Of a stretch of 64,000 nucleotides of DNA, positions 1 through 64,000 are shown one piece after another. How positions within the stretch are numbered: position 1 is the first letter of the stretch; every line of letters starts with the position of its first letter. The stretch spans positions 1,054,001 through 1,118,000 of the forward strand of contig NZ_CP087723.1 of assembly GCF_024972735.1 (NCBI RefSeq). The letters run 5' to 3'. The translations under genes were made by a program, and so were the position numbers. Source of the DNA: Halalkaliarchaeum sp. AArc-CO. Lineage in GTDB: Archaea > Halobacteriota > Halobacteria > Halobacteriales > Haloferacaceae. The notes below the pieces were generated by a model. That model had not been told where the DNA came from. It worked only from the letters and a program-made list of their open reading frames with translations, and ran no database searches.

Positions 1-610
1 CGACGATCGGGCCAGTGGCGTCCGGACTGTCTGTCGTTTCCGAGTCGTCGTCCGGCCTGCCGAACAGGTAGTCACAGAGCCCCAGCGCCGGGCCGCCGGT
101 CCCCGCGCCGACGTCGAGCACTCGCAGGCTCCGGGGGAGCTGTCCGGGCTCTGCGAGCACCTCCAGTACGTACCCCATCACCGCGTAGTAGTCCGGGAGG
201 TGGTATATCGCGTAGCCGAACGCGGCGTCCTCGTCGTAGGTGACGTCGTTTCCGTGGAAGTAGTCGGCTTTCAGGCGGTCGATGGTCGTCCGGAGGCGAT
301 CGCCGGATTCTCCGGTGTGCCAGTTCGGGCCGTACTGGTCGACGAGCAACTCCTCGAGGGCGAACGCGTACGGCTCCGGGAACGACTCGGGATGCCACCC
401 TGCGGGCCGGACTGTCCCGCCGTCGACGGGAACGAACGTGCCGTCCGCGCGCTCGAACAGCCCCAGGTCGAACGCCTCCTCGCGGAGGATTCGCCTGACT
501 ACGCCTGGATGAGCGTTCCCCTCGAGGTAATCGACCAGCTCGTCCGGATCGATCGGACGGACGTGCCGGAGATACTTCGCGTTGTCCAAAACGGCGTCTC
601 TGTCGATCAT
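1..610 (-). CDS. Rsm22-like SAM-dependent methyltransferase (partial, cut by window edge)
   Basis: The reading frame starts at ATG 610-608 and runs off the left edge with no stop, so only about 203 N-terminal residues are visible. They show a HLPDYYAV segment and then a class I methyltransferase motif I (LRVLDVGAGTGGPALGL), which binds S-adenosylmethionine. The pairing of these two segments matches haloarchaeal proteins annotated as Rsm22-like ribosomal small-subunit methyltransferases. That family link is from memory of the motifs, and the substrate is inferred only. The start overlaps the tyrA stop by one base (TGATG), so the two genes are probably cotranscribed and translationally coupled. 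Confidence 0.7.
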   Translation of the reverse strand, partial: MIDRDAVLDNAKYLRHVRPIDPDELVDYLEGNAHPGVVRRILREEAFDLGLFERADGTFVPVDGGTVRPAGWHPESFPEPYAFALEELLVDQYGPNWHTGESGDRLRTTIDRLKADYFHGNDVTYDEDAAFGYAIYHLPDYYAVMGYVLEVLAEPGQLPRSLRVLDVGAGTGGPALGLCDYLFGRPDDDSETTDSPDATGPIV

Positions 611-1425
611 CACTCGTGTCTGTCTCTCCGGCGGTCGGTTCCAGCCTCGCGATACAGCTTCCGGAACGCCTCCCGATCTCCCCTCGCGTCGGCGATCCGT
701 CGGGCGGCCTCGGCGACCGATTCGGCCCCGTCGAACGAACGCTGGATGTCGGCGTACACGTCCGGCGATCCCTCGGTGACCGTCTCTACGAGCCCCTCGA
801 GCCGGCGGGACACCGGGGTGTGAAACTCCTCTCGGACGTCGGTATCGGCGGCGACGAGCCCGTACGCGAGGATGGCCGCGTGGGCGCTCGCCTGCACGGT
901 CTCCATCGCTGCGTCGTGTTCGGCTGCGGTCGTCTCGAACACCTCGTTTCCGCCCGCACGGATCGCTTTGCGAACGGCCGAAAGCAACGGTCCGTCTTCG
1001 CCGGGGGCGAACGCGACGCTACCGGGAGTCCGAGGCGGTGCAAAAAGCGGATGAAAGCTGCCGTACTCGCGGACGGACTTTTCGGGGTCGGCCGCCGCCG
1101 ACCGCATCGCGGCAAGCGGCTGTTCCATCGTTCCGGCGACGTCGAACAGGGCGCCGTCGACAGCCGGTGCCCACTCGACGATCGCCGGTTCGACAGCCGG
1201 GATCGGCACGGCGAGACAGACTGCGTCGAACTGTTCCTTCGACCCCGGTTCGGCGTCCGTCGAATACACCGCTGCCTCGCGGCTGGCGGCGGCGTCTTCG
1301 GCCACGTCCCGGTCGGCGTCCGCGAAAGTCACCGAAACGTCTCCGTCGAAGACGTCCGGGGACGCCGCGACAGCGTCGGCGATCCACCGACCCATCTCTC
1401 CCGCACCGACCACGAGCAGGCGCAT
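610..1425 (-). CDS. tyrA: Prephenate dehydrogenase (TyrA-type)
   Basis: Predicted to oxidise prephenate to 4-hydroxyphenylpyruvate with NAD(P)+ in tyrosine synthesis. The 271-residue protein opens with a Rossmann dinucleotide motif (VVGAGEMG, residues 5-12). It continues with a typical TyrA middle region, including a FDVAGTMEQ segment and a GSFHPLF segment that should line the active site. A longer in-frame extension reaches 1608, but the Rossmann strand normally sits at the very N-terminus, so MRLLVVG at 1425 is preferred; an ATG four codons earlier (1437) is also possible. The short haloarchaeal form lacks an obvious C-terminal ACT domain. It is followed directly by the methyltransferase gene with a one-base overlap. 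Confidence 0.85.
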   Translation of the reverse strand: MRLLVVGAGEMGRWIADAVAASPDVFDGDVSVTFADADRDVAEDAAASREAAVYSTDAEPGSKEQFDAVCLAVPIPAVEPAIVEWAPAVDGALFDVAGTMEQPLAAMRSAAADPEKSVREYGSFHPLFAPPRTPGSVAFAPGEDGPLLSAVRKAIRAGGNEVFETTAAEHDAAMETVQASAHAAILAYGLVAADTDVREEFHTPVSRRLEGLVETVTEGSPDVYADIQRSFDGAESVAEAARRIADARGDREAFRKLYREAGTDRRRDRHE

Positions 1426-1565
1426 CAGTTCACCCATGAGGCGGGGTTCGGTTAAGCGGTTCGGATACGCGTCTGCCCGACATCTGGACGGTGCCCCAGT
1501 AGCTCGGTTCGACGTGGCGAACCGCTCCGGAAAGTATTTGCATCGGCTCTCGGGAAATAAGGCCA

Positions 1566-3704
1566 ATGAAACCCGAGCGGACAGAGCGGATGACCGAGTG
1601 GGAGACACGACCGTTCGAGGGCGGCTACGACGGCCTGCGCTCGCTCGTCGATCGCGGCTTTTCCGGTGCGGTTACCGACGGTTCGGCGTGGGCGATTCTC
1701 GTCAACGGACGGATCGTGGGCGTCCACGGTGGCGACCTCTCTACGTTCGAGGAGGCCGACGGAACCGCCTACGAGGCGCCGGACCCATCACTCGCGCTGC
1801 TTTTCGCGATGCAGGAGAGCAGCGGAGAGTCCAGGGCACAGTATTACACCGAGGAGACGCCGATATCCACCGTCGACGAGACGCTCTCGGAGGGGGGATT
1901 CACCGGGTACGTCGAACTCTCCGAGAACGTGCTCTCGGGGGATTACTACGTCGTCTACTCCGGTGGAAAGTCGACCGGAGTCGCCTTCGTCGGAAACAAC
2001 GAAACCCTTTACACCGGCGAGGAGGCGTTCGAACGCGCCGACGACGAGGTGGGGATCTACGAGGTGTACGACGTCGATCTCGACATCGTCGAACTTCCGG
2101 AGCCGGCGGAGCAGGACGCGCCGACGGACGACGCGCCGCCGGGAGATTCTCGGACGGACGACGCGTCGGCGACCAGGGACGTAGCAACGGAAGGCGACCC
2201 GTCCGCCGGTGGAGACGAGCCGTCGGCCGGTACGGCGACCGACACGGAGCCGGTCGGTCGGGACGCAGATCCGGCGGTCGAACCCGACAAAACGGAATCC
2301 AGTGGAACCCAATCGGTCGAACAGACCGGCCCCGATCCGGAATCCACCCCAGCCGAGCGCGAAGAGGACGGCGAACAGGAGAGGGATGCAAACGGCGCCT
2401 CCGACGCCGGTTCCGACGAGTCGGTGGTTGATTCTTCCAACTCCGAATCGGGTGCGGCGAGAGCGGACGATGCCGATAGCGTCTTTTCGGAGGAAGCTGC
2501 CTGGCGTCAGGCACAGACGATTCCGGCGCTAGATCCCGAGGAAACCGCCCGGCTGCGGGATGAAACGAAGCCCGAACGGACCCCGACCAACCGTTCGAGT
2601 CGTCGCAACGCGATCGAACGCCGTTCGGGGCGCGACTCGTCCGAACGGGAGGCGGTCGAACCGTCCCGTGACACGGCGGGTCGGAGATCCGGCGGGGCTG
2701 CCGAGCCGGCGTCCAACACCACCGACGCCCCGGGAACCGACGACTCCACGGACGCACTAGCGAGCCGGATCGAGGAGCTCGAGGCCGCACTCCAGGAGGA
2801 ACGAAACAGGAAAGAAGCGCTCGAACAGCGGCGCGAAGAGGTCGCGGCCGAACGAGACCGGTTCCGAGAGCGGGCCTCAAAACTCGAGAGCCGAGTCGAG
2901 GAGCTGGAAAGCGAGATCGAACGGCTCCGTGAAGAGCTGTCGGCGACGCCCGGGGACGTCCCCGAGGTCGACAGGACGATGCTGCCCGATGAGGCGATCT
3001 CCGGAACCAACCTGTTCGTCCGGTACGAGTCGAAGGGCAAGCCGACCCTCGATGCGGTCCACGCCGGGGAAGCGACCCGGGAGGAACTGTCCGGGAACCT
3101 CAAGCTGGAGCATCACACCACCTTCGAGGACGACGGGCTCGTCGTCGAGGGGACCCCCTACCGCGAGTTCCTCCGGGACACCGTCGAGTACACGTTCTGT
3201 CGATGGGTCGTCGAACAGCTTCCGTTCGAGATCCGCGAGACGGCTAACGTCGACCGGCTCCGCGACCTGTACGACGCGATCCCCGAGATCGATCGCGTGG
3301 AGTTCGACGGCACGGTTGCCGTCTCGAGCACCGACGCGGACGGACAGCGGGAAAACGAGGCGTTCGAGTTCGACGTCGTGTTCCGGGACCGAATGGGCGA
3401 TCCGCTGTTCGTCGCGAACCTGAACGACTCCCGGGAGCCGACGACCCAGTCGATGGTCGACACGCTGGTGTCGGATGCCGTTACCGTCGCGGGAAAACAC
3501 GACGGGCTCGCGTCTGCGCTGTCGGTTACTGCGAGTTTCTTCGAACCGGGGGCGCTCGACGCCGTGGCGGACGCGACCGGCGGCGGGCTGCTCAGTCGAA
3601 GCAAGCGGGCGAGTTTCGTGAAGCTCTCCCGGAAAAACGGCTTCCACCTCTGTCTGGTCGAAACCCGCGAGGGGGGGTTCCACCTCAACGTGCCGGAGCT
3701 TTGA
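1566..3704 (+). CDS. Haloarchaeal coiled-coil protein with acidic linker (DUF7527-like)
   Basis: A 712-residue acidic protein with three parts. Residues 1-180 are a compact conserved-looking domain rich in Gly and aromatic residues. Residues 180-395 are a low-complexity Asp/Glu/Ser/Thr-rich linker. Residues 397-458 are a strong coiled coil with heptads of Glu, Arg and Leu, followed by a folded C-terminal domain to residue 712. The arrangement matches a haloarchaea-specific family carried in databases as a domain of unknown function; I recall DUF7527, but this is not verified. There is no signal peptide or membrane segment, so it is probably cytoplasmic. A TATA-like aagtattt at 1532-1539 fits the ATG at 1566. 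No reaction can be assigned. Confidence 0.7.
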   Translation: MKPERTERMTEWETRPFEGGYDGLRSLVDRGFSGAVTDGSAWAILVNGRIVGVHGGDLSTFEEADGTAYEAPDPSLALLFAMQESSGESRAQYYTEETPISTVDETLSEGGFTGYVELSENVLSGDYYVVYSGGKSTGVAFVGNNETLYTGEEAFERADDEVGIYEVYDVDLDIVELPEPAEQDAPTDDAPPGDSRTDDASATRDVATEGDPSAGGDEPSAGTATDTEPVGRDADPAVEPDKTESSGTQSVEQTGPDPESTPAEREEDGEQERDANGASDAGSDESVVDSSNSESGAARADDADSVFSEEAAWRQAQTIPALDPEETARLRDETKPERTPTNRSSRRNAIERRSGRDSSEREAVEPSRDTAGRRSGGAAEPASNTTDAPGTDDSTDALASRIEELEAALQEERNRKEALEQRREEVAAERDRFRERASKLESRVEELESEIERLREELSATPGDVPEVDRTMLPDEAISGTNLFVRYESKGKPTLDAVHAGEATREELSGNLKLEHHTTFEDDGLVVEGTPYREFLRDTVEYTFCRWVVEQLPFEIRETANVDRLRDLYDAIPEIDRVEFDGTVAVSSTDADGQRENEAFEFDVVFRDRMGDPLFVANLNDSREPTTQSMVDTLVSDAVTVAGKHDGLASALSVTASFFEPGALDAVADATGGGLLSRSKRASFVKLSRKNGFHLCLVETREGGFHLNVPEL

Positions 3705-3740
3705 ACCGGGCCGGAAGACTCGAATCGGGCCGGAAGACTC
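3703..3740 (+). repeat. Two 19-base tandem copies at a convergent gene end
   Basis: The units 3703-3721 and 3722-3740 differ at one base (gaaccggg versus gaatcggg, both continuing ccggaagactc). The first unit overlaps the stop codon of the coiled-coil protein gene. The repeat fills most of the 49-base convergent spacer before idsA. It is probably a slippage duplication. Confidence 0.8.
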
Positions 3741-3753
3741 CCCCGGACCGGTC

Positions 3754-4845
3754 TCAGTATCCGCGGGTGATGAGGTAGTCTGCCAGCTCCTCGAGGAGCC
3801 GGCGCGCGTCGTTGTCCGGAAGTACCGAGAGGTGATCTTTGCTCCGCTCGGTGAGATCCCGGGCCTTCTCTCGCGCCCAGTCGATGCTTCCAGCCCCCTC
3901 GAGAGCCTGGACGGCCTCGTCGATCTCCGATTCCGTCACCGCGTCCACGTCGTTCGTCTCGATCAGATCGTCGACGTCGATTCCCTGTTGGCGGGCGTGG
4001 AGCGTAATGAGTGTCTCCTTGTTCTCGACGAGGTCGGACCCCCGCTGTTTGCCGAGCTTCTCGCTGGGAACGGTGAGATCCAGGACGTCATCCTGGATCT
4101 GGAAGGCGCGCCCCGAGTCGATTCCGTACCGGTATAGCGCCTCGGAGACATCCGAGTCCGCGCCGAAAAGCACCGCCGGCGCCGACGCGGCGGCCCCGTA
4201 CAGCACCGCCGTCTTGAGCTCCACCATCTCGAGATACTCGTCGGGAAGGATGTCGGTTCTCGTCTCGAAGGCGACGTCCAGCGCCTGCCCCTCACAGATT
4301 TTCGTGCAGGTGGTCGCGAGCAGGCGCATCGTCTCCAGCCCGTTGTTCGGCGTCGCCCCGGTGTCGGTCATCAGCTCGAACGCCTTCGAGTAGAGAGTAT
4401 CGCCCGCGAGGATCGCCGTCGAGGTGTCGTACTGCTTGTGTACCGCCGGAACGCCCCGCCTGAGATCGTCGTCGTCCATGATGTCGTCGTGGATCAGCGT
4501 GAACGACTGGATGATCTCGATCGCGACGGCCGCACGGAGGACGTCGACCCGGTCGGCACCGTCCGCAGCCACTCCCTGGATTGCGCTCGGACCCGCACGG
4601 TCGGAACTGGGGACCGGGAACGACCGGTATTCCCGTGAGAACGGCTCCACGTCGGACAGTGACTCCGCTGCAAGCAGCGTCACTGTCGGACGGAGGCGTT
4701 TTCCTCCCGCCTCGAGGATGTATCGGGACGCCTCGTAGAGCCGTTCGGGCTTTCCGATCGGCAGCTCCTCGTCGATCGACCCGTTCACTAGCTCGCGTCG
4801 CTTTCGGATCGCTTCCAGAACGCGTTCCTCGGCGGTCTGTGTCAT
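3754..4845 (-). CDS. idsA: Geranylgeranyl diphosphate synthase (polyprenyl synthetase)
   Basis: Predicted to condense isopentenyl diphosphate with allylic diphosphates to give geranylgeranyl diphosphate, the precursor of archaeal ether lipids and carotenoids. The 363 residues carry GGKRLRP near the N-terminus and the first aspartate-rich motif ([13 protein letters not shown]). They also carry the lysine-containing middle region and the second aspartate-rich motif ([10 protein letters not shown]). These are the Mg2+-diphosphate binding sites of trans-prenyltransferases. The start overlaps the RNase J stop by four bases (ATGA), an RNase J - prenyl synthase arrangement seen in other haloarchaea. 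Product chain length (C20 rather than C25) cannot be decided from sequence alone. Confidence 0.92.
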
Positions 4846-6188
4846 TCCACCAGTGTGATCATGTTCCCGTTTCTGGTCACGTGCAGGTCACGACCGACCG
4901 CGTACCCCTGTGACTCCGCCAGGTCCACGTAGGGTGCAAAACCCTGGAGGTCCTGGTGAGCGGGGATGACCTGCTGGGGCTGCAGGGCGTCGAGCATCTG
5001 GTAGTGGCCCTCCTCTCGAAGGTGCCCGGAGACGTGGATGTCGTCGTAGATCCGGGCGCCCTGCATCTTCAGCAGGCGTTCGGCCTGGTACCGCTGCCCT
5101 TCGTTCGTCGGTTCCGGGATCACCCGAGCCGAGAAGATGACCTTGTCGCCGTCGTCCAGTTCGTAGGGCGTCTCGCCCCGGGCCATCCGGGTGAGCATCG
5201 CACGCGGTTCGCCCTGGTGGCCGGTTACGACGGGCAGGAAGTCCTCCTTGCCCTCCTTCATGATCCGCTTGAACGTCCGGTCGACGCTCTTGCGGTGGCC
5301 GTACATCCCGAGGTCGCCCGGGAATTCGACGAAGTCGAGCCGTTCTGCGGTCCCGGAGTACTTTTCCATCGACCGACCGAGCAGAACCGGCTTGCGACCG
5401 ATCTCCTCGGCGAACTCCACGAGCGACTTCACCCGGGCAATGTGGCTCGAGAACGTCGTCGCCACGATGCCGCCGTCGTAGTCCTTGATGGACTGGAGCG
5501 TGTCACGCAGGTGGGTCCGGGCGACCGACTCGCTCGCAGTCCGCCCCTTCTGTCCGGCGTTCGTGCAGTCTTCGATGTAGCAGAGCACGCCGTTGTCCTC
5601 CCGGCCGATCTCGCGGAACCGCTCCATGTCGATCGGGTCGCCGATCACTGGCGAATGGTCGATACGCTTGTCGAGCCCGTAGACGATCGAGCCCTCCGGC
5701 GTGTGGAGCACCGGGTTGATCGCGTCGATAACCGAGTGGGTGACGTTGACGAACTCGAGTTCGCACTCCGAGCCGATCGACATCGTCCCGCCGGCGTCCA
5801 TCTTCACCAGGTCGTTGTCGACGCTGAACTTGCTTTCCCCTTTGACCTGTTGTTTCACCAGTTCGATCGTGAACGGGGTCGCGACCACCGGCGCGTTGTA
5901 CCGGTGGGCCAGCTTCGAGATAGCGCCGATGTGATCGAGGTGGCCGTGCGTGGGAACGATCGCCTTCACGTCCCCCTCGAGATCGGACATCACCCGGTCG
6001 TCCGGGATTGCGCCCATGTCGATCAGATCGAGGCTGTGCATCTGCTCTGTCTCCACGTTGTCGTGGATCAGAACCTGCGAGAGGTTCAGGCCCATGTCGA
6101 AGACGACGACGTCCTCGCCTGCACGGACCGCCGTCATCTGGCGCCCGACCTCTTCGTATCCGCCGATTGTTGCGATTTCGATTTCCAT
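4842..6188 (-). CDS. rnj: Ribonuclease J, archaeal beta-CASP family
   Basis: A metallo-beta-lactamase/beta-CASP ribonuclease acting in 5'-3' exonucleolytic RNA decay. The 448-residue length is normal for archaeal RNase J. The zinc motif [10 protein letters not shown] (motif 2) is present, with a later THS and [10 protein letters not shown] segment. Near the end [11 protein letters not shown] and IPAHQD supply the beta-CASP histidines. The frame is open upstream to 6386, but [15 protein letters not shown] at 6188 is the conserved start and is preceded by ggagg at good spacing. The 234-base stretch 6189-6422 upstream shows no other gene. It is cotranscribed with idsA through a 4-base overlap. 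Confidence 0.93.
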
Positions 6189-6422
6189 AGTTTCCTCCAA
6201 TGTCGTACCCGCTGTGGGGGCAACGGCCCCGGCGCGTTCCAACACGTCGGTCGCTGGTCCCCGCTCTGGTCCGACGACGTCGTCGACCTCGCCGGCCAGT
6301 GTCCCGCGGGAGTCGGTATGGGAACCATAACTCGCAGGTGATAAAAAGGCGTGGATTCGTGTTTCCGTCGACAGGTAGGTGAACACCTGTGGTATTCGCG
6401 GACTGGAGAGTTCGATCGGTGA

Positions 6423-7988
6423 CTACTCCAACAGCGACGTTCCAGTCATCGCCGCAGGCCGGTCAAGGCCGGCAAGTTCGAGAATCGTCGGCGCCACGTC
6501 ACACAGTGAGCCGCCCTCCCGGACGCGTCTGCCGCCTGCCCGATCTACAGAGAGCGAGCCGTTCCCCGTTGCGGTCGGCGACAGATACACGAACGGTACA
6601 GGATTGCTGGTGTGTGCGGTGTGGGGATCGGCCGGCGTTCCCATGTCGTCTGCGTTCCCGTGGTCGGCGGTGACGATCGCGTGCCCGCCCGCCGCGTCGA
6701 TCGCCGGAAGGAGGCGTCCCAACCCGTCGTCGACGGCTTCGACGGCCCGGACGGCCGCCTCGAAGTCACCAGTGTGGCCGACCATGTCGGGATTCGCGTA
6801 GTTGAGCACAACCAGGTCCGGATCGTCCGTCTCGATCACCTCGATCGCCTCGTCGGTCACTTCGGCGGCCGACATCTCCGGCTGCGAGTCGTAGGTGGGG
6901 ACGTCTGGGCTTTCAATTATCCGGCGGATCTCGCCGTCGAACTCGACCTCCCGCCCGCCGTTGAGAAAGTACGTCACGTGGGCGTACTTCTCGGACTCGG
7001 CGATCCGTAACTGGGTGCGGCCCGCGTTCGCGAACACCTCCCCGAGGGTCTCTGTCGGCTCCTCGGGCGGGAACGCCACCGGGAACTCGAAGGTGCGATC
7101 GTACTCCGTCATCGTCACGACCGTCGTCTCCGGCGGTTCCGTCTCGAATGGCCAGTCCGGTCGCGTGTCCGAGAGCATCCGGACGAGTTGTCGAGCCCTG
7201 TCTCCCCGGAAGTTGACGAAGACGACCGCGTCGCCGTCCGCGAGCTGCCAGTCTCCCGTTCGGTGATCCGGAGCCCCGGGACGGACGAGGGTCGGCTCGA
7301 CGAACTCGTCTGTGTCTCCCCGGTCGTAGGAGGCCTCCACCGCCTCGACCGCCGAAGCTGCCTCGTGATCTGCTGTTCGGTTGACAATCGCGTCGTAGGC
7401 ACGTTTCGTTCGGTCCCAGTTCTCGTCGCGGTCCATCGCGTAGTAGCGCCCCGAGACTGTGGCGACGTGGCCGGTCTCGGCGTCCTCGATCGTCGATTCG
7501 AGTTTCGACAGGTACTGTGCACCCCCCTTGGGGTCGGTGTCGCGTCCGTCGGTAAACGCGTGGGTGACGGCGGGAACGTCAGCGTCTGCACAGAGGTCGA
7601 CGAGCGCTTCGAAGTGCCGGAGATCCGAGTGGACGCCGCCGTCCGAAACGAGCCCCATCAGGTGGACCGACCCGTCATTCTCGTCGGCTGCCGAGAGGGC
7701 AGCCCGGATCGCCTCGTTCTCGCGGAAGCTTCCGTCGTCGATCGCGTCGTTGATCCGGGTGTACGCCTGTTTCACCACCCGTCCGGCGCCGATGTTGAGG
7801 TGTCCCACCTCGCTGTTTCCCATCTGTCCGTCGGGGAGGCCGACCCGACGTCCCGACACCTCCAGTGTGCCGTACGCCCCGGTGTCGGCGCAGGCGTCGA
7901 AGGTCGGCGTGTCGGCCGCCTTCACGGCGTCGAGCCGGTCGTGATCGCCCAGCCCCCAGCCGTCGAGAATCACGAGCGCAACGTCCAT
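6423..7988 (-). CDS. gpmI: 2,3-bisphosphoglycerate-independent phosphoglycerate mutase
   Basis: Interconverts 3- and 2-phosphoglycerate in glycolysis and gluconeogenesis. The 521 residues fit the bacterial-type iPGM of the alkaline phosphatase superfamily. ALVILDGWGLG at the N-terminus supplies the first metal aspartate. GQMGNSEVGH contains the phospho-acceptor serine (residue 59). TADHGNADDM near residue 455 supplies Mn2+ ligands. The gene is divergent from the XPB helicase gene with 111 bases between starts. A TATA-like box on the minus strand (8016-8007) lies about 24 bases before the ATG and implies a leaderless or very short-leader transcript. Confidence 0.95.
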   Translation of the reverse strand: MDVALVILDGWGLGDHDRLDAVKAADTPTFDACADTGAYGTLEVSGRRVGLPDGQMGNSEVGHLNIGAGRVVKQAYTRINDAIDDGSFRENEAIRAALSAADENDGSVHLMGLVSDGGVHSDLRHFEALVDLCADADVPAVTHAFTDGRDTDPKGGAQYLSKLESTIEDAETGHVATVSGRYYAMDRDENWDRTKRAYDAIVNRTADHEAASAVEAVEASYDRGDTDEFVEPTLVRPGAPDHRTGDWQLADGDAVVFVNFRGDRARQLVRMLSDTRPDWPFETEPPETTVVTMTEYDRTFEFPVAFPPEEPTETLGEVFANAGRTQLRIAESEKYAHVTYFLNGGREVEFDGEIRRIIESPDVPTYDSQPEMSAAEVTDEAIEVIETDDPDLVVLNYANPDMVGHTGDFEAAVRAVEAVDDGLGRLLPAIDAAGGHAIVTADHGNADDMGTPADPHTAHTSNPVPFVYLSPTATGNGSLSVDRAGGRRVREGGSLCDVAPTILELAGLDRPAAMTGTSLLE

Positions 7989-8006
7989 GTCTCCCCCGTA
8001 GGGGGG

Positions 8007-8016
8007 ATATTTTAAG
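8007..8016 (-). promoter_or_regulatory. TATA-like box for gpmI
   Basis: Read on the minus strand this is cttaaaatat, about 24 bases before the gpmI ATG. That is the spacing expected for a haloarchaeal leaderless transcript. Confidence 0.6.
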
Positions 8017-8099
8017 TAGCGTTCGCTCTCGGCTGTGGTTCAGCCCCGGTGTGGCCGCCGGTCGCAACCCGTATCCCGCTCGGCCCCATACGGCCGCCG

Positions 8100-10025
8100 A
8101 TGACCGACGGAGGCGACCCGGCCGCCGAAGGGAACGCCCCCGACAGCGACGCTGACGGGAACGCCCCCGACAGCGACGCCGACGGGAACGCCCCCGACAC
8201 CGATACCGAGGCTGAGGACACACCACTCCAGCTCTCTCGGTTCCTCGACGTCGTCGAGCGCGAAGAGCGTCCCGTAGTGACCGCCCAGCGGGCCGCCCGC
8301 CGACTGGACTGCACCCAGGCACAGGCCCGGGACGCGCTGGACGACCTTGCAACGCGGGGAGAGATCGAACGGGTCGACGTCGAGACCGATCCGGTGGTTT
8401 ACTACCCCACGGAGTGGCGCAAGCTGGCGCGCCGGGAGCGGGTTGTCGTCTTTCCGACACGGAGGGAGATCGTCGTCGATCAGCCCACCCAGTACACCCG
8501 GGCGCAACTGTCGCAGTTCGCCCATCTCGTGGACACGACCGGAACCGAGCCTGGAACCCGCGGCTATCTGTACCGCGTTCGACCCGAGGACGTCTGGGTC
8601 GCGCCGTTCGAGGAGTTCGAACAACTGCTGTCGACGGTCCGATCCGTGCTCCCGCGGCGCTATTCTCACCTCGAAGCGTGGATGAACGACCAGTGGCAAC
8701 GGGCCCACCAGTTCCGGCTGTACACCCACGAGGACGGGTACGTCGTGCTCGAGGCCGCCTCCGAGAGTCTGATGGGCAACGTCGCCACGGAGAAACTCGA
8801 CGAGGATACGATCCGGGCGCCGATTTCCGACACAGAAGCGTGGGTCAACGCCGACCGGATCGCCGGAATCAAGCGGACGCTGTACGACGCCGGCTACCCG
8901 GTGGTCGACGACCGCAAACTGGAGACCGGCGACGGGCTGGACGTCGAACTCACCACTGACCTGCGCGAGTACCAGCACTCGTGGGTCGAGTCGTTCCTCG
9001 AAAAACGGGCAGGGGTGTTCGTCGGCCCGCCCGGCAGCGGGAAAACCGTCGCCGCGATCGCGACGATCACGGCAGTCGAGGGGGAGACGTTAATCCTGGT
9101 CCCCTCCCGCGAACTCGCCGAACAGTGGCGGGAGGAGCTACTGGCACACACGGATCTCTCGCGCGAACAGATCGGCGCGTACCACGGCGGCGAAAAGCGG
9201 ATCCGACCGATCACGATCGCGACCTACCAGACCGCCGGAATGGACAGACATCGCCAACTGTTCGACTCCCGCAAGTGGGGATTGATCGTCTACGACGAAG
9301 TGCACCACGTCCCCAGCGACGTCTACCGCCGCAGCGCGGACCTCCAGGCGGTCCACCGGCTCGGGCTCTCGGCGACCCCGGTCCGGGAGGACGATAGCGA
9401 GGCGGAGATTTTCACGCTGATCGGGCCGCCGATCGGCACCGACTGGGACGCGCTGTTCGAGGCAGGGTTCGTCCAGGAGCCCGAACTCGAGATCCGGTAC
9501 GTCCCGTGGCGCGAGGACACCGCGCGAAACGAGTACACGAGCGCTGACGGCCGGGAGCGGTACCGGCTCGCCGCGCAAAACCCTGCCAAACTGGCCGAAG
9601 TCGAGTACTTGCTCGCCAGACACGACGACCGGAAGGCGCTCGTGTTCGTCGACTACCTCGAGCAGGGCGAGCGGATCGCCGAAGCGCTGTCGGTGCCGTT
9701 CGTCAGCGGCGACACGCCGCATTACCGGCGCGAGCAACTGTTCTCGCAGTTCCGCGAAGGGGAGCGACGGACGCTCGTCGTCTCCCGGATCGCCGACGAG
9801 GGGATCGACCTGCCGGACGCCGAGGTGGCGATCGTGGCGTCGGGGCTGGGCGGGTCCCGCAGACAGGGGGCCCAGCGGGCGGGCCGGACGATGCGCCCGG
9901 CCGGCTCGGCGCTCGTGTTCGTCCTCGCCACCCGGGGGACCCGCGAGGAGGAGTTCGCCAGGCGGCAGCTCCGCCACCTGGCGGGCAAGGGGATCCGCGT
10001 GCGAGAGACGAACGTGAGCGGCTGA
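8100..10025 (+). CDS. XPB/Rad25-family DNA helicase (superfamily 2)
   Basis: A 3'-5' DNA helicase or translocase of the XPB type, likely in DNA repair. Residues 1-40 are an acidic tail containing a tandem repeat. A winged-helix-like and damage-recognition-like region follows to about residue 280. The helicase core then has Walker A GPPGSGKT, DEVH box VYDEVHHVP, motif III GLSATP and motif VI QRAGRTMRP. The R-E-D triad typical of XPB sits just after motif III (ATPVRED). ATG 8100 is chosen over the longer frame from 8049 because the latter adds only atypical residues. The MutS-like ATPase gene follows after 89 bases. No Bax1-type nuclease partner gene is adjacent. Confidence 0.9.
   Translation: MTDGGDPAAEGNAPDSDADGNAPDSDADGNAPDTDTEAEDTPLQLSRFLDVVEREERPVVTAQRAARRLDCTQAQARDALDDLATRGEIERVDVETDPVVYYPTEWRKLARRERVVVFPTRREIVVDQPTQYTRAQLSQFAHLVDTTGTEPGTRGYLYRVRPEDVWVAPFEEFEQLLSTVRSVLPRRYSHLEAWMNDQWQRAHQFRLYTHEDGYVVLEAASESLMGNVATEKLDEDTIRAPISDTEAWVNADRIAGIKRTLYDAGYPVVDDRKLETGDGLDVELTTDLREYQHSWVESFLEKRAGVFVGPPGSGKTVAAIATITAVEGETLILVPSRELAEQWREELLAHTDLSREQIGAYHGGEKRIRPITIATYQTAGMDRHRQLFDSRKWGLIVYDEVHHVPSDVYRRSADLQAVHRLGLSATPVREDDSEAEIFTLIGPPIGTDWDALFEAGFVQEPELEIRYVPWREDTARNEYTSADGRERYRLAAQNPAKLAEVEYLLARHDDRKALVFVDYLEQGERIAEALSVPFVSGDTPHYRREQLFSQFREGERRTLVVSRIADEGIDLPDAEVAIVASGLGGSRRQGAQRAGRTMRPAGSALVFVLATRGTREEEFARRQLRHLAGKGIRVRETNVSG
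8130..8210 (+). repeat. Three 27-base tandem repeats encoding an acidic tail
   Basis: Units at 8130-8156, 8157-8183 and 8184-8210 each encode a nine-residue GNAPDSDAD-like unit. The first two differ by one base and the third has diverged further. They lie in the N-terminal tail of the XPB helicase, where unit number could vary between strains. Confidence 0.85.
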
Positions 10026-10082
10026 GTACCACCTGTGCGGCTGAGCAACGTGACCCGACGGGCACGCGACGGGACAACCGAT

Positions 10083-10090
10083 CTTATAAG
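10083..10090 (+). promoter_or_regulatory. TATA-like box for the MutS-family gene
   Basis: The sequence cttataag lies 25 bases before ATG 10115, so the gene probably has its own leaderless transcript in addition to any readthrough from the helicase gene. Confidence 0.65.
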
Positions 10091-10114
10091 GGGAAACCGC
10101 TCCTCGCCCCGGAC

Positions 10115-11920
10115 ATGCAACTGGAAGCCTACTGGGGCGTCGGGCCGAAGACGCGCGAGCGGCTCGAAGCGGAGCTGGGTGCCGAACGGGCCATCGAGGC
10201 GATCGAGTCGGCGGACATCGGTGCCCTCGTCGACGCGGGGCTCCCCCGGGGGCGCGTGGTGCGGATCCTGCGGCGCGCGAACGCCGACGGCGACGTCGAT
10301 CGGTTCGGCACCTCCGACGCCCGGGACGTCTACGACGACCTGCTGTCGCTTGCAGCGTCGTACGCCCTGACCGAACGGGCGGGCGACCGGATCCGCGTAA
10401 TGACGCCACTTGCGAGCGCCGACGCCCGGCGCGACCGACTCGAGACCGTCGCGGCGGCGCGTGACGCCTGGGTCGGGCTGGACGGGACGGCCCGCAACCG
10501 GGTCGAGGAGGCCTTTTCCGCCTACGACGACGCCGGCGCCACCGACCGGGCGGCCGTCCGTGCGGCGCTTTCGCTTCGGCACGCCGGCTTCCAGGGGCGG
10601 ACGTTCGAGGCGCTCGCCGAACTCGACGAAGGAAAACTCGGCGACGCCGCCGACGCGCTCGGGGCCGTCAGGCTGTCCGACTCTGTCCCGTCAGGGACGT
10701 CGATCGCCGACGCCGATCCCGAATCGCTCGAGGTGCAGTCGGGAACCGACGACCGCCTCGATCGGCTGCGGGAGGAATTGGATGCGGTCGAGGAGCTGGA
10801 GAACGCCGCGTTCGACGTGATTGAGACAGTGCGCGAGCGAGGAGCGCGCGATCTGGAAGCGTTTCAAAGCGGGGTAGTCGAATACGTCGCCAGCGAAACG
10901 GGCCTTTCAACAGGAGAAATCAGGTCCGCCGCACCCGATGACGCTGTCGACGCCTCCGATTACGTGAGCCGGACGCTCCGGGAACTGGTCGATCACCAGC
11001 GCGAACGCGTCACGGAACGGGAACGCGAAATCGCCGCAACGCTGCAGGATGACGTAGCCGCGGCGGGTGAGGACGTCGACGCCGCGATCGCGGCGGTCGA
11101 TGACATCGCCTTCGCGCTCTCGCTGGGGCGGTTCGCGGCCGCACACGACCTCCGAGAGCCGACGCTGGTCGACGAGGCGGTCCTTGCGGTCTCGAACGCA
11201 CGGAACCTTTTTCTCTCGGGTGAGGTCCAACCCGTCACGTACGCAATCGGGACGCACGACCTCGGGGAGTCCGGGGGAACTGGCGCGGAGGCCCCGCCGT
11301 CCGGGGATCGGGTCGCCGTCCTCACCGGTGCCAACTCCGGCGGGAAGACGACGCTTCTGGAGACGCTGTGTCAGGTGACGCTGCTTGCCGACATGGGGCT
11401 CCCGGTACCGGCCGAGCAGGCGACGGTCGGGCGCTTCGACACCGTCGTCTTCCATCGCCGGCATGCATCCTTCAACGCGGGCGTGCTGGAGTCGACACTC
11501 AAAAGCATCGTCCCACCGCTGTCGGACAACGATCGCACGCTGATGCTCGTCGACGAGTTCGAGGCGATCACCGAACCCGGACGGGCCGCGGACCTTTTGA
11601 ACGGCCTGGTCGAGCTCACTGTGTCCCGTGACGCGCTCGGAGTGTACGTTACTCACCTCGCAGACGACCTCAGCCCACTTCCCGAGGCCGCACGCGTCGA
11701 CGGAATCTTCGCCCGGGGACTGACGCCGGACCTCGAACTCGAGGTGGACTACCAGCCCCAGTTCGGAACGATCGGCAAGTCGACCCCGGAGTTCATCGTC
11801 TCGCGGCTGGTTGCGAACGCCCGTGATCGGGCCGCACGACAGGGATTCGAGAAACTCGCCGAAGCCGTCGGCGAGGAGGCAGTCCAGCGCACGCTGTCGG
11901 ATGCGCGGTGGGAGGGATAA
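10115..11920 (+). CDS. MutS-family ATPase with N-terminal helix-hairpin-helix
   Basis: A 601-residue MutS-related protein. Residues 1-50 look like a helix-hairpin-helix DNA-binding unit (AYWGVGPKTRERLEAELG). The middle is long and helical, like the MutS clamp and lever. The C-terminal ATPase has Walker A GANSGGKTT, a Walker B-like LMLVDEFEA and a late VYVTH. The N-terminal mismatch-binding domain of MutS1 is absent, so it is closer to the MutS-like proteins that act outside classical mismatch repair. With the upstream XPB helicase it forms a likely DNA-repair pair. Whether it binds mismatches, junctions or other structures is not shown by the sequence. Confidence 0.85.
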   Translation: MQLEAYWGVGPKTRERLEAELGAERAIEAIESADIGALVDAGLPRGRVVRILRRANADGDVDRFGTSDARDVYDDLLSLAASYALTERAGDRIRVMTPLASADARRDRLETVAAARDAWVGLDGTARNRVEEAFSAYDDAGATDRAAVRAALSLRHAGFQGRTFEALAELDEGKLGDAADALGAVRLSDSVPSGTSIADADPESLEVQSGTDDRLDRLREELDAVEELENAAFDVIETVRERGARDLEAFQSGVVEYVASETGLSTGEIRSAAPDDAVDASDYVSRTLRELVDHQRERVTEREREIAATLQDDVAAAGEDVDAAIAAVDDIAFALSLGRFAAAHDLREPTLVDEAVLAVSNARNLFLSGEVQPVTYAIGTHDLGESGGTGAEAPPSGDRVAVLTGANSGGKTTLLETLCQVTLLADMGLPVPAEQATVGRFDTVVFHRRHASFNAGVLESTLKSIVPPLSDNDRTLMLVDEFEAITEPGRAADLLNGLVELTVSRDALGVYVTHLADDLSPLPEAARVDGIFARGLTPDLELEVDYQPQFGTIGKSTPEFIVSRLVANARDRAARQGFEKLAEAVGEEAVQRTLSDARWEG

Positions 11921-11949
11921 AATCGACGTCGAAACCGGAGTCGACCGCG

Positions 11950-12369
11950 CTATTCGTCGCCGGTTGCGCCGTCGAGCACGATCGTCACCGTCTCGTCTTC
12001 GTCCTCTTCGAGGGTGACGGTTTCCTCGACAGGTTCGAACTCGTCTTCGAGGCTCTCAACTGTGATCCTGTACTCGCCTTCGTAGATGAGGCTCGCCCCG
12101 GAGAGTTCGCCGCCCTGAATGTCGTGCTGGAAGGTGGCGCTGAAGTTTTCCTCGAGGCTTTCGATCGTGACGACCACGCCCGTCGAGACCGGTTCCCCGT
12201 CCTCGTTTTCGAGCTGGACGGTGAGGTCGCCGGGATTATCGAGATCGAACTCGTGGTCGTCCCCGGCGTCATCGCCGTTTTCGTCGCCTGTACAGCCGGC
12301 GAGACCGGCAACACTGAGGGCAGCGATGCTTGCACCGAAGCGTCGGCGGGACACTGATTGGAGGTTCAC
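11950..12369 (-). CDS. Tat lipoprotein with carboxypeptidase-regulatory-like domain
   Basis: A 139-residue secreted lipoprotein. The N-terminus has a twin-arginine signal (SRRRFGASIAALSVAGLAGC) ending in a lipobox whose Cys is residue 26. A short acidic linker follows, then a single beta-rich domain with a G-E-P-V-x-x-G-V pattern, as in carboxypeptidase regulatory-like or prealbumin-like folds. The mature protein is strongly acidic and probably anchored outside the membrane. It is convergent with the MutS-family gene (29-base gap) and divergent from the K+ channel gene. Its function is unknown. Confidence 0.75.
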   Translation of the reverse strand: MNLQSVSRRRFGASIAALSVAGLAGCTGDENGDDAGDDHEFDLDNPGDLTVQLENEDGEPVSTGVVVTIESLEENFSATFQHDIQGGELSGASLIYEGEYRITVESLEDEFEPVEETVTLEEDEDETVTIVLDGATGDE

Positions 12370-12534
12370 GTCCGGAGCAAATCGATCGTCACTGATGAAC
12401 GTTCAGATTTGTCGGCTCATCGTTCGATGGTAACTGAACCCAACCGTTGGTCGTGATCGAGTAACACGATAGGCCGACGGTGCTGCCATTCCCTCCTCGA
12501 ACTGACTGGTTCCGGATCGATCCGGAAGCACACC

Positions 12535-12542
12535 TATTTATA
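12535..12542 (+). promoter_or_regulatory. TATA-like box for the K+ channel gene
   Basis: The sequence tatttata lies 25 bases before ATG 12567. It supports that start over the longer frame beginning at 12480. Confidence 0.65.
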
Positions 12543-12566
12543 CGCTCACCTGCCGAGAGCCCGGAT

Positions 12567-13742
12567 ATGGAGTGGACCCGCGAGTGGCTGTCGGTGCGTG
12601 CGGCAGTACTGCTCACGTTCCTCGTGGGGGTGCTGTCGATCGTCGTTGGGCTCGTTCACATCGCTACCGGCGGTGTCGAGGGCCCGCTCGTGGAGTACGT
12701 GCCCCCGATCGTCCGACAGACGGTCGGCTTTACCGGCACCATTACCGGCTTCGTGATGCTGCTGGGAGCGTTTGCCCTCGCCCGCGGCTACCGGCTCGGC
12801 TGGTACGCGACGATCGTGTTGCTCCCGGTGACGGCCGCCCAGGGACTGTTACAGACGTCGCCGTTCGCCTATCCACTTGTTGTACTGTCAGCGCTTGCTG
12901 TCCCTGCACTCGTGTACAACCGCCGTCGGTTCAGACGGCCGTTTACTCCCTCGCCAACCCAGCTTGCGGCGGCGACGGCGCTCGTGACGGCGCTTCTGTA
13001 CGGCACACTGGGCTCGTATGCGTTGCGCGACGAGTTCGAGGGAATCGTCACTATCACCGACGCGTTCTACTACACGGTCGTCACCGCGAGCACCGTCGGC
13101 TATGGCGACGTCCACGCGACGACGGAAATCAGCCGGCTGTTCAGCCTCTCTGTGTTGATCTTGAACGTTTCGGCGTTTGCAGTCGCCCTCGGTGTCCTGC
13201 TTACGCCCGCCATCGAAGCGCAACTCTCGAAAGCACTTGGAAGAATGACAGAAACACAGTTCGAACTCCTGGAAGATCACGTCCTCGTGCTCGGATACGG
13301 GGAACTGACGGAACCGATACTCGAAGAACTCGCCGACGCGGACGACATCGAGTTCGTCGTCGTTACGCCCGAAGAGAACCGCACCCGGCAACTCTCCGCA
13401 CGGGATATCTCGGTGTTGACCGCGGATCCGAGCGACGAGGAGCCGCTACAGCAGGTACGGATCGGGACCGCCAGGGCTGTGTTGGTGGCGACGAACAACG
13501 ACGCCGAGGACGCGCTCGCGATCCTCACCGCCCGGCAGCTCAACCCAGAGGTGCGGATCGTCGCTGCGGCGACACAGCGGGAGAACGTCGACAAACTCCG
13601 CCGGGCCGGCGCGGACGAGGTGTTGAGCCCCGCCGCAATCGGCGGTCATCTCCTCGTGGAGTCGGCGCTCGGCACCGACGACACGGAACGACTGGTCGCC
13701 GATATTCTCGGTGACTCTGTCGAACCGGACAGTTCTGAATAG
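12567..13742 (+). CDS. Two-pore-helix K+ channel with RCK (TrkA-N) domain
   Basis: A 391-residue membrane channel. Several hydrophobic helices occupy residues 10-120. A typical ion-channel unit follows with the selectivity filter TVGYGD at residues 176-181. After the last helix a cytoplasmic RCK/TrkA-N domain begins (HVLVLGYGELTEP) with a dinucleotide-binding glycine motif. It resembles MthK- and Kef-type channels whose gating is set by a ligand such as Ca2+ or a nucleotide; the ligand here is unknown. Extra N-terminal helices beyond the basic 2TM pore are a difference from MthK. The stop codon abuts the stop of the convergent phosphorylase gene with no spacer. Confidence 0.88.
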   Translation: MEWTREWLSVRAAVLLTFLVGVLSIVVGLVHIATGGVEGPLVEYVPPIVRQTVGFTGTITGFVMLLGAFALARGYRLGWYATIVLLPVTAAQGLLQTSPFAYPLVVLSALAVPALVYNRRRFRRPFTPSPTQLAAATALVTALLYGTLGSYALRDEFEGIVTITDAFYYTVVTASTVGYGDVHATTEISRLFSLSVLILNVSAFAVALGVLLTPAIEAQLSKALGRMTETQFELLEDHVLVLGYGELTEPILEELADADDIEFVVVTPEENRTRQLSARDISVLTADPSDEEPLQQVRIGTARAVLVATNNDAEDALAILTARQLNPEVRIVAAATQRENVDKLRRAGADEVLSPAAIGGHLLVESALGTDDTERLVADILGDSVEPDSSE

Positions 13743-14468
13743 TCACAACTCGGTCGCGGCCTCGAGCGTGAGCCGGATCGCACGTTCGACGTTGTCCTTG
13801 GCCTTTTCGGGGAGCTCCTCGCCGTCAGTCGCTCCCTTTTGAGTCCCCTCGACGAGGTTGCCGTCGACGGTGCAGATCGCGCCCGCAGCGAGTCCCTTCC
13901 TGCGGGCGAGAGAGAACACTGCCGCCGCTTCCATCTCGATCGCGAGCAGGCCGGCGTTCTCCCAATCGTCGACGAAGTCGTCGGACTCGTTGTAGAAGGC
14001 GTCGTCGGAGACGATCGGCCCGACGTGGACGTCTTCGTCGTTCGCCTCCGCCGCGTCGACCAGCGCCGTGAGCGCGTCGTAATCGGGTACTGCCGGATAC
14101 ACCGCCGACTCGTAGCGCTTGCTGGTGCCCTCCTCCTTGGCGGCGCCGGTGGCGACCACCATGTCGCCGATTTCGATGCCCTCCTGGAGGGCGCCCGTGG
14201 TGCCACACCGGAGGAACGTCTCGACGCCGACCCTGGAGAGTTCCTCGAGGGCGATGGCGGCGGAGGGACAGCCGATCCCGGTCGAACAGATCGTCACCGG
14301 ACGGCCCTCGTAGGTGGCGTTGACGACCTTGTACTCCCGATTCTGTGAGATCTCTTCGACGTTTTCACACTGTCTTGCGATCCGATCGACGCGCCCCGGA
14401 TCGCCGGGAATGATGGCGAGGTCGGTTACGTCGCCCTCCTCGACGAGCAGGTGCGGCTGTTTGGCCAT
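13743..14468 (-). CDS. udp: Uridine phosphorylase-type nucleoside phosphorylase
   Basis: A 241-residue enzyme of the PNP/UDP family that cleaves the N-glycosidic bond of (probably pyrimidine) nucleosides with phosphate. GDPGRVDRIA gives the N-terminal phosphate-binding loop. STGIGCPSAAIALEEL and GTTGALQ follow, and AIEMEAAAVFSLA supplies the ribose-contacting Met-Glu. Length is typical for the hexameric family. Uridine versus purine preference cannot be settled without the base-specificity loop being aligned. It is convergent with the K+ channel gene and 72 bases from the truB stop on the same strand. Confidence 0.88.
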   Translation of the reverse strand: MAKQPHLLVEEGDVTDLAIIPGDPGRVDRIARQCENVEEISQNREYKVVNATYEGRPVTICSTGIGCPSAAIALEELSRVGVETFLRCGTTGALQEGIEIGDMVVATGAAKEEGTSKRYESAVYPAVPDYDALTALVDAAEANDEDVHVGPIVSDDAFYNESDDFVDDWENAGLLAIEMEAAAVFSLARRKGLAAGAICTVDGNLVEGTQKGATDGEELPEKAKDNVERAIRLTLEAATEL

Positions 14469-14540
14469 ACGTGGGACTCGCCCGTGTCGACCAAAAACCT
14501 GTGCGATACGCAGTCACCGTCCGGAGCGAACCGAGGCGGT

Positions 14541-15542
14541 TCACACGAGCACGCGCTCGAGATCGACGACTGTTCCCTGCTCCGCGTCGGGGTCGCCGAC
14601 AGGACGGCCGAGACACACTGCGGTCCCTTCCGGCGTGAAACACGCCACGAGAGGTGCGTCGTCGGGACCGGCGTCCAGGGCCGCGTATATCTCCTCGTCC
14701 GCGGAGATCACCCCCGGTGCGTACACCGGTGCGCCGTTGGCGACCTCCCTGGCGGCGGATTCGGCGATCGTCACGGTCGGGAGATGCGAGATCGCTCGTT
14801 CGGCCGGCTGAACGACGGTTCGGAGCTGTTCTGTGTGACCCTCTTTTGCCCACTCCAGTGCGTCCACGAGGTCGTGGAGGGTGATCAGTGAGGCGTCGTC
14901 GAACGGGGTGGTTGCGGTCCGGCGGAGGTCGCCCATGTGCGCGCCGGTGCCCAGCGCGAGCCCGAGGTCGTGACACAGCTTCCGAATGTACGTCCCCGAC
15001 TCACACCGGATCCGGAGGAGGGCACGGCGTTCTCGAGTTTCGAGTACTTCCAGTTCGTACACTTCTCGAACACGCAGGCGGCGGGCGACGGCGCTTTTCC
15101 GCGGGGGTTTCTGGTACAGCGGCGCCTCGAAGGAGGCGACGATTCCTTCGAGGTCCGCCGGCGCCGGCCGGTGGAGTTCCAGCACGGCGACGTACTCTTT
15201 TCCTCCCTCGAGGAACGCCTGCGCGAGGCGGGTTGCCTCGCCGGTCAACACCGGGAGACAGCCGGTCACTTTCGGATCGAGAGTGCCGGCGTGTGCGGCC
15301 TCCGAGATCCTGCCTGCTCTTCCGTCGCCGACATCGTCGGCAGCCGTCGTCAGGTCGCCGACCGCGTCGTCGGCGAGATCCCGAACCCAGGCGGCGACCT
15401 GGTGGGCCGACGGCCCGGGTGGTTTATCCAGGTTGACGACGCCGAACCGGAGCAGCTCCGGAAGGCTCCGTTGTTCCGGTGGCGACCGGAGGATCCCGTC
15501 TCCGGCTCTCGTTTCGTCGGCGGTGGCGTCCTCGTCGTGCAT
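14541..15542 (-). CDS. truB: RNA pseudouridine synthase TruB/Cbf5
   Basis: Archaeal Cbf5-type pseudouridine synthase, the catalytic subunit of H/ACA guide RNPs, which can also act on tRNA U55. The catalytic aspartate is in HAGTLDPKVTG. The substrate-binding segments LYQKPPRKSAV and CESGTYIRKL are present. The C-terminal 80 residues form a PUA domain (residues about 250-325). The 333-residue length includes a haloarchaeal insertion of about 20 residues before the catalytic loop. It starts 10 bases after the cmk stop, so cmk-truB is an operon, an arrangement common in haloarchaea. Confidence 0.93.
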   Translation of the reverse strand: MHDEDATADETRAGDGILRSPPEQRSLPELLRFGVVNLDKPPGPSAHQVAAWVRDLADDAVGDLTTAADDVGDGRAGRISEAAHAGTLDPKVTGCLPVLTGEATRLAQAFLEGGKEYVAVLELHRPAPADLEGIVASFEAPLYQKPPRKSAVARRLRVREVYELEVLETRERRALLRIRCESGTYIRKLCHDLGLALGTGAHMGDLRRTATTPFDDASLITLHDLVDALEWAKEGHTEQLRTVVQPAERAISHLPTVTIAESAAREVANGAPVYAPGVISADEEIYAALDAGPDDAPLVACFTPEGTAVCLGRPVGDPDAEQGTVVDLERVLV

Positions 15543-15552
15543 TGTTCTTCCC

Positions 15553-16131
15553 TCAAAAGTCGTAGACGACGTTCTCGACCGGGGCCTTCCCCTCGTCGCT
15601 GTCTGGATCGTACGAGTCGATGGCCGTCGTCAACATGCCCAGAACCCCCTCCGGGCTCCACCGCGCGGTGTTGTACGCGATGTCGTAGATGGTGAGGTCG
15701 TGGATGTCGATGTTGTAATACTCTGCGTAGCGTTTCGCCTCGCTTTTTTCCCTGCGGGCGGTCTCCTGCCGGGCGAGATCGACGGCTTTCTCCTCGCGGT
15801 CGGCGATCCGCTCGGCCCGAACCGACAGGGGTGCATCGAGCCACACCTTCAGGTCGGCGTGTTCGCCGGCGAGCCAGCCGGCGAGCCGCGACTCCAGCAG
15901 GACGTCGTCCCGTTCGATCGCGATCGATCTGAGTCGGCGGTCCAGCTCCCTGTCGATCGTATCGTCGTCCTCGGCGTGTTCGTTGAACTCCACGGGAGTC
16001 ATCCCCCGTTCGGCGGCCATCTCCCGGAAGATGTCCCCTCCGGAGACGTGTTCGAGGTCGAACGCGTCCGCCAGGGCGGCGGCGGTCGTGCTCTTGCCGC
16101 TGCCCGGCGGACCGGAGACGGTCAGTAACAT
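15553..16131 (-). CDS. cmk: Cytidylate kinase (archaeal AAA-type fold)
   Basis: Phosphorylates CMP and dCMP with ATP. The 192-residue protein starts with the P-loop [16 protein letters not shown]. It has [12 protein letters not shown] as the NMP-binding segment and [10 protein letters not shown] and RAERIADRE as later family signatures. ATG 16131 is preferred because the P-loop normally sits at the extreme N-terminus; the frame is open upstream but that part includes the tandem repeat of the intergenic region. It is the first gene of the cmk-truB operon. Confidence 0.92.
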
Positions 16132-16165
16132 ATCGGTCGTGCGCCCCTCGCGGTAAAAGGCGTTG

Positions 16166-16232
16166 TCGTTCGTCGGTGCCAGGGGTAGGTCGTTCGTCGG
16201 TGCCAGAGGAACGTCGTTCGTCCCTCCTGGCG
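16166..16232 (+). repeat. 24-base imperfect tandem repeat in a divergent promoter region
   Basis: Units begin at 16166, 16190 and 16214, each opening with tcgttcgt; the first two share tcgttcgtcggtgccag. They lie in the 144-base divergent space between cmk and the acetyltransferase gene. They could be repeated binding sites or simple slippage. Confidence 0.7.
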
Positions 16233-16275
16233 ACAGTGGGGGTAACTTCTTGGCGCCGTCGACAGACGCTAACGC

Positions 16276-17538
16276 ATGGTCGAATTTCGTCGCGTTCCGG
16301 AAGCGCGGGCACGCGAGTACGAGGCGATCCTCAGCCACGCCTTCGAAATCGAATCCGGGCCCGCCAGTGGCGACGACGTCGAACGTTCCGACGGCACCTC
16401 CGATTCCGAGGACTGGCCACCCGACCTGTACGAGCCCTGGGGGTTGTTCGACGGCGACACGCTCGTCAGCGTCTGTAAACTGTACTACCTGGACGCCTAC
16501 CTCCACGACGGGTTCGGGACGATCGGCGGGTTGGGCGGCGTCGCCACCCCTCCAGAACACCGCCGGCAAGGGTACGTGCGCCAGTTGTTGCGATCGGTGC
16601 TGCGGGAGTACCGCGAGGCGGACGTCGACGCCGTGACGCTGTGGCCCTTTTCAGTCCCGTTCTATCGGAACCACGGCTGGGGGATCGCGAACAAATACAC
16701 GACTTACGAGCTACCGCCCGAACAGCTCGCGTTCGAAAGCGGGAGGGAGGGAACTGTCCGCCGGCTCGGCGCCGACGACTGGACGCGGCTCCGATCGGTC
16801 GAGGTCGCGTTCGGCACCGGCACCGCCCTGTCGCTGCGCCGGTCTGAGCGCTGGTGGCGCGACCGAACGCTGTCGGCCTGGAGCGGCCGCGGGGAGCCAT
16901 ACGTGTACGGATACGAACGGAACGGCGAGCTCCGGGGGTACGTGCTGTACACCGTCGAAAGAAACGACGAAGGTGACCGAACCCTCCGGGTGACCGACCT
17001 CGCGCACGCCGACGACGACGCCTATCGAGGACTGCTCGGATTCCTTGCGGATCACGACTCGCAAGTGACGACCGTACAGCTTCCACGCGCCGAGGAGACC
17101 GAACTGCTCGACCGCGTTAGGCAGCCGAGCGAGGTCGACTGCACCGTGTCGGTGGGGCCGATGATCAGACTCGCGGACGTCCAGTCTGCGCTGCGGGACT
17201 ACCCCTGGCCGGCCGGACTCGACGTTCAGTTCACGCTCGGTATCTCGGATCCGCTCGTGGAGCGAAACGACGGGGCCTTCGCGATCGATCTTGCCGAGGA
17301 CACTGCGTCCGTCCGCGCCATTGACGCCATCGACGACGGCCACGCCGACCCCTCTGCTGTGGCCGGACCGGCGGACGTCGAGATGGACGTTTCCACGCTG
17401 TCGCGGCTGTACGTCGGAAGCGTCTCCCTCGGGGATGCAGAGCGGTTCGGCAGCTGTGTGATCCATCGGTCCGAGGTCGAAGATCCGTTGGGGATCGCGT
17501 TCCCACCGAGATCCGTGTGTCTCCGCGAGTTCTTCTGA
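16276..17538 (+). CDS. Eis-like GNAT N-acetyltransferase
   Basis: A 420-residue acetyltransferase with the layout of Eis proteins: tandem GNAT folds followed by a C-terminal SCP2-like domain. The acetyl-CoA pyrophosphate loop is visible as [18 protein letters not shown] (about residues 92-109). The second half contains a [12 protein letters not shown] segment as in SCP2-type domains. The protein ends in a free carboxyl Phe-Phe (LREFF), and in Eis family members the terminal carboxylate takes part in catalysis. The substrate is unknown. No signal peptide is seen. It is monocistronic and divergent from cmk. Confidence 0.8.
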
Positions 17539-17663
17539 ACTCGACGTCGCCCGCACGGTTGTTGCGATCTCTCGTCTGTACACTGTCGAACGACGAAACG
17601 TTCAAGAGCAGTCGTTCGATTTACTCGATAGTGATCGATCGACGTCTTCCAGGGGGAGTACCC

Positions 17664-18077
17664 GTGCTGTCGGAACGGCCGTGGAACGAGTACGTCTGGC
17701 TCGTCATCGGGACGCTGATAATCACGGTCGGCGCCGGAACGGCAGGGATCTTCGCGTTCGAGGGGCGGGTGGCGCTCGTCGCGTTCGGGTTCGCCCTGTT
17801 TTTCGTCGGCTACCGCGCGTCCCAGTTCGGCGTGTACCGCTGGCCAGAGCGGACGGTTGGCGATGCCGTCCGCGCTACGGTTGCCGGATTCGCGACCGCG
17901 AAGGGGGCCGTGCAGTTCGTCGCACTTCTTTTCGGCGCGGTCGGGATCGCCTACGGGGTGACGCTGTTTTCCCAGACGATCATCGAACCGGCGGTTCGAA
18001 GCGCGGTGATCGCCGGCCTTACGAGCATCGGCGGATACATGTGTGCACACTTCGGCATGAACGGGAGGCTGTTGTGA
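17664..18077 (+). CDS. Small unknown membrane protein, part of a three-gene membrane set
   Basis: A 137-residue protein with about four hydrophobic helices. The GTG at 17664 is chosen because agggggag sits six bases upstream and no earlier start gives a sensible N-terminus. It ends with GGYMCAHFGMNGRLL. A similar GGYVIAHYAETNALL ends the next membrane protein, so the two are probably distant paralogues. Its stop overlaps the ATG of a 15-codon ORF (TGATG), which overlaps the next gene. I do not recognise the family. Confidence 0.6.
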   Translation: MLSERPWNEYVWLVIGTLIITVGAGTAGIFAFEGRVALVAFGFALFFVGYRASQFGVYRWPERTVGDAVRATVAGFATAKGAVQFVALLFGAVGIAYGVTLFSQTIIEPAVRSAVIAGLTSIGGYMCAHFGMNGRLL

Positions 18078-18124
18078 TGTCGAACGGAAGCGTCGGGACG
18101 ACGTGTCGGGGGGTATCGAGATGA
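18077..18124 (+). CDS. 15-codon mini-ORF bridging two membrane protein genes
   Basis: The ATG at 18077 overlaps the upstream stop (TGATG) and the TGA at 18122-18124 overlaps the next gene's ATG (ATGA). The peptide is MSNGSVGTTCRGVSR. It could be a real microprotein or only a coupling device that carries ribosomes across the 43-base gap. Chance cannot be excluded in a frame this short. Confidence 0.35.
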   Translation: MSNGSVGTTCRGVSR

Positions 18125-18621
18125 CACAGCAGTCCCAGCGGATCTCGACGGGGGCGGCGGATCCGTTCGTCCTCCCGGAACTGTCCGACCGGCAGTGGAT
18201 CGGGTTTTTCGCGGGCCTCGCGGCGACCTCCATTGCGCTCTCGTCGGGGTTCATCTGGGCGTACCAGGGGCTTACCGGCAGAGTGTTCCTGGCAGCCTTC
18301 GTCGCCTGGGTGGGCTATCTGTGTGCCCACCGAGCGTCGACGGGCCGGTTCGTGGATCCGGCGACGTCCGACGGTACGCTTCCGGACGGCGGCGACGGTG
18401 ACGGCGACACCGAGATCAGGGACGCGAGCGAAAACGTCATTCCCGAAACGGGGTGGCGACAGATCGGCGTCGTCCTCGGCGTGGCGACGCTGGTTGCGGG
18501 AATGGTCGTCGGCGTCTTTTATATCCGTGCCGAGAACCACCTGTTGACGAACGTCGGCGGGATCCTGTTTCTGGGCGGCTACGTCATCGCACACTACGCG
18601 GAGACGAACGCATTGCTGTGA
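18121..18621 (+). CDS. Small unknown membrane protein, paralogue of its upstream neighbour
   Basis: A 166-residue membrane protein with hydrophobic segments near residues 25-45, 55-70, 115-135 and 140-160, and an acidic hydrophilic loop between the pairs. Two internal copies of a GY-x-x-AH motif (WVGYLCAHRAS and LGGYVIAHYAE) suggest an internal duplication of a two-helix unit. The upstream gene has a third copy. ATG 18121 follows a ggggg stretch and is coupled to the mini-ORF. Its function is unknown. It may form a complex with the following polytopic protein. Confidence 0.6.
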   Translation: MTQQSQRISTGAADPFVLPELSDRQWIGFFAGLAATSIALSSGFIWAYQGLTGRVFLAAFVAWVGYLCAHRASTGRFVDPATSDGTLPDGGDGDGDTEIRDASENVIPETGWRQIGVVLGVATLVAGMVVGVFYIRAENHLLTNVGGILFLGGYVIAHYAETNALL

Positions 18622-18706
18622 GTCGGAGGTCGGCATCAGAACCGAGACAGCACGGGCGTCGTATTCGGCGCCATACTTTTGAGGGCACGGTGTCTCGGCT
18701 CTCACG

Positions 18707-20221
18707 ATGACGGCTCCGGGGGGAGATGGAACAGACAGTTCGGGGAACCGCGCGGGCGATGAAGCGGGGGACGTCGCCGATGCCGAGACCGTTGCCGCCG
18801 ACGCCGACGCTGACCCCGACGGCTGGGGGCCGACCCGCGCGTGGACCCGACCGGGAACGACCCACGTTCCCGGCGACGACGACGGGGAACTACCGTTCGA
18901 CGATCTCCATTTTCATCGCTACTGTGCCCTCTACCCGTTCACTCCCGAGGACGACGTCAGGATGGTCGACGATTCTGGGACGGAACACGGCTTCGAGATT
19001 CGGTATCTCTCCGGTGTCGCGAGAACGGGACTCCGACACACCCCGATGATCGTTCTCGCGGTGACGGTGCTGTTTTTCACCAGCGCGGAACTGGCCCACG
19101 GCGTCCAGGGTGTAAGCGCCTTCCTGCCGACGCTCTCGACTGCAGAACTGCTGATCGCAGCCGCGGCAATCGGCCTCTGGGGAGTGTTGATCGGGTTACT
19201 CGTCCGGGTCGAGCTACTGACCGTTCGAGAACTGTACAAGGCCGGTGTCGTGTACGGAACGCTCGCGTTCCTCGCGGTCGGCACCGCGGTATCGATCTGG
19301 GTCGTACTCTTCGATCACGATGGGACGTACTCGAGGAACATTGTCTTCACCTCCGGGTATCTCCTGTTGCTTCTGCTCGGTGGGCTCCTCGTTTACGACG
19401 GCCTCCGTCGGACCGAACACCTGTTCGACCGGCTCGGAAACACGATGGTCGTCGGAAACAAGACATCGTACGAGGAGCGAAAACACGAACTGGCAGATCG
19501 GCTCTCACATGCGGTTTCGATCCCGGGAACGGACCTTCAGATTCCCTCTGCGTACCTGTTTTCGGCGGTGTTCGTCTCCCAGATCGCGGTGCTGTGGTGG
19601 CTCGGTCTCGGGCCACAGAACCTCGATTACCCGGTCACGCTGGTCGGAAACGTTCTGTTGAACCTCTTTCTCGTGGCCGTGTTCTTCCAGTTCCTGGTAC
19701 TCATCGGCTGGTTTTACGAACTCGTGAACGACGACCGGGACGGCGACCGGGAACCGGCGTTGACGTATCACCCGTATCATCCGGACGGACACGGTGGCTA
19801 CCGCGATCTCGGCAAGTTCGCCACGCGCGTGAACCTCCTTTTGATCCTGGCCGGCTTCTACCTCGTCTACCGGCTGTACGTCCAGGGATCCCGCGTGTCG
19901 GGGGCGGAGATGGCGCCCGGCTTCGATCCGGCGTTCGGGTCGTTTCTCTGGTTCAGCAGCTTCGTGTTGCCGGTGATCCTGTACGCGATCGCCGCCGGCG
20001 CGTGGCTGTACTACTCGTTCTGGCAGCTGCACCTCCGGATGGCCCGCGAGCGGGAGCGACACTACGCCGAACAGACGGGGGGGTCCTTCGGGGGAGACCC
20101 TTCCGGTTGGCGGGTTCGTTCGCAAGCGCCGGTGTGGCCCATCGACAACGGACAGCTGTTCAGTCTGGTGTCGGGGACGTTCTTCCCACTGGTGTTCTGG
20201 CTGTTCGACGTGTTCTTTTGA
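18707..20221 (+). CDS. Large unknown polytopic membrane protein
   Basis: A 504-residue protein with about 75 acidic N-terminal residues, then at least nine hydrophobic helices. These include long stretches near residues 120-140, 145-165, 180-205, 215-235, 285-300, 310-335, 380-400, 415-450 and 485-504. Loops contain His-rich segments (YHPYHPDGHGG, about residues 356-366) that might bind metal. A TATA-like ccatactttt at 18671-18680 suggests its own leaderless transcript, 85 bases after the upstream membrane gene. I do not recognise the family. Confidence 0.6.
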   Translation: MTAPGGDGTDSSGNRAGDEAGDVADAETVAADADADPDGWGPTRAWTRPGTTHVPGDDDGELPFDDLHFHRYCALYPFTPEDDVRMVDDSGTEHGFEIRYLSGVARTGLRHTPMIVLAVTVLFFTSAELAHGVQGVSAFLPTLSTAELLIAAAAIGLWGVLIGLLVRVELLTVRELYKAGVVYGTLAFLAVGTAVSIWVVLFDHDGTYSRNIVFTSGYLLLLLLGGLLVYDGLRRTEHLFDRLGNTMVVGNKTSYEERKHELADRLSHAVSIPGTDLQIPSAYLFSAVFVSQIAVLWWLGLGPQNLDYPVTLVGNVLLNLFLVAVFFQFLVLIGWFYELVNDDRDGDREPALTYHPYHPDGHGGYRDLGKFATRVNLLLILAGFYLVYRLYVQGSRVSGAEMAPGFDPAFGSFLWFSSFVLPVILYAIAAGAWLYYSFWQLHLRMARERERHYAEQTGGSFGGDPSGWRVRSQAPVWPIDNGQLFSLVSGTFFPLVFWLFDVFF

Positions 20222-20243
20222 GCCGGTAGGCCGTCTCGTGTCG

Positions 20244-20795
20244 TCAGTGAAGCGTTCCTTCCCGTACTTCCGCGTCGTACGCGAACAGCGCGTAGCCGAC
20301 GGCTGCTGCACTGTATCCGGTTTCCGCTGCGATCTCTCTGATCGGACCGATCATTTCGACGTAGTCGGCGGCGTCGAACGACTCCTTCCTGCCGTCGAGA
20401 TACCCCAGCCGGTCGAGTGACGCCCACACCCTGGTGTCGACAACCGCGTGGCGGTCGGGAGAAAGCGCTGCGAGGACACACGAGGCCGTCGGCGCCTTGA
20501 AGCCGTACAACCCGGTGAGCAGCTGAATCATCGAAAAGTCGCCGTCGACGTTCCGGACGTTTTCTGTCACCTCCCGGCACCGTTCCGGCGGGTTCCGCTC
20601 GACGTGATGTGCGCTCCGGGTCGACGACTCGTAGGCGATATCGTACAGCTGTTCGCGCGTGAGATGCCCCTGATCGCGGTACTGTGCGCCGAACTCGGTG
20701 AGCCGGTCGGGTAACACGCCCTGGGTTTCGCCGTACCGGTCGAGGTTTTCGGCGACGAACTCCTCCAGCCGGTCTGTGTCGATTGGATCGTCCAT
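20244..20795 (-). CDS. HhH-GPD-like (DNA glycosylase fold) protein
   Basis: A 183-residue protein that I would place tentatively in the HhH-GPD class. GLYGFKAPTASCVLAAL resembles the helix-hairpin-helix, and HAVVDTRVW resembles the following segment with the catalytic aspartate (normally VDTHV). It lacks a C-terminal Fe-S cysteine cluster. The longer frame to 20849 is open, but MDDPIDTDRL at 20795 gives a better start. It lies just upstream of nothing obvious on its own strand; psmB is the next minus-strand gene on the other side. A DNA-repair role is inference from one motif. Confidence 0.5.
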   Translation of the reverse strand: MDDPIDTDRLEEFVAENLDRYGETQGVLPDRLTEFGAQYRDQGHLTREQLYDIAYESSTRSAHHVERNPPERCREVTENVRNVDGDFSMIQLLTGLYGFKAPTASCVLAALSPDRHAVVDTRVWASLDRLGYLDGRKESFDAADYVEMIGPIREIAAETGYSAAAVGYALFAYDAEVREGTLH

Positions 20796-20950
20796 GCGGA
20801 ACTGATGGATTTCGCCGCCGAAAAACCGACCGACTTCGGTGGTGAGCACGACCGAACGGGTGCACAGATCCGCCGATCGACTCTGGTTTCGGTACCGAGT
20901 TGAAGCGGGGTCAGTTCCTCCTGGCGATCCCCTTCGAGGGATCGAGAGAA

Positions 20951-21682
20951 CTAGCCTTCGAGCAGCTCGTCGATCTCTTTGTGGCGGGAGATCTCGACGC
21001 CCTCCTCGGTGACGACGGCGACGTTGATGCCGTTACCGGTGGCGGTGTCGCGCTCGAGGGCGCTTTTGATCGCCTTCGCGGCCACTGTTTTCGCCTCCTC
21101 CAGTGAGAGGTCGTCGCTGTACTCCCCTTCGAGTACGCCGAGTGCGAACTGACTCCCGGAGCCGGTGACGGTGTACTCCTCTTCGATGACCGAACCGAGC
21201 GGGTCGATGCTGTAGACGTGGGGGCCGTCCTCGTCGACGCCGCCCAGGATCGGCTGAACGATGAGGAAGCCGCCGGTACGGAGGAGATTGCCGGTGAGCG
21301 TCGACAGCGCCTGCATCGACATGTCCTTGCCACGACGGGCCTCATAGAGGTTCGTCTCGGCGCGGAGGGTAGAGATCAGCGACTGTGCGGCGGAGACGCC
21401 GCCGGCGATCGTCAGCGCGGCAGTAGGGTGGATCTGTTCGACCTTCTGGACGTCCTTCGAGGAGACCATCCGCCCCAGGCTCGCGCGCATGTCCGTCGCG
21501 AGGACGACTCCCTCGTCGGTTCGGAGACCGACCGTAGTCGTCCCCGTCTTCAGCTCCTTGTCCTCGGCCATTTCGGCCGCCCGGCGCTCGGAGTCGGAGA
21601 ACTCCCCGAGCTCCGGGCCGAAGACGGACGACTCGTCGACGCCGAGGTCCAACGCTCCTGTCTCGCGGGTCGGGTTACGCAT
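20951..21682 (-). CDS. psmB: 20S proteasome beta subunit
   Basis: Catalytic subunit of the archaeal 20S proteasome. The precursor is 243 residues. Autocleavage should occur before Thr46 in KTGTTTVGL, leaving this threonine as the N-terminal nucleophile and removing a 45-residue propeptide. Lys-containing MRASLGRMV and the GSGSQFALG segment near the C-terminal half are typical of active beta subunits. ATG 21682 is favoured because the longer frame adds only unrelated residues. It is one gene region away from the PAN ATPase (22847), its functional partner, although the two are on opposite strands. Confidence 0.95.
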   Translation of the reverse strand: MRNPTRETGALDLGVDESSVFGPELGEFSDSERRAAEMAEDKELKTGTTTVGLRTDEGVVLATDMRASLGRMVSSKDVQKVEQIHPTAALTIAGGVSAAQSLISTLRAETNLYEARRGKDMSMQALSTLTGNLLRTGGFLIVQPILGGVDEDGPHVYSIDPLGSVIEEEYTVTGSGSQFALGVLEGEYSDDLSLEEAKTVAAKAIKSALERDTATGNGINVAVVTEEGVEISRHKEIDELLEG

Positions 21683-21754
21683 GGACGGTCGTTGCGGCGG
21701 AACGCTGATAAAGGCAACCTTTCGAGCCGGTTTCGAACACACCGCTTCGCTGGA

Positions 21755-22018
21755 TCAAACCTGCAGCGAGTACAGCCGCTTGCGTGCGTCGGAAAAGGAA
21801 AACCGGGACTCGACGACGTTCTCCTCTTCGAGCCGTGAGAGGGCGTATCGCACCGTGCGGGGTGGCAACAGCGTCTCATCAGCTAGCTGGCTCTGCGTGA
21901 GAGTGCCGTTGTAGTCGAGTACTTTCGCGACGAGTTTCGCGCTCGGTGGGAGATCGCGGACGTCCTGCCACCGATCTCTGTCGTCTTCTTCCGGCGAGAC
22001 CGCTTCGGTAACGCTCAT
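21755..22018 (-). CDS. Small winged-helix (MarR/ArsR-like) DNA-binding protein
   Basis: An 87-residue protein with a clear helix-turn-helix. TLTQSQLADETLLPPRTVRY provides the turn and recognition helix, and ALSRLEEENVVESRF provides the wing. It has no ligand-binding or dimerisation domain beyond this, so it may be a basal small regulator. A TATA-like AT-rich stretch lies upstream on the minus strand (about 22047-22056). It is divergent from the universal stress gene, with 274 bases between starts. That space holds both promoters and AT-rich sequence but no other gene that I can support. Confidence 0.75.
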   Translation of the reverse strand: MSVTEAVSPEEDDRDRWQDVRDLPPSAKLVAKVLDYNGTLTQSQLADETLLPPRTVRYALSRLEEENVVESRFSFSDARKRLYSLQV

Positions 22019-22292
22019 CTGTATCTGCCCGTATGAGATGCCGGATGATAATATTTACTATCCATATTTATGCTTTACAGTAATTAATTGATCCCCCGAT
22101 TTCTTCGATTCTCGGAGTTCGAACTGCGTGATCGTTGTTGTTGCTTTTCGGCGCTTGCCCCGGCTTTCCACAACGTGAACGCTTTCTCGTGAGAGTCCAA
22201 CACACCTGTACAGTTATTACCGTGGTTGGTGTAGTCTGAATTAGAGGTATTGAGTCGACGACTACCGGATGCGGAATCCAACTCAACGAAAC

Positions 22293-22721
22293 ATGACACA
22301 GCAGATCCTCGTTCCGATGGACGACTCGCCGGTGGCGGAGAACGCATTGAAGTATGCGATCGACACCCACCCAGACGCGGAGATCACGGTTCTGTACGTG
22401 ATCCACCTTGAACCGCTCCCGGGCAAAGGATCGGTGATCACGTTCGACGAACCGATGCTGGAGGGGGCGTACGGCCACGCCGAACAGCTGTTCGAGCGGG
22501 CCGGTGAGATCGCGAGCGAGGCCGGTTACAGCGGCGATCTGGAGACCGACACCGCCGAAGGAAAGCCGTCACGGGAGATCATCGAGTACGCGGAGGAACA
22601 CGGCTTCGACGCGATCGTCATGGGGAGCCACGGCCGCGACGGCACGGCCAGGATCCTTCTGGGCAGCGTCGCCGAGACGGTAGTCCGACGGGCCCCGGTC
22701 CCGGTGACGGTCGTTCGGTGA
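22293..22721 (+). CDS. Universal stress protein (UspA family)
   Basis: A 142-residue single-domain UspA-type protein. QQILVPMDDSPVAENAL begins the fold with the ATP-contacting Asp. The C-terminal nucleotide-binding loop is MGSHGRDGTARILLGSVAE, which matches the ATP-binding G-2x-G-9x-G(S/T) pattern. It probably binds ATP and acts in stress tolerance; the exact role is unknown for most members. ATG 22293 is preferred over 22269 since MTQQILVPMD is the conserved start. Confidence 0.9.
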   Translation: MTQQILVPMDDSPVAENALKYAIDTHPDAEITVLYVIHLEPLPGKGSVITFDEPMLEGAYGHAEQLFERAGEIASEAGYSGDLETDTAEGKPSREIIEYAEEHGFDAIVMGSHGRDGTARILLGSVAETVVRRAPVPVTVVR

Positions 22722-22846
22722 CTGTCGTTCGGTGACGCGAACATCGATCGAAGACACGCCCACGTGGGACGGCGACCCCGTTTCGTCACCGGCGAGGTGG
22801 GTCGTGACCCGAAGCCTCTTATCCACAACGGCCCTAACCCGCCTCA

Positions 22847-24064
22847 ATGAGCGATACGGTTGAGGACGTCGATCTGCCGTACGACGAAGACGTCTCCTCG
22901 AAACAGGAGAAGATCGAGGCGCTTCGCGAACGGCTCGAGGTCCTCGAGTCACAAAACGAGGAAATGCGGGATCAGCTCCTCGATGCGAACGCGGAGAACA
23001 ACAAGTACCAGCAGAAGCTCGAGCGGCTGACCCACGAGAACAAGAAGCTCAAGCAGTCGCCGCTGTTCGTCGCGACCGTCCAGGAGATCACCGACGAGGG
23101 CGTCGTGATCAAACAGCACGGCAACAACCAGGAGGCGCTCACCGAGGTCACCGAGGAGATGCGCTCGGAGCTCGAGCCCGACGCGCGCGTCGCGGTCAAC
23201 AACTCGCTTTCGATCGTCAAGCGGCTGGACAACGAGACCGACGTCCGGGCACGCGTGATGCAGGTCGAACACAGCCCCGACGTCACCTACGCCGACATCG
23301 GCGGGCTCGAAGAGCAGATGCAGGAGGTCCGCGAGACCGTCGAGATGCCGCTCGACCGCCCGGAGATGTTCGAACAGGTCGGGATCCAGCCGCCGTCGGG
23401 TGTCCTGCTGTACGGTCCTCCTGGAACGGGCAAGACGATGCTCGCGAAGGCCGTCGCGAACCAGACGGACGCGACGTTCATCAAGATGGCCGGCTCCGAA
23501 CTGGTCCACAAGTTCATCGGCGAGGGCGCGAAGCTGGTTCGGGACCTGTTCGAAGTGGCCAGGGAAAACGAGCCCGCGGTGCTTTTCATCGACGAGATCG
23601 ACGCGATCGCCTCCAAGCGGACCGACTCGAAGACCTCCGGCGACGCGGAGGTCCAGCGGACGATGATGCAGCTGCTCTCGGAGATGGACGGCTTCGAGGA
23701 CCGGGGGGAGGTGCGGATCATCGCCGCCACGAACCGGTTCGACATGCTGGACGAGGCGATCCTCCGGCCCGGCCGGTTCGATCGGCTCATCGAGATCCCC
23801 AAACCCGACGAGGCGGGACGCGATATCATCTTCCAGATCCACACCCGGAAGATGAACGTCGACGACGACGTCGACTTCGCCGAACTCGCCGAACGCACCG
23901 AGAACGCCTCCGGCGCCGACATCAAGGCGATCTGCACGGAGGCGGGGATGTTCGCGATCCGGGACGACCGCACCGAGATCTACATGCAGGACTTCATCGA
24001 CGCCCACGAGAAGATCTCTCAGACCGACGGCGACGACCCCGACGAGGCGCTCGCGTTCGCCTGA
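22847..24064 (+). CDS. pan: Proteasome-activating nucleotidase (PAN)
   Basis: AAA+ ATPase that unfolds substrates and feeds them into the 20S proteasome. The 405 residues have an N-terminal coiled coil (about 20-70), an OB-like domain, then the AAA domain. The AAA domain has Walker A GPPGTGKT, Walker B LFIDEIDAIAS, sensor ATNRFD and arginine fingers in RPGRFDRLIE. The C-terminus reads LAFA, so the usual hydrophobic-Tyr-any gate-opening tail is replaced by Ala-Phe-Ala. A TATA-like ctcttatc at 22816-22823 predicts a leaderless transcript at ATG 22847. Confidence 0.95.
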   Translation: MSDTVEDVDLPYDEDVSSKQEKIEALRERLEVLESQNEEMRDQLLDANAENNKYQQKLERLTHENKKLKQSPLFVATVQEITDEGVVIKQHGNNQEALTEVTEEMRSELEPDARVAVNNSLSIVKRLDNETDVRARVMQVEHSPDVTYADIGGLEEQMQEVRETVEMPLDRPEMFEQVGIQPPSGVLLYGPPGTGKTMLAKAVANQTDATFIKMAGSELVHKFIGEGAKLVRDLFEVARENEPAVLFIDEIDAIASKRTDSKTSGDAEVQRTMMQLLSEMDGFEDRGEVRIIAATNRFDMLDEAILRPGRFDRLIEIPKPDEAGRDIIFQIHTRKMNVDDDVDFAELAERTENASGADIKAICTEAGMFAIRDDRTEIYMQDFIDAHEKISQTDGDDPDEALAFA

Positions 24065-24105
24065 GTCTCACGATTCGTCACCGTCACTCGAAGGTGTTTC
24101 AAAGG

Positions 24106-24115
24106 CCATTTATCC
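24106..24115 (+). promoter_or_regulatory. TATA-like box for ndh
   Basis: The sequence ccatttatcc lies about 25 bases before ATG 24139. It favours that start over the longer frame from 24094, which would place the start codon upstream of the box. Confidence 0.6.
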
Positions 24116-24138
24116 GGCCGCTCCTCATCGATCCCTAT

Positions 24139-25323
24139 ATGGGTGCCCAGGTAGTGGTCGTCGGTTCCGGATACGCCGGAGCCGGAGCCGTAACGGCCTT
24201 CGAGGATGCCATTCGCGACGACGAAGCCGAACTGACCTGGATCTCCGACCACGAGTACCATCTCGTGTTACACGAGGTCCACCGCGTCATCCGCGATCCC
24301 GATGTCGCACCGAAGATCACGATACCGGTGTCGGAGATCAAGTCAGATGCGACCGACTTCCTGCAGGGGCGTGTCACTGGAATCGACACCGACGAGCGGA
24401 CGGTCTCGCTCGGCGACGGCCGGCAGATCGCGTACGACTACCTGCTCGTCGGCGTCGGCTCCGGGACGGCGTTTTATGGGATCGAGGGCCTCGAGGAACA
24501 CTCGTTTACGCTGAAGGGACTCGAGGACGCCAGACGGATCCACCGCGAGGTGACCGAGGCGGGAGAGCGTGCGACACGGGCTGAGCCCGCCCGCGTGATC
24601 GTCGGTGGCGCGGGCCTTTCGGGGATACAGACCGCCGGCGAAATCGCGACGTATTGCGACGAAACGCAGTTTCCGATCGAGGTCACGCTCGTGGAGGGGC
24701 TCGACGAGGTGTTCCCCGGAAAGGATCCGGAAGTGCAACGGGCGCTCCGTGAGCGTCTCGAAGCGCTCGATGTGGAGATCCGGACGGGGCGGTTCGTCTC
24801 GGCTGTCGACGACGACGCGATCAGACTCGACGGCCAAAGCGAGGAGGACGACGGTGAAACGCTTCCGTACGACGTACTCGTCTGGACCGGTGGGGTAACC
24901 GGTCAGGACCTGATGGCCGAGGTGAACGTCGAAAAGGACGAACGATCCCGCCGGGTGTACGCCGAGTCCGATTTCCAGACCAGCGACGACCGGGTGTTCG
25001 CGATCGGTGACGCGGCTCTGGTCGATCAGGGGGACGGAGAGTTCGCCCCGCCGACGGCACAGGCGGCCTGGCAGGCGGCCGAGGTCGCCGGCGAGAACCT
25101 CGCCCGTACCGTTCGCGGCGAGCCCCTGCAAACCTGGAAACATACGGACAAAGGGACCGTCGTTTCGGTCGGCGAGACGGCGGTCGCTCACGACGTTCAG
25201 GGCGTCCCGGTGTCGACGTTCGGTGGGGTTCCGGCGAAGGTATTGAAAAAGCTGATCGCCGCCAGGTGGATCTACACCGTCTCCTCGGCGAGGCGGAGCG
25301 TGGACGCCTGGCCGGACATGTGA
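24139..25323 (+). CDS. ndh: Type II NADH dehydrogenase-like FAD oxidoreductase
   Basis: A 394-residue flavoprotein of the two-dinucleotide-binding class, likely oxidising NADH and reducing quinone at the membrane without proton pumping. The FAD motif is VVVGSGYAGAGAV at the N-terminus. The second (NAD) motif is VIVGGAGLSGIQTAGE, and the FAD-closing DDRVFAIGDAALV comes near residue 290. A C-terminal region after residue 340 (KVLKKLIAARWIY) could be the amphipathic membrane anchor. Sulfide:quinone reductase is less likely, as no catalytic cysteine pair is seen. Confidence 0.85.
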   Translation: MGAQVVVVGSGYAGAGAVTAFEDAIRDDEAELTWISDHEYHLVLHEVHRVIRDPDVAPKITIPVSEIKSDATDFLQGRVTGIDTDERTVSLGDGRQIAYDYLLVGVGSGTAFYGIEGLEEHSFTLKGLEDARRIHREVTEAGERATRAEPARVIVGGAGLSGIQTAGEIATYCDETQFPIEVTLVEGLDEVFPGKDPEVQRALRERLEALDVEIRTGRFVSAVDDDAIRLDGQSEEDDGETLPYDVLVWTGGVTGQDLMAEVNVEKDERSRRVYAESDFQTSDDRVFAIGDAALVDQGDGEFAPPTAQAAWQAAEVAGENLARTVRGEPLQTWKHTDKGTVVSVGETAVAHDVQGVPVSTFGGVPAKVLKKLIAARWIYTVSSARRSVDAWPDM

Positions 25324-25365
25324 GCATCGCAGCGGCCGATCACTCGAATAGTCGCAGCGTCAATT

Positions 25366-25407
25366 CGCGTTTCTCAGTGTCCCGCGTTTCTCAGTGTCCC
25401 GCGTTTC
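25366..25407 (+). repeat. 17-base direct repeat across a stop codon
   Basis: The unit cgcgtttctcagtgtcc occurs at 25366-25382 and 25383-25399, followed by a third partial copy (cgcgtttc). The second copy contains the stop codon of the winged-helix regulator gene, so it has lightly rewritten that protein's last residues. Confidence 0.8.
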
Positions 25408-25924
25408 CGACAGGGGCCCGCATATCGTCGATCCGCAGTATGAGTACGTTCGCCGTGTCGTCCTTCCCGTCGACGGTGCCCTCGATGACGAGCCTCGACA
25501 GCGGGGTGGGTCCGACCTTCACCGAGTCGCCCTCGTGGAACTCTCGGATCGATCCCTGGAGCTGGACCTCCGCCCGACACAGCTCCGGATGGTGGACCGA
25601 AGAGAGGTTGATCTCTTCCACGTTGGCGTTTTCGACCACCGCTCCTTCGTGCTGCAGCGGCACCGAAGCTGGTTCGTCCATGCGCTGGATCTCCAGTGCC
25701 TCGTAGGCGGTTGCAGTCGGTTTATATCCGCCCTTCGGTCCCGGAACTCCCTCCACGAGCTGGAGCGCTTTGAGACTCTGCATCTGGTTGCGGATCGTCC
25801 CCGGGTTCCTGTCGACTTCCTCGGCGATCTCTTCACCCTTTACGGCGTCTTCCGACTCTCCATAGAGGTTCACGAGTGCCGAGAGAATAGTTTTCTGACT
25901 CGTCGTGAGCTCGATGTCTGCCAT
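25391..25924 (-). CDS. Winged-helix transcriptional regulator (HrcA/TrmB-like, haloarchaeal)
   Basis: A 177-residue protein of a family common in haloarchaea. Residues 1-80 are a winged helix (TSQKTILSALVNLYGES, VKGEEIAEEVDRNPGTIRNQ and VEGVPGPKGGYKP). Residues 85-170 are a beta-rich effector-like domain with VHHPELCRAEVQLQGS and VGPTPLSRLVIEG. The Cys and His residues in the second domain could sense a metal or redox state, but that is inference. It lies downstream of hyuB on the same strand with a 74-base gap, and could regulate that operon or act elsewhere. Confidence 0.8.
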   Translation of the reverse strand: MADIELTTSQKTILSALVNLYGESEDAVKGEEIAEEVDRNPGTIRNQMQSLKALQLVEGVPGPKGGYKPTATAYEALEIQRMDEPASVPLQHEGAVVENANVEEINLSSVHHPELCRAEVQLQGSIREFHEGDSVKVGPTPLSRLVIEGTVDGKDDTANVLILRIDDMRAPVGNAGH

Positions 25925-25998
25925 ACCCTCGATTCGGGAGGGAATAGCTTAAAAGCGGTGGATCAATATATCGTTCCCTAAAGAGGGGGTGTGGGGGG

Positions 25999-27669
25999 TC
26001 AGTCGGTGTTCGTGGGGTCCCGTCGTTCGTCCGTCTGTTTTTCGTCGGCGACGTCGGCGGCCAGTGACTGGCTCGTGCGCTCGTCCGGGTCGCCGTGTCC
26101 GCCGCCGCCGGGCGTGCGGACGGTTACCGTCGTTCCAGCTTCGATCTCGACGGTTGTCTTTGCGGGGACTGGGTCGCCGTCGATGGAGTTCTCGCCGGTG
26201 GCGCCGTTCCCGCCGCCGGCGACGCCGCTGGGGGCGTACCGTCGCCGTTCCGAGAGCAGCGACACCGTAGCGTCCGACTCGACGGTCACGACCCGCTCGA
26301 GGCCGAGCCCGCCGCGGAACCGGCCTACTCCGCCAGAGTCGGGTCGCAGCGCGTATCGTTCGATCCACATCGGATACTCGGTTTCGATCGACTCGACGGG
26401 CGTGTTCAGCGTGTTCGTCATCCCCACCTGGACGCCGTCCATCCCGTCCCGATCGCTCCGTGCGCCGAACCCGCCGCCGATCGTCTCGTAGTAGGTGAAC
26501 GAGCCGTCCCGGGCACCGATCGTCAGGTTGTTCATCGTCCCCTGTCCCTGTGCCGGCACTCGATCGGGGGCAGCCTGGGCGAGTGCGAGGAACGTTACAT
26601 CGGTGATCCGTTGGCTGGTCTCGACGTTTCCGCCGACGACCGCCGCGGGAGGACGAGGGTTCAAAAGCGAGCCCTCCGGGGCACGAACGGTCACGGGCTC
26701 GTAACAGCCGTGATTCGGCGGAATTTCGGGATCCGTGACACATCGGACGACGAAGTAGACTGCGCTTTTGGCGACCGACAGCGGCGCGTTCACGTTTCCC
26801 GGAACCTGAGCTGCGGTCCCCCCGAAGTCCACATCGACGCGCGATCCGTCGATCGTGACCGTCGCGTGGATCGGCACGTCCTCGTCGCTTACTCCGTCAC
26901 CTTCGAGGACGTCCCGCGCTTCGAACTCACCGTCCGGGAGGCCGTCGATCTCGGATTCGACCCGGCTCCGGGAGTAGTCGATGACGGCGTCGAACCCCTC
27001 GATAACCTGTCCGGTGCCGTGTTCTTCGAGGAGATCGCCGAGCCGAGTTTCGGCCCGCTGGTTCGCGGCGAGCTGCGCCTGCAGGTCTCCCCGGCGCTCC
27101 CCGGCGTTTCGAACGTTCGAGAGCAGAAGTTCCAGGACGTCCGCCACTGGGTCGCCGTCCTCGACGAGCTTCGTCGGCGGGATCCGGAGCCCCTCCTGGT
27201 AGATCTCCCGGGCGCCTGCGGGCATGCTCCCCGGCGCCATTCCACCGACGTCGGCGTGATGGGCCCGCGACACCGCATAGCCGATCACGTCCCCCTCGGG
27301 TGCGACCGGCGAAACGAGTGTGACGTCCGGGAGATGTGTCCCGCCCGTGAACGGATCGTTGAGCGCGTACACGTCGCCCGGTTCCGGCTCCAGCTTTCGG
27401 ACCGCCGCCACCGCCTCCGGCATCGCCCCGAGGTGGACCGGAATGTGTTCGGCCTGTGCGACCATCCGACCGTCGGCGTCGAAAAGCGCCGTCGAACAGT
27501 CCCGCCGCTCCTTGATGTTTGGCGAGTACGCCCCCCGGATCAGCGTTTGACCCATCTCCTCGGCGACGCTTTCCAGCTGGTTGCGAAACACCTCCAGGGT
27601 CACGGGGTCGATCCCGGATTCGGTGGTCCCGCCGCCGAGTTCGCTGGTCTCGTCGGATCGATCGCTCAT
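25999..27669 (-). CDS. hyuB: Hydantoinase/oxoprolinase B subunit
   Basis: A 556-residue HyuB subunit which, with HyuA, forms an ATP-dependent N-methylhydantoinase or 5-oxoprolinase-type amidohydrolase (related also to acetone carboxylase subunits). It begins with DPVTLEVFRNQLESVAEEMG. It continues with the family segments ERRDCSTALFDADGRMVAQ, HIPVHLGAMP and NDPFTGGTHLPDV. A glycine-rich C-terminal stretch is present (GGGFGARSDRDGMD, then TPGGGGHG). It overlaps hyuA by four bases. The true substrate cannot be read from the sequence. No dedicated transporter is on the same strand, but an importer lies divergently beyond hyuA. Confidence 0.9.
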   Translation of the reverse strand: MSDRSDETSELGGGTTESGIDPVTLEVFRNQLESVAEEMGQTLIRGAYSPNIKERRDCSTALFDADGRMVAQAEHIPVHLGAMPEAVAAVRKLEPEPGDVYALNDPFTGGTHLPDVTLVSPVAPEGDVIGYAVSRAHHADVGGMAPGSMPAGAREIYQEGLRIPPTKLVEDGDPVADVLELLLSNVRNAGERRGDLQAQLAANQRAETRLGDLLEEHGTGQVIEGFDAVIDYSRSRVESEIDGLPDGEFEARDVLEGDGVSDEDVPIHATVTIDGSRVDVDFGGTAAQVPGNVNAPLSVAKSAVYFVVRCVTDPEIPPNHGCYEPVTVRAPEGSLLNPRPPAAVVGGNVETSQRITDVTFLALAQAAPDRVPAQGQGTMNNLTIGARDGSFTYYETIGGGFGARSDRDGMDGVQVGMTNTLNTPVESIETEYPMWIERYALRPDSGGVGRFRGGLGLERVVTVESDATVSLLSERRRYAPSGVAGGGNGATGENSIDGDPVPAKTTVEIEAGTTVTVRTPGGGGHGDPDERTSQSLAADVADEKQTDERRDPTNTD

Positions 27670-29663
27670 GTGACCGCCTCCATCCGAAGCGCGCCCTCCT
27701 CCGTGACCGTCCCACGCCAGTCGGGCGGAACCACCGTCGTACTCTCGGCCTGCTCGAGGATCGCCGGCCCGTCGACTACGGTCCCCGCAGCGACGGCGCC
27801 CCGGTCGAACACGGTCGCGTCGCGCTCGCCACTTTCCGGGAAGTAGGCGGGGCGCGTCCCGAGCACGGGATCCCCCTCGCCCCCGGCGTGTCGGACGGTC
27901 GGAGTCTCGCGGGTGACTGTTGCGGTCGTCCGGAGCGTGACGCCCTCGACGGTCTCCTCGAGCGCGTAGCCGTAGGCTGTCTCGTGGGCCTCGTGGAACC
28001 GGTCTGTGACCATCTCGGGATCGAACGTCTCTCCGACGGGAACGGTGAGCTCGAAACTCTGGCCGGAGTACCGACAGTCGATCGCGCGTTCTAACCGTGC
28101 ACGATCCGGATTCGAAACGTCCGCAAGCGCCTCCTCACGGAGCTCCTCGTAGACGCTTTCGATCCGATCGGCGTCGGCGTCCACGATCTCGGTTTTGATG
28201 GTTCTCGCCGCGTCGTGGCTCTCGTCGGCCGCAAGCAGGCCGAACGCCGAGAGCACGCCGGCAGGCTTTGGGACAGTCACCCGTTCGATGTCGAGAGCGT
28301 CCGCCAGGGCGGCGGCGTGCATCGGACCCGCGCCGCCGAAGGCGACCAGCCCGAAGCGTCGGGGATCGTGCCCGCGCTCGACGGTCACTGCGCGAATCGC
28401 CCGGGTCATCGTCGCGTTCGCGACCCGATAGACGCCGCGTGCCGCCTCTCTGGCGTCGGGGAGTCCCGCCCGGTCGGCGAGTTCCGAAAGCGCTGCCTTC
28501 GCCGCATCGACGTCGAGGGTGAGCTCCCCGCCCAGCGCCGTTTCGGGGCCGACGTAGCCGAGCACGACGTTCGCGTCGGTCACCGTCGGTTCCGATCCCC
28601 CGCGGCCGTAGCAGGCGGGACCCGGATTCGCGCCGGCGGAACGTGGACCCACCCGGAGTGCCCCGCCCTCGTCGACCCAGGCGATCGATCCACCGCCTGC
28701 ACCGACTGTGTTCACGTCGACCATCGGGGTTCGGATCGGGATCCCGTCGATCTCAGCGTCGGTCGTCCGTTCGGCGGAGCCGTCCCGGACGAGGCTCACG
28801 TCAGTAGAGGTACCGCCCATGTCGAAGGTGACCAGGCCGTCGCACTCTGCGGTGGCGGCCGCGCCGACCACTCCCGCCGCGGGGCCGGAAAGCACCGTCG
28901 TCACCGCGTGGTTCCTGACGGTCTCGGCGTCGGCGATCCCCCCGTTTGCCTGCATTATCTGTGGGGAGGGGAGTCCCGCCGCCGTCGCCCGTTCGGTGAG
29001 TCGTCCCACGTAGCCGTCGATCGCCGGCCGCACGTAGGCGTCGACGGCGGTCGTGGCGGTCCGCTCGAACTCTCGAAACTCTGCGAGCACCTCGTGGGAG
29101 ACCGACACCGAAACCTCGAGTTCCGCACGGAGGATCCGCGCGATCTCCCGTTCGTTTTCTGGATGTGCGTACGCGTGCAGAAGGCAGACGGCGACGCTTT
29201 CTGCGCCCGCATCGTCGATCCGGGCGGCGACGTCGCGAACTTCGTCGGCGTCGACCGGACGCTCGATTCCCTCGGCGGTCGCCCGTTCGTCGATTTCGAA
29301 CCGTCGCCTGCGGGGCACGATCGGGGTCGGCTTTTCGACGTCGAGATCGTACAGAGAGGGTCGGTCTTGCCGTCCGATCTCCAGGACGTCTCGGAACCCC
29401 GCGGTCGTCACGAGCGCCGTCCTCGCCCCGTCTCGCTCGAGCAGCGCGTTCACCGAGACCGTCATCGCGTGGACGAACTCTTCGACAGTACCGGGTTCGA
29501 TCCCTCCCTCTTTGCACGCCTTCCGGATCCCGTCGAGGACGCCGGCGCTTTGATCGTCGGTCGTCGGAACCTTCGCCGTCACGAGCTGTCCCTCGACGAG
29601 CAACGCCACGTCCGTGAACGTGCCGCCGACGTCGACGCCGACTGCGGTCGTTGTTTCGGTCAT
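27666..29663 (-). CDS. hyuA: Hydantoinase/oxoprolinase A subunit
   Basis: A 665-residue HyuA subunit, an ASKHA-fold ATPase. The N-terminal phosphate motif is VGVDVGGTFTDVALL. TFDMGGTSTDVSLV gives the second phosphate loop and AFGGAGPMHAAALA the adenosine segment. Start at 29663 (MTETTTAVGVD) is preferred; an ATG three codons upstream (29672) is possible. It forms an operon with hyuB by an ATGA overlap. ATP hydrolysis is expected to activate the amide carbonyl of a cyclic substrate such as hydantoin or 5-oxoproline. Confidence 0.9.
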   Translation of the reverse strand: MTETTTAVGVDVGGTFTDVALLVEGQLVTAKVPTTDDQSAGVLDGIRKACKEGGIEPGTVEEFVHAMTVSVNALLERDGARTALVTTAGFRDVLEIGRQDRPSLYDLDVEKPTPIVPRRRRFEIDERATAEGIERPVDADEVRDVAARIDDAGAESVAVCLLHAYAHPENEREIARILRAELEVSVSVSHEVLAEFREFERTATTAVDAYVRPAIDGYVGRLTERATAAGLPSPQIMQANGGIADAETVRNHAVTTVLSGPAAGVVGAAATAECDGLVTFDMGGTSTDVSLVRDGSAERTTDAEIDGIPIRTPMVDVNTVGAGGGSIAWVDEGGALRVGPRSAGANPGPACYGRGGSEPTVTDANVVLGYVGPETALGGELTLDVDAAKAALSELADRAGLPDAREAARGVYRVANATMTRAIRAVTVERGHDPRRFGLVAFGGAGPMHAAALADALDIERVTVPKPAGVLSAFGLLAADESHDAARTIKTEIVDADADRIESVYEELREEALADVSNPDRARLERAIDCRYSGQSFELTVPVGETFDPEMVTDRFHEAHETAYGYALEETVEGVTLRTTATVTRETPTVRHAGGEGDPVLGTRPAYFPESGERDATVFDRGAVAAGTVVDGPAILEQAESTTVVPPDWRGTVTEEGALRMEAVT

Positions 29664-29926
29664 ATCACGCAATTAGCCGGACGTTACCCGATACAGTTCC
29701 ACGAACGTCGTCATATTTCACTCGTCCCTCGAAGTTCCGCTTGCCGTTGTGAGGGGAATGTTCGACCGTCGTCACCGACCGGTTCCGAGTCACAATTTAT
29801 CGTGCACCGATACAGTCGCACCCTACATATAGGTCCCACTTGATCCCCCACTCGCGACATAGGCTAAACAAGTGAAGTTGATGTAATACAAAACATTTTT
29901 AGTATCGATATCTGTCGGGTTACACA
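29664..29926. other. Divergent intergenic region hyuA / ABC importer
   Basis: This 263-base AT-richer space has no gene that I can support. It contains an inverted repeat CACTTG / CAAGTG spaced by 26 bases (about 29837-29874) and a TATA-like atttttagta (about 29893-29903), about 25-30 bases before the importer's ATG 29927. The inverted repeat sits just upstream of that box, where an activator or a repressor could bind. Confidence 0.5.
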
Positions 29927-31096
29927 ATGACGGAAATCCCACAGGGACGTGAAACCCGGGAACCGGATGGGACCGTATCGGATGACCGAGATGGTCAACG
30001 GATCCGGCGGCGAACTGCCCTCTGTTGTCTCGGAACCACGGCTGTCGTCGGACTTTCAGGCTGTGCGAGTCTGTTGCCGTCCGGCGATGCGGCAGGGGAG
30101 CGAACTATCACTGACGTCGTCGGCAGGACGGTCGATCTTCCCGAGTACGCAGACCGGATCGTGTGTGTCGGCGGTGGAACGCTCAGACAGATCGCGTACA
30201 TGAAGGCCGCGGACCGCGTTGTCGGTGTCGAGAACATTCCCGAGCAGGCGCTCGACGAAATCCCCTACCTTCTGGCCAATCCCGGCCTCGGAGAGCTCCC
30301 GATCGTCGGCGAGAGCGGGATGGACAGGGACGGCAACGTCGAACAGATTCTCGAGGTCGATCCGGACGTGATCTTCTTCAACGGGGACAGCTCGCGTGCA
30401 GACGAGTTACGGCAGCGAACGAACACACCGGTCGTCGTCATCGGTGTCGACAGTATACTCGAGGAATCCGGTCGAGAATTACTGTACGACACGTGGGAGA
30501 CTCTCGGTCAGACGCTCCGGAAAGAAGACCGCACAGCGGAGCTGCAGAGGTTCCTGGGGGAGGTAGTTTCGGATCTGAACGACCGCACCGACGACATCTC
30601 GGCTGCGGAGCGAAAAAGCGCCTACGCCGGTGCGTTTCGGTTCGGGGGTGCTCACGGACTGTCGACGACGCGCGGTGACACGACGATGTTCCGCTTTTCA
30701 AACGTCGACAACGCCATCGACGAGCTCGAGGTCGATCAACCCTCCGTAGCGTTGGGTCACGAGCGACTGCTGGAGGAAGATCCGGAGACCATATTCGTCG
30801 ACGTGATGAGCAGCGAGAGAGTTCGAGGAGAGATCGACGAAAACCCGGAGCTCGGGTCCCTCACGGCGGTCGAACAGGGACGCGTATATACCGTCTTGCC
30901 GGTGTATCGTGACATGCGTAACTTCGGGTCGATCCTGTCGAACGCCTACTACGTCGGAATGACGCTTTATCCCGACCGATTCGTGGATGTCGATATCGAA
31001 TCCCGAACGGACGACATCTTCGAGACGCTTCTGAATGCTCCCCTATACGAACGAATTAACCAGGAGTTCCCCGATGTCTTCCGACCACTTCTCTGA
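29927..31096 (+). CDS. ABC importer substrate-binding lipoprotein (iron-chelate/cobalamin class)
   Basis: A 389-residue secreted solute-binding protein of the BtuF/FepB class. The N-terminus has a twin-arginine-like RIRRRTALCCLGTTAVVG followed by lipobox LSGC. The mature protein starts with TITDVVGRTVDLPEYADRIV, the signature of periplasmic-binding-protein-like domain II. Two lobes are joined by the long helix expected of this class. The ligand could be a ferric siderophore, heme or cobalamin. The next two genes complete the importer: the permease ATG lies inside its last codons, and the ATPase follows. Confidence 0.88.
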   Translation: MTEIPQGRETREPDGTVSDDRDGQRIRRRTALCCLGTTAVVGLSGCASLLPSGDAAGERTITDVVGRTVDLPEYADRIVCVGGGTLRQIAYMKAADRVVGVENIPEQALDEIPYLLANPGLGELPIVGESGMDRDGNVEQILEVDPDVIFFNGDSSRADELRQRTNTPVVVIGVDSILEESGRELLYDTWETLGQTLRKEDRTAELQRFLGEVVSDLNDRTDDISAAERKSAYAGAFRFGGAHGLSTTRGDTTMFRFSNVDNAIDELEVDQPSVALGHERLLEEDPETIFVDVMSSERVRGEIDENPELGSLTAVEQGRVYTVLPVYRDMRNFGSILSNAYYVGMTLYPDRFVDVDIESRTDDIFETLLNAPLYERINQEFPDVFRPLL

Positions 31097-32147
31097 GCAG
31101 GTCGGTGAGCAGTCGGGCTTTCGGAACCACCGCGAATCTGTCCGTCGGAAAATCGGGTTCCTCGTCGGGACAACTGTGTTGTTGGGGATCCTCTGGGTCG
31201 TCGGGGTCGCAGTCGGCTCCGTCTCCTATCCCCTCGGCGACGTGGTGGCTGCACTCGTTCGCGATGGCCCCGAGTCACGACAGTTGGCTATCTGGCACGT
31301 TCGAATCCCTCGGGTGCTCGCGGCGACCCTCGCCGGCGGTGGGCTTGCAGTCGCCGGTGCGGCGATGCAGTCTGTGCTTCGGAACCCACTGGGCGCACCG
31401 TTCACGCTCGGTATCTCGCATGCAGCAGCCTTCGGTGCGGCTGTTACGATTGCGTTCGGCGGGTTCGGCGTCAGCGCGGAGTTCCTCACGCTGTCTGTGC
31501 AGACGATCGGAGCGTTCGTCGGTGCAATGACCGCAACCGTGGCGATTCTCTTGCTGGTGACCTACCGGGAGGCAACCCCCGAAACGTTGATTCTCACGGG
31601 GGTGGCGATCGGATCGCTGTTCAACGCCGGGCTCGCACTGATCCAGTATTTCGCCACTGACACGGAGGTTGCAGAGATAGTCTACTGGACGTTCGGCGAC
31701 GTGAGCCGGGCTGCCTGGGACGAAATCGGATTCATGTTCGCAATATTCGTTCTGGGGCTGGGTTACTTCGTGTACAACGGTTGGAATTACGACGTGCTCG
31801 ATGCCGGCACCGAGACCGCGCTGACGCTCGGCGTCAACGTCGAATCACTCCGAATCAGGGGGATGGCGATCGCGTCGCTCGTGACCGCAGTAATGATCTC
31901 GTTTGTCGGAATTATCGGGTTCGTCGGTCTCGTTGCACCACACATCGTCCGGATGGTCATCGGCGGAACTGAGAGATATCTACTTCCGGCGTCGGCGCTC
32001 GTCGGGGCAGCGTTGCTCGTCGCAGCGGACACGTTCGCTCGGACGATCGTTGCCCCGATCGTGCTGCCAGTAGGGATCGTCACGTCGTTTCTGGGCGCAC
32101 CACTGTTCCTCTATTTGACAGTCGAAGGGAAGGACTACTGGAGATGA
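31074..32147 (+). CDS. ABC importer permease (FecCD/BtuC family)
   Basis: A 357-residue inner-membrane permease with about ten helices. RIPRVLAATLAGGGLAVAGA and QSVLRNPLGAPFTLGISHAA are classic FecCD signatures, and GFVGLVAPHIVRMVIG is the cytoplasmic loop contacting the ATPase. ATG 31074 has caggag upstream and lies within the binding-protein gene's last 23 bases. It overlaps the ATPase gene by four bases. Likely a homodimer with two copies of the ATPase. Confidence 0.92.
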   Translation: MSSDHFSEQVGEQSGFRNHRESVRRKIGFLVGTTVLLGILWVVGVAVGSVSYPLGDVVAALVRDGPESRQLAIWHVRIPRVLAATLAGGGLAVAGAAMQSVLRNPLGAPFTLGISHAAAFGAAVTIAFGGFGVSAEFLTLSVQTIGAFVGAMTATVAILLLVTYREATPETLILTGVAIGSLFNAGLALIQYFATDTEVAEIVYWTFGDVSRAAWDEIGFMFAIFVLGLGYFVYNGWNYDVLDAGTETALTLGVNVESLRIRGMAIASLVTAVMISFVGIIGFVGLVAPHIVRMVIGGTERYLLPASALVGAALLVAADTFARTIVAPIVLPVGIVTSFLGAPLFLYLTVEGKDYWR

Positions 32148-32917
32148 CCCTCGAGATCTCCGATCTCACGTTTCGATACGACGATCTCACCGTCCTCGAT
32201 GGTGTGGACCTCACAGTCGAATCCGGGGAAATTGTCGGACTGCTCGGACCGAACGGCTCCGGGAAGAGCACGCTTCTCAAGTCGATTCACCGGATTCACG
32301 ATCCCGACAGCGGGACGATCGAAATAGACGGTCGGAGCGTTACGGAGTATCGACCCAAGGAACTCGCACGGGCGGCCAGCTACGTCCCACAGCACGGAGA
32401 CAGCGCCTTTCCGGCGACGGTGTTCGAAACGGTTCTGCAGGGACGACGGCCACACGGAAGCTGGTCGCCCAGCCGGGATGACCGAAAGGCGGCGATCGAT
32501 GTCCTCGAGCGTCTCGACATCGAACGCTTCGCCGCCCGCCGGATGAGCGACCTGAGCGGCGGACAGCAGCAGAAGGTTCGGTTTGCGCGTGCGTTGGTCG
32601 GCGATCCATCCGTGATGGTGCTCGACGAACCGACGAGTGCGCTCGATCTCAAACATCAGATCGCCGTGATCGATCTCGTTGCGGAGTACGTCCGCGAACA
32701 GGAGGTGGCCGCTATCGCCGCAATGCACGATCTTAATCTCGCATCCCGATACTGTAATCGCATCGCCTTGCTTCACGACGGGGACATCCACGCCGTCGGT
32801 TCGTCGGAGATCCTCACTCCCGAACTGATCAAAATTGTCTACGATGCTGACGTCTCTATCGTTCACCACAAGGGCCAGCGTATCGTGGTACCGGACGCAG
32901 CTACGGATACGGCCTAG
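32144..32917 (+). CDS. ABC importer ATPase (FepC/BtuD family)
   Basis: A 257-residue ATPase energising the permease. It has Walker A LLGPNGSGKST, Q-loop YVPQHGD, signature LSGGQQQK, Walker B VMVLDEPTSALD and the switch histidine in AAMHDLNLA. C-terminal residues run past the core by about 40, as usual in the family. It ends the three-gene importer operon. Downstream, 83 bases separate it from the convergent VTT-family gene. Confidence 0.93.
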   Translation: MTLEISDLTFRYDDLTVLDGVDLTVESGEIVGLLGPNGSGKSTLLKSIHRIHDPDSGTIEIDGRSVTEYRPKELARAASYVPQHGDSAFPATVFETVLQGRRPHGSWSPSRDDRKAAIDVLERLDIERFAARRMSDLSGGQQQKVRFARALVGDPSVMVLDEPTSALDLKHQIAVIDLVAEYVREQEVAAIAAMHDLNLASRYCNRIALLHDGDIHAVGSSEILTPELIKIVYDADVSIVHHKGQRIVVPDAATDTA

Positions 32918-33000
32918 GCTGGAATCGACAAGGGACGGAGCCGGGAAATTGACAGGCGTGCTTCGGAGACGCCTGACTGGCTACGGACAGCCGTTTTCCT

Positions 33001-33564
33001 TCAGTCAACGACGGAGTATGCGCCCCCGACGACCGTCAGGACGAGCAACAGTCGGGCGATCGTGGCGAGGAACGTCGTGGCGGCGAACACGAACGGTCGG
33101 TTGTCCAGGACGCTGAACGCGTATATCGTCGTGGTCTCCGGAAGAAACGGGATCGCGATGGCGATTCCGAGGCCGAGATAGCTGTATCGCTGGACGAGAC
33201 CGACGAGCGTCTGCTGTTTGAACTGTTTGTAGTAGGGAACCCGTTCGAAAAACCGGACGACAGGTCCCGATCGACTGACCCCGTAGCCGATCCGGAGCGC
33301 GATCAAACTGCCGGCGGCTTTCCCCGCCGCGGACGTCACGATGACGAGAGGAAACGACACGTACCAGGGATACGCGAGGGCGAACGGGACGACCAGGACT
33401 GCCTCGGAGGGGAACGGGAGGAACGCGGCGACGACGACGGCATACAGGAATACGACCGCCAGCAGTATCCCTGGGGTCGCGATCGTCGAACTGGCCAACT
33501 CAGTTAACACGATACGAACGTTCACTGTCGGACGATATACATTGTGTGTTTGATTCGTCGACAT
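33001..33564 (-). CDS. VTT/DedA-family membrane protein
   Basis: A 187-residue polytopic protein. AAFLPFPSEAVLVVPFALAYP matches the VTT (SNARE-associated/DedA, YqaA-like) core motif in part, followed by a SAAGKAAGSLIALRIGYGVS segment as in that family. Members are implicated in lipid scrambling and membrane homeostasis. ATG 33564 is used; an ATG three codons upstream (33573) is possible. It is divergent from the lipoprotein gene (45-base gap). Confidence 0.75.
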   Translation of the reverse strand: MSTNQTHNVYRPTVNVRIVLTELASSTIATPGILLAVVFLYAVVVAAFLPFPSEAVLVVPFALAYPWYVSFPLVIVTSAAGKAAGSLIALRIGYGVSRSGPVVRFFERVPYYKQFKQQTLVGLVQRYSYLGLGIAIAIPFLPETTTIYAFSVLDNRPFVFAATTFLATIARLLLVLTVVGGAYSVVD

Positions 33565-33609
33565 TGCCAACAACTGTTAAGGAGGGCGCGACGAACGGAA
33601 GTACGAGCG

Positions 33610-34311
33610 ATGAAACGTCGACGGATTCTCAGCGGCGTCCTGCTGGCTGTGACTGCGGGATGTACGGAGTTCGATGTCACAGAAGAGCCCGGAGGGAGCA
33701 GTTCCGACGGCGAGCACGCCGGATCGAGTGACTCTAACGGTGCGGCAACAGAACACGACCGAACGGAAGGGGACGGATCGACAAACGCACACACCGAGGA
33801 GCAAACACCCACCGACGAGACCGATCCCACCGATCCAGGCGACACTGAGGAGACTGACGGTGAATCGACAGACGTCGCGGGTGCGTCCCGGCTACCCGAT
33901 CCGGAGCAGTTCGACCAGGATTACGTCGTGGTCGAATCCGCGTACAGCGATCCTGGAGCTGTCGAAGTCACGAGGACGTACTACTACGACGGGGTATCGA
34001 CTGACCGGCCGGACACCGTCACTGCGACGATTATTCCGATCGAAACGGTGTCGCAGGCGGAGTCTCGATACGAACAGATCCTTCGGGATACGCGGTCCTC
34101 GCTGGACGCCACGGAGCGTGAGCTCGTGTTGACCGACGACCTCGTCGCGATGGAATTTCAGGCACGTCCCAACGACGACTACTTCACCGTCGTCGTCGCC
34201 AGGGATGGGACGGACGTGGGCGTCGTTACGGCCGACGACAGCGACGCGTACGATCCGACGATAGCTGCCACGGTTGTCGCAACGATGTTGTCAGAATCCG
34301 AGTCGGAGTGA
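33610..34311 (+). CDS. Secreted lipoprotein, tail-to-tail with the giant surface protein
   Basis: A 233-residue protein. KRRRILSGVLLAVTAGC is a basic signal ending in a lipobox with Cys18. A Ser/Thr/Glu-rich linker to about residue 90 precedes a compact C-terminal domain (about 95-230) with PDTVTATIIPIETVSQAESR. Its stop codon is only two bases from the stop of the convergent giant nuclease-like protein. The gene is not in the place or orientation of a classical immunity gene, but it is the nearest neighbour. I do not recognise the C-terminal domain. Confidence 0.65.
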   Translation: MKRRRILSGVLLAVTAGCTEFDVTEEPGGSSSDGEHAGSSDSNGAATEHDRTEGDGSTNAHTEEQTPTDETDPTDPGDTEETDGESTDVAGASRLPDPEQFDQDYVVVESAYSDPGAVEVTRTYYYDGVSTDRPDTVTATIIPIETVSQAESRYEQILRDTRSSLDATERELVLTDDLVAMEFQARPNDDYFTVVVARDGTDVGVVTADDSDAYDPTIAATVVATMLSESESE

Positions 34312-34313
34312 CG

Positions 34314-37300
34314 CTATCGTTGCCGAACGAGCGGTCGGTGCGCCCCCTGGCCGGCTGACTGCTGTGGATCGGTCGAGGGACCCAGGTTCGTAGACGGTTC
34401 GAGCCGGAACGGGATCCGCCCGTTGGTTTCGTACGCGACTCGCACCCGGACGGAGTCACCGAACTCCTCTGTAAGCGCGGCTTTTATCCGTTGCACCTCG
34501 CCGACGTTCGATTCGTCGGCCTGTCGAATTCGAAATTCGAGCCGGTTCGGGCTGAGCCCGGGCGTCTCTCGGGCGTACTCGGTGTAAAATTCCATCTGTT
34601 CGACAGCCCCCGCCGGCGTCGTCGACGATTCGGTGGCTTTGACTTCGATCAGCCGTCCGTCCGAGGTCACGAGATCTATCTCTCCTCTGGCCGCGTCACT
34701 CCCGGGATCCCTGACGACGCGCCCGATCTCGTCGACGTTGTCGGGCCCGAGCTTCGCGGCCAGGTGCAGCTCCGCGGCCGTCCCTTTCAGGTTCTCGATG
34801 TCGTCGACGTCGTGTCGTGTCGCCGCCCTCCAGATCTCGTCGAAGGTTCCTTCGGCTCCGTCCGACGCCCGCATTCCCTGGGTGTTCCGCAACACTGCGG
34901 CGTTCTCGAACAGTGCTCCGGCGTCGATCGTATCGCCGCCGGTAGTCGTGAACGGCTCCCTGTCTGCAAGCCGGATACCGACCTCGAGTTCGTCGATCTG
35001 GTCTGCCCGGATGAAGCCGTCCTCGACGAGGACTTCGAGGTGGTGTGGGTCGATCCCTTCGTCACTGACCGCCCTGATGGCGGCCGGGGAGGTCCCCTGA
35101 TCGACGAGATTTCTGGCCGAGCGGAGGTCCGCCCCGTTTTCGGCGAGCCGAACGACCTCTGCCCGAGTGAAGTGGCCGTTGTCGACCAGCGTACGCGCCG
35201 GGTTCTGGCCCTGACTGTTGTGTCGGTAGTAATCGAGGACGATGTCGTAGCGCTGGTTGGTCGACAGCTCCCGACCGGACAACAGACGGGTCTGAGACAG
35301 CGTGTCTCCCAGTGCATACCGGTCTGCCCCCCGAAGCTGAGCGCTCATCGCGTCGGTTCGCCCGACGCGAACGAGGGTTTCGGCCCACTTCTGTGAGAGG
35401 CTCTGTCGGAGTGCGCCGCGGGTGAGCGACCGGGAGACGCTTCCGACGCTTTTGCCGACCGCCTGTGCCGGTTTACTGGCGAGATCCAGAGCGATCCATC
35501 CACCGCCGTACGCCATGAGTGTCCTGTCGTCGGTGTCCTTCCCACGCCTGAACTGCCCGTAATGCTCGGTGAATGCGTATCCGATGAAGTGGCCGGTGCG
35601 ATACTCCAGCGAATCCCGATCGACGTACGATACACCGATCTCGTCGAAGTAGAAGTCGGCGTTGTCGTACGGATCCACCCCCTCCATCGTCCCCTCGGAG
35701 ATGCCGATCTGCGTCAGTTCGGGCAACTGCTTCGACGGCATCGACATCGCGGTTCGAGCGCCGAACCGGTAGAACGGTTCCTGGTTAAAATCGTGCGAAG
35801 ACGTCGTTTCTTCGCCGCTGTCGTGAACCGTGTACGACTCCTCTGACCGAGTTCGCTCCCACGTTTCTACGTTTGCAGTGACCGCGACGAGGCCGGTTTC
35901 CTCCCGGAGGTAGATCTGCGTCGTTCCGGTGTGGCCATCCCGGGCGAGCTGATCGAGGACGTTCTCGATCCGTTGAATGCGGGTTCCTTCCTCCGGTATT
36001 CGTTCGAACTCCTCGAACGCCTCGTGGGCCTCGTAATCACGGAGGCCGGCCTCCTCGGGGTCCGGAAGCGGCCGTAACGAGAGTTCTCGCCCGGAGGAAT
36101 CTCCAGTGATAATGATCGGTTCGGCCATGTACTTCTCGACTTCGAGAGTGCGTTGTGTCCGAATCGGCTGATCGAACAGATCGACGTACCCGGTTGCGTC
36201 AGTCGTCGCGGTTTCTCCAGTTTCTCTGACGGTGACCTCCGCCCGGTTGAGCGGTTCGCCGGTTTCCGCATCGGTGAGCTGTATCGTCTCGCGAACTGTC
36301 TCTCGAAGATGAAAGTCAGTCTGACTCATCAGTGGGCGCTGCTGGAGTGGGTCGATGAGCCGCCCTTGGCCCTCGAACCCGTCTTTGTCCACACTGACTG
36401 ACAGGGTCACGGCAGTCGGGACGTCACGAAACGTGAACTCTCCTGTCCCGGTTTTGTCCCGTGTTATCTCCATCTCGTTTGATAACAGTAGTCCGTCTCC
36501 ACGGACGGTTCCATGGACGGTAACGTCGTCTAGCGGTTCGCCGGTTTCCCAGTGGGAGATCGTAATCGTGACGTCGGTGAACTTCTCTGCGAACACGGTG
36601 TGGCCGAGCCACTCGGTCCGTTCCGAGCCGATCGTGACTCCGGCCCTGACTCGTTTGTCGACAGCGGACTCGGGAAGATCGTCCCACCGGAGCGTGATCG
36701 TCTTCGTTTCCCCCGCCGGAATGACGTGTTCCGAACCGTCCGGCTCGCCGACGATCTCGCCGTCCCGTTCGACGACGCCGGAGAGAGATGTTACGACTTC
36801 CCGGTCCGTGGGGTTCGTGACTGCAAGTTCTACTGCGTCCTCGCCGACCTCATAAAAAGGATCGAGTCGTTCGGTTCGGGAGACGACGAGTTCGTCGGCT
36901 CCGACGTCGGTCGGGTCGACCTCGAACGCGCTGCTGTCGTACTTCTCTGCAACCGGTGTCTCCGACTGGGAGTCGCTCTCGTTACGGACTGCCAGTTCGA
37001 CGCCGTACTCGCCGGATCTGGCGTCGGATTCGACGGTCCACGGGAGCGAAACCAGTTGCGTCGCTCCGGGTCGAAGCGTAACTGTTTCTTCGAGGGTGAC
37101 GTCCTCGTTTGCCCTACTGTCGTGTCCGGAGGTCTCGATATCGGGTCCCAGAACTGTGTAGTGGAGTACAAACGTTTTGTCATCGTCGCCAGTGTTCGCG
37201 ATTTCTGCCGTCGTTTCGACGGTCTCGCCCGCCGAAAACGGTCCGTCTTCGGTTTCGAGCCGAATGATTTCGGCGTCTACCTCGACCTCCTCGACGAAGA

Positions 37301-40115
37301 CTGCTGTGAGTTTGCGGTCTCGGTCGGCGACGACAGCGATCGACGGTTCCTCGGTGTCCACGTCCGAAACGTCGCCTTCCCATCGATCGAACTCGTATCC
37401 ATGATCGGATTGGGCCGTAAGTTCGACTTCAGTCCCCTCCTCGTAGCTTTGGATCGTTCCGAGTGTAGACGTTCCCGGCGGATCGATCGCGACCGCACCG
37501 CTTCCTTGCGTTTCGACGGTGAATGAATGCTCGACGGCCTTCTCGACGAGGAAGGCACCGTTCTCGTGGTCGCTGTCCAGGCGGTTGTCCGCGGCTGAAC
37601 TGGCGAAGACGTTGCCGCCGGCGTCGTAGCTGCCGTCCGACATCGAGTCGGTTATTTCGAGGGAGAACGTCTCGGTGGTCGTTTCACCGGGTTCGAGTTC
37701 GACTGTCGTTTCTCCGGCGTAGTGGCTCCAGGTTCCATCCGGGCCGCGAGCGATCCCATCGATCAGAAACTCGTTTTCGACGTTGCCGACGTTTTCGACT
37801 GTCACGTCGATAGACGCCACTTCTCCCGGCGCGTAGCTGTCGCCTGCCACCGTTACGTCGGTAACTTTCGCGCCGACCTCCGCCGGCTCACGGAACGTGG
37901 CGGTAATCGTTCGATCCCGATCGATCGTCACCGTTATCGTTTCGGCGGTGGCGTCGTGGGACGGCACGTCGCCTTCCCATCGGTCGAACTCGTAGTCGGA
38001 GTCGGGGAACGCGATCAGCTCTACTTCCGTTCCTTCCTCGTAGGTCTGTGTCGTTCCGAGCGTGCTCATCCCTGGCGGATCGATACCGATTCCACCGTTT
38101 CCGCCGGATTCCACTGACAGTGTGTATTCAGCGACGTCCTCCTCGACGGTGACTGTCCACTCGGCGGCGGCGTCGTTATAGGTGCCGCTGCTGTCGAACA
38201 CGTCCACTTCGATGGAGTAGGTTCCGGGCTCTTCGAAGCGGTACGACCAGGTGTCGGTGTCGGCACTTCCGTCCAGTCCATACGTGGCTTCCTGGAACGA
38301 CCCGTCGACGTACCATTCCGTTCCGTGGAGATCTCCATCCGGATCCTCCGCCCCAACGCTGAACGTCACCAGTTCGCCTTCCTGAATGGTGAGCGATTGT
38401 TCGGGACTGTCGGTCCACGACTCTGGGGGTCCGCCGGCTTCCTCCTGGAACGTGGCGGTAATCGTGCGGTCCCGATCCATCGTTACCGTTATCGTTTCGG
38501 CGGTGGCGTCGTGTGAGGACACGTCGCCGTCCCACCGATCGAACTCGTAGTCGGTGTCGGGGAACGCGATCAGCTCTACTTGAGCCCCTTCCTCGTACGT
38601 CTGTGTCGTTCCGAGCGTGCTCATCCCTGGCGGATCGACTCCGATCCCCCCACCGTCCTCGGACGATATCGACAGCGTGTACTCCTCAACATCTTCTTCG
38701 ACGGTGACTGTCCACTCGGCGGCGGCGTCGTTATAGGTGCCGCTGCTGTCGAACACGTCCACTTCGATGGAGTAGGTTCCGGGCTCTTCGAAGCGGTACG
38801 ACCAGGTGTCGGTGTCGGCACTTCCGTCCAGTCCATACGTGGCTTCCTGGAACGACCCGTCGACGTACCATTCCGTTCCGTGGAGATCTCCATCCGGATC
38901 CTCCGCCCCAACGCTGAACGTCACCAGTTCGCCTTCCTGAATGGTGAGCGATTGTTCGGGACTGTCGGTCCACGACTCTGGGGGTCCGCCGGCTTCCTCC
39001 TGGAACGTGGCGGTAATCGTGCGGTCCCGATCCATCGTTACCGTTATCGTTTCGGCGGTGGCGTCGTGGGACGGCACGTCGCCTTCCCATCGGTCGAACT
39101 CGTAGTCGGTGTCGGGGAACGCGATCAGCTCTACTTCCGTTCCTTCCTCGTAGGTCTGTGTCGTTTCCAGCGTGCTCATCCCTGGCGGATCGACGCCGAT
39201 CCCCCCACCGTCCTCGGACGATATCGACAGTGTGTACTCCTCGACATCCTCCTCCACGAGGAAGGCCCCGTTCTCGTGGTCGCCGTCCAGGCGGTTGTCC
39301 GCGGCCGGACTGGCGAAGACGTTGCCGCCGGCGTCGTAGCTCCCCTCCGGCATGGAGTCGGTTATTTCGAGGGAGAACGTTTCGGTGGTCGTTTCACCGG
39401 GTGCGAGTTCGACTGTCGTTTCTCCGGCGTAGTGGCTCCAGGTTCCATCCGGGCCGCGAGCGATCCCATCGATCAGAAACTCGTTTTCGACGTTGCCGAC
39501 GTTTTCGACTGTCACGTCGATAGACGCCACTTCTCCCGGCGCGTAGCTGTCGCCTGCCACGGTGACGTCTGTCGTTCGTGCGTCGATTACTTCTCTGACT
39601 TCGAGGGCGTCTTGGTCGACTTCGGAATCGTACCAGTGGTCCTTTCGTTCGGAGTAGAACACGCCGGCACCTGCGGTGTAGGTCCCTTCTGTCGCGTCCT
39701 CGGGGATCTGGACCGATAACGTCACCGTCTGTTCCTCGCCGGAGAACCAGCCGTCGTCGAGATGTACGGTCGTCCCTTCCCCGGTTATCCAGTCGCCGTC
39801 CGGGTCTCGAACGCTCGCGTCGACGTAGAAGTCGTGGCTCGTCTCTCCGGTGTTTTGAATCGTCACCTCGATCGGAACGGCGTCCCCCGGCGCGTAGCTA
39901 CCATCGACCGCTTCCACGTCGGTGATCTCTGCATCCGTGTCCTCGACTGAGAACACGTTCTCGAAGTCGGGTTCGTACTGGACTGAACCCTCGGCGCTGC
40001 CCGCGGTGGCAGCAGACGCGATAACACCCGTCCCCAGAACGAGGGCAAATATGGAAGCGACGAAAACGACGGTTGCGACGGTTTCAACCCCGGAACGACG
40101 GTCTCGTCTCGACAT
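34314..40115 (-). CDS. Giant repetitive surface protein with C-terminal PD-(D/E)XK nuclease-like domain
   Basis: A 1933-residue protein with an N-terminal export/anchor helix (about residues 10-40). CARDB-like beta domains follow, including two near-identical copies (185-287, 755-857). Bacterial-repeat (InlB B-like) domains with DYEFDRWEGD signatures alternate with PKD-like domains between about 300 and 940. Further CARDB-like and carboxypeptidase-regulatory-like domains run to about 1322. After a helical stretch and a hydrophobic segment (1532-1548) come short helical repeats (1628-1712). The last 154 residues (1780-1933) look like a nuclease: Glu in AAELHLAAKLG, Asp in GEIDLV, and Glu and Lys in LIEVKA. 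The layout resembles long polymorphic-toxin or contact-dependent proteins. ATG 40115 fits a TATA-like box at 40152-40145; an ATG at 40145 would overlap that box. Toxicity is inference. Confidence 0.75.
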   Translation of the reverse strand: MSRRDRRSGVETVATVVFVASIFALVLGTGVIASAATAGSAEGSVQYEPDFENVFSVEDTDAEITDVEAVDGSYAPGDAVPIEVTIQNTGETSHDFYVDASVRDPDGDWITGEGTTVHLDDGWFSGEEQTVTLSVQIPEDATEGTYTAGAGVFYSERKDHWYDSEVDQDALEVREVIDARTTDVTVAGDSYAPGEVASIDVTVENVGNVENEFLIDGIARGPDGTWSHYAGETTVELAPGETTTETFSLEITDSMPEGSYDAGGNVFASPAADNRLDGDHENGAFLVEEDVEEYTLSISSEDGGGIGVDPPGMSTLETTQTYEEGTEVELIAFPDTDYEFDRWEGDVPSHDATAETITVTMDRDRTITATFQEEAGGPPESWTDSPEQSLTIQEGELVTFSVGAEDPDGDLHGTEWYVDGSFQEATYGLDGSADTDTWSYRFEEPGTYSIEVDVFDSSGTYNDAAAEWTVTVEEDVEEYTLSISSEDGGGIGVDPPGMSTLGTTQTYEEGAQVELIAFPDTDYEFDRWDGDVSSHDATAETITVTMDRDRTITATFQEEAGGPPESWTDSPEQSLTIQEGELVTFSVGAEDPDGDLHGTEWYVDGSFQEATYGLDGSADTDTWSYRFEEPGTYSIEVDVFDSSGTYNDAAAEWTVTVEEDVAEYTLSVESGGNGGIGIDPPGMSTLGTTQTYEEGTEVELIAFPDSDYEFDRWEGDVPSHDATAETITVTIDRDRTITATFREPAEVGAKVTDVTVAGDSYAPGEVASIDVTVENVGNVENEFLIDGIARGPDGTWSHYAGETTVELEPGETTTETFSLEITDSMSDGSYDAGGNVFASSAADNRLDSDHENGAFLVEKAVEHSFTVETQGSGAVAIDPPGTSTLGTIQSYEEGTEVELTAQSDHGYEFDRWEGDVSDVDTEEPSIAVVADRDRKLTAVFVEEVEVDAEIIRLETEDGPFSAGETVETTAEIANTGDDDKTFVLHYTVLGPDIETSGHDSRANEDVTLEETVTLRPGATQLVSLPWTVESDARSGEYGVELAVRNESDSQSETPVAEKYDSSAFEVDPTDVGADELVVSRTERLDPFYEVGEDAVELAVTNPTDREVVTSLSGVVERDGEIVGEPDGSEHVIPAGETKTITLRWDDLPESAVDKRVRAGVTIGSERTEWLGHTVFAEKFTDVTITISHWETGEPLDDVTVHGTVRGDGLLLSNEMEITRDKTGTGEFTFRDVPTAVTLSVSVDKDGFEGQGRLIDPLQQRPLMSQTDFHLRETVRETIQLTDAETGEPLNRAEVTVRETGETATTDATGYVDLFDQPIRTQRTLEVEKYMAEPIIITGDSSGRELSLRPLPDPEEAGLRDYEAHEAFEEFERIPEEGTRIQRIENVLDQLARDGHTGTTQIYLREETGLVAVTANVETWERTRSEESYTVHDSGEETTSSHDFNQEPFYRFGARTAMSMPSKQLPELTQIGISEGTMEGVDPYDNADFYFDEIGVSYVDRDSLEYRTGHFIGYAFTEHYGQFRRGKDTDDRTLMAYGGGWIALDLASKPAQAVGKSVGSVSRSLTRGALRQSLSQKWAETLVRVGRTDAMSAQLRGADRYALGDTLSQTRLLSGRELSTNQRYDIVLDYYRHNSQGQNPARTLVDNGHFTRAEVVRLAENGADLRSARNLVDQGTSPAAIRAVSDEGIDPHHLEVLVEDGFIRADQIDELEVGIRLADREPFTTTGGDTIDAGALFENAAVLRNTQGMRASDGAEGTFDEIWRAATRHDVDDIENLKGTAAELHLAAKLGPDNVDEIGRVVRDPGSDAARGEIDLVTSDGRLIEVKATESSTTPAGAVEQMEFYTEYARETPGLSPNRLEFRIRQADESNVGEVQRIKAALTEEFGDSVRVRVAYETNGRIPFRLEPSTNLGPSTDPQQSAGQGAHRPLVRQR
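37546..37851 (-). repeat. CARDB-like repeat, copy 2
   Basis: A 306-base block nearly identical to 39256-39561, offset 1710 bases. It encodes a beta domain beginning with VAGDSYAPGEVASIDVTV. Most differences are single bases, pointing to recent duplication or gene conversion. Confidence 0.85.
38101..39210 (-). repeat. Two tandem 555-base copies of a two-domain unit
   Basis: The units 38101-38655 and 38656-39210 each encode 185 residues: one bacterial-repeat (DYEFDRW) domain plus one PKD-like domain. From 38150 to about 38500 the match to 38705-39055 appears essentially perfect by eye. Such identity suggests recent duplication or ongoing conversion. An assembly collapse or expansion here is possible. 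Confidence 0.88.
39256..39561 (-). repeat. CARDB-like repeat, copy 1
   Basis: Partner of 37546-37851 in the same gene. It lies on the N-terminal side of the 555-base units, so the two CARDB-like copies bracket the bacterial-repeat and PKD-like series. Confidence 0.85.
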
Positions 40116-40144
40116 ACACTGACTACCACCATGGACAGATGACA

Positions 40145-40152
40145 CTTATACC
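40145..40152 (-). promoter_or_regulatory. TATA-like box for the giant surface protein gene
   Basis: Read on the minus strand this is ggtataag. It is about 30 bases before ATG 40115, which favours that start over the ATG at 40145. Confidence 0.55.
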
Positions 40153-40209
40153 TTTTCAGGAAATAATCGAGTGTGTGAATGTCCGCGAGTGAAGACTATA
40201 TTACTATTT

Positions 40210-40503
40210 CTAGCCCAGGCGGCCGGTGTCGATGTCGACCCCAGGCGGGGTGACGACGAGAAAGCCCCGGAAGTGCATCAGTTCGCCACCCATGTCCCTG
40301 ATCTCTCTGGCGAACCCCGCGGCCAGATCGTTCAGGTCCCCTTCTACCGCGAGCACGAGCGTCTTCCCGCCCTGTATCTCCGCGATCCACTCCTGCGGAT
40401 CGGTCGTCCCGTCGAGCCGTGCCAGCACCACGACGCCGTCCTTCTCAATCATCGCGTCCAGCTGTTCTTCCGCGTTCCGCAGGTCCAGGTCGAACTCGCC
40501 CAT
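40210..40503 (-). CDS. Small conserved haloarchaeal protein (DUF5779-like)
   Basis: A 97-residue soluble acidic protein starting MGEFDLDLRNAEEQL. It has a regular alternation of strands and helices (DGVVVLARLDG, KTLVLAVEGDLNDLA) and ends near FLVVTPPGVDIDTG. I recall this pattern as a haloarchaeal family of unknown function, DUF5779, but this is not verified. It is upstream of and divergent from leuA, with a strong palindrome in the shared intergenic region. No function can be assigned. Confidence 0.7.
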   Translation of the reverse strand: MGEFDLDLRNAEEQLDAMIEKDGVVVLARLDGTTDPQEWIAEIQGGKTLVLAVEGDLNDLAAGFAREIRDMGGELMHFRGFLVVTPPGVDIDTGRLG

Positions 40504-40624
40504 ACCCTTCGCTCGGAGAGCCACAGCAAAAACGTTCTGTCGCGCCGGCGGACTAGGTGTGACATCGACGCTCTGCTCGTCGGTCCGCGTGCGAGCAATC
40601 CACCCCCCTTCTCACCGACGAATA

Positions 40625-40662
40625 CGTCCGTCCAACCGGTATATATACAGGGTGGACGAACG
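40625..40662. promoter_or_regulatory. 38-base near-perfect palindrome around gtatatatac
   Basis: The arms 40625-40638 and 40649-40662 match as inverted repeats at 11 of 14 positions. The 10-base core 40639-40648 is a perfect palindrome containing a TATA-like box. A symmetric protein (for example an Lrp/AsnC-type regulator, common for amino acid genes in archaea) could bind here and block or organise transcription. The identity of that protein is inference. Confidence 0.65.
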
Positions 40663-40792
40663 TTCGGAACCGTGAGGATATAAGGTGTATAATGGCATAC
40701 TGCATTGAAACAGGTCGACGATGTCTGTCGATTTTACAGCAGTCGACTCGGTGGCAGGACGGCGGCGCCCTGCGACGCACTGTGACAGCGAA

Positions 40793-40803
40793 ATACTTAA
40801 GTA
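40793..40803 (+). promoter_or_regulatory. TATA-like box for leuA
   Basis: The sequence atacttaagta includes a 10-base palindrome (tacttaagta, 40794-40803). It is about 27-30 bases before ATG 40830. It supports that ATG as the true leuA start even though the frame then breaks. Confidence 0.6.
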
Positions 40804-40829
40804 CTGTTCCACGCCCAGAAAGAAGCACA

Positions 40830-42060
40830 ATGTCCAACGACATGGAGGCCACGTCGGCGAAGCCGGCGGGTCGAGTTCTTCCAGGGCACACTGGATAGCA
40901 CTGGCGAGTTCGATTCTGTACAGATCTTCGACACGACGCTCCGAGACGGGGAGCAGTCACCACGCACGTCCTTCTCGACCGACGAAAAACGCGAGATAGC
41001 GGCTGCACTGGACGAGATGGGCGTGGGGGTCATCGAGGCTGGGTTCCCGGTCAATTCGGAGACAGAGTTCGAAACCGTTCGCGACATCGCGAGCGCGACG
41101 GAAACAACTACCTGCGGGCTGGCCCGGGTCGTCGACGGCGATATCGAGGCGGCACTGGACGCCGGCGTCGACATGGTGCACGTGTTCGTCTCGACTAGCG
41201 ACGTCCAGCTCGAGGATTCGATGCACGCCTCCCGCGAGGAGGCGAAACGGCGCGCAGTAGAGAGCGTCGAACGCGTACGCGAGGCGGGCGTCGAGGTGAT
41301 GTTCTCGCCGATGGACGCGACGCGAACCGACGAAACGTATCTGATCGAGGTGATCGAGGCCGTCACGGCGGCCGGCACCGACTGGATCAACATTCCGGAC
41401 ACCTGCGGGGTCGCAACCCCGGGGCGGTTCCGGAAACTGATCGCCACGGTGCGGGAACACACCGACGCGAAGATCGACGTCCACACCCACGACGACTTCG
41501 GCCTGGCGGCCGCGAACGCGCTTGCAGGCTTCGAGGCGGGCGCAAGCCAGGCGCAGGTGTCGGTAAACGGCATCGGCGAGCGCGCCGGAAACGCCGCCCT
41601 GGAGGAGGTCGTCATGGCCGCCGAGTCGATCTACGGCGCCGACACGGGAATCGACACGACGAGGATCACGGAGGTCTCCCGGATGGTCGAGCGCGCGAGC
41701 GACATCCCGGTGCCCGCGAACAAGCCGATCGTCGGTCGGAACGCGTTCGCCCACGAGAGTGGCATCCACGCCGCCGGGGTCATCGAAAACAGCGACACCT
41801 TCGAACCCGGCGTGATGACGCCGGAGATGGTCGGCGCACAGCGGGAGGTAGTACTCGGGAAGCACACCGGTACCCACGCCGTCAGACAGCACCTGGAGGA
41901 GGCCGGCTTCACGCCGACCGACGACGAGGTGCGGACGGTGACCGAGCGCGTGAAGGAACACGCGGCAAACAAGCGGGAGGTCACCGCCGGCGACGTAGTC
42001 CGGTTCGCGAAGGCCGTCGGCGTAGAAACCGACACCGAGGAATCAGAGGTGACCGCCTGA
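40830..42060 (+). CDS. leuA: 2-isopropylmalate synthase / citramalate synthase family, with apparent frameshift near the start
   Basis: Predicted to condense acetyl-CoA with 2-oxoisovalerate (LeuA) or pyruvate (CimA) at the head of leucine or isoleucine synthesis. The main frame carries IFDTTLRDGEQSPRTSF, the HMGL-like metal/keto-acid motif. It also carries DWINIPDTCGVATPG and the metal-binding VHTHDDFGLAAANAL, and VNGIGERAGNAALEEV follows. The only in-frame ATG (41017) lies after the catalytic motif, so it cannot be the start. The ATG at 40830, after a good promoter, begins MSNDMEATSAKPAG but hits a stop at 40896-40898. Removing one G from the GGG at 40868-40870 joins it to VEFFQGTLDS in the main frame, giving about 409 residues. 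Sequencing error, a real mutation or recoding are all possible. It is the first gene of the branched-chain cluster. Confidence 0.85.
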
Positions 42061-42167
42061 GATGGCGGTCGCGGCCGACGTTCGCCCCGGACAGCGACTG
42101 CGAGGTCAGTCTGCAGGCTGGAGTCCGTCCCGTTCGGAACGGCGCAATCGTTGCACCCCGCGACAGA

Positions 42168-42175
42168 CATATAAG
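42168..42175 (+). promoter_or_regulatory. TATA-like box for the ilv leader transcript
   Basis: The sequence catataag is centred about 27 bases before ATG 42198. The predicted transcript would start at or just before the leader ATG, making the leader ORF leaderless. Confidence 0.65.
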
Positions 42176-42197
42176 AGCGGACGTTCTGCGACCGTGT

Positions 42198-42299
42198 ATG
42201 CGAGGGAACAGCACCGACAGGCTCGCTCCGTCCGGAGCGGCCGCTTCAGGTCGGTCCCTCGCGGGTGCCGTTCTCGGCGGGATTATTGTAGGGGCCTAG
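42198..42299 (+). CDS. Putative ilv leader peptide (33 codons)
   Basis: ATG 42198 to TAG 42297-42299 encodes a 33-residue peptide that is polar at first. It ends LAGAVLGGIIVGA, with Val, Leu, Ile, Ile and Val in its last nine residues. The ATT ATT GTA codons (42282-42290) run straight into the left arm of a stable hairpin whose loop starts the stop codon. The ATG sits at leaderless distance from a TATA-like box. The composition and placement match leader peptides of bacterial ilv operons, in which ribosome stalling at branched-chain codons controls transcription. No archaeal example is known to me. It could also be a small protein of another role. Confidence 0.5.
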   Translation: MRGNSTDRLAPSGAAASGRSLAGAVLGGIIVGA

Positions 42300-42391
42300 C
42301 CCCTACACCACATCCACCTTCTGACCCACGCATTGCTCGACCGCCAAGCGACGGCGGTGTTACGCACCTCGCACCCGACCGCGGGGTTTTT
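42288..42391 (+). promoter_or_regulatory. Candidate attenuator: three hairpins and a T-tract upstream of ilvB
   Basis: Hairpin 1 is gtaggggc (42288-42295) pairing with gcccctac (42299-42306), loop cta; it holds the leader's last codons and stop. Hairpin 2 is accgcc (42340-42345) with ggcggt (42353-42358). Hairpin 3 is a weak cccg (42374-42377) with cggg (42382-42385), followed by G and five Ts (42387-42391), like an archaeal terminator. A ribosome paused at Ile-Ile-Val would disturb hairpin 1 and could change the downstream folding. The mechanism is inferred. Confidence 0.5.
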
Positions 42392-42555
42392 CGGCAGGGT
42401 TCATTCGAAACCCGGGCCACGCCGGAACGGCGACGCGGGAACCGACCGAGCCGAACACGACGACACGGAACACGGATGACAACTGGAACGCGACGGAACG
42501 ACGCACGATCGAACGGAACAGAACCGAACGACACACGACCGAACGGAGGAAACGC

Positions 42556-44385
42556 ATGAGCGAATCACCGACTGCAGCCGAACGGAAACGGGGCGGCGAG
42601 GCGGAGGAGCCCGACGCGGAGAAACCGGAAGCCGGAGCAAACGGGAACGCCGGGGAAACCGGCGAACCACGTGACCCTGCGGCAGTTCCCGAGACGGGTG
42701 CTGCAGCAATCGTCGCCGCACTCGAGGCGGCCGCCGTCGACACGGCGTTCGGCGTCCAGGGTGGCGCCATCATGCCCGTGTACGACGAGCTGTACGACTC
42801 TTCGGTGCACCACGTCACGATGGCCCACGAGCAGGGGGCGGCCCACGCGGCGGACGCGTACGGCATCGTCGCAGGCGAGCCCGGGGTCTGTCTCGCGACG
42901 TCGGGTCCCGGCGCGACGAACCTGGTGACCGGCATCGCGGACGCGTCGATGGATTCAGATGCCATGCTGGCGCTGACCGGACAGGTTCCCACCGAGTTCG
43001 TCGGTAACGACGCCTTCCAGGAGGTCGACACGATCGGCATCACGACGCCGATCACGAAACACAACTACTTCGCAGAGGACTCGGCGACCGTCGGGGACGT
43101 CGTCGGCGAGGCGTTCGCGCTGGCGAACACAGGTCGACCCGGACCGACCCTGGTCGATCTCCCCAAGGACGTGAGCTTCGGCGAGGCCGGTAGCGAACCG
43201 GCGCCACCGAAACCGCCGGCGCGTGCCGATCCCCACCCCGACGCAGCCAGCGACGACGTCGAACGGGCCGCTCGCGCGATAGAGCGGGCCGAACGACCGG
43301 TGTGTCTCTTCGGCGGCGGTGTCATCAAAGGCGACGCAAGCGAGGAGGCCAGAACGTTCGCGCGGGAACTCGGAATTCCGGTCGTGACGACGATGCCCGG
43401 GATCGGGAGCTTCCCCGACGACGATCCGCTCTGTCTGGAGTGGGCCGGGATGCACGGCACCGGCTACGCCAACATGGCGATCACACACACGGATCTGCTG
43501 ATCGGCGTCGGAACGCGGTTCGACGACCGACTCACCGGCGGAGTCGAGACGTTCGCTCCGGAAGCCGAGGTCGTTCACGTCGACATCGATCCGGCCGAGG
43601 TCTCGAAGAATATCTACGCGGACTACCCACTGATCGGCGACGCCGGCACGGTGCTGGAGCAGCTGCGGGCGGAGATCCGACAGCCCCCCGAGGCGGGACC
43701 CTGGCGCGACCAGTGCGAGCAGTGGACCGAGGAGTATCCGATGACGTACCGGGCCGACGAGGAGGAGCCGCTCAAACCACAGTTCGTCGTCGAGGCGTTC
43801 GACGAGGCGACCGACGACGACACGGTCGTCACCGCCGGCGTCGGCCAACACCAGATGTGGGCCGCCCAGTTTTGGACGTTCACCGAGCCCCGCACCTGGC
43901 TGTCGAGCCACGGGCTGGGGACGATGGGCTACGGCGTTCCAGGCGCGATCGGCGCGCGCGTCGCGCTGGACGACGCCGGCGAGACAGAGAGGGACGTTGT
44001 CTGCTTCGACGGCGACGGATCGTTCCTGATGACGATGCAGGAACTGTCGGTGGCGGTCAGAGAGCACATGGACGTCACCTTCGTGGTGCTCAACAACGAG
44101 TACATCGGGATGGTCCGGCAGTGGCAGGACGCCTTCTTCGAGGGGCGCCACATGGCCTCCGACTACAACTGGATGCCGGAGTTCGACACCCTCGCGGAGG
44201 CATTCGGCGCCCGTGGGTTCCGGATCGACGACTACGACGAGGTTTCGGAGGTCGTCGAGGAGGCGCTGGCGTACGACGGGCCATCGGTCGTGGACGCCCA
44301 CGTGGATCCCGACGAGAACGTCTACCCGATGGTGCCAAGCGGCGGCGCGAACGGACTGTTCGCCCTCTCGGAGGATCAGCTATGA
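42556..44385 (+). CDS. ilvB: Acetolactate synthase large (catalytic) subunit
   Basis: Thiamine-diphosphate enzyme making acetolactate or acetohydroxybutyrate, the first common step of Val, Leu and Ile synthesis. The 609 residues begin with an acidic tail of about 50. GVQGGAIMPVYDEL and HEQGAAHAADAYG (with the catalytic Glu) follow. The FAD-binding middle domain contains MPGIGSFPDDDPLCLEWAGM. The cofactor motif GDGSFLMTMQEL...NNEY lies near residues 490-515 (GDG and about 27 residues later NN). The start has an ideal ggagga site at 42545-42550, so it is a leadered gene, unlike most haloarchaeal operon heads. It overlaps ilvN by four bases. Confidence 0.95.
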   Translation: MSESPTAAERKRGGEAEEPDAEKPEAGANGNAGETGEPRDPAAVPETGAAAIVAALEAAAVDTAFGVQGGAIMPVYDELYDSSVHHVTMAHEQGAAHAADAYGIVAGEPGVCLATSGPGATNLVTGIADASMDSDAMLALTGQVPTEFVGNDAFQEVDTIGITTPITKHNYFAEDSATVGDVVGEAFALANTGRPGPTLVDLPKDVSFGEAGSEPAPPKPPARADPHPDAASDDVERAARAIERAERPVCLFGGGVIKGDASEEARTFARELGIPVVTTMPGIGSFPDDDPLCLEWAGMHGTGYANMAITHTDLLIGVGTRFDDRLTGGVETFAPEAEVVHVDIDPAEVSKNIYADYPLIGDAGTVLEQLRAEIRQPPEAGPWRDQCEQWTEEYPMTYRADEEEPLKPQFVVEAFDEATDDDTVVTAGVGQHQMWAAQFWTFTEPRTWLSSHGLGTMGYGVPGAIGARVALDDAGETERDVVCFDGDGSFLMTMQELSVAVREHMDVTFVVLNNEYIGMVRQWQDAFFEGRHMASDYNWMPEFDTLAEAFGARGFRIDDYDEVSEVVEEALAYDGPSVVDAHVDPDENVYPMVPSGGANGLFALSEDQL

Positions 44386-45137
44386 GCGGGGAATCGGACG
44401 CCCCCCGCGACGGACTTCCGGGGCCGTCACCCGAGGAGCGCCCGCATCCCGAAGGGAGACGGAACAAACAGGGAATTCGGATCGACCCCGCGGCGGAGGC
44501 TGAAAAACGGCCCCGCAGGGCGGTGATCTCCGCGTTGGTCGACCACGAACCCGGCGTGCTTTCGCGGGTGTCCGGCCTCGTGTCGCGCCGGCAGTTCAAC
44601 ATCGAGAGCCTGACAGTCGGACCGACCACCGTCGAGGGGCACGCCCGGATCACGATGGTCGTCGAGGAGCCGGATCCGGGGATCGACCAGATCAAAAAAC
44701 AGCTGGACAAGCTGATCCCGGTGATCGCCGTCGGAGAACTCGACGACGACGCCATAAGCACCGAAGTGGCGCTGTTGAAAGTGAGCGGCGACGAGCCGGA
44801 CAAGGTCCATGCAGTAACCGAGATGTACGACGGGACGGCACGGGACGCCGGGCCGGAGACGATTACCGTCCAGCTCACCGGCGATACCGCGACGATCGAC
44901 GACGCGGTGAACGCCTTCCGCCAGTTCGGTATCATCGAGATCGCCCGGACCGGGCCGACAGCGCTGGCACACGGCTCGAAGACCACCGTCCCCGGCGAAC
45001 GGCCGGCCTACACGGGTGAGCCCACGACGACGGCCGACGCGGATCGCGAACGAAACGGCACAACGCAGGCAGAACTGGACGAGACGGCAGCAACGGACGA
45101 GACGACAAAAACAAACGAGACCGAAGACACACGATGA
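44382..45137 (+). CDS. ilvN: Acetolactate synthase small (regulatory) subunit
   Basis: Regulatory subunit giving feedback control by valine. The 251 residues contain an ACT domain (about 47-120) with [20 protein letters not shown] and [13 protein letters not shown], then the C-terminal ALS_ss domain (about 125-205). Two extras lengthen it: an N-terminal polar stretch of about 45 residues and a C-terminal Thr/Glu-rich tail of about 45, both probably disordered. It overlaps ilvB (ATGA) and ilvC (ATGA). Confidence 0.93.
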
Positions 45138-46222
45138 CGGACACACAGGACACGACAGAGCTGAGCAGCACAGTATACTACGACGAGGACGCCGACCGGT
45201 CGTACATCGACGACAAGACGGTCGCCGTGATCGGCTACGGGAGCCAGGGACACGCCCACGCGGGCAACCTCGCCGACAGCGGCGTCGACGTCGTCGTCGG
45301 ACTCAGGGAGGGTTCCGCCTCCCGTGAGGCGGCGGAGGCCGAGGGGCTCGAGGTCGCGACGACCGCGGAGGCCGCCGCACGGGCGGACATCGTCTCCGTG
45401 CTCGTCCCCGACAGCGTCCAGCCGACGGTGTACGAACACGAGATAGAACCGAACCTGGAGCCGGGGGACACGCTCCAGTTCGCCCACGGGTTCAACGTCC
45501 ATTACAATCAGATTCAGCCGCCCGAAGACGTCGACGTGACCATGGTGGCGCCGAAATCGCCGGGGCATCTGGTTCGACGGAACTACGAAAACGACGAGGG
45601 GACGCCGGGGCTACTCGCGGTGTACCGGGACGCGACCGGCGAGGCGACCCAGGAAGGGCTGGCGTACGCCCACGCGATCGGCTGCACCCGTGCGGGCGTC
45701 GTCGAGACCACGTTCGAAGAGGAGACCGAGACCGACCTGTTCGGCGAGCAGGCCGTGCTGTGTGGCGGCGTCACCGCGCTCGTGAAAACCGGGTACGAGA
45801 CGCTTGTCGACGCCGGCTACTCACCGGAAATGGCCTACTTCGAGTGCCTCAACGAACTGAAACTCATCGTCGATCTGATGTACGAGGGAGGTCTCGGCGG
45901 GATGTGGGACTCCGTGTCCGACACCGCGGAGTACGGCGGCCTCACCCGCGGGGACCGCGTCGTCGGCGAGCACGCCCGCGAGGAGATGGACGCGCTCCTC
46001 GAGGAGGTACAGGACGGCACGTTCGCCCGACAGTGGATCACGGAAAACCAGGCGGGGCGGCCGCAGTACACCCAGCTCAGGCAGGCGGACAAGGACCACG
46101 AAATCGAGGCGGTCGGCGAGGAACTCCGCGGCCTGTTCGCATGGGGCGACGACGGGGGACCGGACAGCGATGGATCGACCGACGAGGAAACGGACAAACA
46201 GGAGGTGACCGCGAATGACTGA
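45134..46222 (+). CDS. ilvC: Ketol-acid reductoisomerase
   Basis: Converts acetolactate to 2,3-dihydroxyisovalerate with Mg2+ and NAD(P)H. The 362-residue class I enzyme has [20 protein letters not shown] as the nucleotide site and [12 protein letters not shown] in the catalytic cleft. It has EDC-type metal segments around [14 protein letters not shown] and [16 protein letters not shown]-terminal acidic tail of about 30 residues is extra. It overlaps ilvN by four bases and the following small gene by eight. Confidence 0.95.
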
Positions 46223-46499
46223 GGAGAGCGACCAGCGGATGGCGGACGTGAATCACACGAACCCCCACACGGGCGAGACGTTCGGCGCAGTGTACCGACG
46301 CGGGCCGGCAGTCGCCGACGGCGGTGAGACGCGGGAGTCGGCGGCGGAATCTGACCGGAAAACGATGGCCGACGTCGATCACGAATCCCCAAACGGGGAC
46401 GTGGCCGGCGTCTGGGACCGGGGACTGGACGTGCCGGACGTTCCCGGCGTACCGAACGTAGCCACCGACTCCGGAGAACCGAGGGCTTCGGACGATTGA
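46215..46499 (+). CDS. Small protein between ilvC and leuC with a duplicated motif
   Basis: A 94-residue acidic protein without a recognised domain. It contains two similar segments: [20 protein letters not shown] near residue 9 and [20 protein letters not shown] near residue 52. This points to internal duplication of a unit of about 22 residues. Its start overlaps the ilvC stop by eight bases and its stop is one base before the leuC ATG, so it is firmly within the operon. I recall a similar small ORF in this position in other haloarchaea, which would imply a conserved role in the pathway, perhaps as a small partner of IlvC or LeuC. That is inference. Confidence 0.7.
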
Positions 46500-46500
46500 G

Positions 46501-47922
46501 ATGAGCGAGGGTACGCTGTACGACAAGGTGTGGGATCGCCACCGGGTGACCACGTTGCCGACCGGACAGGACCAGCTGTTCGTCGGCCTCCATCTGGTCC
46601 ACGAGGTGACGAGCCCGCAGGCGTTCGGAATGTTGCAGGAACGCGACCTCGAGGTGGCGTTTCCCGGCCGGACTCACGCGACGGTCGATCACATCGTCCC
46701 GACTGGGAACCGCGAGCGACCGTACCCGGACGACGCCGCAGAGCAGATGATGGCAGAACTCGAGGAGAACGTCCGGTCGGCCGGGATCGACTTCTCGCAT
46801 CCCGACAGTGGCGATCAGGGGATCGTCCACGTGATCGGTCCCGAGCAGGGACTCACCCAGCCGGGAATGACGATCGTCTGTGGCGACTCGCACACCTCGA
46901 CCCACGGCGCGTTCGGCGCGCTCGCGTTCGGGATCGGTACCTCACAGATCCGGGACGTGCTGGCGACCGGCTGCGTGGCGATGGAGAAACAGAAGGTCCG
47001 GAAGGTCGAGGTAACCGGTGAACTCGGCCCGGCCGTCACAGCAAAGGACGTGATCCTGTCGATCATCCGGGAGCTCGGCACCGACGGCGGCGTCGGCTAC
47101 GTCTACGAGTACGCCGGCGACGCGATCGAGAGTCTCGGTATGGAGGGTCGGATGTCGATCTGTAACATGTCGATCGAGGGGGGCGCCCGCGCGGGCTACG
47201 TCAACCCCGACGAGACTACCTACGAGTGGCTCCGAGAAACCGACGCCTTCGCCGACGATCCGGACGCGTTCGAGGAGCTGAAACCCTACTGGGAGTCGGT
47301 GCGGTCCGACGAGGACGCCGAATACGACGACGTCGTGACCATCGACGGCTCGGCGATCGAACCGATGGTCACCTGGGGCACCACTCCGGGGCAAGGGGTC
47401 GGAATCAGCGAACCGATTCCGGAGGCGTCGTCGCTGCCCGCAGACAAGCAGGAGACCGCACGGCGGGCACAGGAACACATGGGCGTCGAACCGGGCGACA
47501 CGATGGAAGGGTATCCGATCGACGTCGCGTTCCTCGGTTCGTGTACGAACGCCCGGCTGAAGGACCTCCGCGAGGCGGCCGAGATAGTCGAAGGGCGACA
47601 CGTCGCAGACGACGTGCGGGCGATGGTCGTTCCCGGCAGCCAGCGCGTCCAGCGGGCGGCAAAAGCGGAGGGGCTCGACGAGGTGTTCGCGGCGGCCGGC
47701 TTCGACTGGCGAGAACCCGGCTGTTCGATGTGTCTCGGAATGAACGAGGATCAGCTGGTCGGCGACGAGGCGAGCGCGTCCTCCTCGAACCGGAACTTCG
47801 TCGGGCGTCAGGGATCGAAGGACGGCCGGACCGTCCTGATGAGTCCGATCATGGTCGCGGCGGCGGCGGTGACCGGCGAGGTCACCGACGTGCGGAAACT
47901 GACGGAGGTGTCGACGGCATGA
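46501..47922 (+). CDS. leuC: 3-isopropylmalate dehydratase large subunit
   Basis: Aconitase-family subunit, with LeuD, isomerising 2- to 3-isopropylmalate. The 473-residue protein carries [20 protein letters not shown] and the [4Fe-4S] ligands: a Cys in [10 protein letters not shown] and a Cys pair in [15 protein letters not shown]. The length and the GSCTN signature fit LeuC of the bacterial type. It overlaps leuD by four bases. The LeuC versus homoaconitase assignment is supported by the leucine gene context. Confidence 0.94.
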
Positions 47923-48596
47923 GCGTCGATCACGAGGAGTTCGCCGACGGCGAGGCGCCTGCCGAAAAGGTGACCGACGTCTCCGGAACCGGGATCCCGG
48001 TCCGGGGCAACGACATCGACACCGACCAGATCATCCCCGCCCGGTTCATGAAGGTCGTCACCTTCGACGGGCTGGGACAGTTTGCCTTCTTCGACCAGCG
48101 GTTTGACGATGAAGACAACGAAAAGAAGCACCCGTTCAACGACGAGCGGTTCCAGGGGGCGAACGTGCTCGTGGTGAACGCCAACTTCGGCTGCGGCTCC
48201 TCCCGCGAGCACGCCCCGCAGGCGCTGATGCGGTGGGGGATCGACGCCGTCGTCGGGGAGTCGTTCGCGGAGATATTCGCGGGGAACTGCCTCGCGCTGG
48301 GGATCCCGACCGTCACCGCCAGCGGCGAGGAGATCGACCGGCTGCAGTCGTTCGTCGACGAGAACCCCGACGCCGAGATCGAGATCGACGTCGAACGCGA
48401 ACAGATCCGGTACGCGGATCGGATCGTCGACGCCGAGGTGAACGATGCCCAGCGGAAAGCACTCGTCGAGGGGGTGTGGGACACCACCGCGCTGATGGCG
48501 GCGAACCGCGATGCCGTCGAGGACGTCGCTCGTTCGCTGCCGTACGTTTCCGACGAGCACGTTCCGGACGATCGTGTATCGGGGGAGGACACGTGA
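47919..48596 (+). CDS. leuD: 3-isopropylmalate dehydratase small subunit
   Basis: A 225-residue swivelling subunit of isopropylmalate isomerase. [15 protein letters not shown] is the N-terminal signature. [20 protein letters not shown] contains the substrate-contacting GSSREH loop. ATG 47919 overlaps the leuC stop by four bases. The C-terminal tail is about 20 residues longer than usual. It is coupled to leuB through a GTGA overlap. Confidence 0.94.
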
Positions 48597-49567
48597 CCGA
48601 CGAGATCGTCGTCGTCCCCGGCGACGGGATCGGGCAGGAAGTGGTCCCCGCCGCGATCGACGTCCTGGAAGCGCTCGACGTCGAGTTCACGTTCCGGAAG
48701 GCAGACGCCGGCGACACCGTGAAGGACGCGACCGGCGAGGCGTTGCCTGAGGAAACCCGCCAGGCGGTCGCCAGCGCCGACGCGACGCTGTTCGGGGCGG
48801 CAGGCGAGACCGCGGCGGACGTCATCCTCCCGCTCCGGCGGGCGGTCGACTCGTTCGTGAACGTCCGGCCCGCCAGGGCGTACCCCGGCGTCGACGCGTT
48901 GCGTCCGGAGACGGACCTCGTGTTCCTTCGAGAGAACACCGAGGGCGTCTACGCCGGTCACGAGTCGCGGTTGACCGACGACGTCTCGACGCTCACCCGG
49001 GTGGTGACGAAGAGTGCCTCACGGCGGCTGGCAGAATACGCCTGCGAGTACGCCGGTGAAGAGGGCGTTACGGTCGCACACAAGGCGAACGTGATGCGGG
49101 AGACGGACGGACTGTTCCGCGATACGGTGCTCTCTGTCGCCGACGAGCAGGGTGTTCCGGCCGACACCGTGTTGATGGACGCTTTCGCGACCCACGTCTG
49201 TCTCGATCCCGCCCAGTTCGGCGTCGTCGTCTGTCCGAACCTCGCGGGCGACGTGCTCTCGGATCTGGCAGCGGGGCTCGTCGGCGGGTTGGGGCTGTTG
49301 CCGTCGGCGAACGTCGGCCCCGAACGCGGCGTCTTCGAACCCGTCCACGGCACCGCGCCCGACATCGCGGGCGAGGGGGTCGCGAACCCGACCGCCGCGC
49401 AGCTGTCGGCGGCGATGATGCTCGAGTTCCTCGGCCACGAGTCGGAGGCGGCCGCAGTGGAGGAGGCAGTCGAAGGCGTGCTCGCTGACGGACCACACAC
49501 CCCGGATCTCGGCGGCTCCGCCTCGACGGACGAGGTGACACAGGCCGTGATCGACCGGTTGGCCTAG
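48593..49567 (+). CDS. leuB: 3-isopropylmalate dehydrogenase
   Basis: Oxidatively decarboxylates 3-isopropylmalate with NAD+ and Mg2+. The GTG start at 48593 overlaps the leuD stop (GTGA). The 324 residues start with [17 protein letters not shown]. They carry [12 protein letters not shown] with the substrate loop, [13 protein letters not shown] with the catalytic Lys, and metal/NAD segments [20 protein letters not shown] and [14 protein letters not shown]. Isocitrate or homoisocitrate dehydrogenase is less likely given the operon. It is the last gene of the cluster, with a 55-base convergent gap to the next gene. Confidence 0.94.
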
Positions 49568-49622
49568 GCTGATTCGGCGTTATTGCAACGATACGTTCAG
49601 GCGATCCTGCAACCGCCGCAAA

Positions 49623-50144
49623 TCACTCTGCGATCACGAGTATCTCCGTGTTGGAACGCTCGTCGGCGTAGTTCGATCCGGCGGGGGGTTTGATGTCGAT
49701 CGTCAACGTTCCGTCGGGCTGGTTCGCCCGGAGTTCGGGATCGACTTCCACGGTCGCAACCCCATTTTCGTCCGTTTCGGCGTATGCGACGCCGTCGTGT
49801 TGGGCAGTCCCACCTCGGATTACCACCGTCGCGTCTGCGACTGGCGTTCCTTCGGGATCGATCACGGTCACCTCGATCGACTGCTCGCCCGGCGTGACGA
49901 TCTCCGGCTCTGGTTGTGCGTCGAGTTCGGTGACTGCCAGTCCCTCTATCCCCGAGAGCATCCCCATCATGACGCTGAGCGAGGCGACGCCGACCACGAG
50001 CGCGATGACCAGTCGGACGGGTAACCCCTCGATCGCGCGCCGGTCCGCCAGAAACTGTCGGCCAGACTGTTCGTCGACACAGTGTCTGTCGGGGGTTCCG
50101 AGGGTGGATGAGCGCCGAGTCGGTGATGGATCCTGATCGGACAT
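49623..50144 (-). CDS. Single-span membrane protein with carboxypeptidase-regulatory-like domain
   Basis: A 173-residue protein. The first 45 residues are polar and probably cytoplasmic. One hydrophobic helix (LVIALVVGVASLSVMMGML, about residues 45-63) follows, then an external beta-sandwich domain with IEVTVIDPEGTPVADATVVI. This kind of Ig- or prealbumin-like domain often sits on the cell surface. ATG 50144 is used in preference to the longer frame. It is divergent from the HerA-like ATPase gene, 75 bases apart. Its function is unknown. Confidence 0.7.
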   Translation of the reverse strand: MSDQDPSPTRRSSTLGTPDRHCVDEQSGRQFLADRRAIEGLPVRLVIALVVGVASLSVMMGMLSGIEGLAVTELDAQPEPEIVTPGEQSIEVTVIDPEGTPVADATVVIRGGTAQHDGVAYAETDENGVATVEVDPELRANQPDGTLTIDIKPPAGSNYADERSNTEILVIAE

Positions 50145-50189
50145 GACCCGTGATGGGTCCGGTTTCGTATTTGAAACCCCGGGCGGACA

Positions 50190-50197
50190 CTTATATA
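50190..50197 (+). promoter_or_regulatory. TATA-like box for the HerA-like ATPase gene
   Basis: The sequence cttatata lies about 25-30 bases before GTG 50220. This supports a leaderless GTG start. Confidence 0.6.
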
Positions 50198-50219
50198 CAA
50201 CTGCGCGACACACCTCCCC

Positions 50220-51314
50220 GTGCACGTTCTCGGACGTGACGGCGAAGAGAGCTCTCGCCCACGCGGCGGTGAAGAGAGTCCTCGGCCGACGGTGACACTC
50301 GGGCGATTCCTGGCCAGGGACGGGAGCACCGGTGCACCCGTCGAATTCGACATCGACACCCCCCATGCCGGTCTCGTCGTCGGAAAGCGGGGGAGTGGGA
50401 AGTCGTACACGCTCGGCGTGCTGGCGGAGGCGCTCGCGGAGACGCCGGGGGTGACGCCGATCGTTGCCGATCCGATGGGCGCCTTCCAGGGGTTGGCCGA
50501 CGGTGCGACGGCCGATGTTCGGGCGAGGTTCGTTTCCGAGCCTCGAGTCCCGGCGGATTCGCTCCCGCCGCAAATCTGGCCGAAGCTGTTCGGGATCGGC
50601 CCGACCTCGGCGGCCGGGAGCCTGCTGTGGCGTGTCGCCGAGCAGCGATCCACGCTGGCGGACATGCTCGCGTCTGTCGACGGGGAAGCCGATCGAATCG
50701 CGGTCGATGCGCGCCCCGAAACCCGGCGTGCGGTTCGAAACTACCTCCGGCTCGCGGAGTCGTGGGGTGTGTTCGATCCCGACGGGCTGTCTCCGTCGGC
50801 GCTGCTGTCGTCGGATGCGACGGTTCTCGACCTGTCGGGGACGTCCGCCGCTCCGCTGGGGGTTCTCCTCCGGACGATCGCGACGGGACTGTACGAGACC
50901 TGTCTCGCGAGTCGCCCAGACCGGCTGCCGTGGCTCCTTCTGGACGAGGCACACGTCGCGTTCGACGGGATCGCCGGCCCGGCTCTGGAGACCCTTTCGA
51001 CCCGCGGACGTACCCCGGGAGTGAGCTTCGTCGCCGCCACCCAGCGTCCGGGGACGTTGCCGTCCACCGTCGTTTCACAGGCGGACGTGATGATCGCACA
51101 CGAACTCACCGCCGAGGACGACCTCGCGGCGTTGTCGGCTGCAGCTCCGACGTACCTCGCGGTCGACGTTCGGGAGAAACTCCCTCGAACGACCGGCACC
51201 GCGCTGGTGATCGACGACGCGACCGGAGGTGTCCACACCGTCTCGATCCGGAGACGACGGACCTCCCACAGAGGTGGCTCTCCCCGGGTGAGCGATTCCG
51301 AAGGCGACAGGTAA
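50220..51314 (+). CDS. HerA-like (FtsK/VirB4 superfamily) ATPase
   Basis: A 364-residue P-loop ATPase. GLVVGKRGSGKSYTLGVLAE is a HerA-type Walker A and PWLLLDEAHVAFD is Walker B. VSFVAATQRPGTLPSTVVSQ contains the sensor Gln/arginine-finger region typical of HerA and VirB4 proteins. The N-terminal HAS-barrel of true HerA is missing, since only about 45 residues precede the ATPase. A NurA nuclease gene is not adjacent, so a repair role alongside NurA is not supported by context. It is followed after 27 bases by a small two-helix membrane protein, which could be its partner. Confidence 0.8.
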   Translation: MHVLGRDGEESSRPRGGEESPRPTVTLGRFLARDGSTGAPVEFDIDTPHAGLVVGKRGSGKSYTLGVLAEALAETPGVTPIVADPMGAFQGLADGATADVRARFVSEPRVPADSLPPQIWPKLFGIGPTSAAGSLLWRVAEQRSTLADMLASVDGEADRIAVDARPETRRAVRNYLRLAESWGVFDPDGLSPSALLSSDATVLDLSGTSAAPLGVLLRTIATGLYETCLASRPDRLPWLLLDEAHVAFDGIAGPALETLSTRGRTPGVSFVAATQRPGTLPSTVVSQADVMIAHELTAEDDLAALSAAAPTYLAVDVREKLPRTTGTALVIDDATGGVHTVSIRRRRTSHRGGSPRVSDSEGDR

Positions 51315-51341
51315 AGAAGGATCGCACACGTACTGAAGTCG

Positions 51342-51707
51342 ATGAGTGAGCGGACACACGACCGATCGGACGTCCCGCCGGACGACCCGTCGGACGGCTC
51401 ATCGGATATCCCGACCGACGGGTCGACGACCGCTGGAGACGAGTTCGTGGCTCCCGAGGAGTCGTCGCCGTCGCTTGAAGACCTCACGCTTCCCGAACGC
51501 GTACTGCTTGCGGCAATCCAGGATCCGGTTCGCGGGTTCGTCGTCGTCGCTCTGCTCCTGTTTGCGGTGTCGTTTCTGATCGCGCTCGCGTTCGTTTATC
51601 CGTTGGTCGCAGCCGGGTTCTTCCTGTTTTCCGCGATCGTTCTGCTCGCGTTCGTCGGATACGGGGTTCGACAGCTTCGGACTCGTGAAACCGAACGCAG
51701 TGACTGA
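51342..51707 (+). CDS. Small two-helix membrane protein
   Basis: A 121-residue protein. The first 55 residues are Ser/Asp/Thr-rich and probably disordered, followed by a short LPERVLLAAIQDPVRG amphipathic segment. Two membrane helices span about residues 67-85 and 88-108, and the tail is basic-acidic. It lies 27 bases after the HerA-like ATPase gene, so the two may form an operon. I do not recognise the family. Confidence 0.6.
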   Translation: MSERTHDRSDVPPDDPSDGSSDIPTDGSTTAGDEFVAPEESSPSLEDLTLPERVLLAAIQDPVRGFVVVALLLFAVSFLIALAFVYPLVAAGFFLFSAIVLLAFVGYGVRQLRTRETERSD

Positions 51708-51794
51708 GTCGAAGACTACCAACCACCCGGTTTGCGACGGCACTCCTTCTGTATTCCGCTCGAAAACACCGGCCAAGGGCCCCGGGTAGCAAAG

Positions 51795-51803
51795 ACCTTA
51801 TGA
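51795..51803 (+). promoter_or_regulatory. TATA-like box for the FAD/Fe-S oxidoreductase gene
   Basis: The sequence accttatga is about 25 bases before ATG 51826 in an otherwise empty 118-base gap. Confidence 0.55.
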
Positions 51804-51825
51804 CTACAATAATCGATCATTCACT

Positions 51826-54800
51826 ATGGCCGTGGACGACACACAGACGAAGGCCGGCGATCGTGCATCATCCGGGACAGAGTGGGACGATCTCGATACG
51901 TCGTCAGCGGCGCTCGGGCACGACCGACCTGACGTGCCGGCGTACCGGAGGTTGGCGTCTGATCTCCGGGATCGGGTAGCCGGTGACGTCGCGTTCGACG
52001 AGTACGCACAGGTCCTGTACGCGAGCGACGGGAGTATCTACGAGGCGCGCCCCGCCGGGGTCGTCGTTCCGAAGTCGATCGACGACGTGCAGATTACTCT
52101 CGAAGTCGCCGCCGAACACGAGGTTCCTGTCCTTCCGCGTGGCGCTGGATCGTCTCTCGGCGGACAGACGGTCGGACCGGGCTGTGTCGTTCTGGATTTC
52201 ACCCAGTACATGGACGAGATCGTGGAGATCGATCCCGAGAACCGACGCGCTGTCGTCGAGGCAGGCGTCGTTCAGGATCGCCTCGACGACAGGCTGGACG
52301 CACACGGACTGAAGTTCGCGCCGGACCCTGCCTCTTCGGGCCGGGCGACCGTCGTCGGTGGGATCGGAAACAACTCGACGGGTGCTCACTCCGTGCGGTA
52401 CGGCATCACCGACGCCTACACGGAGGAACTAGACGTCGTTCTCGCCGACGGCTCCCTGATCCACACTCGGGAGGTGGTGCTCGACTCCCCCGAGTGGGAG
52501 GGGGTCACCGACGGCGAGGATCTCGAGGCCGAACTGTACCGAACGGTGCGTCGGGAAGTCGAGGAGAACCGCGAGGAGATCGACGCACGGTACCCGGATC
52601 TGAAACGGTGCGTCTCCGGATACAACCTCAACAAGGTGATCTACGAGAACGACGACGGGGAGGAGGTCATCAACCTATCGAAGCTGTTCGTCGGGTCGGA
52701 GGGAACGCTTGGAGTGATTGTCCGCGCGGAGGTGTCGCTGGTCACTCGTCCGGAGGAGACCGCGCTCGCGCTCTACTGCTTCGACGACCTGGTGGACGCG
52801 ATGAAAGCAGTCCCGGAGGCACTCGAGTTCCCAGTGAGTGCGGTCGAACTGATGGATCAGGAGGTGTTCCGTCTCGCGAGCGAGTCCGAGGAGTTCGCAC
52901 AGTACGCCGAGCCGATCCCGGAAGGGGCAACCGCCGCGCTCATGCTGGAGTGGGATTCGGAACTCGTCGACGACTTCGAGGCGGCGGTCGCCGACACTAC
53001 CGCCCACTTCGTCGATGAGGGGGACGCCTTCGACGTCCTCGAGGCGTACACCGACGAGGAGCAGGGCAAACTGTGGAAGCTCCGGAAGGCGGCGATCCCG
53101 CTTTTGATGAGTCTCGAAGGGGATCCGAAGCCGTACCCGTTCATCGAAGACGCCACCGTCCCGCCGGCGGAGCTCGCGGAGTACGTCCAGGGGTTCCAGG
53201 AGATCCTCGAGGACCACGGTACCTCGGCGGCGTACTTCGCTCACGCCGGCTCCGGAACACTCCACATTCGACCGATTCTCAACCTCAAGGAGGAGGCGGG
53301 CGTCGAGAAGATGCACTCCATTGCCGACGACGTCACCGACCTCGTGCTGGAGCACAACGGAGCGTTCTCGGGCGAACACGGCGACGGCCTCGCCCGGACG
53401 GAGTTCAACCCCAAGATGTACGGGGAGGAGCTGTGGACGGCGTTCCAGGAGGTCAAAAGCGCCGCCGATCCCGAGTGGCGGATGAATCCCGGCAAGGTAG
53501 TGTACGTCGACGACGAAACTGCCACGGAGCGTGGCTATCCGGACTCGGCGGCGTCGACGGACATGCGGGAGGACCTCAGGTATGGGCCAGAATACAGGAG
53601 CCTAGAGCCGCAGACGACGCTGGACTTCGAGGACGACGGCGGCTTTTCACACCTCGTCGAGTTGTGCAACGGCTGTGGGACCTGCCGCGAGACCGAATCG
53701 GACGTGATGTGTCCGACATACCGCGCTTCCAGAGAAGAGATCCAGTCAACCCGCGGACGGGCGAACCTGCTTCGGGCGGCGATCTCCGGGGAACTCTCCG
53801 AAGAGGAGATCCACTCCGATAGGTTCCAGGAGGAGGTGCTCAAGCTCTGTATCGGCTGCAAGGGATGTAAAAGCGACTGCCCGACCGGCGTCGACATGGC
53901 GAAACTGAAGACCGAGCTGAAACACCAGCACCACGAACAGGACGGCTCCGATCTCCGCGAGCGGCTGTTCCGTGACATCGACAGGTGGTCCCAGCTGGGA
54001 AGTCAGTTTGCACCACTCGTGAACCTGGGACAGAAGCTTCCGGGATCCCGGAGGGTCCTGTCGAAAGCGCTCGGCATCGCCCCCGACCGCGAGCTGCCGA
54101 CGTTCAAAAGCGAAAGCCTCGAGGACTGGTTCGAATCCCGCGGCGGCTGTCGCGTGCCGGAGTCGGAAGCGACCGATCGCGTCGTCCTGTTCCCGGACAC
54201 GTACACCAACTACAGCGCTCCGTCGGCCGGAAAGGCCGCAGTCGAGGTACTCGAGACCGCCGGCGTTCACGTCGAAATGCCCGACGGGCTCTCGGCATCC
54301 GGGCGGGCGGCGTTCTCGCAGGGATTCCTCGATGAGGTGTGCGAGCGGGCGGAAACCAACGTGAATCGACTCGCCCCGTACGTCGAGGACAGCCGATCGG
54401 TGGTTTTCACCGAGCCCTCCGACGCCGTGATGTTCCAGGACGAGTACCTCGATCTGCTTTCCGGCCCCGAAGTCGAGGCGGTCTCGGCCGCCTCGTATGG
54501 CGTCCTCGAGTATCTGGATGTCGCGCGGATCGACGAACGGCTCTCCTTCGACGCGCCCGACGAGCATCTCACCTACCACGGTCACTGCAACCAGAAGGCG
54601 ACGAACAAGGACCACCACGCGGTGGGCGTCCTGCGCCGCGCCGGCTACGAAGTGGACCCGCTCGACTCCGGGTGCTGTGGGATGGCAGGCTCTTTCGGCT
54701 ACGAGAAGGAGCATTACGACCTCTCGAAGGCGATCGGACGGATCCTTTTCGGACAGGTCGAGGAGAGCCCGGGCGACGAGGTCACCGCGCCGGGCGCGTC

Positions 54801-54903
54801 GTGTCGCTCCCAACTCGGCGATCGGCCCGGGGCCGATCACCCGCCCCACCCGATCGAGAAGGTCGCCAGGGCGGCGACGGGGCCGGCCGAACCCGCGGAC
54901 TGA
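51826..54903 (+). CDS. Fused FAD-linked oxidase and Fe-S/CCG protein (GlcD-GlcF / D-lactate dehydrogenase type)
   Basis: A 1025-residue fusion. Residues 60-560 are a VAO-type FAD oxidase (LPRGAGSSLGGQTVGPG; C-terminal HAGSGTLHIRP and GEHGDGLARTEF). Residues 610-700 bind two [4Fe-4S] clusters (CNGCGTCRETESDVMCP and CIGCKGCKSDCPTG). Residues 780-1020 are CCG-type domains (HGHCNQKA and SGCCGMAGSFGYEKEHYDL). Together they oxidise a 2-hydroxy acid, most likely glycolate or D-lactate, and pass electrons to the quinone pool. One half of the CCG pair appears degenerate, since only one GCCG is visible. No membrane helix is seen, so it is probably membrane-peripheral. Confidence 0.88.
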   Translation: MAVDDTQTKAGDRASSGTEWDDLDTSSAALGHDRPDVPAYRRLASDLRDRVAGDVAFDEYAQVLYASDGSIYEARPAGVVVPKSIDDVQITLEVAAEHEVPVLPRGAGSSLGGQTVGPGCVVLDFTQYMDEIVEIDPENRRAVVEAGVVQDRLDDRLDAHGLKFAPDPASSGRATVVGGIGNNSTGAHSVRYGITDAYTEELDVVLADGSLIHTREVVLDSPEWEGVTDGEDLEAELYRTVRREVEENREEIDARYPDLKRCVSGYNLNKVIYENDDGEEVINLSKLFVGSEGTLGVIVRAEVSLVTRPEETALALYCFDDLVDAMKAVPEALEFPVSAVELMDQEVFRLASESEEFAQYAEPIPEGATAALMLEWDSELVDDFEAAVADTTAHFVDEGDAFDVLEAYTDEEQGKLWKLRKAAIPLLMSLEGDPKPYPFIEDATVPPAELAEYVQGFQEILEDHGTSAAYFAHAGSGTLHIRPILNLKEEAGVEKMHSIADDVTDLVLEHNGAFSGEHGDGLARTEFNPKMYGEELWTAFQEVKSAADPEWRMNPGKVVYVDDETATERGYPDSAASTDMREDLRYGPEYRSLEPQTTLDFEDDGGFSHLVELCNGCGTCRETESDVMCPTYRASREEIQSTRGRANLLRAAISGELSEEEIHSDRFQEEVLKLCIGCKGCKSDCPTGVDMAKLKTELKHQHHEQDGSDLRERLFRDIDRWSQLGSQFAPLVNLGQKLPGSRRVLSKALGIAPDRELPTFKSESLEDWFESRGGCRVPESEATDRVVLFPDTYTNYSAPSAGKAAVEVLETAGVHVEMPDGLSASGRAAFSQGFLDEVCERAETNVNRLAPYVEDSRSVVFTEPSDAVMFQDEYLDLLSGPEVEAVSAASYGVLEYLDVARIDERLSFDAPDEHLTYHGHCNQKATNKDHHAVGVLRRAGYEVDPLDSGCCGMAGSFGYEKEHYDLSKAIGRILFGQVEESPGDEVTAPGASCRSQLGDRPGADHPPHPIEKVARAATGPAEPAD

Positions 54904-54907
54904 TCGG

Positions 54908-55954
54908 CTATCGAACCGCCTGGAGAACTCGTTCCGCGAGGATTTCGTACTGTTCGAGGCCGACGTCCTTTTCGACGTAGTCGGTGACGTCGTCCAGGAT
55001 CGCCCGCTTTGCCACCTCCTCGCTCCCCTGGCCCGTATAAAGGATGAACGGAAGCTCCGGATAGCGCTCGCGGGCCTCCTTCAGGAACTCGATCCCGTCC
55101 ATCCCCGGCATCTGGTAGTCGCTGACGATACAGTCGACTCCCGGATCACCGTCCGCCCCGTCCGAGAGGACGTCCAGTCCTCCTGCGGCGCTGGACACGG
55201 ACGTGGTCGAAAACCGGTCGGACTGCTGTTTCAAGAACAGCTCCGCCATCTCCAGGTCGTGTGGATCATCGTCGACCAGGAGGAGTTCGATCGTTCCCTC
55301 CCGCTCCGAGGCGTATCCGATCGCGTCGGTCGACAGTAGATCCGCCCGGAGGTATCGTCCGAAGAGATTGAGACTCCGGAACGACGGCATGCTGACGCTC
55401 GTTTTGGTGACTCGCCCGTCGGTTTCGGCGTAGATGACGACGACCGGTTTCCGATCGTTCCCGTCGAAGATGTCTGCCGGCGTTTTGAACTCGGTGACGT
55501 CGTCCCTGCGGATGACGATCGGCTCGTCCTCGTCGCGTTCCAGCCGGATCGTGGAGGCAGTGACGACCAACCGGAACGCTCGGGATCGGGATTCCGATTC
55601 GCCGACGCTGTGGCGGTGCTTGGCGACGACTTCGGTCCCGTTTAGCAACTGCTGATAGAGGAGTCGCTGGAACTTGACCAGCGTCTCCACGTCGGCGCTA
55701 AGCGAGGCGGTGGCCCGGCGTCCCTCCGCCCGAAACGCGAGCGTGACGGTTCCGGTCGTGCCCGCGTCGGTTCGGGGCGAGACTCCCTGTACGATGTCGA
55801 AGACGTCCGAGAGGGGGATCGCCCGTTTCGTCCCGTCGGCGGCGAACCCGATCTTCTCGTCTGTCACGACGACCCGGGCTCGGCCGGCCGCCTCTTCCCC
55901 CCAGTTGCTCAGTTCGACATCGGCCCGGAAGTCCGCGACGATAGATCCTGTCAA
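54908..55954 (-). CDS. CheF-like protein fused to a response-regulator receiver
   Basis: A 348-residue fusion. Residues 1-215 resemble the archaeal taxis adaptor CheF (SIVADFRADVELS, AADGTKRAIPLSDVFDIVQG, LLNGTEVVAKH). Residues 222-348 are a complete receiver: acidic pocket LLLVDDDPHD, phosphoacceptor Asp about residue 279 in VSDYQMPGMDG, and conserved Lys about 329 in DYVEKD. CheF normally links chemotaxis signalling to the archaellum switch, so the fusion may take a phospho-signal directly to it. TTG 55954 is a tentative start: it lies about 28 bases from a TATA-like element at 55985-55979. The only in-frame ATG is at 56053. It is divergent from the histidine kinase gene. Confidence 0.7.
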   Translation of the reverse strand: MTGSIVADFRADVELSNWGEEAAGRARVVVTDEKIGFAADGTKRAIPLSDVFDIVQGVSPRTDAGTTGTVTLAFRAEGRRATASLSADVETLVKFQRLLYQQLLNGTEVVAKHRHSVGESESRSRAFRLVVTASTIRLERDEDEPIVIRRDDVTEFKTPADIFDGNDRKPVVVIYAETDGRVTKTSVSMPSFRSLNLFGRYLRADLLSTDAIGYASEREGTIELLLVDDDPHDLEMAELFLKQQSDRFSTTSVSSAAGGLDVLSDGADGDPGVDCIVSDYQMPGMDGIEFLKEARERYPELPFILYTGQGSEEVAKRAILDDVTDYVEKDVGLEQYEILAERVLQAVR

Positions 55955-56088
55955 CGTAATCGGGACTCTACGACCGAGAATAATGAGTGTTTCTCCATTC
56001 GAGCCGAGAGACCAGCAACCGGACGGACGGTGCAAATCTGTCAGCGGAACCAAAAGTTATTGGAGACGGCTCCGCGTATCGGATCGAT

Positions 56089-57258
56089 ATGACTTCGCCG
56101 GTCCGCGTGTTGTACGTCGGAAACGACGGGGAGGGACGCTCCGTGGTCGAGAGGTCCCTCGAGGGAGTAGATTCGGAGATCGAAATCCGCGAGGAACCCG
56201 ACGCGGAATCGGCGCTCTCTCGCCTGGTCGGTGGTTCCGGTACCGTCGACTGCGTCGTCAGCGCCTACCACCTGCCGGGCATCGACGGGATCGAGTTCCG
56301 TCGGGAACTGGACCGGCGATCCCCGGCAGCGTCCGTTCCGTTCGTCTTGCTCGTCGCTGACGGATCCGAGGGGATCGCCGCGGAGGCGCTCAACGCCGGT
56401 GTGACGGGGTACGTCCGACGGGACGCTCCGGGTTCAGTTCGTCGTCTCGAAGGGTGTTTCCGACGCGAAGTCGGCTCCGTTCGGCCGACCGACGATCGCG
56501 ACGCGGTAGAGCCCTTCGGCGACTGTCGCGCCCAACTCCAGTGGGAGCAGGAACGCATCGAAGAGATCAGGCGGGTCGTTTCCCACGACCTCCGGAGCCC
56601 GCTGAACGTCGCGAAGGGGTATCTCCAGCACGTGTCGGACGGAACTGGCAGTCTCGGCGAGAGTGACGGGAAACACGACGAGTCGATTCGGCGGGCGATC
56701 GCAGCACTGGATCGTCTCGAATCGTTTTTCGACGACCTGAACGCGCTCGTCCGGCAGGGGACGCCGGTCGAGAACGCCGAACATCTGGATCTGGCGTCGG
56801 TCGCCCGATCGGCCTGGGAGGAAACCGACGACTGGGCGAGGATCGACGAGGGCACCGAATCTCCGGGGGCAACCCTCCACACATCCGGGGGGCTCGCCGA
56901 ACTGGAGGCCGTCGTTGCCGACCCCGAGCGCCTCCGTGGGCTGTTCCGGGAACTGTATCAAAATGCGATCGAACACGGCGATCCGCCGGTGACGATCGAG
57001 ATCGGCGTACTCCCCGACGGATTTTACGTCGCGGACGACGGGACGGGGATCCCCGAAAACAGGCGGGATGACGTGCTTGAGGCGGGGGTGTCCGATCGCC
57101 GGAAACAGACGGGATTCGGGCTGGCGGCGGTGCGACACATCGCGACCGCTCACGGGTGGGAACTGTCGGTCACAGAGAGTGCAACCGGTGGAGCACGATT
57201 CGAGTTACGGGGCGTCACCCGGGAGGGAAAAAGCGACGGTCCCGGAGAACCGAGGTAG
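56089..57258 (+). CDS. Histidine kinase with an N-terminal degenerate receiver
   Basis: A 389-residue protein without membrane helices. Residues 4-120 have a receiver fold, but the phosphoacceptor position is Ala59 (VVSAYHLPGIDG), the acidic pocket is reduced (YVGNDGEG) and the conserved Lys is replaced by Arg (YVRRDA). It therefore cannot be phosphorylated in the usual way. The HisKA domain has VVSHDLRSPLNVAKGYL with His166. The HATPase has an N-box (ELYQNAIEHGD), G1 (VADDGTGIPENR) and G2 (KQTGFGLAAVRHIA). The start is supported by TATA-like ttattgg (56057-56063). It is divergent from the CheF-receiver fusion, which has an intact receiver, so the two may be partners. Confidence 0.85.
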   Translation: MTSPVRVLYVGNDGEGRSVVERSLEGVDSEIEIREEPDAESALSRLVGGSGTVDCVVSAYHLPGIDGIEFRRELDRRSPAASVPFVLLVADGSEGIAAEALNAGVTGYVRRDAPGSVRRLEGCFRREVGSVRPTDDRDAVEPFGDCRAQLQWEQERIEEIRRVVSHDLRSPLNVAKGYLQHVSDGTGSLGESDGKHDESIRRAIAALDRLESFFDDLNALVRQGTPVENAEHLDLASVARSAWEETDDWARIDEGTESPGATLHTSGGLAELEAVVADPERLRGLFRELYQNAIEHGDPPVTIEIGVLPDGFYVADDGTGIPENRRDDVLEAGVSDRRKQTGFGLAAVRHIATAHGWELSVTESATGGARFELRGVTREGKSDGPGEPR

Positions 57259-57261
57259 GCC

Positions 57262-57642
57262 ATGGCTTCTCAGGATCTCGCGATCGAAGTCGACGGGCGC
57301 GAACTCGCTGCCGGCTGGATCGACGACACACCGGAGACGCGGTCGGCGATCGCCGACGCGCTTCCGGTGTCCGGCGACGCTGCCCGATGGGGCGACGAAT
57401 TGTACTTCGAGATTCCGGTGGAGGTTCCCGCCGAAAACGCCCGAGCGCAGGTGCCGGTCGGCGCGGTGGCCTACTGGCCGCAGGGGAACGCACTGTGTCT
57501 GTTCTGGGGGCCGACCCCCGCGAGCGACGGTTCCCAGCCGCGGGCCGCCTCGCCGGTGAACGTTGTCGCCGAACTCGAGGACGTGTCGCCGCTGACCGAT
57601 CTGGAGGGCGGCGCAACGGTGCGGGTCGACCTAGTCGAGTGA
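57262..57642 (+). CDS. Cyclophilin-like fold protein
   Basis: A 126-residue beta-rich protein. The segments IEVDGRELAAGWIDDTPET, WGDELYFEIPVEVPAENA, VPVGAVAYWPQGNALCLFWG and SPVNVVAELEDVSPL match a small archaeal-bacterial family with a cyclophilin-like barrel (DUF369/TM1367 type). It lacks evident prolyl isomerase catalytic residues, so the function is unknown. It starts three bases after the histidine kinase stop and is probably cotranscribed with it. Confidence 0.75.
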   Translation: MASQDLAIEVDGRELAAGWIDDTPETRSAIADALPVSGDAARWGDELYFEIPVEVPAENARAQVPVGAVAYWPQGNALCLFWGPTPASDGSQPRAASPVNVVAELEDVSPLTDLEGGATVRVDLVE

Positions 57643-57676
57643 GTCCCAGTCGAAGCGATCGACTGATTTTCGTTGC

Positions 57677-58327
57677 TCACGCCTGCTCCCAGGAGAGGTC
57701 GATCGGGAGGTCCGCTCGGAGAAGCTCCGCCACGTGGCAGGTTCGCTCGCCGACCGTCACGATGCGTTCGAGGACGGCCTCCTCGAGAGACTGGTCGCCC
57801 GGGTCGAGGTGCACCTGGAGGGCTATCGACTCGACGGAGCCGTCAGTGGGGGTCGCGGCGGCGTCGACGGAGACGCCGGCGAGTTCGACGTTCCGGATGT
57901 CTGCCTGGACGGCGATCGAGACGGCGAGACACGAGGCGAGTCCCCCGAGGAACAGATCGACAGGCGAGGGGGCGGTCCCTCCGTCGAGGTCGTCGCCGGA
58001 GTCGATCCGCCAGGCGAACGACCCAGCCGTCACCGTTCCCGCGTAGTCGGAGTCGACGTCGGCGGTGACGGCTCTCTCGGGGACGGTCGGTTCCTCCTTC
58101 GACCCGACGATCGCGAGCGCCGAGCCAGGACCTGCCGATTCGTCCTCGCTCAGGAGGCGATGGGTGAGGGTCCCGTCGACGGGTGCGGTGATCGTGCGTT
58201 CGGTTCCGTCGATCGCGAGGTCGACGATCGGATCGCCCGCCGAAAGGGAGTCGCCGACGGCAGCGACCCATTCGCGTACCGTCGCGGGCGTTCCGTCTGT
58301 AGGCGGGATCTCGACGAGGTGAGCCAT
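57677..58327 (-). CDS. Lipoyl-like domain fused to an OsmC-type peroxidase domain
   Basis: A 216-residue fusion. Residues 1-78 look like a biotinyl/lipoyl domain (EIPPTDGTPATVREWVAAVG, TAPVDGTLTHRLL). The lysine that normally carries the cofactor, expected in a D-K-A turn, is absent: the turn reads IDGTERT. Residues 85-216 are OsmC-like with its two redox cysteines, Cys133 in GLASCLAVSI and Cys197 in GERTCHVAEL. OsmC proteins reduce organic hydroperoxides, with electrons often coming from lipoylated proteins. The N-terminal domain may be a docking mimic. It is convergent with the cyclophilin-like gene. Confidence 0.8.
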   Translation of the reverse strand: MAHLVEIPPTDGTPATVREWVAAVGDSLSAGDPIVDLAIDGTERTITAPVDGTLTHRLLSEDESAGPGSALAIVGSKEEPTVPERAVTADVDSDYAGTVTAGSFAWRIDSGDDLDGGTAPSPVDLFLGGLASCLAVSIAVQADIRNVELAGVSVDAAATPTDGSVESIALQVHLDPGDQSLEEAVLERIVTVGERTCHVAELLRADLPIDLSWEQA

Positions 58328-58415
58328 GATCGGTCCTACGGCGGACGTGGTGAGAAGCTGTCGAAACCGGAGGAAACCGCGTCGGTTCCGGAGATGGCGG
58401 GACCCCGCAACCGAA

Positions 58416-58423
58416 GCTTAAGT
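58416..58423 (+). promoter_or_regulatory. TATA-like box for the fructosamine-kinase-like gene
   Basis: The sequence gcttaagt lies about 25 bases before GTG 58447 and supports that start. Confidence 0.6.
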
Positions 58424-58446
58424 CGCCTCCGCGTCGGATAGCGTAC

Positions 58447-59307
58447 GTGGAGGAAACGACGCGAACGAGGATTCGGGAGGTGGTCGACGGCGAGATCGAC
58501 GCCGTTCGGGAACTCGACGGGGGGATGATCGGCGTCGTCGAGCGCGTCGACCTCGCGGACGGCCGGACGCTGGTCGCCAAGACGGGCGAGACGCCGCTGT
58601 CGGTGGAGGGTCGAATGCTCTCGTATTTGCGTGATCGCGGGCTTCCGGTGCCGACCGTTCACCACGCGAACGACGAGCTCCTCCTCATGGATTTCATCGA
58701 GGGCTGTTCCCGGCTGTCGCCGGCGATCGAGCGTGACGCCGCCGAGCGACTGGCGGCGCTACACGACCACGGAGCCCGCGGGTTCGGGTTCCCGTTCGAC
58801 ACGCTAACCGGCCCGGTCGAACAGCCGAATCCCTGGACCGACGACTGGGCGCGCTTTTATATTCGTCACCGGGTGGGGCACGTGCTGGAACTGTCACGGG
58901 AGGCCGGGACGATCGACGACGCCCTGGCCAATCGCGTCGAGGCTGCCGTCGATGTGGCCGCAGCTGCAATCGACCGGCCCGTCGATCCGGGGTTGATTCA
59001 CGGCGACGTCTGGCGGACGAACCTGCTCGCGAGCGACGGTCAACTCGTCGCGTTCCTGGACCCGGCCTGCTACTACGCGGATCCGGAAATCGAACTCGCG
59101 TACGCGGACTGGACCGGGACGTTCGGGGAGGCGTTCTTCGATCGATACGACGAGGTGCGCGGCATCGACCCGGGGTTCTTCGAGCGTCGTCGGTTCGTCT
59201 ATCGGCTCTATCCGCTTTTGGTTCACGTCCACCTGTTCGGGGCGTCGTATCAGTCAGAGCTGGGCGAGACGCTCCAACGGATACACGGGATGGACGACCG
59301 GACGTGA
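58447..59307 (+). CDS. Fructosamine kinase-family protein
   Basis: A 286-residue kinase-like protein starting at a leaderless GTG. RELDGGMIGVVERVDLADG and LVAKTGETP form the N-lobe with its Lys. LIHGDVWRTNLL is the catalytic loop, and AFLDPACYYADPEIELAY is the metal-binding segment. It probably phosphorylates the sugar of fructosamine- or ribulosamine-modified amino groups, a protein-repair step. Aminoglycoside phosphotransferase activity is an alternative within the same fold. Confidence 0.82.
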   Translation: MEETTRTRIREVVDGEIDAVRELDGGMIGVVERVDLADGRTLVAKTGETPLSVEGRMLSYLRDRGLPVPTVHHANDELLLMDFIEGCSRLSPAIERDAAERLAALHDHGARGFGFPFDTLTGPVEQPNPWTDDWARFYIRHRVGHVLELSREAGTIDDALANRVEAAVDVAAAAIDRPVDPGLIHGDVWRTNLLASDGQLVAFLDPACYYADPEIELAYADWTGTFGEAFFDRYDEVRGIDPGFFERRRFVYRLYPLLVHVHLFGASYQSELGETLQRIHGMDDRT

Positions 59308-59394
59308 GTTTTTAACCCGTTCGGCGGATAGGTTTCCCCGGCCGATGACGAGGCACCGTTCCGAACCGGCTGGCACCCGGTAGTGAGGAGCCCT

Positions 59395-59421
59395 ATGAGT
59401 GCAGAGGCCGCCATTTTTGAC
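59395..59421 (+). repeat. Left flank repeat of the vapBC module
   Basis: The segment starts atgagtgcagaggccgcc and reads MSAEAAIFD before ending at a stop after 14 codons. It matches 60227-60252 at about 22 of 26 positions. Two of the mismatches are silent third codon positions (GCA/GCC, GCC/GCT), as if both copies once encoded the same N-terminus. Confidence 0.6.
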
Positions 59422-59564
59422 GGGAGACGTCATCTCTAAGCGGCTCTGTGGATGGCCACGGTAGACATAGGCCCCAGGCAGAGTCAACAACCACTACACC
59501 GAGCCGGACGCGTGCGACCGACAGCAAGAGCACTCCCGAACCACGGCCGAAGATTGATGAGTGC

Positions 59565-59572
59565 GTATATCC
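59565..59572 (+). promoter_or_regulatory. TATA-like box for vapBC
   Basis: The sequence gtatatcc is about 21 bases before ATG 59586. A second AT-rich gtatacgg follows directly and could contribute to autoregulation by VapB-VapC binding. Confidence 0.5.
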
Positions 59573-59585
59573 GAGTATACGGTAT

Positions 59586-59816
59586 ATGAGCAAATCGGTT
59601 CGTCTCTCCGAGGAGTTCCACGAGTTCGTGAAGGCTCACAAGCGCGAAAACGAAACGATGGAAGAGACGCTCCGCCGGCTCATCGGGGGACCGCATCCCG
59701 AGGACGTCGCCGGAATACTCTCGTCAGAAACGGCGACGGAAATGCGAAATCGGCTCGAAAACAAGCGCAAGACCGATGCCGAAGCAAAGCACAGGCTCCG
59801 GGAGCGGTTCGAGTGA
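59586..59816 (+). CDS. vapB: VapB-type antitoxin
   Basis: A 76-residue protein. KSVRLSEEFHEFVKAHKREN is an N-terminal ribbon-helix-helix-like DNA-binding segment. ETMEETLRRLIGG and a charged C-terminal tail (LENKRKTDAEAKHRLRERF) would wrap the toxin. Haloarchaeal antitoxins of this kind are carried as a DUF in databases. It overlaps vapC by four bases (GTGA), typical of this toxin-antitoxin type. Confidence 0.82.
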   Translation: MSKSVRLSEEFHEFVKAHKRENETMEETLRRLIGGPHPEDVAGILSSETATEMRNRLENKRKTDAEAKHRLRERFE

Positions 59817-60205
59817 TCCTCGATACGTCGTTTCTGATCGACCTCTTCGACGGTCGCGAGGAGGCCTTCGAGAAAGGCGTCGAACTCTCCGAGACGAAGA
59901 CCGTTCAGCGGGTTCCATCACCGGTCGTCATGGAGCTTTCGTACGGTGCCGAGTTCGGCGATGAAAACGAACGCAGGAACGTCAGGAACGCGCTGCGGAT
60001 GTATCCGGTGGTCGAACAGACCGAGACGATCGCTCATCGCGCCGGACAGTTGCTCGCGCAGGCCGACCAGCAGGCGGAGGGTGAAAGCGGCATCGACAAA
60101 GTCGATCCGATGGTTGCAGCAGTCTCGGACATCTACGACGAACCCGTCCTCACAGCGAATATCGAGCACTTCGGCAGGCTCGGTGTCCAAGTGGAGTCGT
60201 ACTGA
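59813..60205 (+). CDS. vapC: VapC-type PIN-domain toxin ribonuclease
   Basis: A 130-residue PIN domain starting at GTG. The acidic active site is visible: Asp4 in ILDTSFLIDL, Glu41 in VVMELSYGAE and Asp98 in VDPMVAAVS. A residue near 116 (TANIEHF) replaces the fourth Asp with Asn. PIN toxins cut tRNA or rRNA under stress when VapB is degraded. It follows vapB directly. Confidence 0.88.
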   Translation: MILDTSFLIDLFDGREEAFEKGVELSETKTVQRVPSPVVMELSYGAEFGDENERRNVRNALRMYPVVEQTETIAHRAGQLLAQADQQAEGESGIDKVDPMVAAVSDIYDEPVLTANIEHFGRLGVQVESY

Positions 60206-60226
60206 ACTGTGGATAGATTGTGAGTC

Positions 60227-60252
60227 GTGAGTGCCGAGGCCGCTATTTTGAC
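60227..60252 (+). repeat. Right flank repeat of the vapBC module
   Basis: gtgagtgccgaggccgct reads (M/V)SAEAAI and matches 59395-59421. It is followed at once by the MazF-like remnant, so the repeat may mark where sequences joined. Confidence 0.6.
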
Positions 60253-60258
60253 ACGTAG

Positions 60259-60471
60259 CGAGCGGGGGAGGATGTCAAGACGCAGACCTGGTACGGCGAG
60301 CGAATTTCCCTCGACGAGGACGACTACCGTCACCGAACGGCCCTCCGAGATAGTTCGATCGTTCCACACGCCGTTGCCCCACTCAAACCGACGTTGATGA
60401 CCGACTACGTTTGCAGAGTTCCTGACGAACCGCTCGATCGAACAGTGGAAACACTCACCGAGTACCTCTGA
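60259..60471 (+). pseudogene. Remnant of a MazF/PemK-like toxin gene (C-terminal part)
   Basis: An open frame with no start codon of its own that fits a gene. It is preceded by a stop at 60256-60258 and ends at TGA 60469-60471. It encodes about 70 residues including TWYGERISLDEDDYRHRTAL and SSIVPHAVAPLKP, closing with LDRTVETLTEYL. This resembles the C-terminal half of haloarchaeal MazF-like growth inhibitors (strand, PHA turn, last helix). The N-terminal half is missing, so the gene is probably broken. The identification is by motif memory and is moderate. Confidence 0.5.
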
Positions 60472-60482
60472 ACGGTTCGAAC

Positions 60483-62399
60483 TCACGCACGCATTCGGTG
60501 CCGGCCGACGCCATCATCCGTTTGGAAAAACGCCGAATAGAACTTCTGTTGTCCTGCTCGGAGATGTTGAAGGTACGTCGATTGGGTCACACCCATTCGT
60601 TCTGCGAGATCTTCACCACTGGAGTTGCGGGGCCATTCGAAGTAGCCGCCGAAGTACGCCATCTGCACGGCCTCGAACTGTCTCTCCGTGAGTGATTCTT
60701 CGATCGTCGCACGGAACTGTCCTCGCGTGTCGGGTTCCCTGTCCTGTTCGTGTTGCCCGACGAGAGCGACTCCCGGGTGCCTTTCGAACACTGCTTCGAC
60801 GACGGCCCGGACGTCGGCCCCGCTTGAGAGTTCGACGACGAGGTTACCCCCCTGATCGTCGGCAGTCATTGTCCGCACGATTCCGCCATACTCCGTGATC
60901 GTCGCCACGATAGACGTCTCGGGAGCAGTAACTTCGATGAGACACCCGTCATCCATTTCCTGGACTATTTCGATTTCGTCGAACGTCTCGGCTGCAGACT
61001 CCGCAGCGGTCGCTGCTGGAACGCCATCGAGTCGGATGTATTCGACGAGAGATCCATCGGCACGCGTCGAAACCCGTTCGAGTTCGAGATCACTGTCTAG
61101 TGTGGTGGCCAGCGAAACCAGCGGTTCGTCGTCCGGGCCGAGTTCGAACGCGAGCATGGTCACCCGGTCGCTCACGAGCGATTGCTTGCTCTCGGCAGCG
61201 TTGAGCGAGTACGCGATCGTCTCGCCGACTTCGTTCAACACGGTAATTTCGAGGTCGTCTGCGGCCTCGGACTCACTGGCATGGACCACGAGCGCCCCAT
61301 ACTGTGCGTCGCGATACGTGAGCGGAATCGCGATCGTGACCGCCGCGTCGATGCACGTGTAACACACACAGCCATCCGCGGTGTCGTCGCCGTCACTTAC
61401 GGTCGGGGTGTCGTCGGTGGCCCGGGAAATCTGGGTCGTGTTCGTCGAGAGTGCCCGATCGACTACAGTTTCGTGGTCTGCGTCGTTGATCGCGGCGACG
61501 ATCGTCTCGAGATCAGAATTGTCGAGGCCGACGCCTGTTCGCGCTCGAACGGTATCCGTCACCATGTTTCGTGTCGCAAACCACGCCGACTCGTACGGGG
61601 CCGCACCGGCGAACTGTTCGCAGGCCACCGTCTCTATCTCTTGTGGAGTGTCGGCCTGGACGAGTTCTCGGTTGACGTCTCTGATAACTTCGTTCGTCGT
61701 GTTCAACAACTCGAGACGTCTATTCTGTTTGTTGATCCGCAGTTCCCGCTTCTTGCGCTCGGTCACGTCGGTATCGACCGCGACGAACTGTTCGATGTCG
61801 CCGGTCCCGCTCGCGATCGGGGCGATCGTCATGTCTACCCAGCAGAGAGTGCCGTCCTTCCGCTCGTTTACGATCTCGCTTTTCCAGGTCTCTCCCGAGG
61901 TAATCGTCTTCCACATGGTCTCGTAAAATTCGTCGCTGTGCTCTCCCGATTTCCACAGCCGCGGGTTCTCCCCGACGGCCTCCGACGGTTTGTAGCCTGT
62001 CACGTCTTCAACGGCAGGATTGGCGTACTCGATGGTTCCGTCGGGATCCGTGAGAAAGATCGCGTGTCCGGCGTGCTCTACTGCCTCGCGAAAACTCCGG
62101 AGGCGGTCGTTGGCCGCTTTCAGCTCTTCCTTGATACGGGTTTCTTCCTCCACGTACTGGGAGAGGTAGTGGACTGTTGCCAGTGCCAGAAAACTCACTA
62201 CGAGTCCGGGTAATTCGTCGAAACCGGTACCACCTGCGGCGATCAGTGTCCACAGTTGTCGGGATGCCATCAGCGCAAGCATCACCGTCAGGAAGCCAAA
62301 CCTGCGGTCACCACTCTGATAGAGCAATACGACCGAGTACGCGACTCCGACCAGTCGCACCAGTATCGAAATGAGCAGGATTACACTCACGGTCCCCAC
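60483..62399 (-). CDS. Membrane-bound PAS/GAF regulator with Bat-type HTH (DmsR-like)
   Basis: A 638-residue regulator. Residues 1-75 hold two or three membrane helices, then a short helical linker to about 108. A PAS domain (about 108-220, ending AVDTDVTERKKREL) is followed by a GAF-like domain (about 235-405) with CVCYTCIDA. A Bat-type region follows (about 410-560). The C-terminal HTH_10 domain carries LTERQFEAVQMAYFGGYFEW and LAERMGVTQSTYLQHLRAG. The Cys-x-x-Cys in the GAF-like part could sense redox. It is divergent from a DMSO-reductase-type operon, as in loci where a Bat-like protein (DmsR) activates DMSO/TMAO respiration genes. That role is inferred. Confidence 0.8.
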   Translation of the reverse strand: MGTVSVILLISILVRLVGVAYSVVLLYQSGDRRFGFLTVMLALMASRQLWTLIAAGGTGFDELPGLVVSFLALATVHYLSQYVEEETRIKEELKAANDRLRSFREAVEHAGHAIFLTDPDGTIEYANPAVEDVTGYKPSEAVGENPRLWKSGEHSDEFYETMWKTITSGETWKSEIVNERKDGTLCWVDMTIAPIASGTGDIEQFVAVDTDVTERKKRELRINKQNRRLELLNTTNEVIRDVNRELVQADTPQEIETVACEQFAGAAPYESAWFATRNMVTDTVRARTGVGLDNSDLETIVAAINDADHETVVDRALSTNTTQISRATDDTPTVSDGDDTADGCVCYTCIDAAVTIAIPLTYRDAQYGALVVHASESEAADDLEITVLNEVGETIAYSLNAAESKQSLVSDRVTMLAFELGPDDEPLVSLATTLDSDLELERVSTRADGSLVEYIRLDGVPAATAAESAAETFDEIEIVQEMDDGCLIEVTAPETSIVATITEYGGIVRTMTADDQGGNLVVELSSGADVRAVVEAVFERHPGVALVGQHEQDREPDTRGQFRATIEESLTERQFEAVQMAYFGGYFEWPRNSSGEDLAERMGVTQSTYLQHLRAGQQKFYSAFFQTDDGVGRHRMRA

Positions 62400-62454
62400 C
62401 CCGGACTATCGGATCGTTCGCTCGAAGCCTCCATAGGCGCCCTACGGATCGACG

Positions 62455-62534
62455 GCTAAAGTGGGGCAAAGTAGTTCTCAGAGGGTGAGAACACTGGTTT
62501 TTGGGGCTGTAGAGTGGGATTTTACCACTTTAGC
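62455..62534. promoter_or_regulatory. Wide 10-base inverted repeat (gctaaagtgg / ccactttagc)
   Basis: The perfect arms 62455-62464 and 62525-62534 are 60 bases apart. They enclose the inner palindrome and an AT-rich stretch. They could be two half-sites for a DNA-looping regulator, or the ends of a very small inserted element of 80 bases. Confidence 0.5.
62474..62492. promoter_or_regulatory. Perfect dyad gttctca-N5-tgagaac
   Basis: Perfect seven-base arms with a five-base spacer lie in the regulator/Fe-S operon space. This size and symmetry fit a dimeric HTH binding site, a candidate operator for the neighbouring Bat-type regulator. Confidence 0.55.
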
Positions 62535-62712
62535 AGATTATGGGAGGTCAACAGCAGGAAGAACCAAACAGTATCGGTATTCCATCTATATGCGTTGCAA
62601 ATCGCTGTGGCTCCGCCCAAGAGTATCGGTAGAACGCTCAGGCCCCTGGGGTTCCTCTCTTAATCCGTATGACGTCCAGACAGCATTCGACGCGATCGCC
62701 TGGTGGTCGACC

Positions 62713-63717
62713 ATGAGCGACGCCGGCGACGCAATACCGTCAGTCCCGGATTCACAGCAACTCGACGGAGGGGTCCAAGCAGAGTCAAACTCTGTCCTCG
62801 ATGATTCCCCCTACGAGACTGGCCTGGGGCTGGAGATGGCCGAAGACGCACGGCGAGTGAGCACCGGCGAACTGTCGAGTGAGGAGTTCTGGCAACGCTA
62901 CGATGGTGCTGCAGCCGACGTGTTCGGCGACGCGTACCGGGAGACGCCGAATCCGGCAGTCGACCGGATCGAACAGACGATAGACGACCGGACTGCCGAA
63001 TCCCTCGACTGTGAAGCCGGATCGATGGAAGAGGTAGCAGGATGTGAGGTGGCATCAGTTCCAGACGGTTCAGAGACGGGTGCGGAGGAAGTCACGTGGG
63101 GGATGGTCATCGACTTGCAGAAGTGCGTCGGTTGTGAGTCCTGTACAGTCGCGTGCAAGGCGGAGAATCGGACACCACCCGGCGTCTCGTACAACGTCGT
63201 CCTCGAGCGGGAGCGTGGCGAGTATCCGAACGTCTCACGAACGAATCTCCCGCGCCCGTGCATGCAGTGCGAGAGACCGCCCTGTGTCCAGGTGTGCCCA
63301 GTCAGTGCGACGTACAGGATGGACAACGGCATCGTGAACCTCGACTACGAACGATGTATCGGTTGTCGGTACTGTATGATCGCGTGCCCGTACGAAGCAC
63401 GCTACTTCGACTTCGGCGAGAACTACGAGGACGAGTTCCTAGAGAACGGCGAAATAACGAGCCCGGAGTATGGGGTCGATCGTGGTCCACGGGACGATAG
63501 CTCACCTGTTGGCAACGTCAGAAAGTGTAACTTCTGTCACCATCGTCTGCAACGCGGCGAGGAACCGGCCTGTGTCGAGACTTGTGTCGGGGATGCCCGA
63601 TACATGGGTAATCTCGATAACACGGACAGCGAGGTGAATCGGATGGCCGCCTCCCCGCGGGCGTTTCAGCTGAAAGAGAAGGAAGGGACCGATCCGAACG
63701 TCTACTACCTCAAATAA
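62713..63717 (+). CDS. Four-cluster Fe-S electron-transfer subunit (DmsB/NrfC-like)
   Basis: A 334-residue protein with four ferredoxin-type cysteine groups: CVGCESCTVACK, CMQCERPPCVQVCP, CIGCRYCMIACP and CNFCHHRL with later CVETC. This fits the DmsB/NrfC/PsrB family that links a molybdopterin catalytic subunit to a membrane quinol subunit. The first about 115 residues are an unusual acidic extension before cluster I. ATG 62713 is chosen because the frame above it (from 62461) crosses the palindromes. The NrfD-type gene follows two bases after the stop. No catalytic subunit gene is visible within the window. Confidence 0.85.
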   Translation: MSDAGDAIPSVPDSQQLDGGVQAESNSVLDDSPYETGLGLEMAEDARRVSTGELSSEEFWQRYDGAAADVFGDAYRETPNPAVDRIEQTIDDRTAESLDCEAGSMEEVAGCEVASVPDGSETGAEEVTWGMVIDLQKCVGCESCTVACKAENRTPPGVSYNVVLERERGEYPNVSRTNLPRPCMQCERPPCVQVCPVSATYRMDNGIVNLDYERCIGCRYCMIACPYEARYFDFGENYEDEFLENGEITSPEYGVDRGPRDDSSPVGNVRKCNFCHHRLQRGEEPACVETCVGDARYMGNLDNTDSEVNRMAASPRAFQLKEKEGTDPNVYYLK

Positions 63718-63719
63718 CG

Positions 63720-64000
63720 ATGGCAACGAATACACACTCGGCAGTCGGCGTCCGGTGGAACCGTCTCAGGGTAGTTTGGTATGCGCTGCTCGTCGCCTTG
63801 CTCGTGGCCGGTGCGTACGGTGGGTACCTCCGAATTACCGAGGGCCTCCAGTCGACGAACCTCTCGAGCTCGGTCCCGTGGGGTGCGTGGGTCGCGTTTT
63901 ACATCTACTTCGTCGGCCTCTCGGCGGGGGCGTTTCTGGTAAGCACGCTCTCGAACGTGTTCGGTGTCGAGCGACTGCACGAGATCGAACGGGAGGCGCT
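63720..64000 (+). CDS. NrfD/PsrC-type membrane quinol subunit (partial, cut by window edge)
   Basis: The first 93 residues are visible before the window ends. The visible part has one membrane helix (VVWYALLVALLVAGAYGGYL), then a polar stretch. A segment VPWGAWVAFYIYFVGLSAGA is typical of NrfD/PsrC proteins, which have 8-10 helices and exchange electrons with menaquinol. Its ATG begins two bases after the Fe-S gene stop, so it is in the same operon. With the Fe-S subunit and the divergent regulator it marks the start of a respiratory molybdoenzyme-type complex. Confidence 0.82.
   Translation, partial: MATNTHSAVGVRWNRLRVVWYALLVALLVAGAYGGYLRITEGLQSTNLSSSVPWGAWVAFYIYFVGLSAGAFLVSTLSNVFGVERLHEIEREA

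Follow-up and report, generated by a model that had tools for sequence, protein, structure and literature searches.

A giant secreted haloarchaeal protein with a PD-(D/E)XK-type tip and a convergent lipoprotein gene: a candidate antagonistic surface toxin

Polymorphic toxin systems have a characteristic layout, in which a variable secreted protein ends in a nuclease tip, a small variable partner gene lies next to it, and tip cassettes occur in tandem (PMC3482391, Zhang et al. 2012; for archaea, PMC8416519). One of their nuclease domains, Tox-REase-3, has the published signature [KR]ExD, K, ExQxK (PMC3482391). Archaeal systems of this kind were catalogued by Makarova et al. (2019, mBio), a study described in PMC8416519 and cited in PMC11566945. 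According to PMC8416519, the toxin parts found most often in archaea are DNase and RNase domains. As a predicted class, archaeal polymorphic toxins are already known. For toxin–immunity pairs of the contractile-injection (T6SS-like) type from Halogeometricum borinquense, experiments in Haloferax volcanii demonstrated toxicity as well as protection (PMC11566945). The original prediction for the locus described here called archaeal cases poorly characterized, which is fair, but the 2019 catalogue exists and some haloarchaeal pairs have been tested (PMC11566945). In archaeal antagonism, predictions dominate over tests.

The window, that is, the whole stretch of 64,000 nucleotides analyzed here, corresponds to bases 1054001-1118000 of the larger contig in a haloarchaeal-type genome of 3.18 Mb. 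The original prediction had placed in it a giant reading frame with an export/anchor helix and beta-domain repeats. The reading frame is real and lies where it was placed, on the minus strand (Table 1); an alternative GTG start at 40145 would give a protein of 1943 aa (34314-40145, minus strand). Hydropathy analysis located a hydrophobic stretch at residues 7-45, as expected for the helix, and nothing else resembling a TM segment further toward the C-terminus. The repeats were also recovered: the Pfam matches listed (25 of 29) include four of InlB type (Flg_new_2) and two of PKD_4, together with CARDB/NEW3-type and carboxypeptidase-regulatory-like domains, over about residues 60-1350. Asp and Glu make up 23% of the stalk residues. 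At the DNA level, the stalk contains 300-nt repeat copies that are 97% and 95% identical (within window positions 37290-39539), which suggests recent duplication or gene conversion inside the gene. The helical zone between stalk and tip had no Pfam match, and the scan detected no bacterial pre-toxin domain in it. The protein thus combines the features by which polymorphic toxins are recognized, namely a secreted N-terminus, a repeat stalk and a C-terminal domain of toxin type.

Table 1 Coordinates of the features discussed in the text (window positions unless a locus is named).
Feature	Position	Strand	Details and basis
Variable block: hydantoinase A/B, FecCD-type ABC transporter, VTT-domain, lipoprotein and toxin genes	26007..40213		Comparison with G001
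Lipoprotein, 233 aa, candidate immunity protein or partner	33610..34311	+	Lipobox TAGC, long acidic linker, 140-aa domain predicted as Mog1/PsbP-like
Giant secreted protein, candidate antagonistic surface nuclease	34314..40115	-	ATG start, 1933 aa
Export/anchor segment, hydrophobic, residues 1-45	39981..40115	-	Hydropathy, sequence
Acidic beta-domain stalk, residues ~60-1370	36006..39940	-	Pfam, DNA repeats
Helical pre-toxin zone, residues 1371-1740	34896..36005	-	Sole other carrier is a Halorubellus salinus protein
PD-(D/E)XK-type tip, residues 1771-1890, E1782/D1814/E1824/K1826	34446..34805	-	Motif, alignment, HMM
Immunity-like genes, examples	L005:8706-9383, L006:9130-9825, L052:10082-10822; also in L038, L039		After tip genes

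The tip of the giant protein reads G-T-A-A-E1782 ... G-E-I-D1814-L-V ... L-I-E1824-V-K1826-A, so that the Glu, the Asp (GEIDLV) and the Glu-Val-Lys (LIEVKA) originally pointed out are indeed present. An HMM built from 24 other haloarchaeal tips, with the window protein and its closest relative excluded, scored the giant protein at 47.9 bits (E 1.5e-13); since the best of 2000 shuffles reached only 9.1 bits, the motif is beyond chance. Conservation of these residues among orthologues had been proposed as one test of the prediction, and the outcome is in its favor. The positions of D1814, E1824 and K1826, which form the D...ExK core, are invariant in 26/26 aligned tips, and the position of E1782 is kept in most of them; the family alignment therefore carries, in order, the Glu, Asp and (D/E)xK that define PD-(D/E)XK nucleases. 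The HMM score and the invariant D/E/K residues together identify the window tip as a true member of a haloarchaeal tip family. Its overall identity to the tip of a Halorubellus salinus protein is about 28%, and the catalytic E, D, E and K are intact in both.

No Pfam family, Tox-REase-3 (PF15647) included, matched the window tip, and two haloarchaeal members of the tip family matched Tox-REase-3 with E ~0.009 at best. The motif and these marginal matches of two relatives point to a restriction-endonuclease fold, and metal-dependent nucleic acid cleavage is the activity predicted for the tip. An AlphaFold2 model computed from a two-sequence input was poor (mean pLDDT 50), and the rows listed by Foldseek and VIA-align for it contained no restriction-endonuclease chain, a result that is uninformative in either direction. 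RadC headed the VIA rows for this model (Z 6.3), a likeness that we dismissed as untrustworthy because the model is too poor. PDB matches obtained by sequence search were chance matches only.

We compared the window tip with tips of other haloarchaea. Among 293 related genomes, an initial search yielded two weak matches (G219 and G247), both in long proteins terminated by the motif. A three-sequence tip profile then matched in 25 of 392 genomes of the order, chance matches included; those in G035, G293 and G462 were set aside as chance, either because they lay at the wrong place in unrelated ORFs or because the motif was absent. After their removal, the tip always lay at the C-terminal end or close to it, in ORFs that range from ~90 to 2901 aa; many of these ORFs start with an N-terminal signal segment. 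The stalks differ, the tip being carried by giant secreted proteins, by shorter ORFs and in tandem cassettes. In one genome (G368), three successive tip genes are each paired with an immunity-like gene, so that this locus (L038, G368:C3 3187724-3191765) is a tandem toxin–immunity cassette array. The original prediction had suggested a search for tip swapping. Such variation is seen in the wider family, with one tip on various stalks and in tandem cassettes, but the helical zone of the window protein itself recurs in only one other genome, where it is joined to the same tip.

At all 25 of the other haloarchaeal loci, a count that omits the window, Halorubellus, the chance matches and a damaged locus in G427, an immunity-like gene on the same strand starts within ~30 bp of the tip gene, usually overlapping it or at most 15 bp off. 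The products have 204-250 aa (typically ~230 aa), apart from two of 382 and 416 aa, and typically carry versions of the motif LGRERVLxAPAWxVEELDDGGVFL. All 25 form one blastp network, and with leave-one-out HMMs they reach 40-255 bits, where shuffles do not exceed 13.6 bits. Pfam gave no match in the four proteins scanned, NCBIfam gave none in the 21 scanned, and the N-termini of the examples examined have no obvious signal sequence. Because a nuclease-tipped secreted protein, a small partner gene and tandem cassettes make up the polymorphic-toxin layout, we read the ~230-aa partners as probable immunity proteins. The pairing at 25/25 loci in turn suggests that the tip family probably acts as a toxin elsewhere.

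Several details of these loci deserve mention. The two longer immunity-like proteins, of 416 and 382 aa (L053:3678-4925 and L054:7757-8902), have an extra C-terminal part in common. In G219, an unrelated 268-aa gene without a Pfam match lies between two immunity-like genes (L006:9926-10732). The G427 tip gene (L051, G427:C19:23903-24184) contains LFFFKQKTAYEI, which we take to resemble a sequencing-adapter artefact; no partner gene was found there, and the locus is probably misassembled.

The window protein differs from these loci. No same-strand gene follows it in the window annotation, in agreement with the original prediction, and the convergent lipoprotein gene lies there instead. A profile of the immunity superfamily found no member in the source genome, whereas the same profile was positive in control genomes. 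As the partner is absent both downstream and genome-wide but present at 25/25 other loci, the window tip is a homologue of the tip family that stands outside the subgroup coupled to the ~230-aa partner. The helical zone has a single other carrier among the 392 genomes, Halorubellus salinus GX3 (G396), so this lineage has two known members only and its occurrence is rare and patchy. The Halorubellus protein, of 2162 aa, aligns over 905 columns (E 9e-42) and was the sole match of an alignment query against genome contigs. A tblastn search of plasmids and phages with the last 461 aa returned nothing, as did pattern scans with single sequences on viral and genomic contigs, and a stalk profile gave only weak matches to other repeat proteins. 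The Halorubellus toxin gene likewise has no same-strand gene behind it and likewise faces a convergent lipoprotein gene; the overlap of the two genes, at the 3' end of the toxin gene, is ~75 bases. Apart from the lipoprotein, the window and Halorubellus loci have no flanking gene in common.

In the window, two bases separate the end of the lipoprotein gene (34311) from the toxin stop (34314), the convergent arrangement that had been reported for it, and in the sole full-length relative the homologue is convergent too. The lipoproteins of window and Halorubellus are 22-23% identical and their domains ~22%; for the domains, the Smith-Waterman z of 7.0 exceeds all 1000 shuffles. At E < 1e-10 the domain family occurs in 3 of the 392 genomes, two of which are the toxin carriers and the third G029. 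The G029 gene (L079:10243-10806) adjoins an AT-rich stretch (49% GC in L079:10701-11500). Its product is the closest relative of the window lipoprotein (z 23) and is a lone copy, with no toxin or toxin remnant beside it. Hydantoinase genes lie near it, and also ~4 kb from the window lipoprotein gene. Separately, we saw no relatedness between the lipoprotein and the ~230-aa immunity superfamily.

A model of the 140-aa lipoprotein domain (mean pLDDT 71) was placed by Foldseek and VIA-align in the Mog1/PsbP-like group, where the PknH extracellular domain gave a Z of 11.1. Comparison with Tsi3 gave a Z of 10.1-10.5 and an rmsd of 2.9-3.0 over 105-106 aligned residues, at 11% identity. DcrB, LpqN and the Eag-type chaperones SciW and EagT6 rank after Tsi3; PknH, LpqN, DcrB and PsbP score about as Tsi3 does. 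Tsi3 is the bacterial T6SS immunity protein that pairs with the muramidase Tse3. As Eag proteins in turn serve as chaperones of toxins, both comparisons make a toxin-related function of the lipoprotein easy to imagine. The Mog1/PsbP-like group is, though, large and functionally mixed, unrelated sensors among it, and a common fold is no proof of function. An immunity role is plausible, though the closest relative of the lipoprotein stands without a toxin, and we hold it possible, at somewhat less than an even chance, that the lipoprotein is the immunity protein or a partner of the toxin. Such immunity would act outside the membrane, unlike that of the ~230-aa partners, since the examples of the latter have no obvious signal sequence.

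The toxin and lipoprotein genes share a genomic block (Table 1) that is missing at the matching place in G001, the sole same-genus genome compared (leuA product 96.5% identical). Similarity to G001 at the DNA level breaks off where the DUF5779 gene ends, immediately ahead of the toxin gene, and the left flank, up to ~26006, lies ~176 kb away from the other flank in that genome. The broken flanks thus define a variable block. The GC3 of the transporter, lipoprotein and toxin genes is 0.70-0.76 as against 0.84-0.87 in the adjacent leu/ilv genes, which fits acquisition, and we consider the block probably variable or acquired. A search for a tRNA at the block border found none in the window.

We propose the following model. 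The N-terminal segment would export, and possibly anchor, the giant protein, and the acidic Ig/PKD/InlB stalk would keep the tip distant from the producer cell. The helical zone could serve as a translocation or release module, and the PD-(D/E)XK tip would then enter a neighbour cell and cut nucleic acid there. The lipoprotein would shield the producer, probably from the membrane exterior, or serve the toxin otherwise. Nuclease action, delivery, toxicity and lipoprotein protection are all four steps that we infer. That the giant protein is an antagonistic toxin appears likely. For the complete reading, an archaeal polymorphic toxin that is secreted, stands out from the surface on a stalk and cuts nucleic acid in a neighbour with its nuclease tip, we have a slight preference. 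A further proposal, which we offer tentatively and as doubtful, is that the locus represents an archaeal toxin lineage of its own. In it, the adjacent cytosolic immunity gene would have given way to a convergent gene for a surface lipoprotein, which would block the tip on the outside, before it enters the cell. If true, weapon and shield would form a tail-to-tail module of two genes that moves among haloarchaeal families.

The lipoprotein may alternatively be read as a bystander that belongs to a metabolic or envelope locus, next to an antagonistic nuclease tip that has no dedicated immunity. The producer would then be safe through unfolded export and kin lacking the receptor, or through an unrelated protective gene. 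The main evidence for such a reading is that the lone G029 copy is closer to the window copy and that both lie near hydantoinase genes; the low identity between the window and Halorubellus copies also favors it. It has to contend with the fact that so rare a family is nevertheless the immediate convergent neighbour in both toxin carriers, and that nothing else nearby is common to the two loci; this linkage argument is a post hoc one, drawn from two loci. We consider a bystander lipoprotein unlikely. Even less probable is an extracellular nuclease that degrades free DNA for phosphorus and nitrogen or remodels the matrix, for which neither a target cell nor immunity would be necessary. An export segment is present, and a genome that lacks the usual cytosolic immunity gene fits an enzyme that is never active inside cells. 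A scavenger, however, needs neither the immunity-like genes that accompany the tip family at every other locus nor the short, stalk-less tandem tip genes that exist, and the rare, patchy distribution of the lineage also argues against it. The original prediction had left the choice between an antagonistic and a DNA-scavenging role. The occurrence of the tip family on giant secreted proteins with an immunity-like partner at 25/25 loci is strong indirect support for the former, whereas we found nothing in support of the latter.

The giant protein could, finally, be an adhesin or envelope protein that retains a decayed nuclease-like tip for binding. The poor tip model and the missing immunity superfamily would suit an inactive tip. 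Decay is unlikely, though, to have spared exactly the E, D, E and K that are intact in two tips of such low overall identity, and we regard an inactive tip as very improbable.

The locus and its relatives offer a clean comparison between tips accompanied by an apparently cytosolic immunity-like superfamily and a sister lineage with a surface lipoprotein. If the lipoprotein protects, immunity can operate on the outer side of the archaeal membrane, and where such toxins enter becomes testable. The tip family and the partner superfamily lend themselves readily to expression tests in Haloferax volcanii. Parts of either may already be contained in the catalogue of Makarova et al. (2019) under arCOG numbers; our literature search found no account of the convergent lipoprotein arrangement.

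Compared with described systems, the window tip is like Tox-REase-3 in carrying a PD-(D/E)XK-type motif and in being, by prediction, a nuclease of polymorphic toxins, but its residues are E, D, ExK in place of the signature quoted above. The lipoprotein resembles Tsi3 in its domain model and in being exported and membrane-anchored, as Tsi3 is. It differs in sequence (11% identity), its fold is common to PknH, LpqN, DcrB and PsbP, and Tse3 is a muramidase and not a nuclease. With CdiA, the giant protein has in common a long stalk and a nuclease tip at the C-terminus. Its repeats and its archaeal envelope are different, no CdiB or CdiI genes were seen alongside, and neither the filamentous-haemagglutinin repeats nor the TPS export domain of CdiA was among the Pfam matches listed (25 of 29). 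The Halogeometricum borinquense pairs are cases of haloarchaeal antagonism, in which a toxin gene is followed by an immunity gene. Those toxins are tied to a contractile injection system, whereas the window protein has its own export segment and long stalk, and no contractile-injection gene is among those examined between 24 and 45 kb of the window. From archaeal polymorphic toxins at large the window gene departs in having no same-strand immunity gene, its sole constant neighbour being a convergent surface lipoprotein gene, and in that no swapping of its own tip was seen (helical zone in two genomes). It agrees with them in being a long secreted multidomain protein, of the CARDB/PKD types known in Halobacteria, with a C-terminal nuclease tip, and the wider tip family agrees with them in its tandem tip cassettes and adjoining immunity-like genes.

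Follow-up and report, generated by a model that had tools for sequence, protein, structure and literature searches.

The window analysed here, a stretch of 64,000 nucleotides (positions 1054001-1118000 within a 3.18 Mb genome), carries leuA and, downstream of it, ilvB, ilvN, ilvC, leuC, leuD and leuB, genes of isoleucine, valine and leucine synthesis, all named by reading the translations of the window ORFs; between leuA and ilvB lies a short leader (Table 1). Its ORF, with the translation MRGNSTDRLAPSGAAASGRSLAGAVLGGIIVGA, begins with the ATG at 42198 and closes with the codons ATT ATT GTA GGG GCC TAG (42282-42299), the stop codon occupying 42297-42299. The last codons run into hairpin 1, in whose 8-bp stem TGTAGGGG (42287-42294) pairs with CCCCTACA (42300-42307), so that GTAGGGG stands opposite CCCCTAC, and the folding of the leader beats that of its shuffles (z = -3.04). 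The original prediction, made from the letters alone, had described a TATA-like box, a 33-codon ORF with Ile-Ile-Val codons, an 8-bp hairpin abutting those codons with the stop codon in its loop, and a ribosome site belonging to ilvB itself; on direct reading each of these is in place. An Rfam scan of the window did not find a leader or T-box family at the leader site, its sole match being the C/D box RNA sR-tMet (RF02163; 59340-59409, plus strand; score above the gathering threshold). Elsewhere in the window, a 1943-aa ORF (34314-40145, minus strand) contains several near-identical internal repeats (EFDRWEGDVPSHDATAETITVTMDRDRTITATFQEEAGG...).

Table 1. Features of the ilvB leader region, with positions counted from the first nucleotide of the window
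Feature	Position	Strand	Basis
TATA box ATATAA	42169-42174	+	Sequence; 29 nt before the leader ATG; TATA/BRE-like profile at -39 to -27 from the ATG in aligned leaders
Leader ORF (putative), leaderless type, 33 codons, end AVLGGIIVGA-stop	42198-42299	+	Sequence, relatives, frame test
Control codons (proposed) ATT ATT GTA (Ile-Ile-Val)	42282-42290	+	Ile precedes GTA in 115/122 leaders; rare codons ATT, GTA
Hairpin 1, stop codon in loop; proposed terminator stem	42287-42307	+	Present in 121/122 leaders; stop in loop in 113/121; compensatory pair
G-free pyrimidine-rich tract directly 3' of hairpin 1	42307-42322	+	Relatives: low G over 15 nt, T peak at +10 to +14
Hairpin 2 (42340-42345 with 42353-42358)	42340-42358	+	Sister species only; genus-specific, probably not core
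TTTTTC (T5 at 42387-42391, then C)	42387-42392	+	Form of the H. volcanii T5C terminator (PMC7237163); species-specific position
ilvB, acetolactate synthase large subunit	42556-44385	+	ORF; orthologues in 94/99 relatives; GGAGG at 42545-42549

Leaders were fetched upstream of IlvB from 48 organism-named haloarchaeal loci and from 94 of 99 related genomes, and the removal of identical copies left 122 distinct leaders with the motif GTAGGGG and nine loci without it. GTAGGGG served as the anchor of this set, so its presence in every leader holds by construction, the fair figure being 122 of 131. The 122 distinct haloarchaeal leaders repeat this ORF end, its frame, the hairpin and the placement of the stop codon in the loop, and they end, with few exceptions, in (Ile/Val/Leu)-Val-Gly-(Ala/Val)-(X)-stop; such a recurrence argues that the element is not a product of chance. 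As for the nine loci without the motif, one lies on a contig that ends before the leader, four belong to deep lineages in which ilvB follows close behind leuA, one represents a single loss and one is a degenerate low-GC case (GTA GGT GCT TAG). The remaining two (L163 and L177), which also lack GTA, are second, diverged copies of ilvB with leader ORFs of their own, ending in IIGVHA-stop and IIGAPQ-stop. They read ATT ATT GGG GTT CAC GCC TAG AACCCC and ATT ATC GGG GCT CCC CAG TAA CGCCCC, respectively, and thus keep the Ile-Ile codons, a GC hairpin and the stop codon in the loop, all three being separable from GTAGGGG.

The reading frame is under evident constraint. Starting from an ATG preceded at promoter distance by an AT-rich box, frame 0 is open to GTA in 116 of the 122 leaders, as compared with 0 and 2 for the +1 and +2 frames (binomial p about 1e-52), and this frame is held while the length of the ORF varies several-fold, from about 15 to 60 codons. 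From the promoter profile of the aligned leaders (Table 1), transcripts should start at the leader ATG or within a few bases of it. With frame and start so strongly conserved, the leader ORF appears to be an element of the translated type, and not merely one of RNA or DNA, although there are no direct translation data.

The choice of codons at the end of the ORF is particular too. An Ile codon directly precedes GTA in 115 of the 122 leaders, and in 81 of these 115 it is ATT, which accounts for only 4.2% of the Ile codons of ilvB (94% of them being ATC), while GTA makes up 0.5% of the ilvB Val codons. In 60 of 121 leaders GTA is kept even though its first base is unpaired, so that pairing alone cannot explain its presence. 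The preference for rare codons points to sensing via tRNA rather than via the sequence of the peptide, and it bears on the possibility of an arrest peptide, in which the nascent chain would itself sense free Ile or Val in the ribosome tunnel, as TnaC-like peptides do. Conservation of the C-terminal end, (I)IVG(A/V), is what this possibility has in its favour; the peptide residues upstream, however, are not conserved, and variants ending in V-V-G, L-V-G, R-V-G and I-I-G occur. It is the explanation to which we give the least credence.

Hairpin 1 is conserved as a structure. GGGG has a 3' pairing partner in 121 of the 122 leaders; among these 121 the stop codon lies wholly or partly in the loop in 113, and the loop ranges from 2 to over 10 nt. 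The stem pair next to GGGG covaries (C-G in 87 leaders, U-A in 15, U-G in 5 and C-A in 3; Fisher p 9e-12): GCN (Ala) goes with G and GTN (Val) with A, often through replacement of a TAG stop codon by TAA. On the IlvB tree (68 rows) the U-A state requires 6 changes, at least 5 of them forced by well-supported branches. The original prediction had proposed that relatives be compared for branched-chain codons and compensatory stem changes, and it would have fallen had neither the ORF nor the stems been kept; the comparison was run, and the codons, the repeated passage from C-G to U-A, the ORF and the stem of hairpin 1 all speak for it. The same cannot be said of its full set of hairpins. Hairpin 2 recurs only in a sister species of the same genus, hairpin 3 is not conserved in the haloarchaeal leaders compared, and the T5 run starting at 42387 is absent from that sister species, where other T runs are kept. 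Beyond the genus, the stacked leaders conserve only hairpin 1 and the pyrimidine/T tract directly behind it, and they yielded no conserved competing antiterminator. None of hairpin 2, hairpin 3 and the T5 run is conserved past the genus, and all three were therefore rejected as core parts.

Could the palindrome GTAGGGG-n-CCCCTAC instead be a DNA operator, or a protein-binding site in RNA, with the ORF merely incidental? The primary sequence of GTAGGGG is almost invariant, more strictly so than codon meaning or pairing alone demands, which fits such a site and counts against the attenuation that we favour; a perfect palindrome, moreover, would suit a dimer. Nevertheless, the strict frame and the leaderless ATG are hard to reconcile with a binding site, the distance to the promoter varies several-fold, the spacing of the half-sites is as variable as the loop, and the ilvB paralogues keep the Ile-Ile codons with different arm sequences. 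Nor do such sites form a set across the genome: with a single leader copy in the own genome and no excess over the reversed pattern in the 99 relatives, the idea of an operator-type regulon was rejected. An operator or protein-binding site is, in our view, very improbable.

Behind the hairpin, G falls to about 4-6% over 15 nt and T climbs to 37% at +10 to +14. TTTTC occurs 28 times between the hairpin and ilvB, compared with 2.0 in shuffles (about 14-fold) and 3 on the opposite strand, and the coding sequence of ilvB has none; nearly all of the 28 occurrences lie at +8 to +13 and at +34 to +44. In H. volcanii the motif for intergenic termination is a T stretch ending in C, with T5C giving 95% termination in vivo (PMC7237163); the TTTTTC of the window matches this motif but sits further downstream. 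The tract itself is C-rich, and TTTT is present in just 32 of 121 leaders; termination here may thus be weak, or may rely on a factor. One hairpin tested in Haloferax volcanii produced 59% termination (PMC7237163); against a hairpin terminator stands the finding that archaeal terminators are mostly independent of hairpins (PMC8716108). Termination at this leader is itself an inference, and the terminator most likely consists of hairpin 1 and the tract right behind it, not of hairpin 3.

The same tract admits an explanation without any hairpin terminator, in which the release of the ribosome at the leader stop would expose the G-free pyrimidine stretch for the loading of aCPSF1/FttA, the hairpin or a stalled ribosome merely tuning termination, with tnaC and polarity as the parallels from Rho. 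The 15 nt behind the hairpin, nearly free of G and rich in C and U, are suited to this, and aCPSF1, a general archaeal termination factor, does bind U-tracts (PMC8716108). Such loading would leave unaccounted for a hairpin retained in 121 of 122 leaders with compensatory changes, and a ribosome stalled at the Ile or Val codons would stop short of the tract, whose first base in the window lies about 17-20 nt past GTA. We regard it as unlikely, without dismissing it.

What fits best is ribosome-mediated attenuation of the ilvB leader, which we hold to be probable. Sequence comparison establishes, as far as it can, the ORF, the frame, the codons, the hairpin, the stop codon in the loop and the tract, whereas stalling, termination and the response to amino acids are inferred from it. 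The ilvBNC-leuCDB transcript would begin on the ATG of the leaderless ORF or no more than a few bases away, and ribosomes would translate this ORF with RNA polymerase just ahead. When charged Ile and Val tRNAs are ample, the ribosome would clear ATT-(ATT)-GTA, reach the stop codon in the loop and leave; with the ribosome gone, the GGGG/CCCC hairpin could form and, together with the pyrimidine/T4C tract, bring about termination before ilvB, probably with aCPSF1/FttA. When Ile-tRNA or Val-tRNA is scarce, the ribosome would wait while ATT or GTA occupies its A site. The footprint of a ribosome extends about 12 nt downstream of the A site, and that of the waiting ribosome would cover the 5' arm, blocking the hairpin and letting the polymerase continue into ilvB. 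The control codons lie directly against the GGGG arm, a geometry that fits direct masking, and the simplest reading is that the stalled ribosome itself masks the terminator hairpin, although masking, stalling and termination alike remain inferences. Since no conserved antiterminator was found, a closely trailing ribosome might keep the hairpin from forming even with an ample supply of amino acids, and the timing must then be set by the release of the ribosome or by pausing of the polymerase; transcription-translation coupling has been reported in H. volcanii (PMC8576121). The attenuator first proposed for this locus is thus supported in its ORF, its codons, its stem, its promoter at leaderless spacing and the presence of T4C runs, and amended in its terminator, for which hairpin 1 and the tract behind it are more likely than hairpin 3.

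The ilvB leader may not stand alone. Differential RNA-seq of H. volcanii had listed uORFs of 26 aa and 23 aa, upstream of pheS and of a tryptophan-tRNA ligase gene respectively, with no regulatory reading (Babski et al., PMC4983044, Table 2), and for this reason the pheS and trpS leaders were examined. Leaderless-type, Phe-rich leader ORFs precede pheS in 20 of 30 haloarchaeal genomes, the own genome included, with endings such as FGFFFGA, GFGFFFGA, GFFFA, FFFA, FGFVFA and similar. Before trpS2, the second tryptophan-tRNA ligase gene, leader peptides of the WRWR/WRWW type were present in 10 of 10 loci, and 9 of the 10 ORFs carry a conserved AGCGGACAG, predicted to form the 5' arm of a long hairpin, behind which comes a CU tract. 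Neither the Phe-rich nor the WRWR-type pattern occurred in any of 154 control short ORFs. At trpC and hisG, no conserved leader peptides with cognate codons were found. On balance we lean towards a general class of leader-peptide attenuators in haloarchaea, comprising at least those of ilvB, pheS and trpS2, which would have evolved independently and would combine leaderless translation, masking of a hairpin by a stalled ribosome, the archaeal polymerase and termination of the aCPSF1 type; it would be the first in archaea, and would provide functional evidence of coupling.

The neighbouring leuA (40830-42060, plus strand) presents a different peculiarity. A leaderless-type ATG ORF, MSNDMEATSAKPAGRVLPGHTG-stop (40830-40898), overlaps the catalytic frame (VEFFQGTLDST...FDTTLRDGEQ), which lies in +1 relative to it at CGA GTT CTT C (40872-40881); this short ORF was rejected as a leader peptide before leuA, for it overlaps the 5' part of the gene in another frame. 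Most leuA loci have no ATG or GTG in the leuA frame before the active-site motif, and nearly all of those examined share CGA GTT CTT C, while deep lineages show the same arrangement with CGT TTT TTG G. It is likely, judging from these sequences, that leuA needs a conserved programmed +1 frameshift, and possibly one that responds to leucine. The orthologue HVO_1510 is known to have a missing start codon and peptides upstream of Met-93, and slippage and leucine control have both been raised as possibilities for it (Pfeiffer and Dyall-Smith, PMC8305020); what the comparison of loci adds is the shared CGA GTT CTT C site.

No described ribosome-mediated attenuator in archaea was found in the literature searched, although subscription journals lay largely outside its scope and this absence is not proof. 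If confirmed, the ilvB leader would imply that the coupling of polymerase and ribosome in archaea is tight enough for regulation, would assign a regulatory role to leaderless transcripts, and would make coupling and termination simple to follow in vivo in an archaeon that is amenable to genetics.

In bacteria, leader-peptide attenuation belongs to textbook knowledge. As in bacterial ilv/leu attenuators of the Corynebacterium ilvBNC type (PMC11857589, PMC10272879), a branched-chain leader peptide lies near a hairpin upstream of ilvB, a T-containing tract follows the hairpin and a biosynthetic operon lies downstream. The haloarchaeal leader nevertheless departs from them in several respects: (i) it has a TATA promoter and a leaderless ORF, with only two to three control codons, placed at its very end; (ii) the stop codon lies inside the loop, a single hairpin is conserved and no antiterminator was detected in the stacked leaders; and (iii) the polymerase and the termination factor are different, and there is no Rfam match. 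The E. coli pheST attenuator uses the pheM leader, and the haloarchaeal pheS leaders similarly encode Phe-rich peptides before a Phe-tRNA ligase gene, although the peptides and structures differ, the host is an archaeon and the start is leaderless. With tnaC and Rho-dependent control the ilvB leader shares a leader ORF ahead of an unstructured, pyrimidine-rich stretch; here, however, the hairpin is conserved, it is the codons and not the nascent peptide that are conserved, and archaea, to our knowledge, are without Rho. Taken together, the ilvB-type leader, which recurs across almost all salt-loving archaea, looks like the amino-acid-sensing switch so far known from bacteria only, which would mean that one regulatory logic was arrived at by different machinery.

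Follow-up and report, generated by a model that had tools for sequence, protein, structure and literature searches.

In the literature examined, the archaeal taxis signal reaches the archaellum through CheA, phosphorylated CheY (CheY-P) and the C-terminal domain of CheF (PF04283, DUF439), the archaeal chemotaxis adaptor. According to the available text of PMC9126983, the CheF homodimer depends on this domain, as does the binding of CheY-P, and the H. volcanii CheF devoid of it keeps its localisation. A 2009 paper, the accessible part of which does not mention a receiver, reported for Haloarcula marismortui two additional CheF paralogues encoded away from the che region. Other described proteins close to those presented here are the archaeal response regulators, formed by a receiver (REC) and an output domain (census PMC5847659); the haloarchaeal REC-HisK kinases, in which up to 40% of the receivers might not be phosphorylated (PMC5847659, available part); and the aspartate-less receivers, which account for up to 10% of the archaeal receivers in the accessible text of the survey PMC4395418. 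No description of a CheF-receiver fusion was found in the available portions of the open-licence literature searched (including PMC2666748, PMC5847659, PMC9126983, PMC7824242, PMC6944256 and PMC4395418), and the main text of the response-regulator census PMC5847659 contains none of the terms CheF, DUF439 and PF04283.

We analysed a stretch of 64,000 nucleotides (the window) from Halalkaliarchaeum sp. AArc-CO, a haloarchaeon with a genome of 3.18 Mb. It contains a gene that joins a CheF-like module to a receiver, and a divergent gene encoding a histidine kinase (Table 1). We propose that these two genes probably constitute a two-component system that uses the fold of an archaellum adaptor as the output domain of its response regulator.

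Table 1. Features of the CheF-receiver locus (positions in the window)
Feature	Position	Strand	Details
CheF-receiver fusion gene	54908..55954	-	348 aa, TTG start
CheF-like tandem PH module, residues 1-206	55337..55954	-	Pfam CheF-arch residues 6-204; 7OVP Z 15.6, 203 residues
Intact receiver, residues 222-348, where CheF has its C-terminal domain	54911..55291	-	Response_reg 64.9 bits; D228, D229, D279, T307, K329
Phosphoacceptor Asp279 of the fusion	55118..55120	-	
Intergenic region between the divergent genes	55955..56088	.	134 bp between the two starts
Partner kinase gene, receiver-HisKA-HATPase	56089..57258	+	389 aa, no PAS or GAF domain; ATG 56089
Aspartate-less receiver, residues 1-128	56089..56472	+	
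Ala59 at the phosphoacceptor position	56263..56265	+	
HisKA domain with His166	56575..56760	+	Pfam; H-box
HATPase_c domain	56920..57207	+	Pfam; N and G1 boxes

The initial annotation had described the left protein as a CheF-like adaptor joined to an intact receiver, and the domain searches agreed with this description: residues 6-204 reached 92.7 bits against Pfam CheF-arch (cut-off 25) and residues 225-335 reached 64.9 bits against Response_reg. The phosphoacceptor is Asp279, the residue named in the initial annotation, when the protein is counted from the TTG at 55954, and Asp228, Asp229, Thr307 and Lys329 are all present. This start agrees with the homologues, and a TATA-like element is located approximately 28 nt upstream of it. 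The element GAAACACTCATTATTC (55978-55993, minus strand), upstream of the fusion gene, resembles GAAACAATCATAAT, which is similarly placed in several relatives, and, judging from the sequence, would fit a leaderless promoter. The genes flanking the locus encode a FAD/Fe-S oxidase and a cyclophilin-like protein, and no motility gene was found among its neighbours; the canonical cheF genes are about 1.8 Mb away, so the fusion gene lies outside the chemotaxis region. Elsewhere in the window we observed a protein in which an N-terminal biotin/lipoyl-attachment-like domain precedes an OsmC domain (57677-58327, minus strand), and a PIN-domain toxin gene accompanied by a gene for a VapB-like antitoxin that scored below the Pfam cut-off (59448-60205, plus strand).

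Given that the CheF part is only 24-27% identical in sequence to the pair of canonical CheF proteins encoded in the same genome (about 24-35% to the canonical paralogues), we carried out a comparison of folds. The AF2 model of the fusion, built from nine aligned sequences, had a moderate mean pLDDT of 73. The best Foldseek match of this model was the CheF crystal structure 7OVP (E 9e-9), which also ranked first in the VIA comparison (Z 15.6, rmsd 3.6 over 203 residues), where residues 5-245 of the model were aligned with residues 2-257 of a chain of 340; few rows of the VIA list stand for the PH part, and families outside that list carry no conclusion. A comparison of residues 1-215 with the CheF structure had been set beforehand as the test that could refute the initial annotation, and 7OVP was the top match in both analyses. 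Since the match stops at residue 257 of 340, the two PH domains of CheF are matched and its C-terminal domain is not. In the model, a helix (192-206) and a low-confidence linker are followed by the receiver from about residue 222, directly after the PH module; thus, according to the model and the comparison with 7OVP, the C-terminal domain of CheF is absent from the fusion and the receiver takes its position. A sequence search of the PDB with the profile of the CheF part gave no matches at E values up to 10, and a search with the whole fusion gave nothing but receivers among the best 60 of 210 matches. A canonical CheF of the same genome (L048, 10089-10958) retains the C-terminal domain, as indicated by the similarity of its residues 203-285 to 7OVP and 7OD9 (E about 1e-12); the choice of this protein as the main one of the two canonical CheF proteins rests on that similarity. 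Therefore, the fusion is like CheF in having the tandem PH fold, by sequence and by structure, but differs from it in carrying a receiver in place of the domain for dimerisation and CheY-P binding, and in being encoded outside the che cluster.

To establish how widespread this architecture is, we compared it with several sets of genomes. A search of 170 genomes of the family with the CheF part returned long relatives that stood out clearly as a group, with 39-53% identity, in seven other genomes. The profile of the whole fusion identified full-length fusions in 12 of 391 genomes of the class (13 loci), delimited by a gap in E value from 4e-106 to 2e-50 beyond which receivers alone match; in 344 genomes across the phylum it detected five fusion genomes, all of them already present in the class search. 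No CheF match was obtained in the phage collection. In total, 19 CheF-receiver loci were found in haloarchaea (Natronomonas, Halorubrum, Haloplanus, Salinibaculum and others): the window, L039-L044, L045 and L046 counted as one, L047, L066, L069, L070, L104-L109 and L116, with L113 left out. The carriers include Natronomonas aquatica, a Natronomonas MAG, Halorubrum kocurii, H. yunnanense, Halorubrum sp. Atlit-26R, Salinibaculum sp. KK48, a Haloplanus MAG, Halorubrum sp. PV6 and H. ezzemoulense; the products of the plasmid copies of the last two are annotated merely as 'response regulator'. The genome of PV6 bears two copies of the fusion, one in the chromosome (L042) and one in a plasmid (L043), the latter adjoining a TnpB-family gene. 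At L113 (5630-6925) and L047 (7645-8714) the CheF part and the receiver are in different frames, which represents either a pseudogene or a sequencing error.

The CheF domains of 17 fusions formed one clade (100/99), separate from 24 canonical CheF proteins, in a tree that excluded L046 (the gene is cut by the end of the contig), L047 and L113 (both with frameshifts) and L116 (identified afterwards). The fusion receivers also formed a single clade (100/100), placed among the receivers of haloarchaeal REC-kinases. Since both domains behave as one clade, it is simplest to assume a single fusion event. Two genomes of one genus also contained CheF paralogues that lack a receiver, are very divergent and lie on a long branch (L111, 5675-6556; L112, 5473-6498).

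All 17 fusion receivers compared retain D228, D229, D279, T307, Y326 and K329. In their helix alpha-1, which forms the kinase-docking face of other receivers, conservation is 0.91, compared with 0.62 in the aspartate-less receivers of the partner kinases. The fusion thus resembles the archaeal response regulators (PMC5847659) in its complete phosphoacceptor site, in the position of its receiver among those of haloarchaeal REC-kinases and in having a kinase gene next to it in most lineages; it differs from them in that its output domain is CheF-like and its receiver is C-terminal.

A HisKA kinase is encoded by the next-door gene in 13 of the 19 loci, arranged head to head in 11 of them (window, L039, L044, L046, L066, L104-L108 and L116) and tail to tail in two (L069 and L109). 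The input modules of these kinases are diverse: the kinases of the window, L039, L046, L066 and L104-L107 have a receiver without the acceptor Asp (dead receiver) alone, that of L044 has a dead receiver together with GAF and PAS domains, that of L116 (H. ezzemoulense) an intact receiver with PAS domains, that of L108 no receiver, and those of L069 and L109 a 7TM-PAS-GAF arrangement. The other six loci (L040-L043, L047 and L070), all from Halorubrum or related organisms, have no adjacent HisKA kinase, which indicates that the pairing is not obligate and that another kinase may serve. At L070 (1759-5362), FIST_N and FIST_C are encoded in two overlapping frames beside a GAF-PAS-HATPase kinase, oriented away from the fusion gene.

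The profile of the window kinase gave six full-length matches in the 391 genomes (E 9e-138 or better; the following match, 1e-87). All six directly adjoin a fusion, and their genomes are within the 12 that carry it (P 2e-10, with relatedness ignored); the whole genome of the window has only 11 HisKA matches. In the kinase tree, from which c_L053 was dropped for being too short, the kinases of the window group were monophyletic (100/99), and the L108 kinase was their sister (97/94); the corresponding fusions grouped likewise, less firmly. The low-GC pair of a Halorubrum (G202) was placed with Natronomonas in both the CheF and the kinase trees, suggesting that the fusion and the kinase moved as a unit. 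The recurrence of the fusion at 19 loci as one clade, together with the conservation of the pair, shows that the arrangement is real and not the product of chance.

The partner kinase had been described as a receiver with Ala59 and without the Lys, joined to an intact kinase, and this held: Pfam recognised Response_reg (37.2 bits, residues 8-110), HisKA (32.8 bits, 163-224) and HATPase_c (54.7 bits, 278-373), and the H, N and G boxes are kept (SHDLRSP, NAIEHG and DDGTGIP). The receiver has lost more residues of the site than previously stated, given that not only is Asp replaced by Ala59 and Lys by Arg, but the acidic pair is replaced by Gly11 and Asn12, and Thr by Val. Among nine aspartate-less partner receivers, the position of D279 is occupied by Ala (seven) or Gly (two), that of D228 by Gly in all nine, that of T307 by Val or Gly, and that of K329 by Arg (eight) or Asp (one). 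The equivalent of Asp279 was kept in 33 of 34 other haloarchaeal receivers drawn from the same searches; in the 13 control receivers compared first it was present in 12, with Glu in the remaining one. The Ala and Gly groups, which may have arisen once or separately, are apart in the tree of kinase domains and have long branches in the receiver tree. The window kinase shares with the haloarchaeal REC-HisK kinases the order N-terminal receiver, HisKA, HATPase, as well as a loss of Asp already known in that group from the accessible part of PMC5847659, but it lacks PAS and GAF domains and has a conserved divergent CheF-receiver neighbour. Likewise, the Ala or Gly in place of Asp is a trait of the aspartate-less receivers in the available text of PMC4395418, from which the partner receiver differs in having also lost the acidic pair, Thr and Lys.

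In three close relatives, dN/dS was 0.22-0.29 for the dead receiver, 0.21-0.39 for the kinase part, 0.15-0.22 for the CheF part and 0.08-0.15 for the CheF receiver; hence, the dead receiver is under purifying selection. Its best-conserved parts are beta-3, beta-4, alpha-4 and beta-5 (0.82-0.86), and its fold was predicted at modest confidence in a kinase model of low mean pLDDT (62). The predicted fold and the selection make a docking or input role reasonable, and this domain, as the only input module of the window kinase, may bind a protein or a ligand. The initial annotation had suggested such a ligand or docking function for the dead receiver; the selection leaves this possible, but dead receivers were also present in all four compact receiver-kinases without a CheF neighbour that we looked at, one partner kinase keeps Asp and another has no receiver. 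The idea that the loss of Asp is peculiar to the CheF partners was rejected, since those four kinases (L124-L127) have Ala, Gly, Glu and Val; as a hallmark of the link with CheF it is also contradicted by the partner of H. ezzemoulense, which retains Asp. The four proteins (L124, 3567-4664; L125, 3092-4261; L126, 3064-4155; L127, 3225-4340; genomes G260, G049, G072 and G013) are compact receiver-HisKA kinases without PAS, and perhaps represent a wider haloarchaeal class of dead-receiver kinases.

Regarding the link with motility, each of the 14 fusion genomes searched encodes Arch_fla_DE and the CheA dimerisation domain, and has two or more canonical CheF genes. In a sample of the class, CheF was found in 181 of 292 genomes and in all nine fusion genomes included there, an association modestly beyond chance (P 0.013). 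In the megaplasmid of H. ezzemoulense Fb21, the fusion gene is located between a divergent REC-PAS-HisKA kinase gene and a methyl-accepting chemotaxis (MCP) gene, with a second MCP gene nearby. An island of this megaplasmid (L117, NZ_CP034941.1 465000-492000, positions 388-16610) carries several PAS/GAF histidine kinases, two MCP genes and a CheF-receiver gene, and looks like a mobile sensory set.

We give about an even chance to the possibility that these proteins provide the archaellum motor with a two-component line of its own, bypassing CheA and CheY, in which the adaptor is its own response regulator and interchangeable kinases (dead-receiver, PAS-GAF or seven-transmembrane) feed inputs to the switch. 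The kinase is predicted to autophosphorylate at His166, from which the phosphate would pass to Asp279 of the CheF-receiver protein. As has been suggested for CheF itself, the PH domains of the fusion would bind to ArlCDE, the switch complex of the archaellum; there, the phosphorylated receiver would alter the state of the PH module and supply in cis what CheY-P and the C-terminal domain supply in trans. Because the receiver replaces this domain, phosphorylation of the fusion itself, probably through receiver dimerisation, would substitute for the binding of CheY-P. The outcome would be a motor signal (reversal, stop or bias) produced without CheA and CheY. A route to the switch outside CheA-CheY had been suggested in the initial annotation, and it stands as the best reading of a protein that has a phosphorylatable receiver instead of the CheY-P-binding domain, a kinase adjacent in most lineages, and an archaellum, CheA and canonical CheF in every carrier searched; the effect on the motor itself is something that we infer. 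The six loci without an adjacent HisKA kinase, the distance of the window locus from the canonical cheF genes, the lack of a motility gene among its neighbours, the modest strength of the association with canonical CheF and the moderate to low mean pLDDT of the two models count against this line to the motor.

The same absence of the C-terminal domain, in genomes that encode canonical CheF alongside, would also be expected if the fusion were a competitor or brake that sits at the CheF site and leaves motors unresponsive to CheY-P, with phosphorylation tuning the amount bound. We consider this rather unlikely; these data fit an active switch as well, and the strictly kept receiver suggests control by phosphate under either reading. 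The loci without an adjacent kinase, and the MCP gene adjoining the fusion in H. ezzemoulense, are what would be seen if CheA or another kinase phosphorylated the fusion and the adjacent kinase were non-cognate. This seems quite improbable, given the adjacency at 13 of 19 loci, which involves several kinase subfamilies, and the position of the window-type kinases beside a fusion in six of six cases.

It is also unlikely that the tandem PH domains came to serve a different target, in a system unrelated to swimming. Such a recruitment would agree with the remoteness of the window locus from the che genes, with the low identity of the CheF part to its canonical paralogues and with the nature of PH domains as general protein-binding platforms; however, the archaellum, CheA and canonical CheF genes of all 14 carriers searched, the MCP neighbour on one plasmid and the first rank of 7OVP in both fold comparisons argue against it. 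Finally, the frameshifts in two relatives (L047 and L113) could be taken to mean that the pair is a decaying remnant without function, but the dN/dS values (0.08-0.39 in all four domains) and the catalytic residues, which all 17 of the compared fusions keep intact, make this extremely improbable.

On the reading of a dedicated line to the motor, the fusion is a response regulator with an archaellum adaptor as its output, a variant on the known response regulators. It would also put naturally to the test the idea that CheF docks through its PH domains and switches through its C-terminal part, and deletion and point mutation of such genes are feasible in genetically tractable haloarchaea. If such a line to the motor exists, a CheF that has a receiver instead of its listening domain would enable ordinary sensor kinases to signal to the motor directly.
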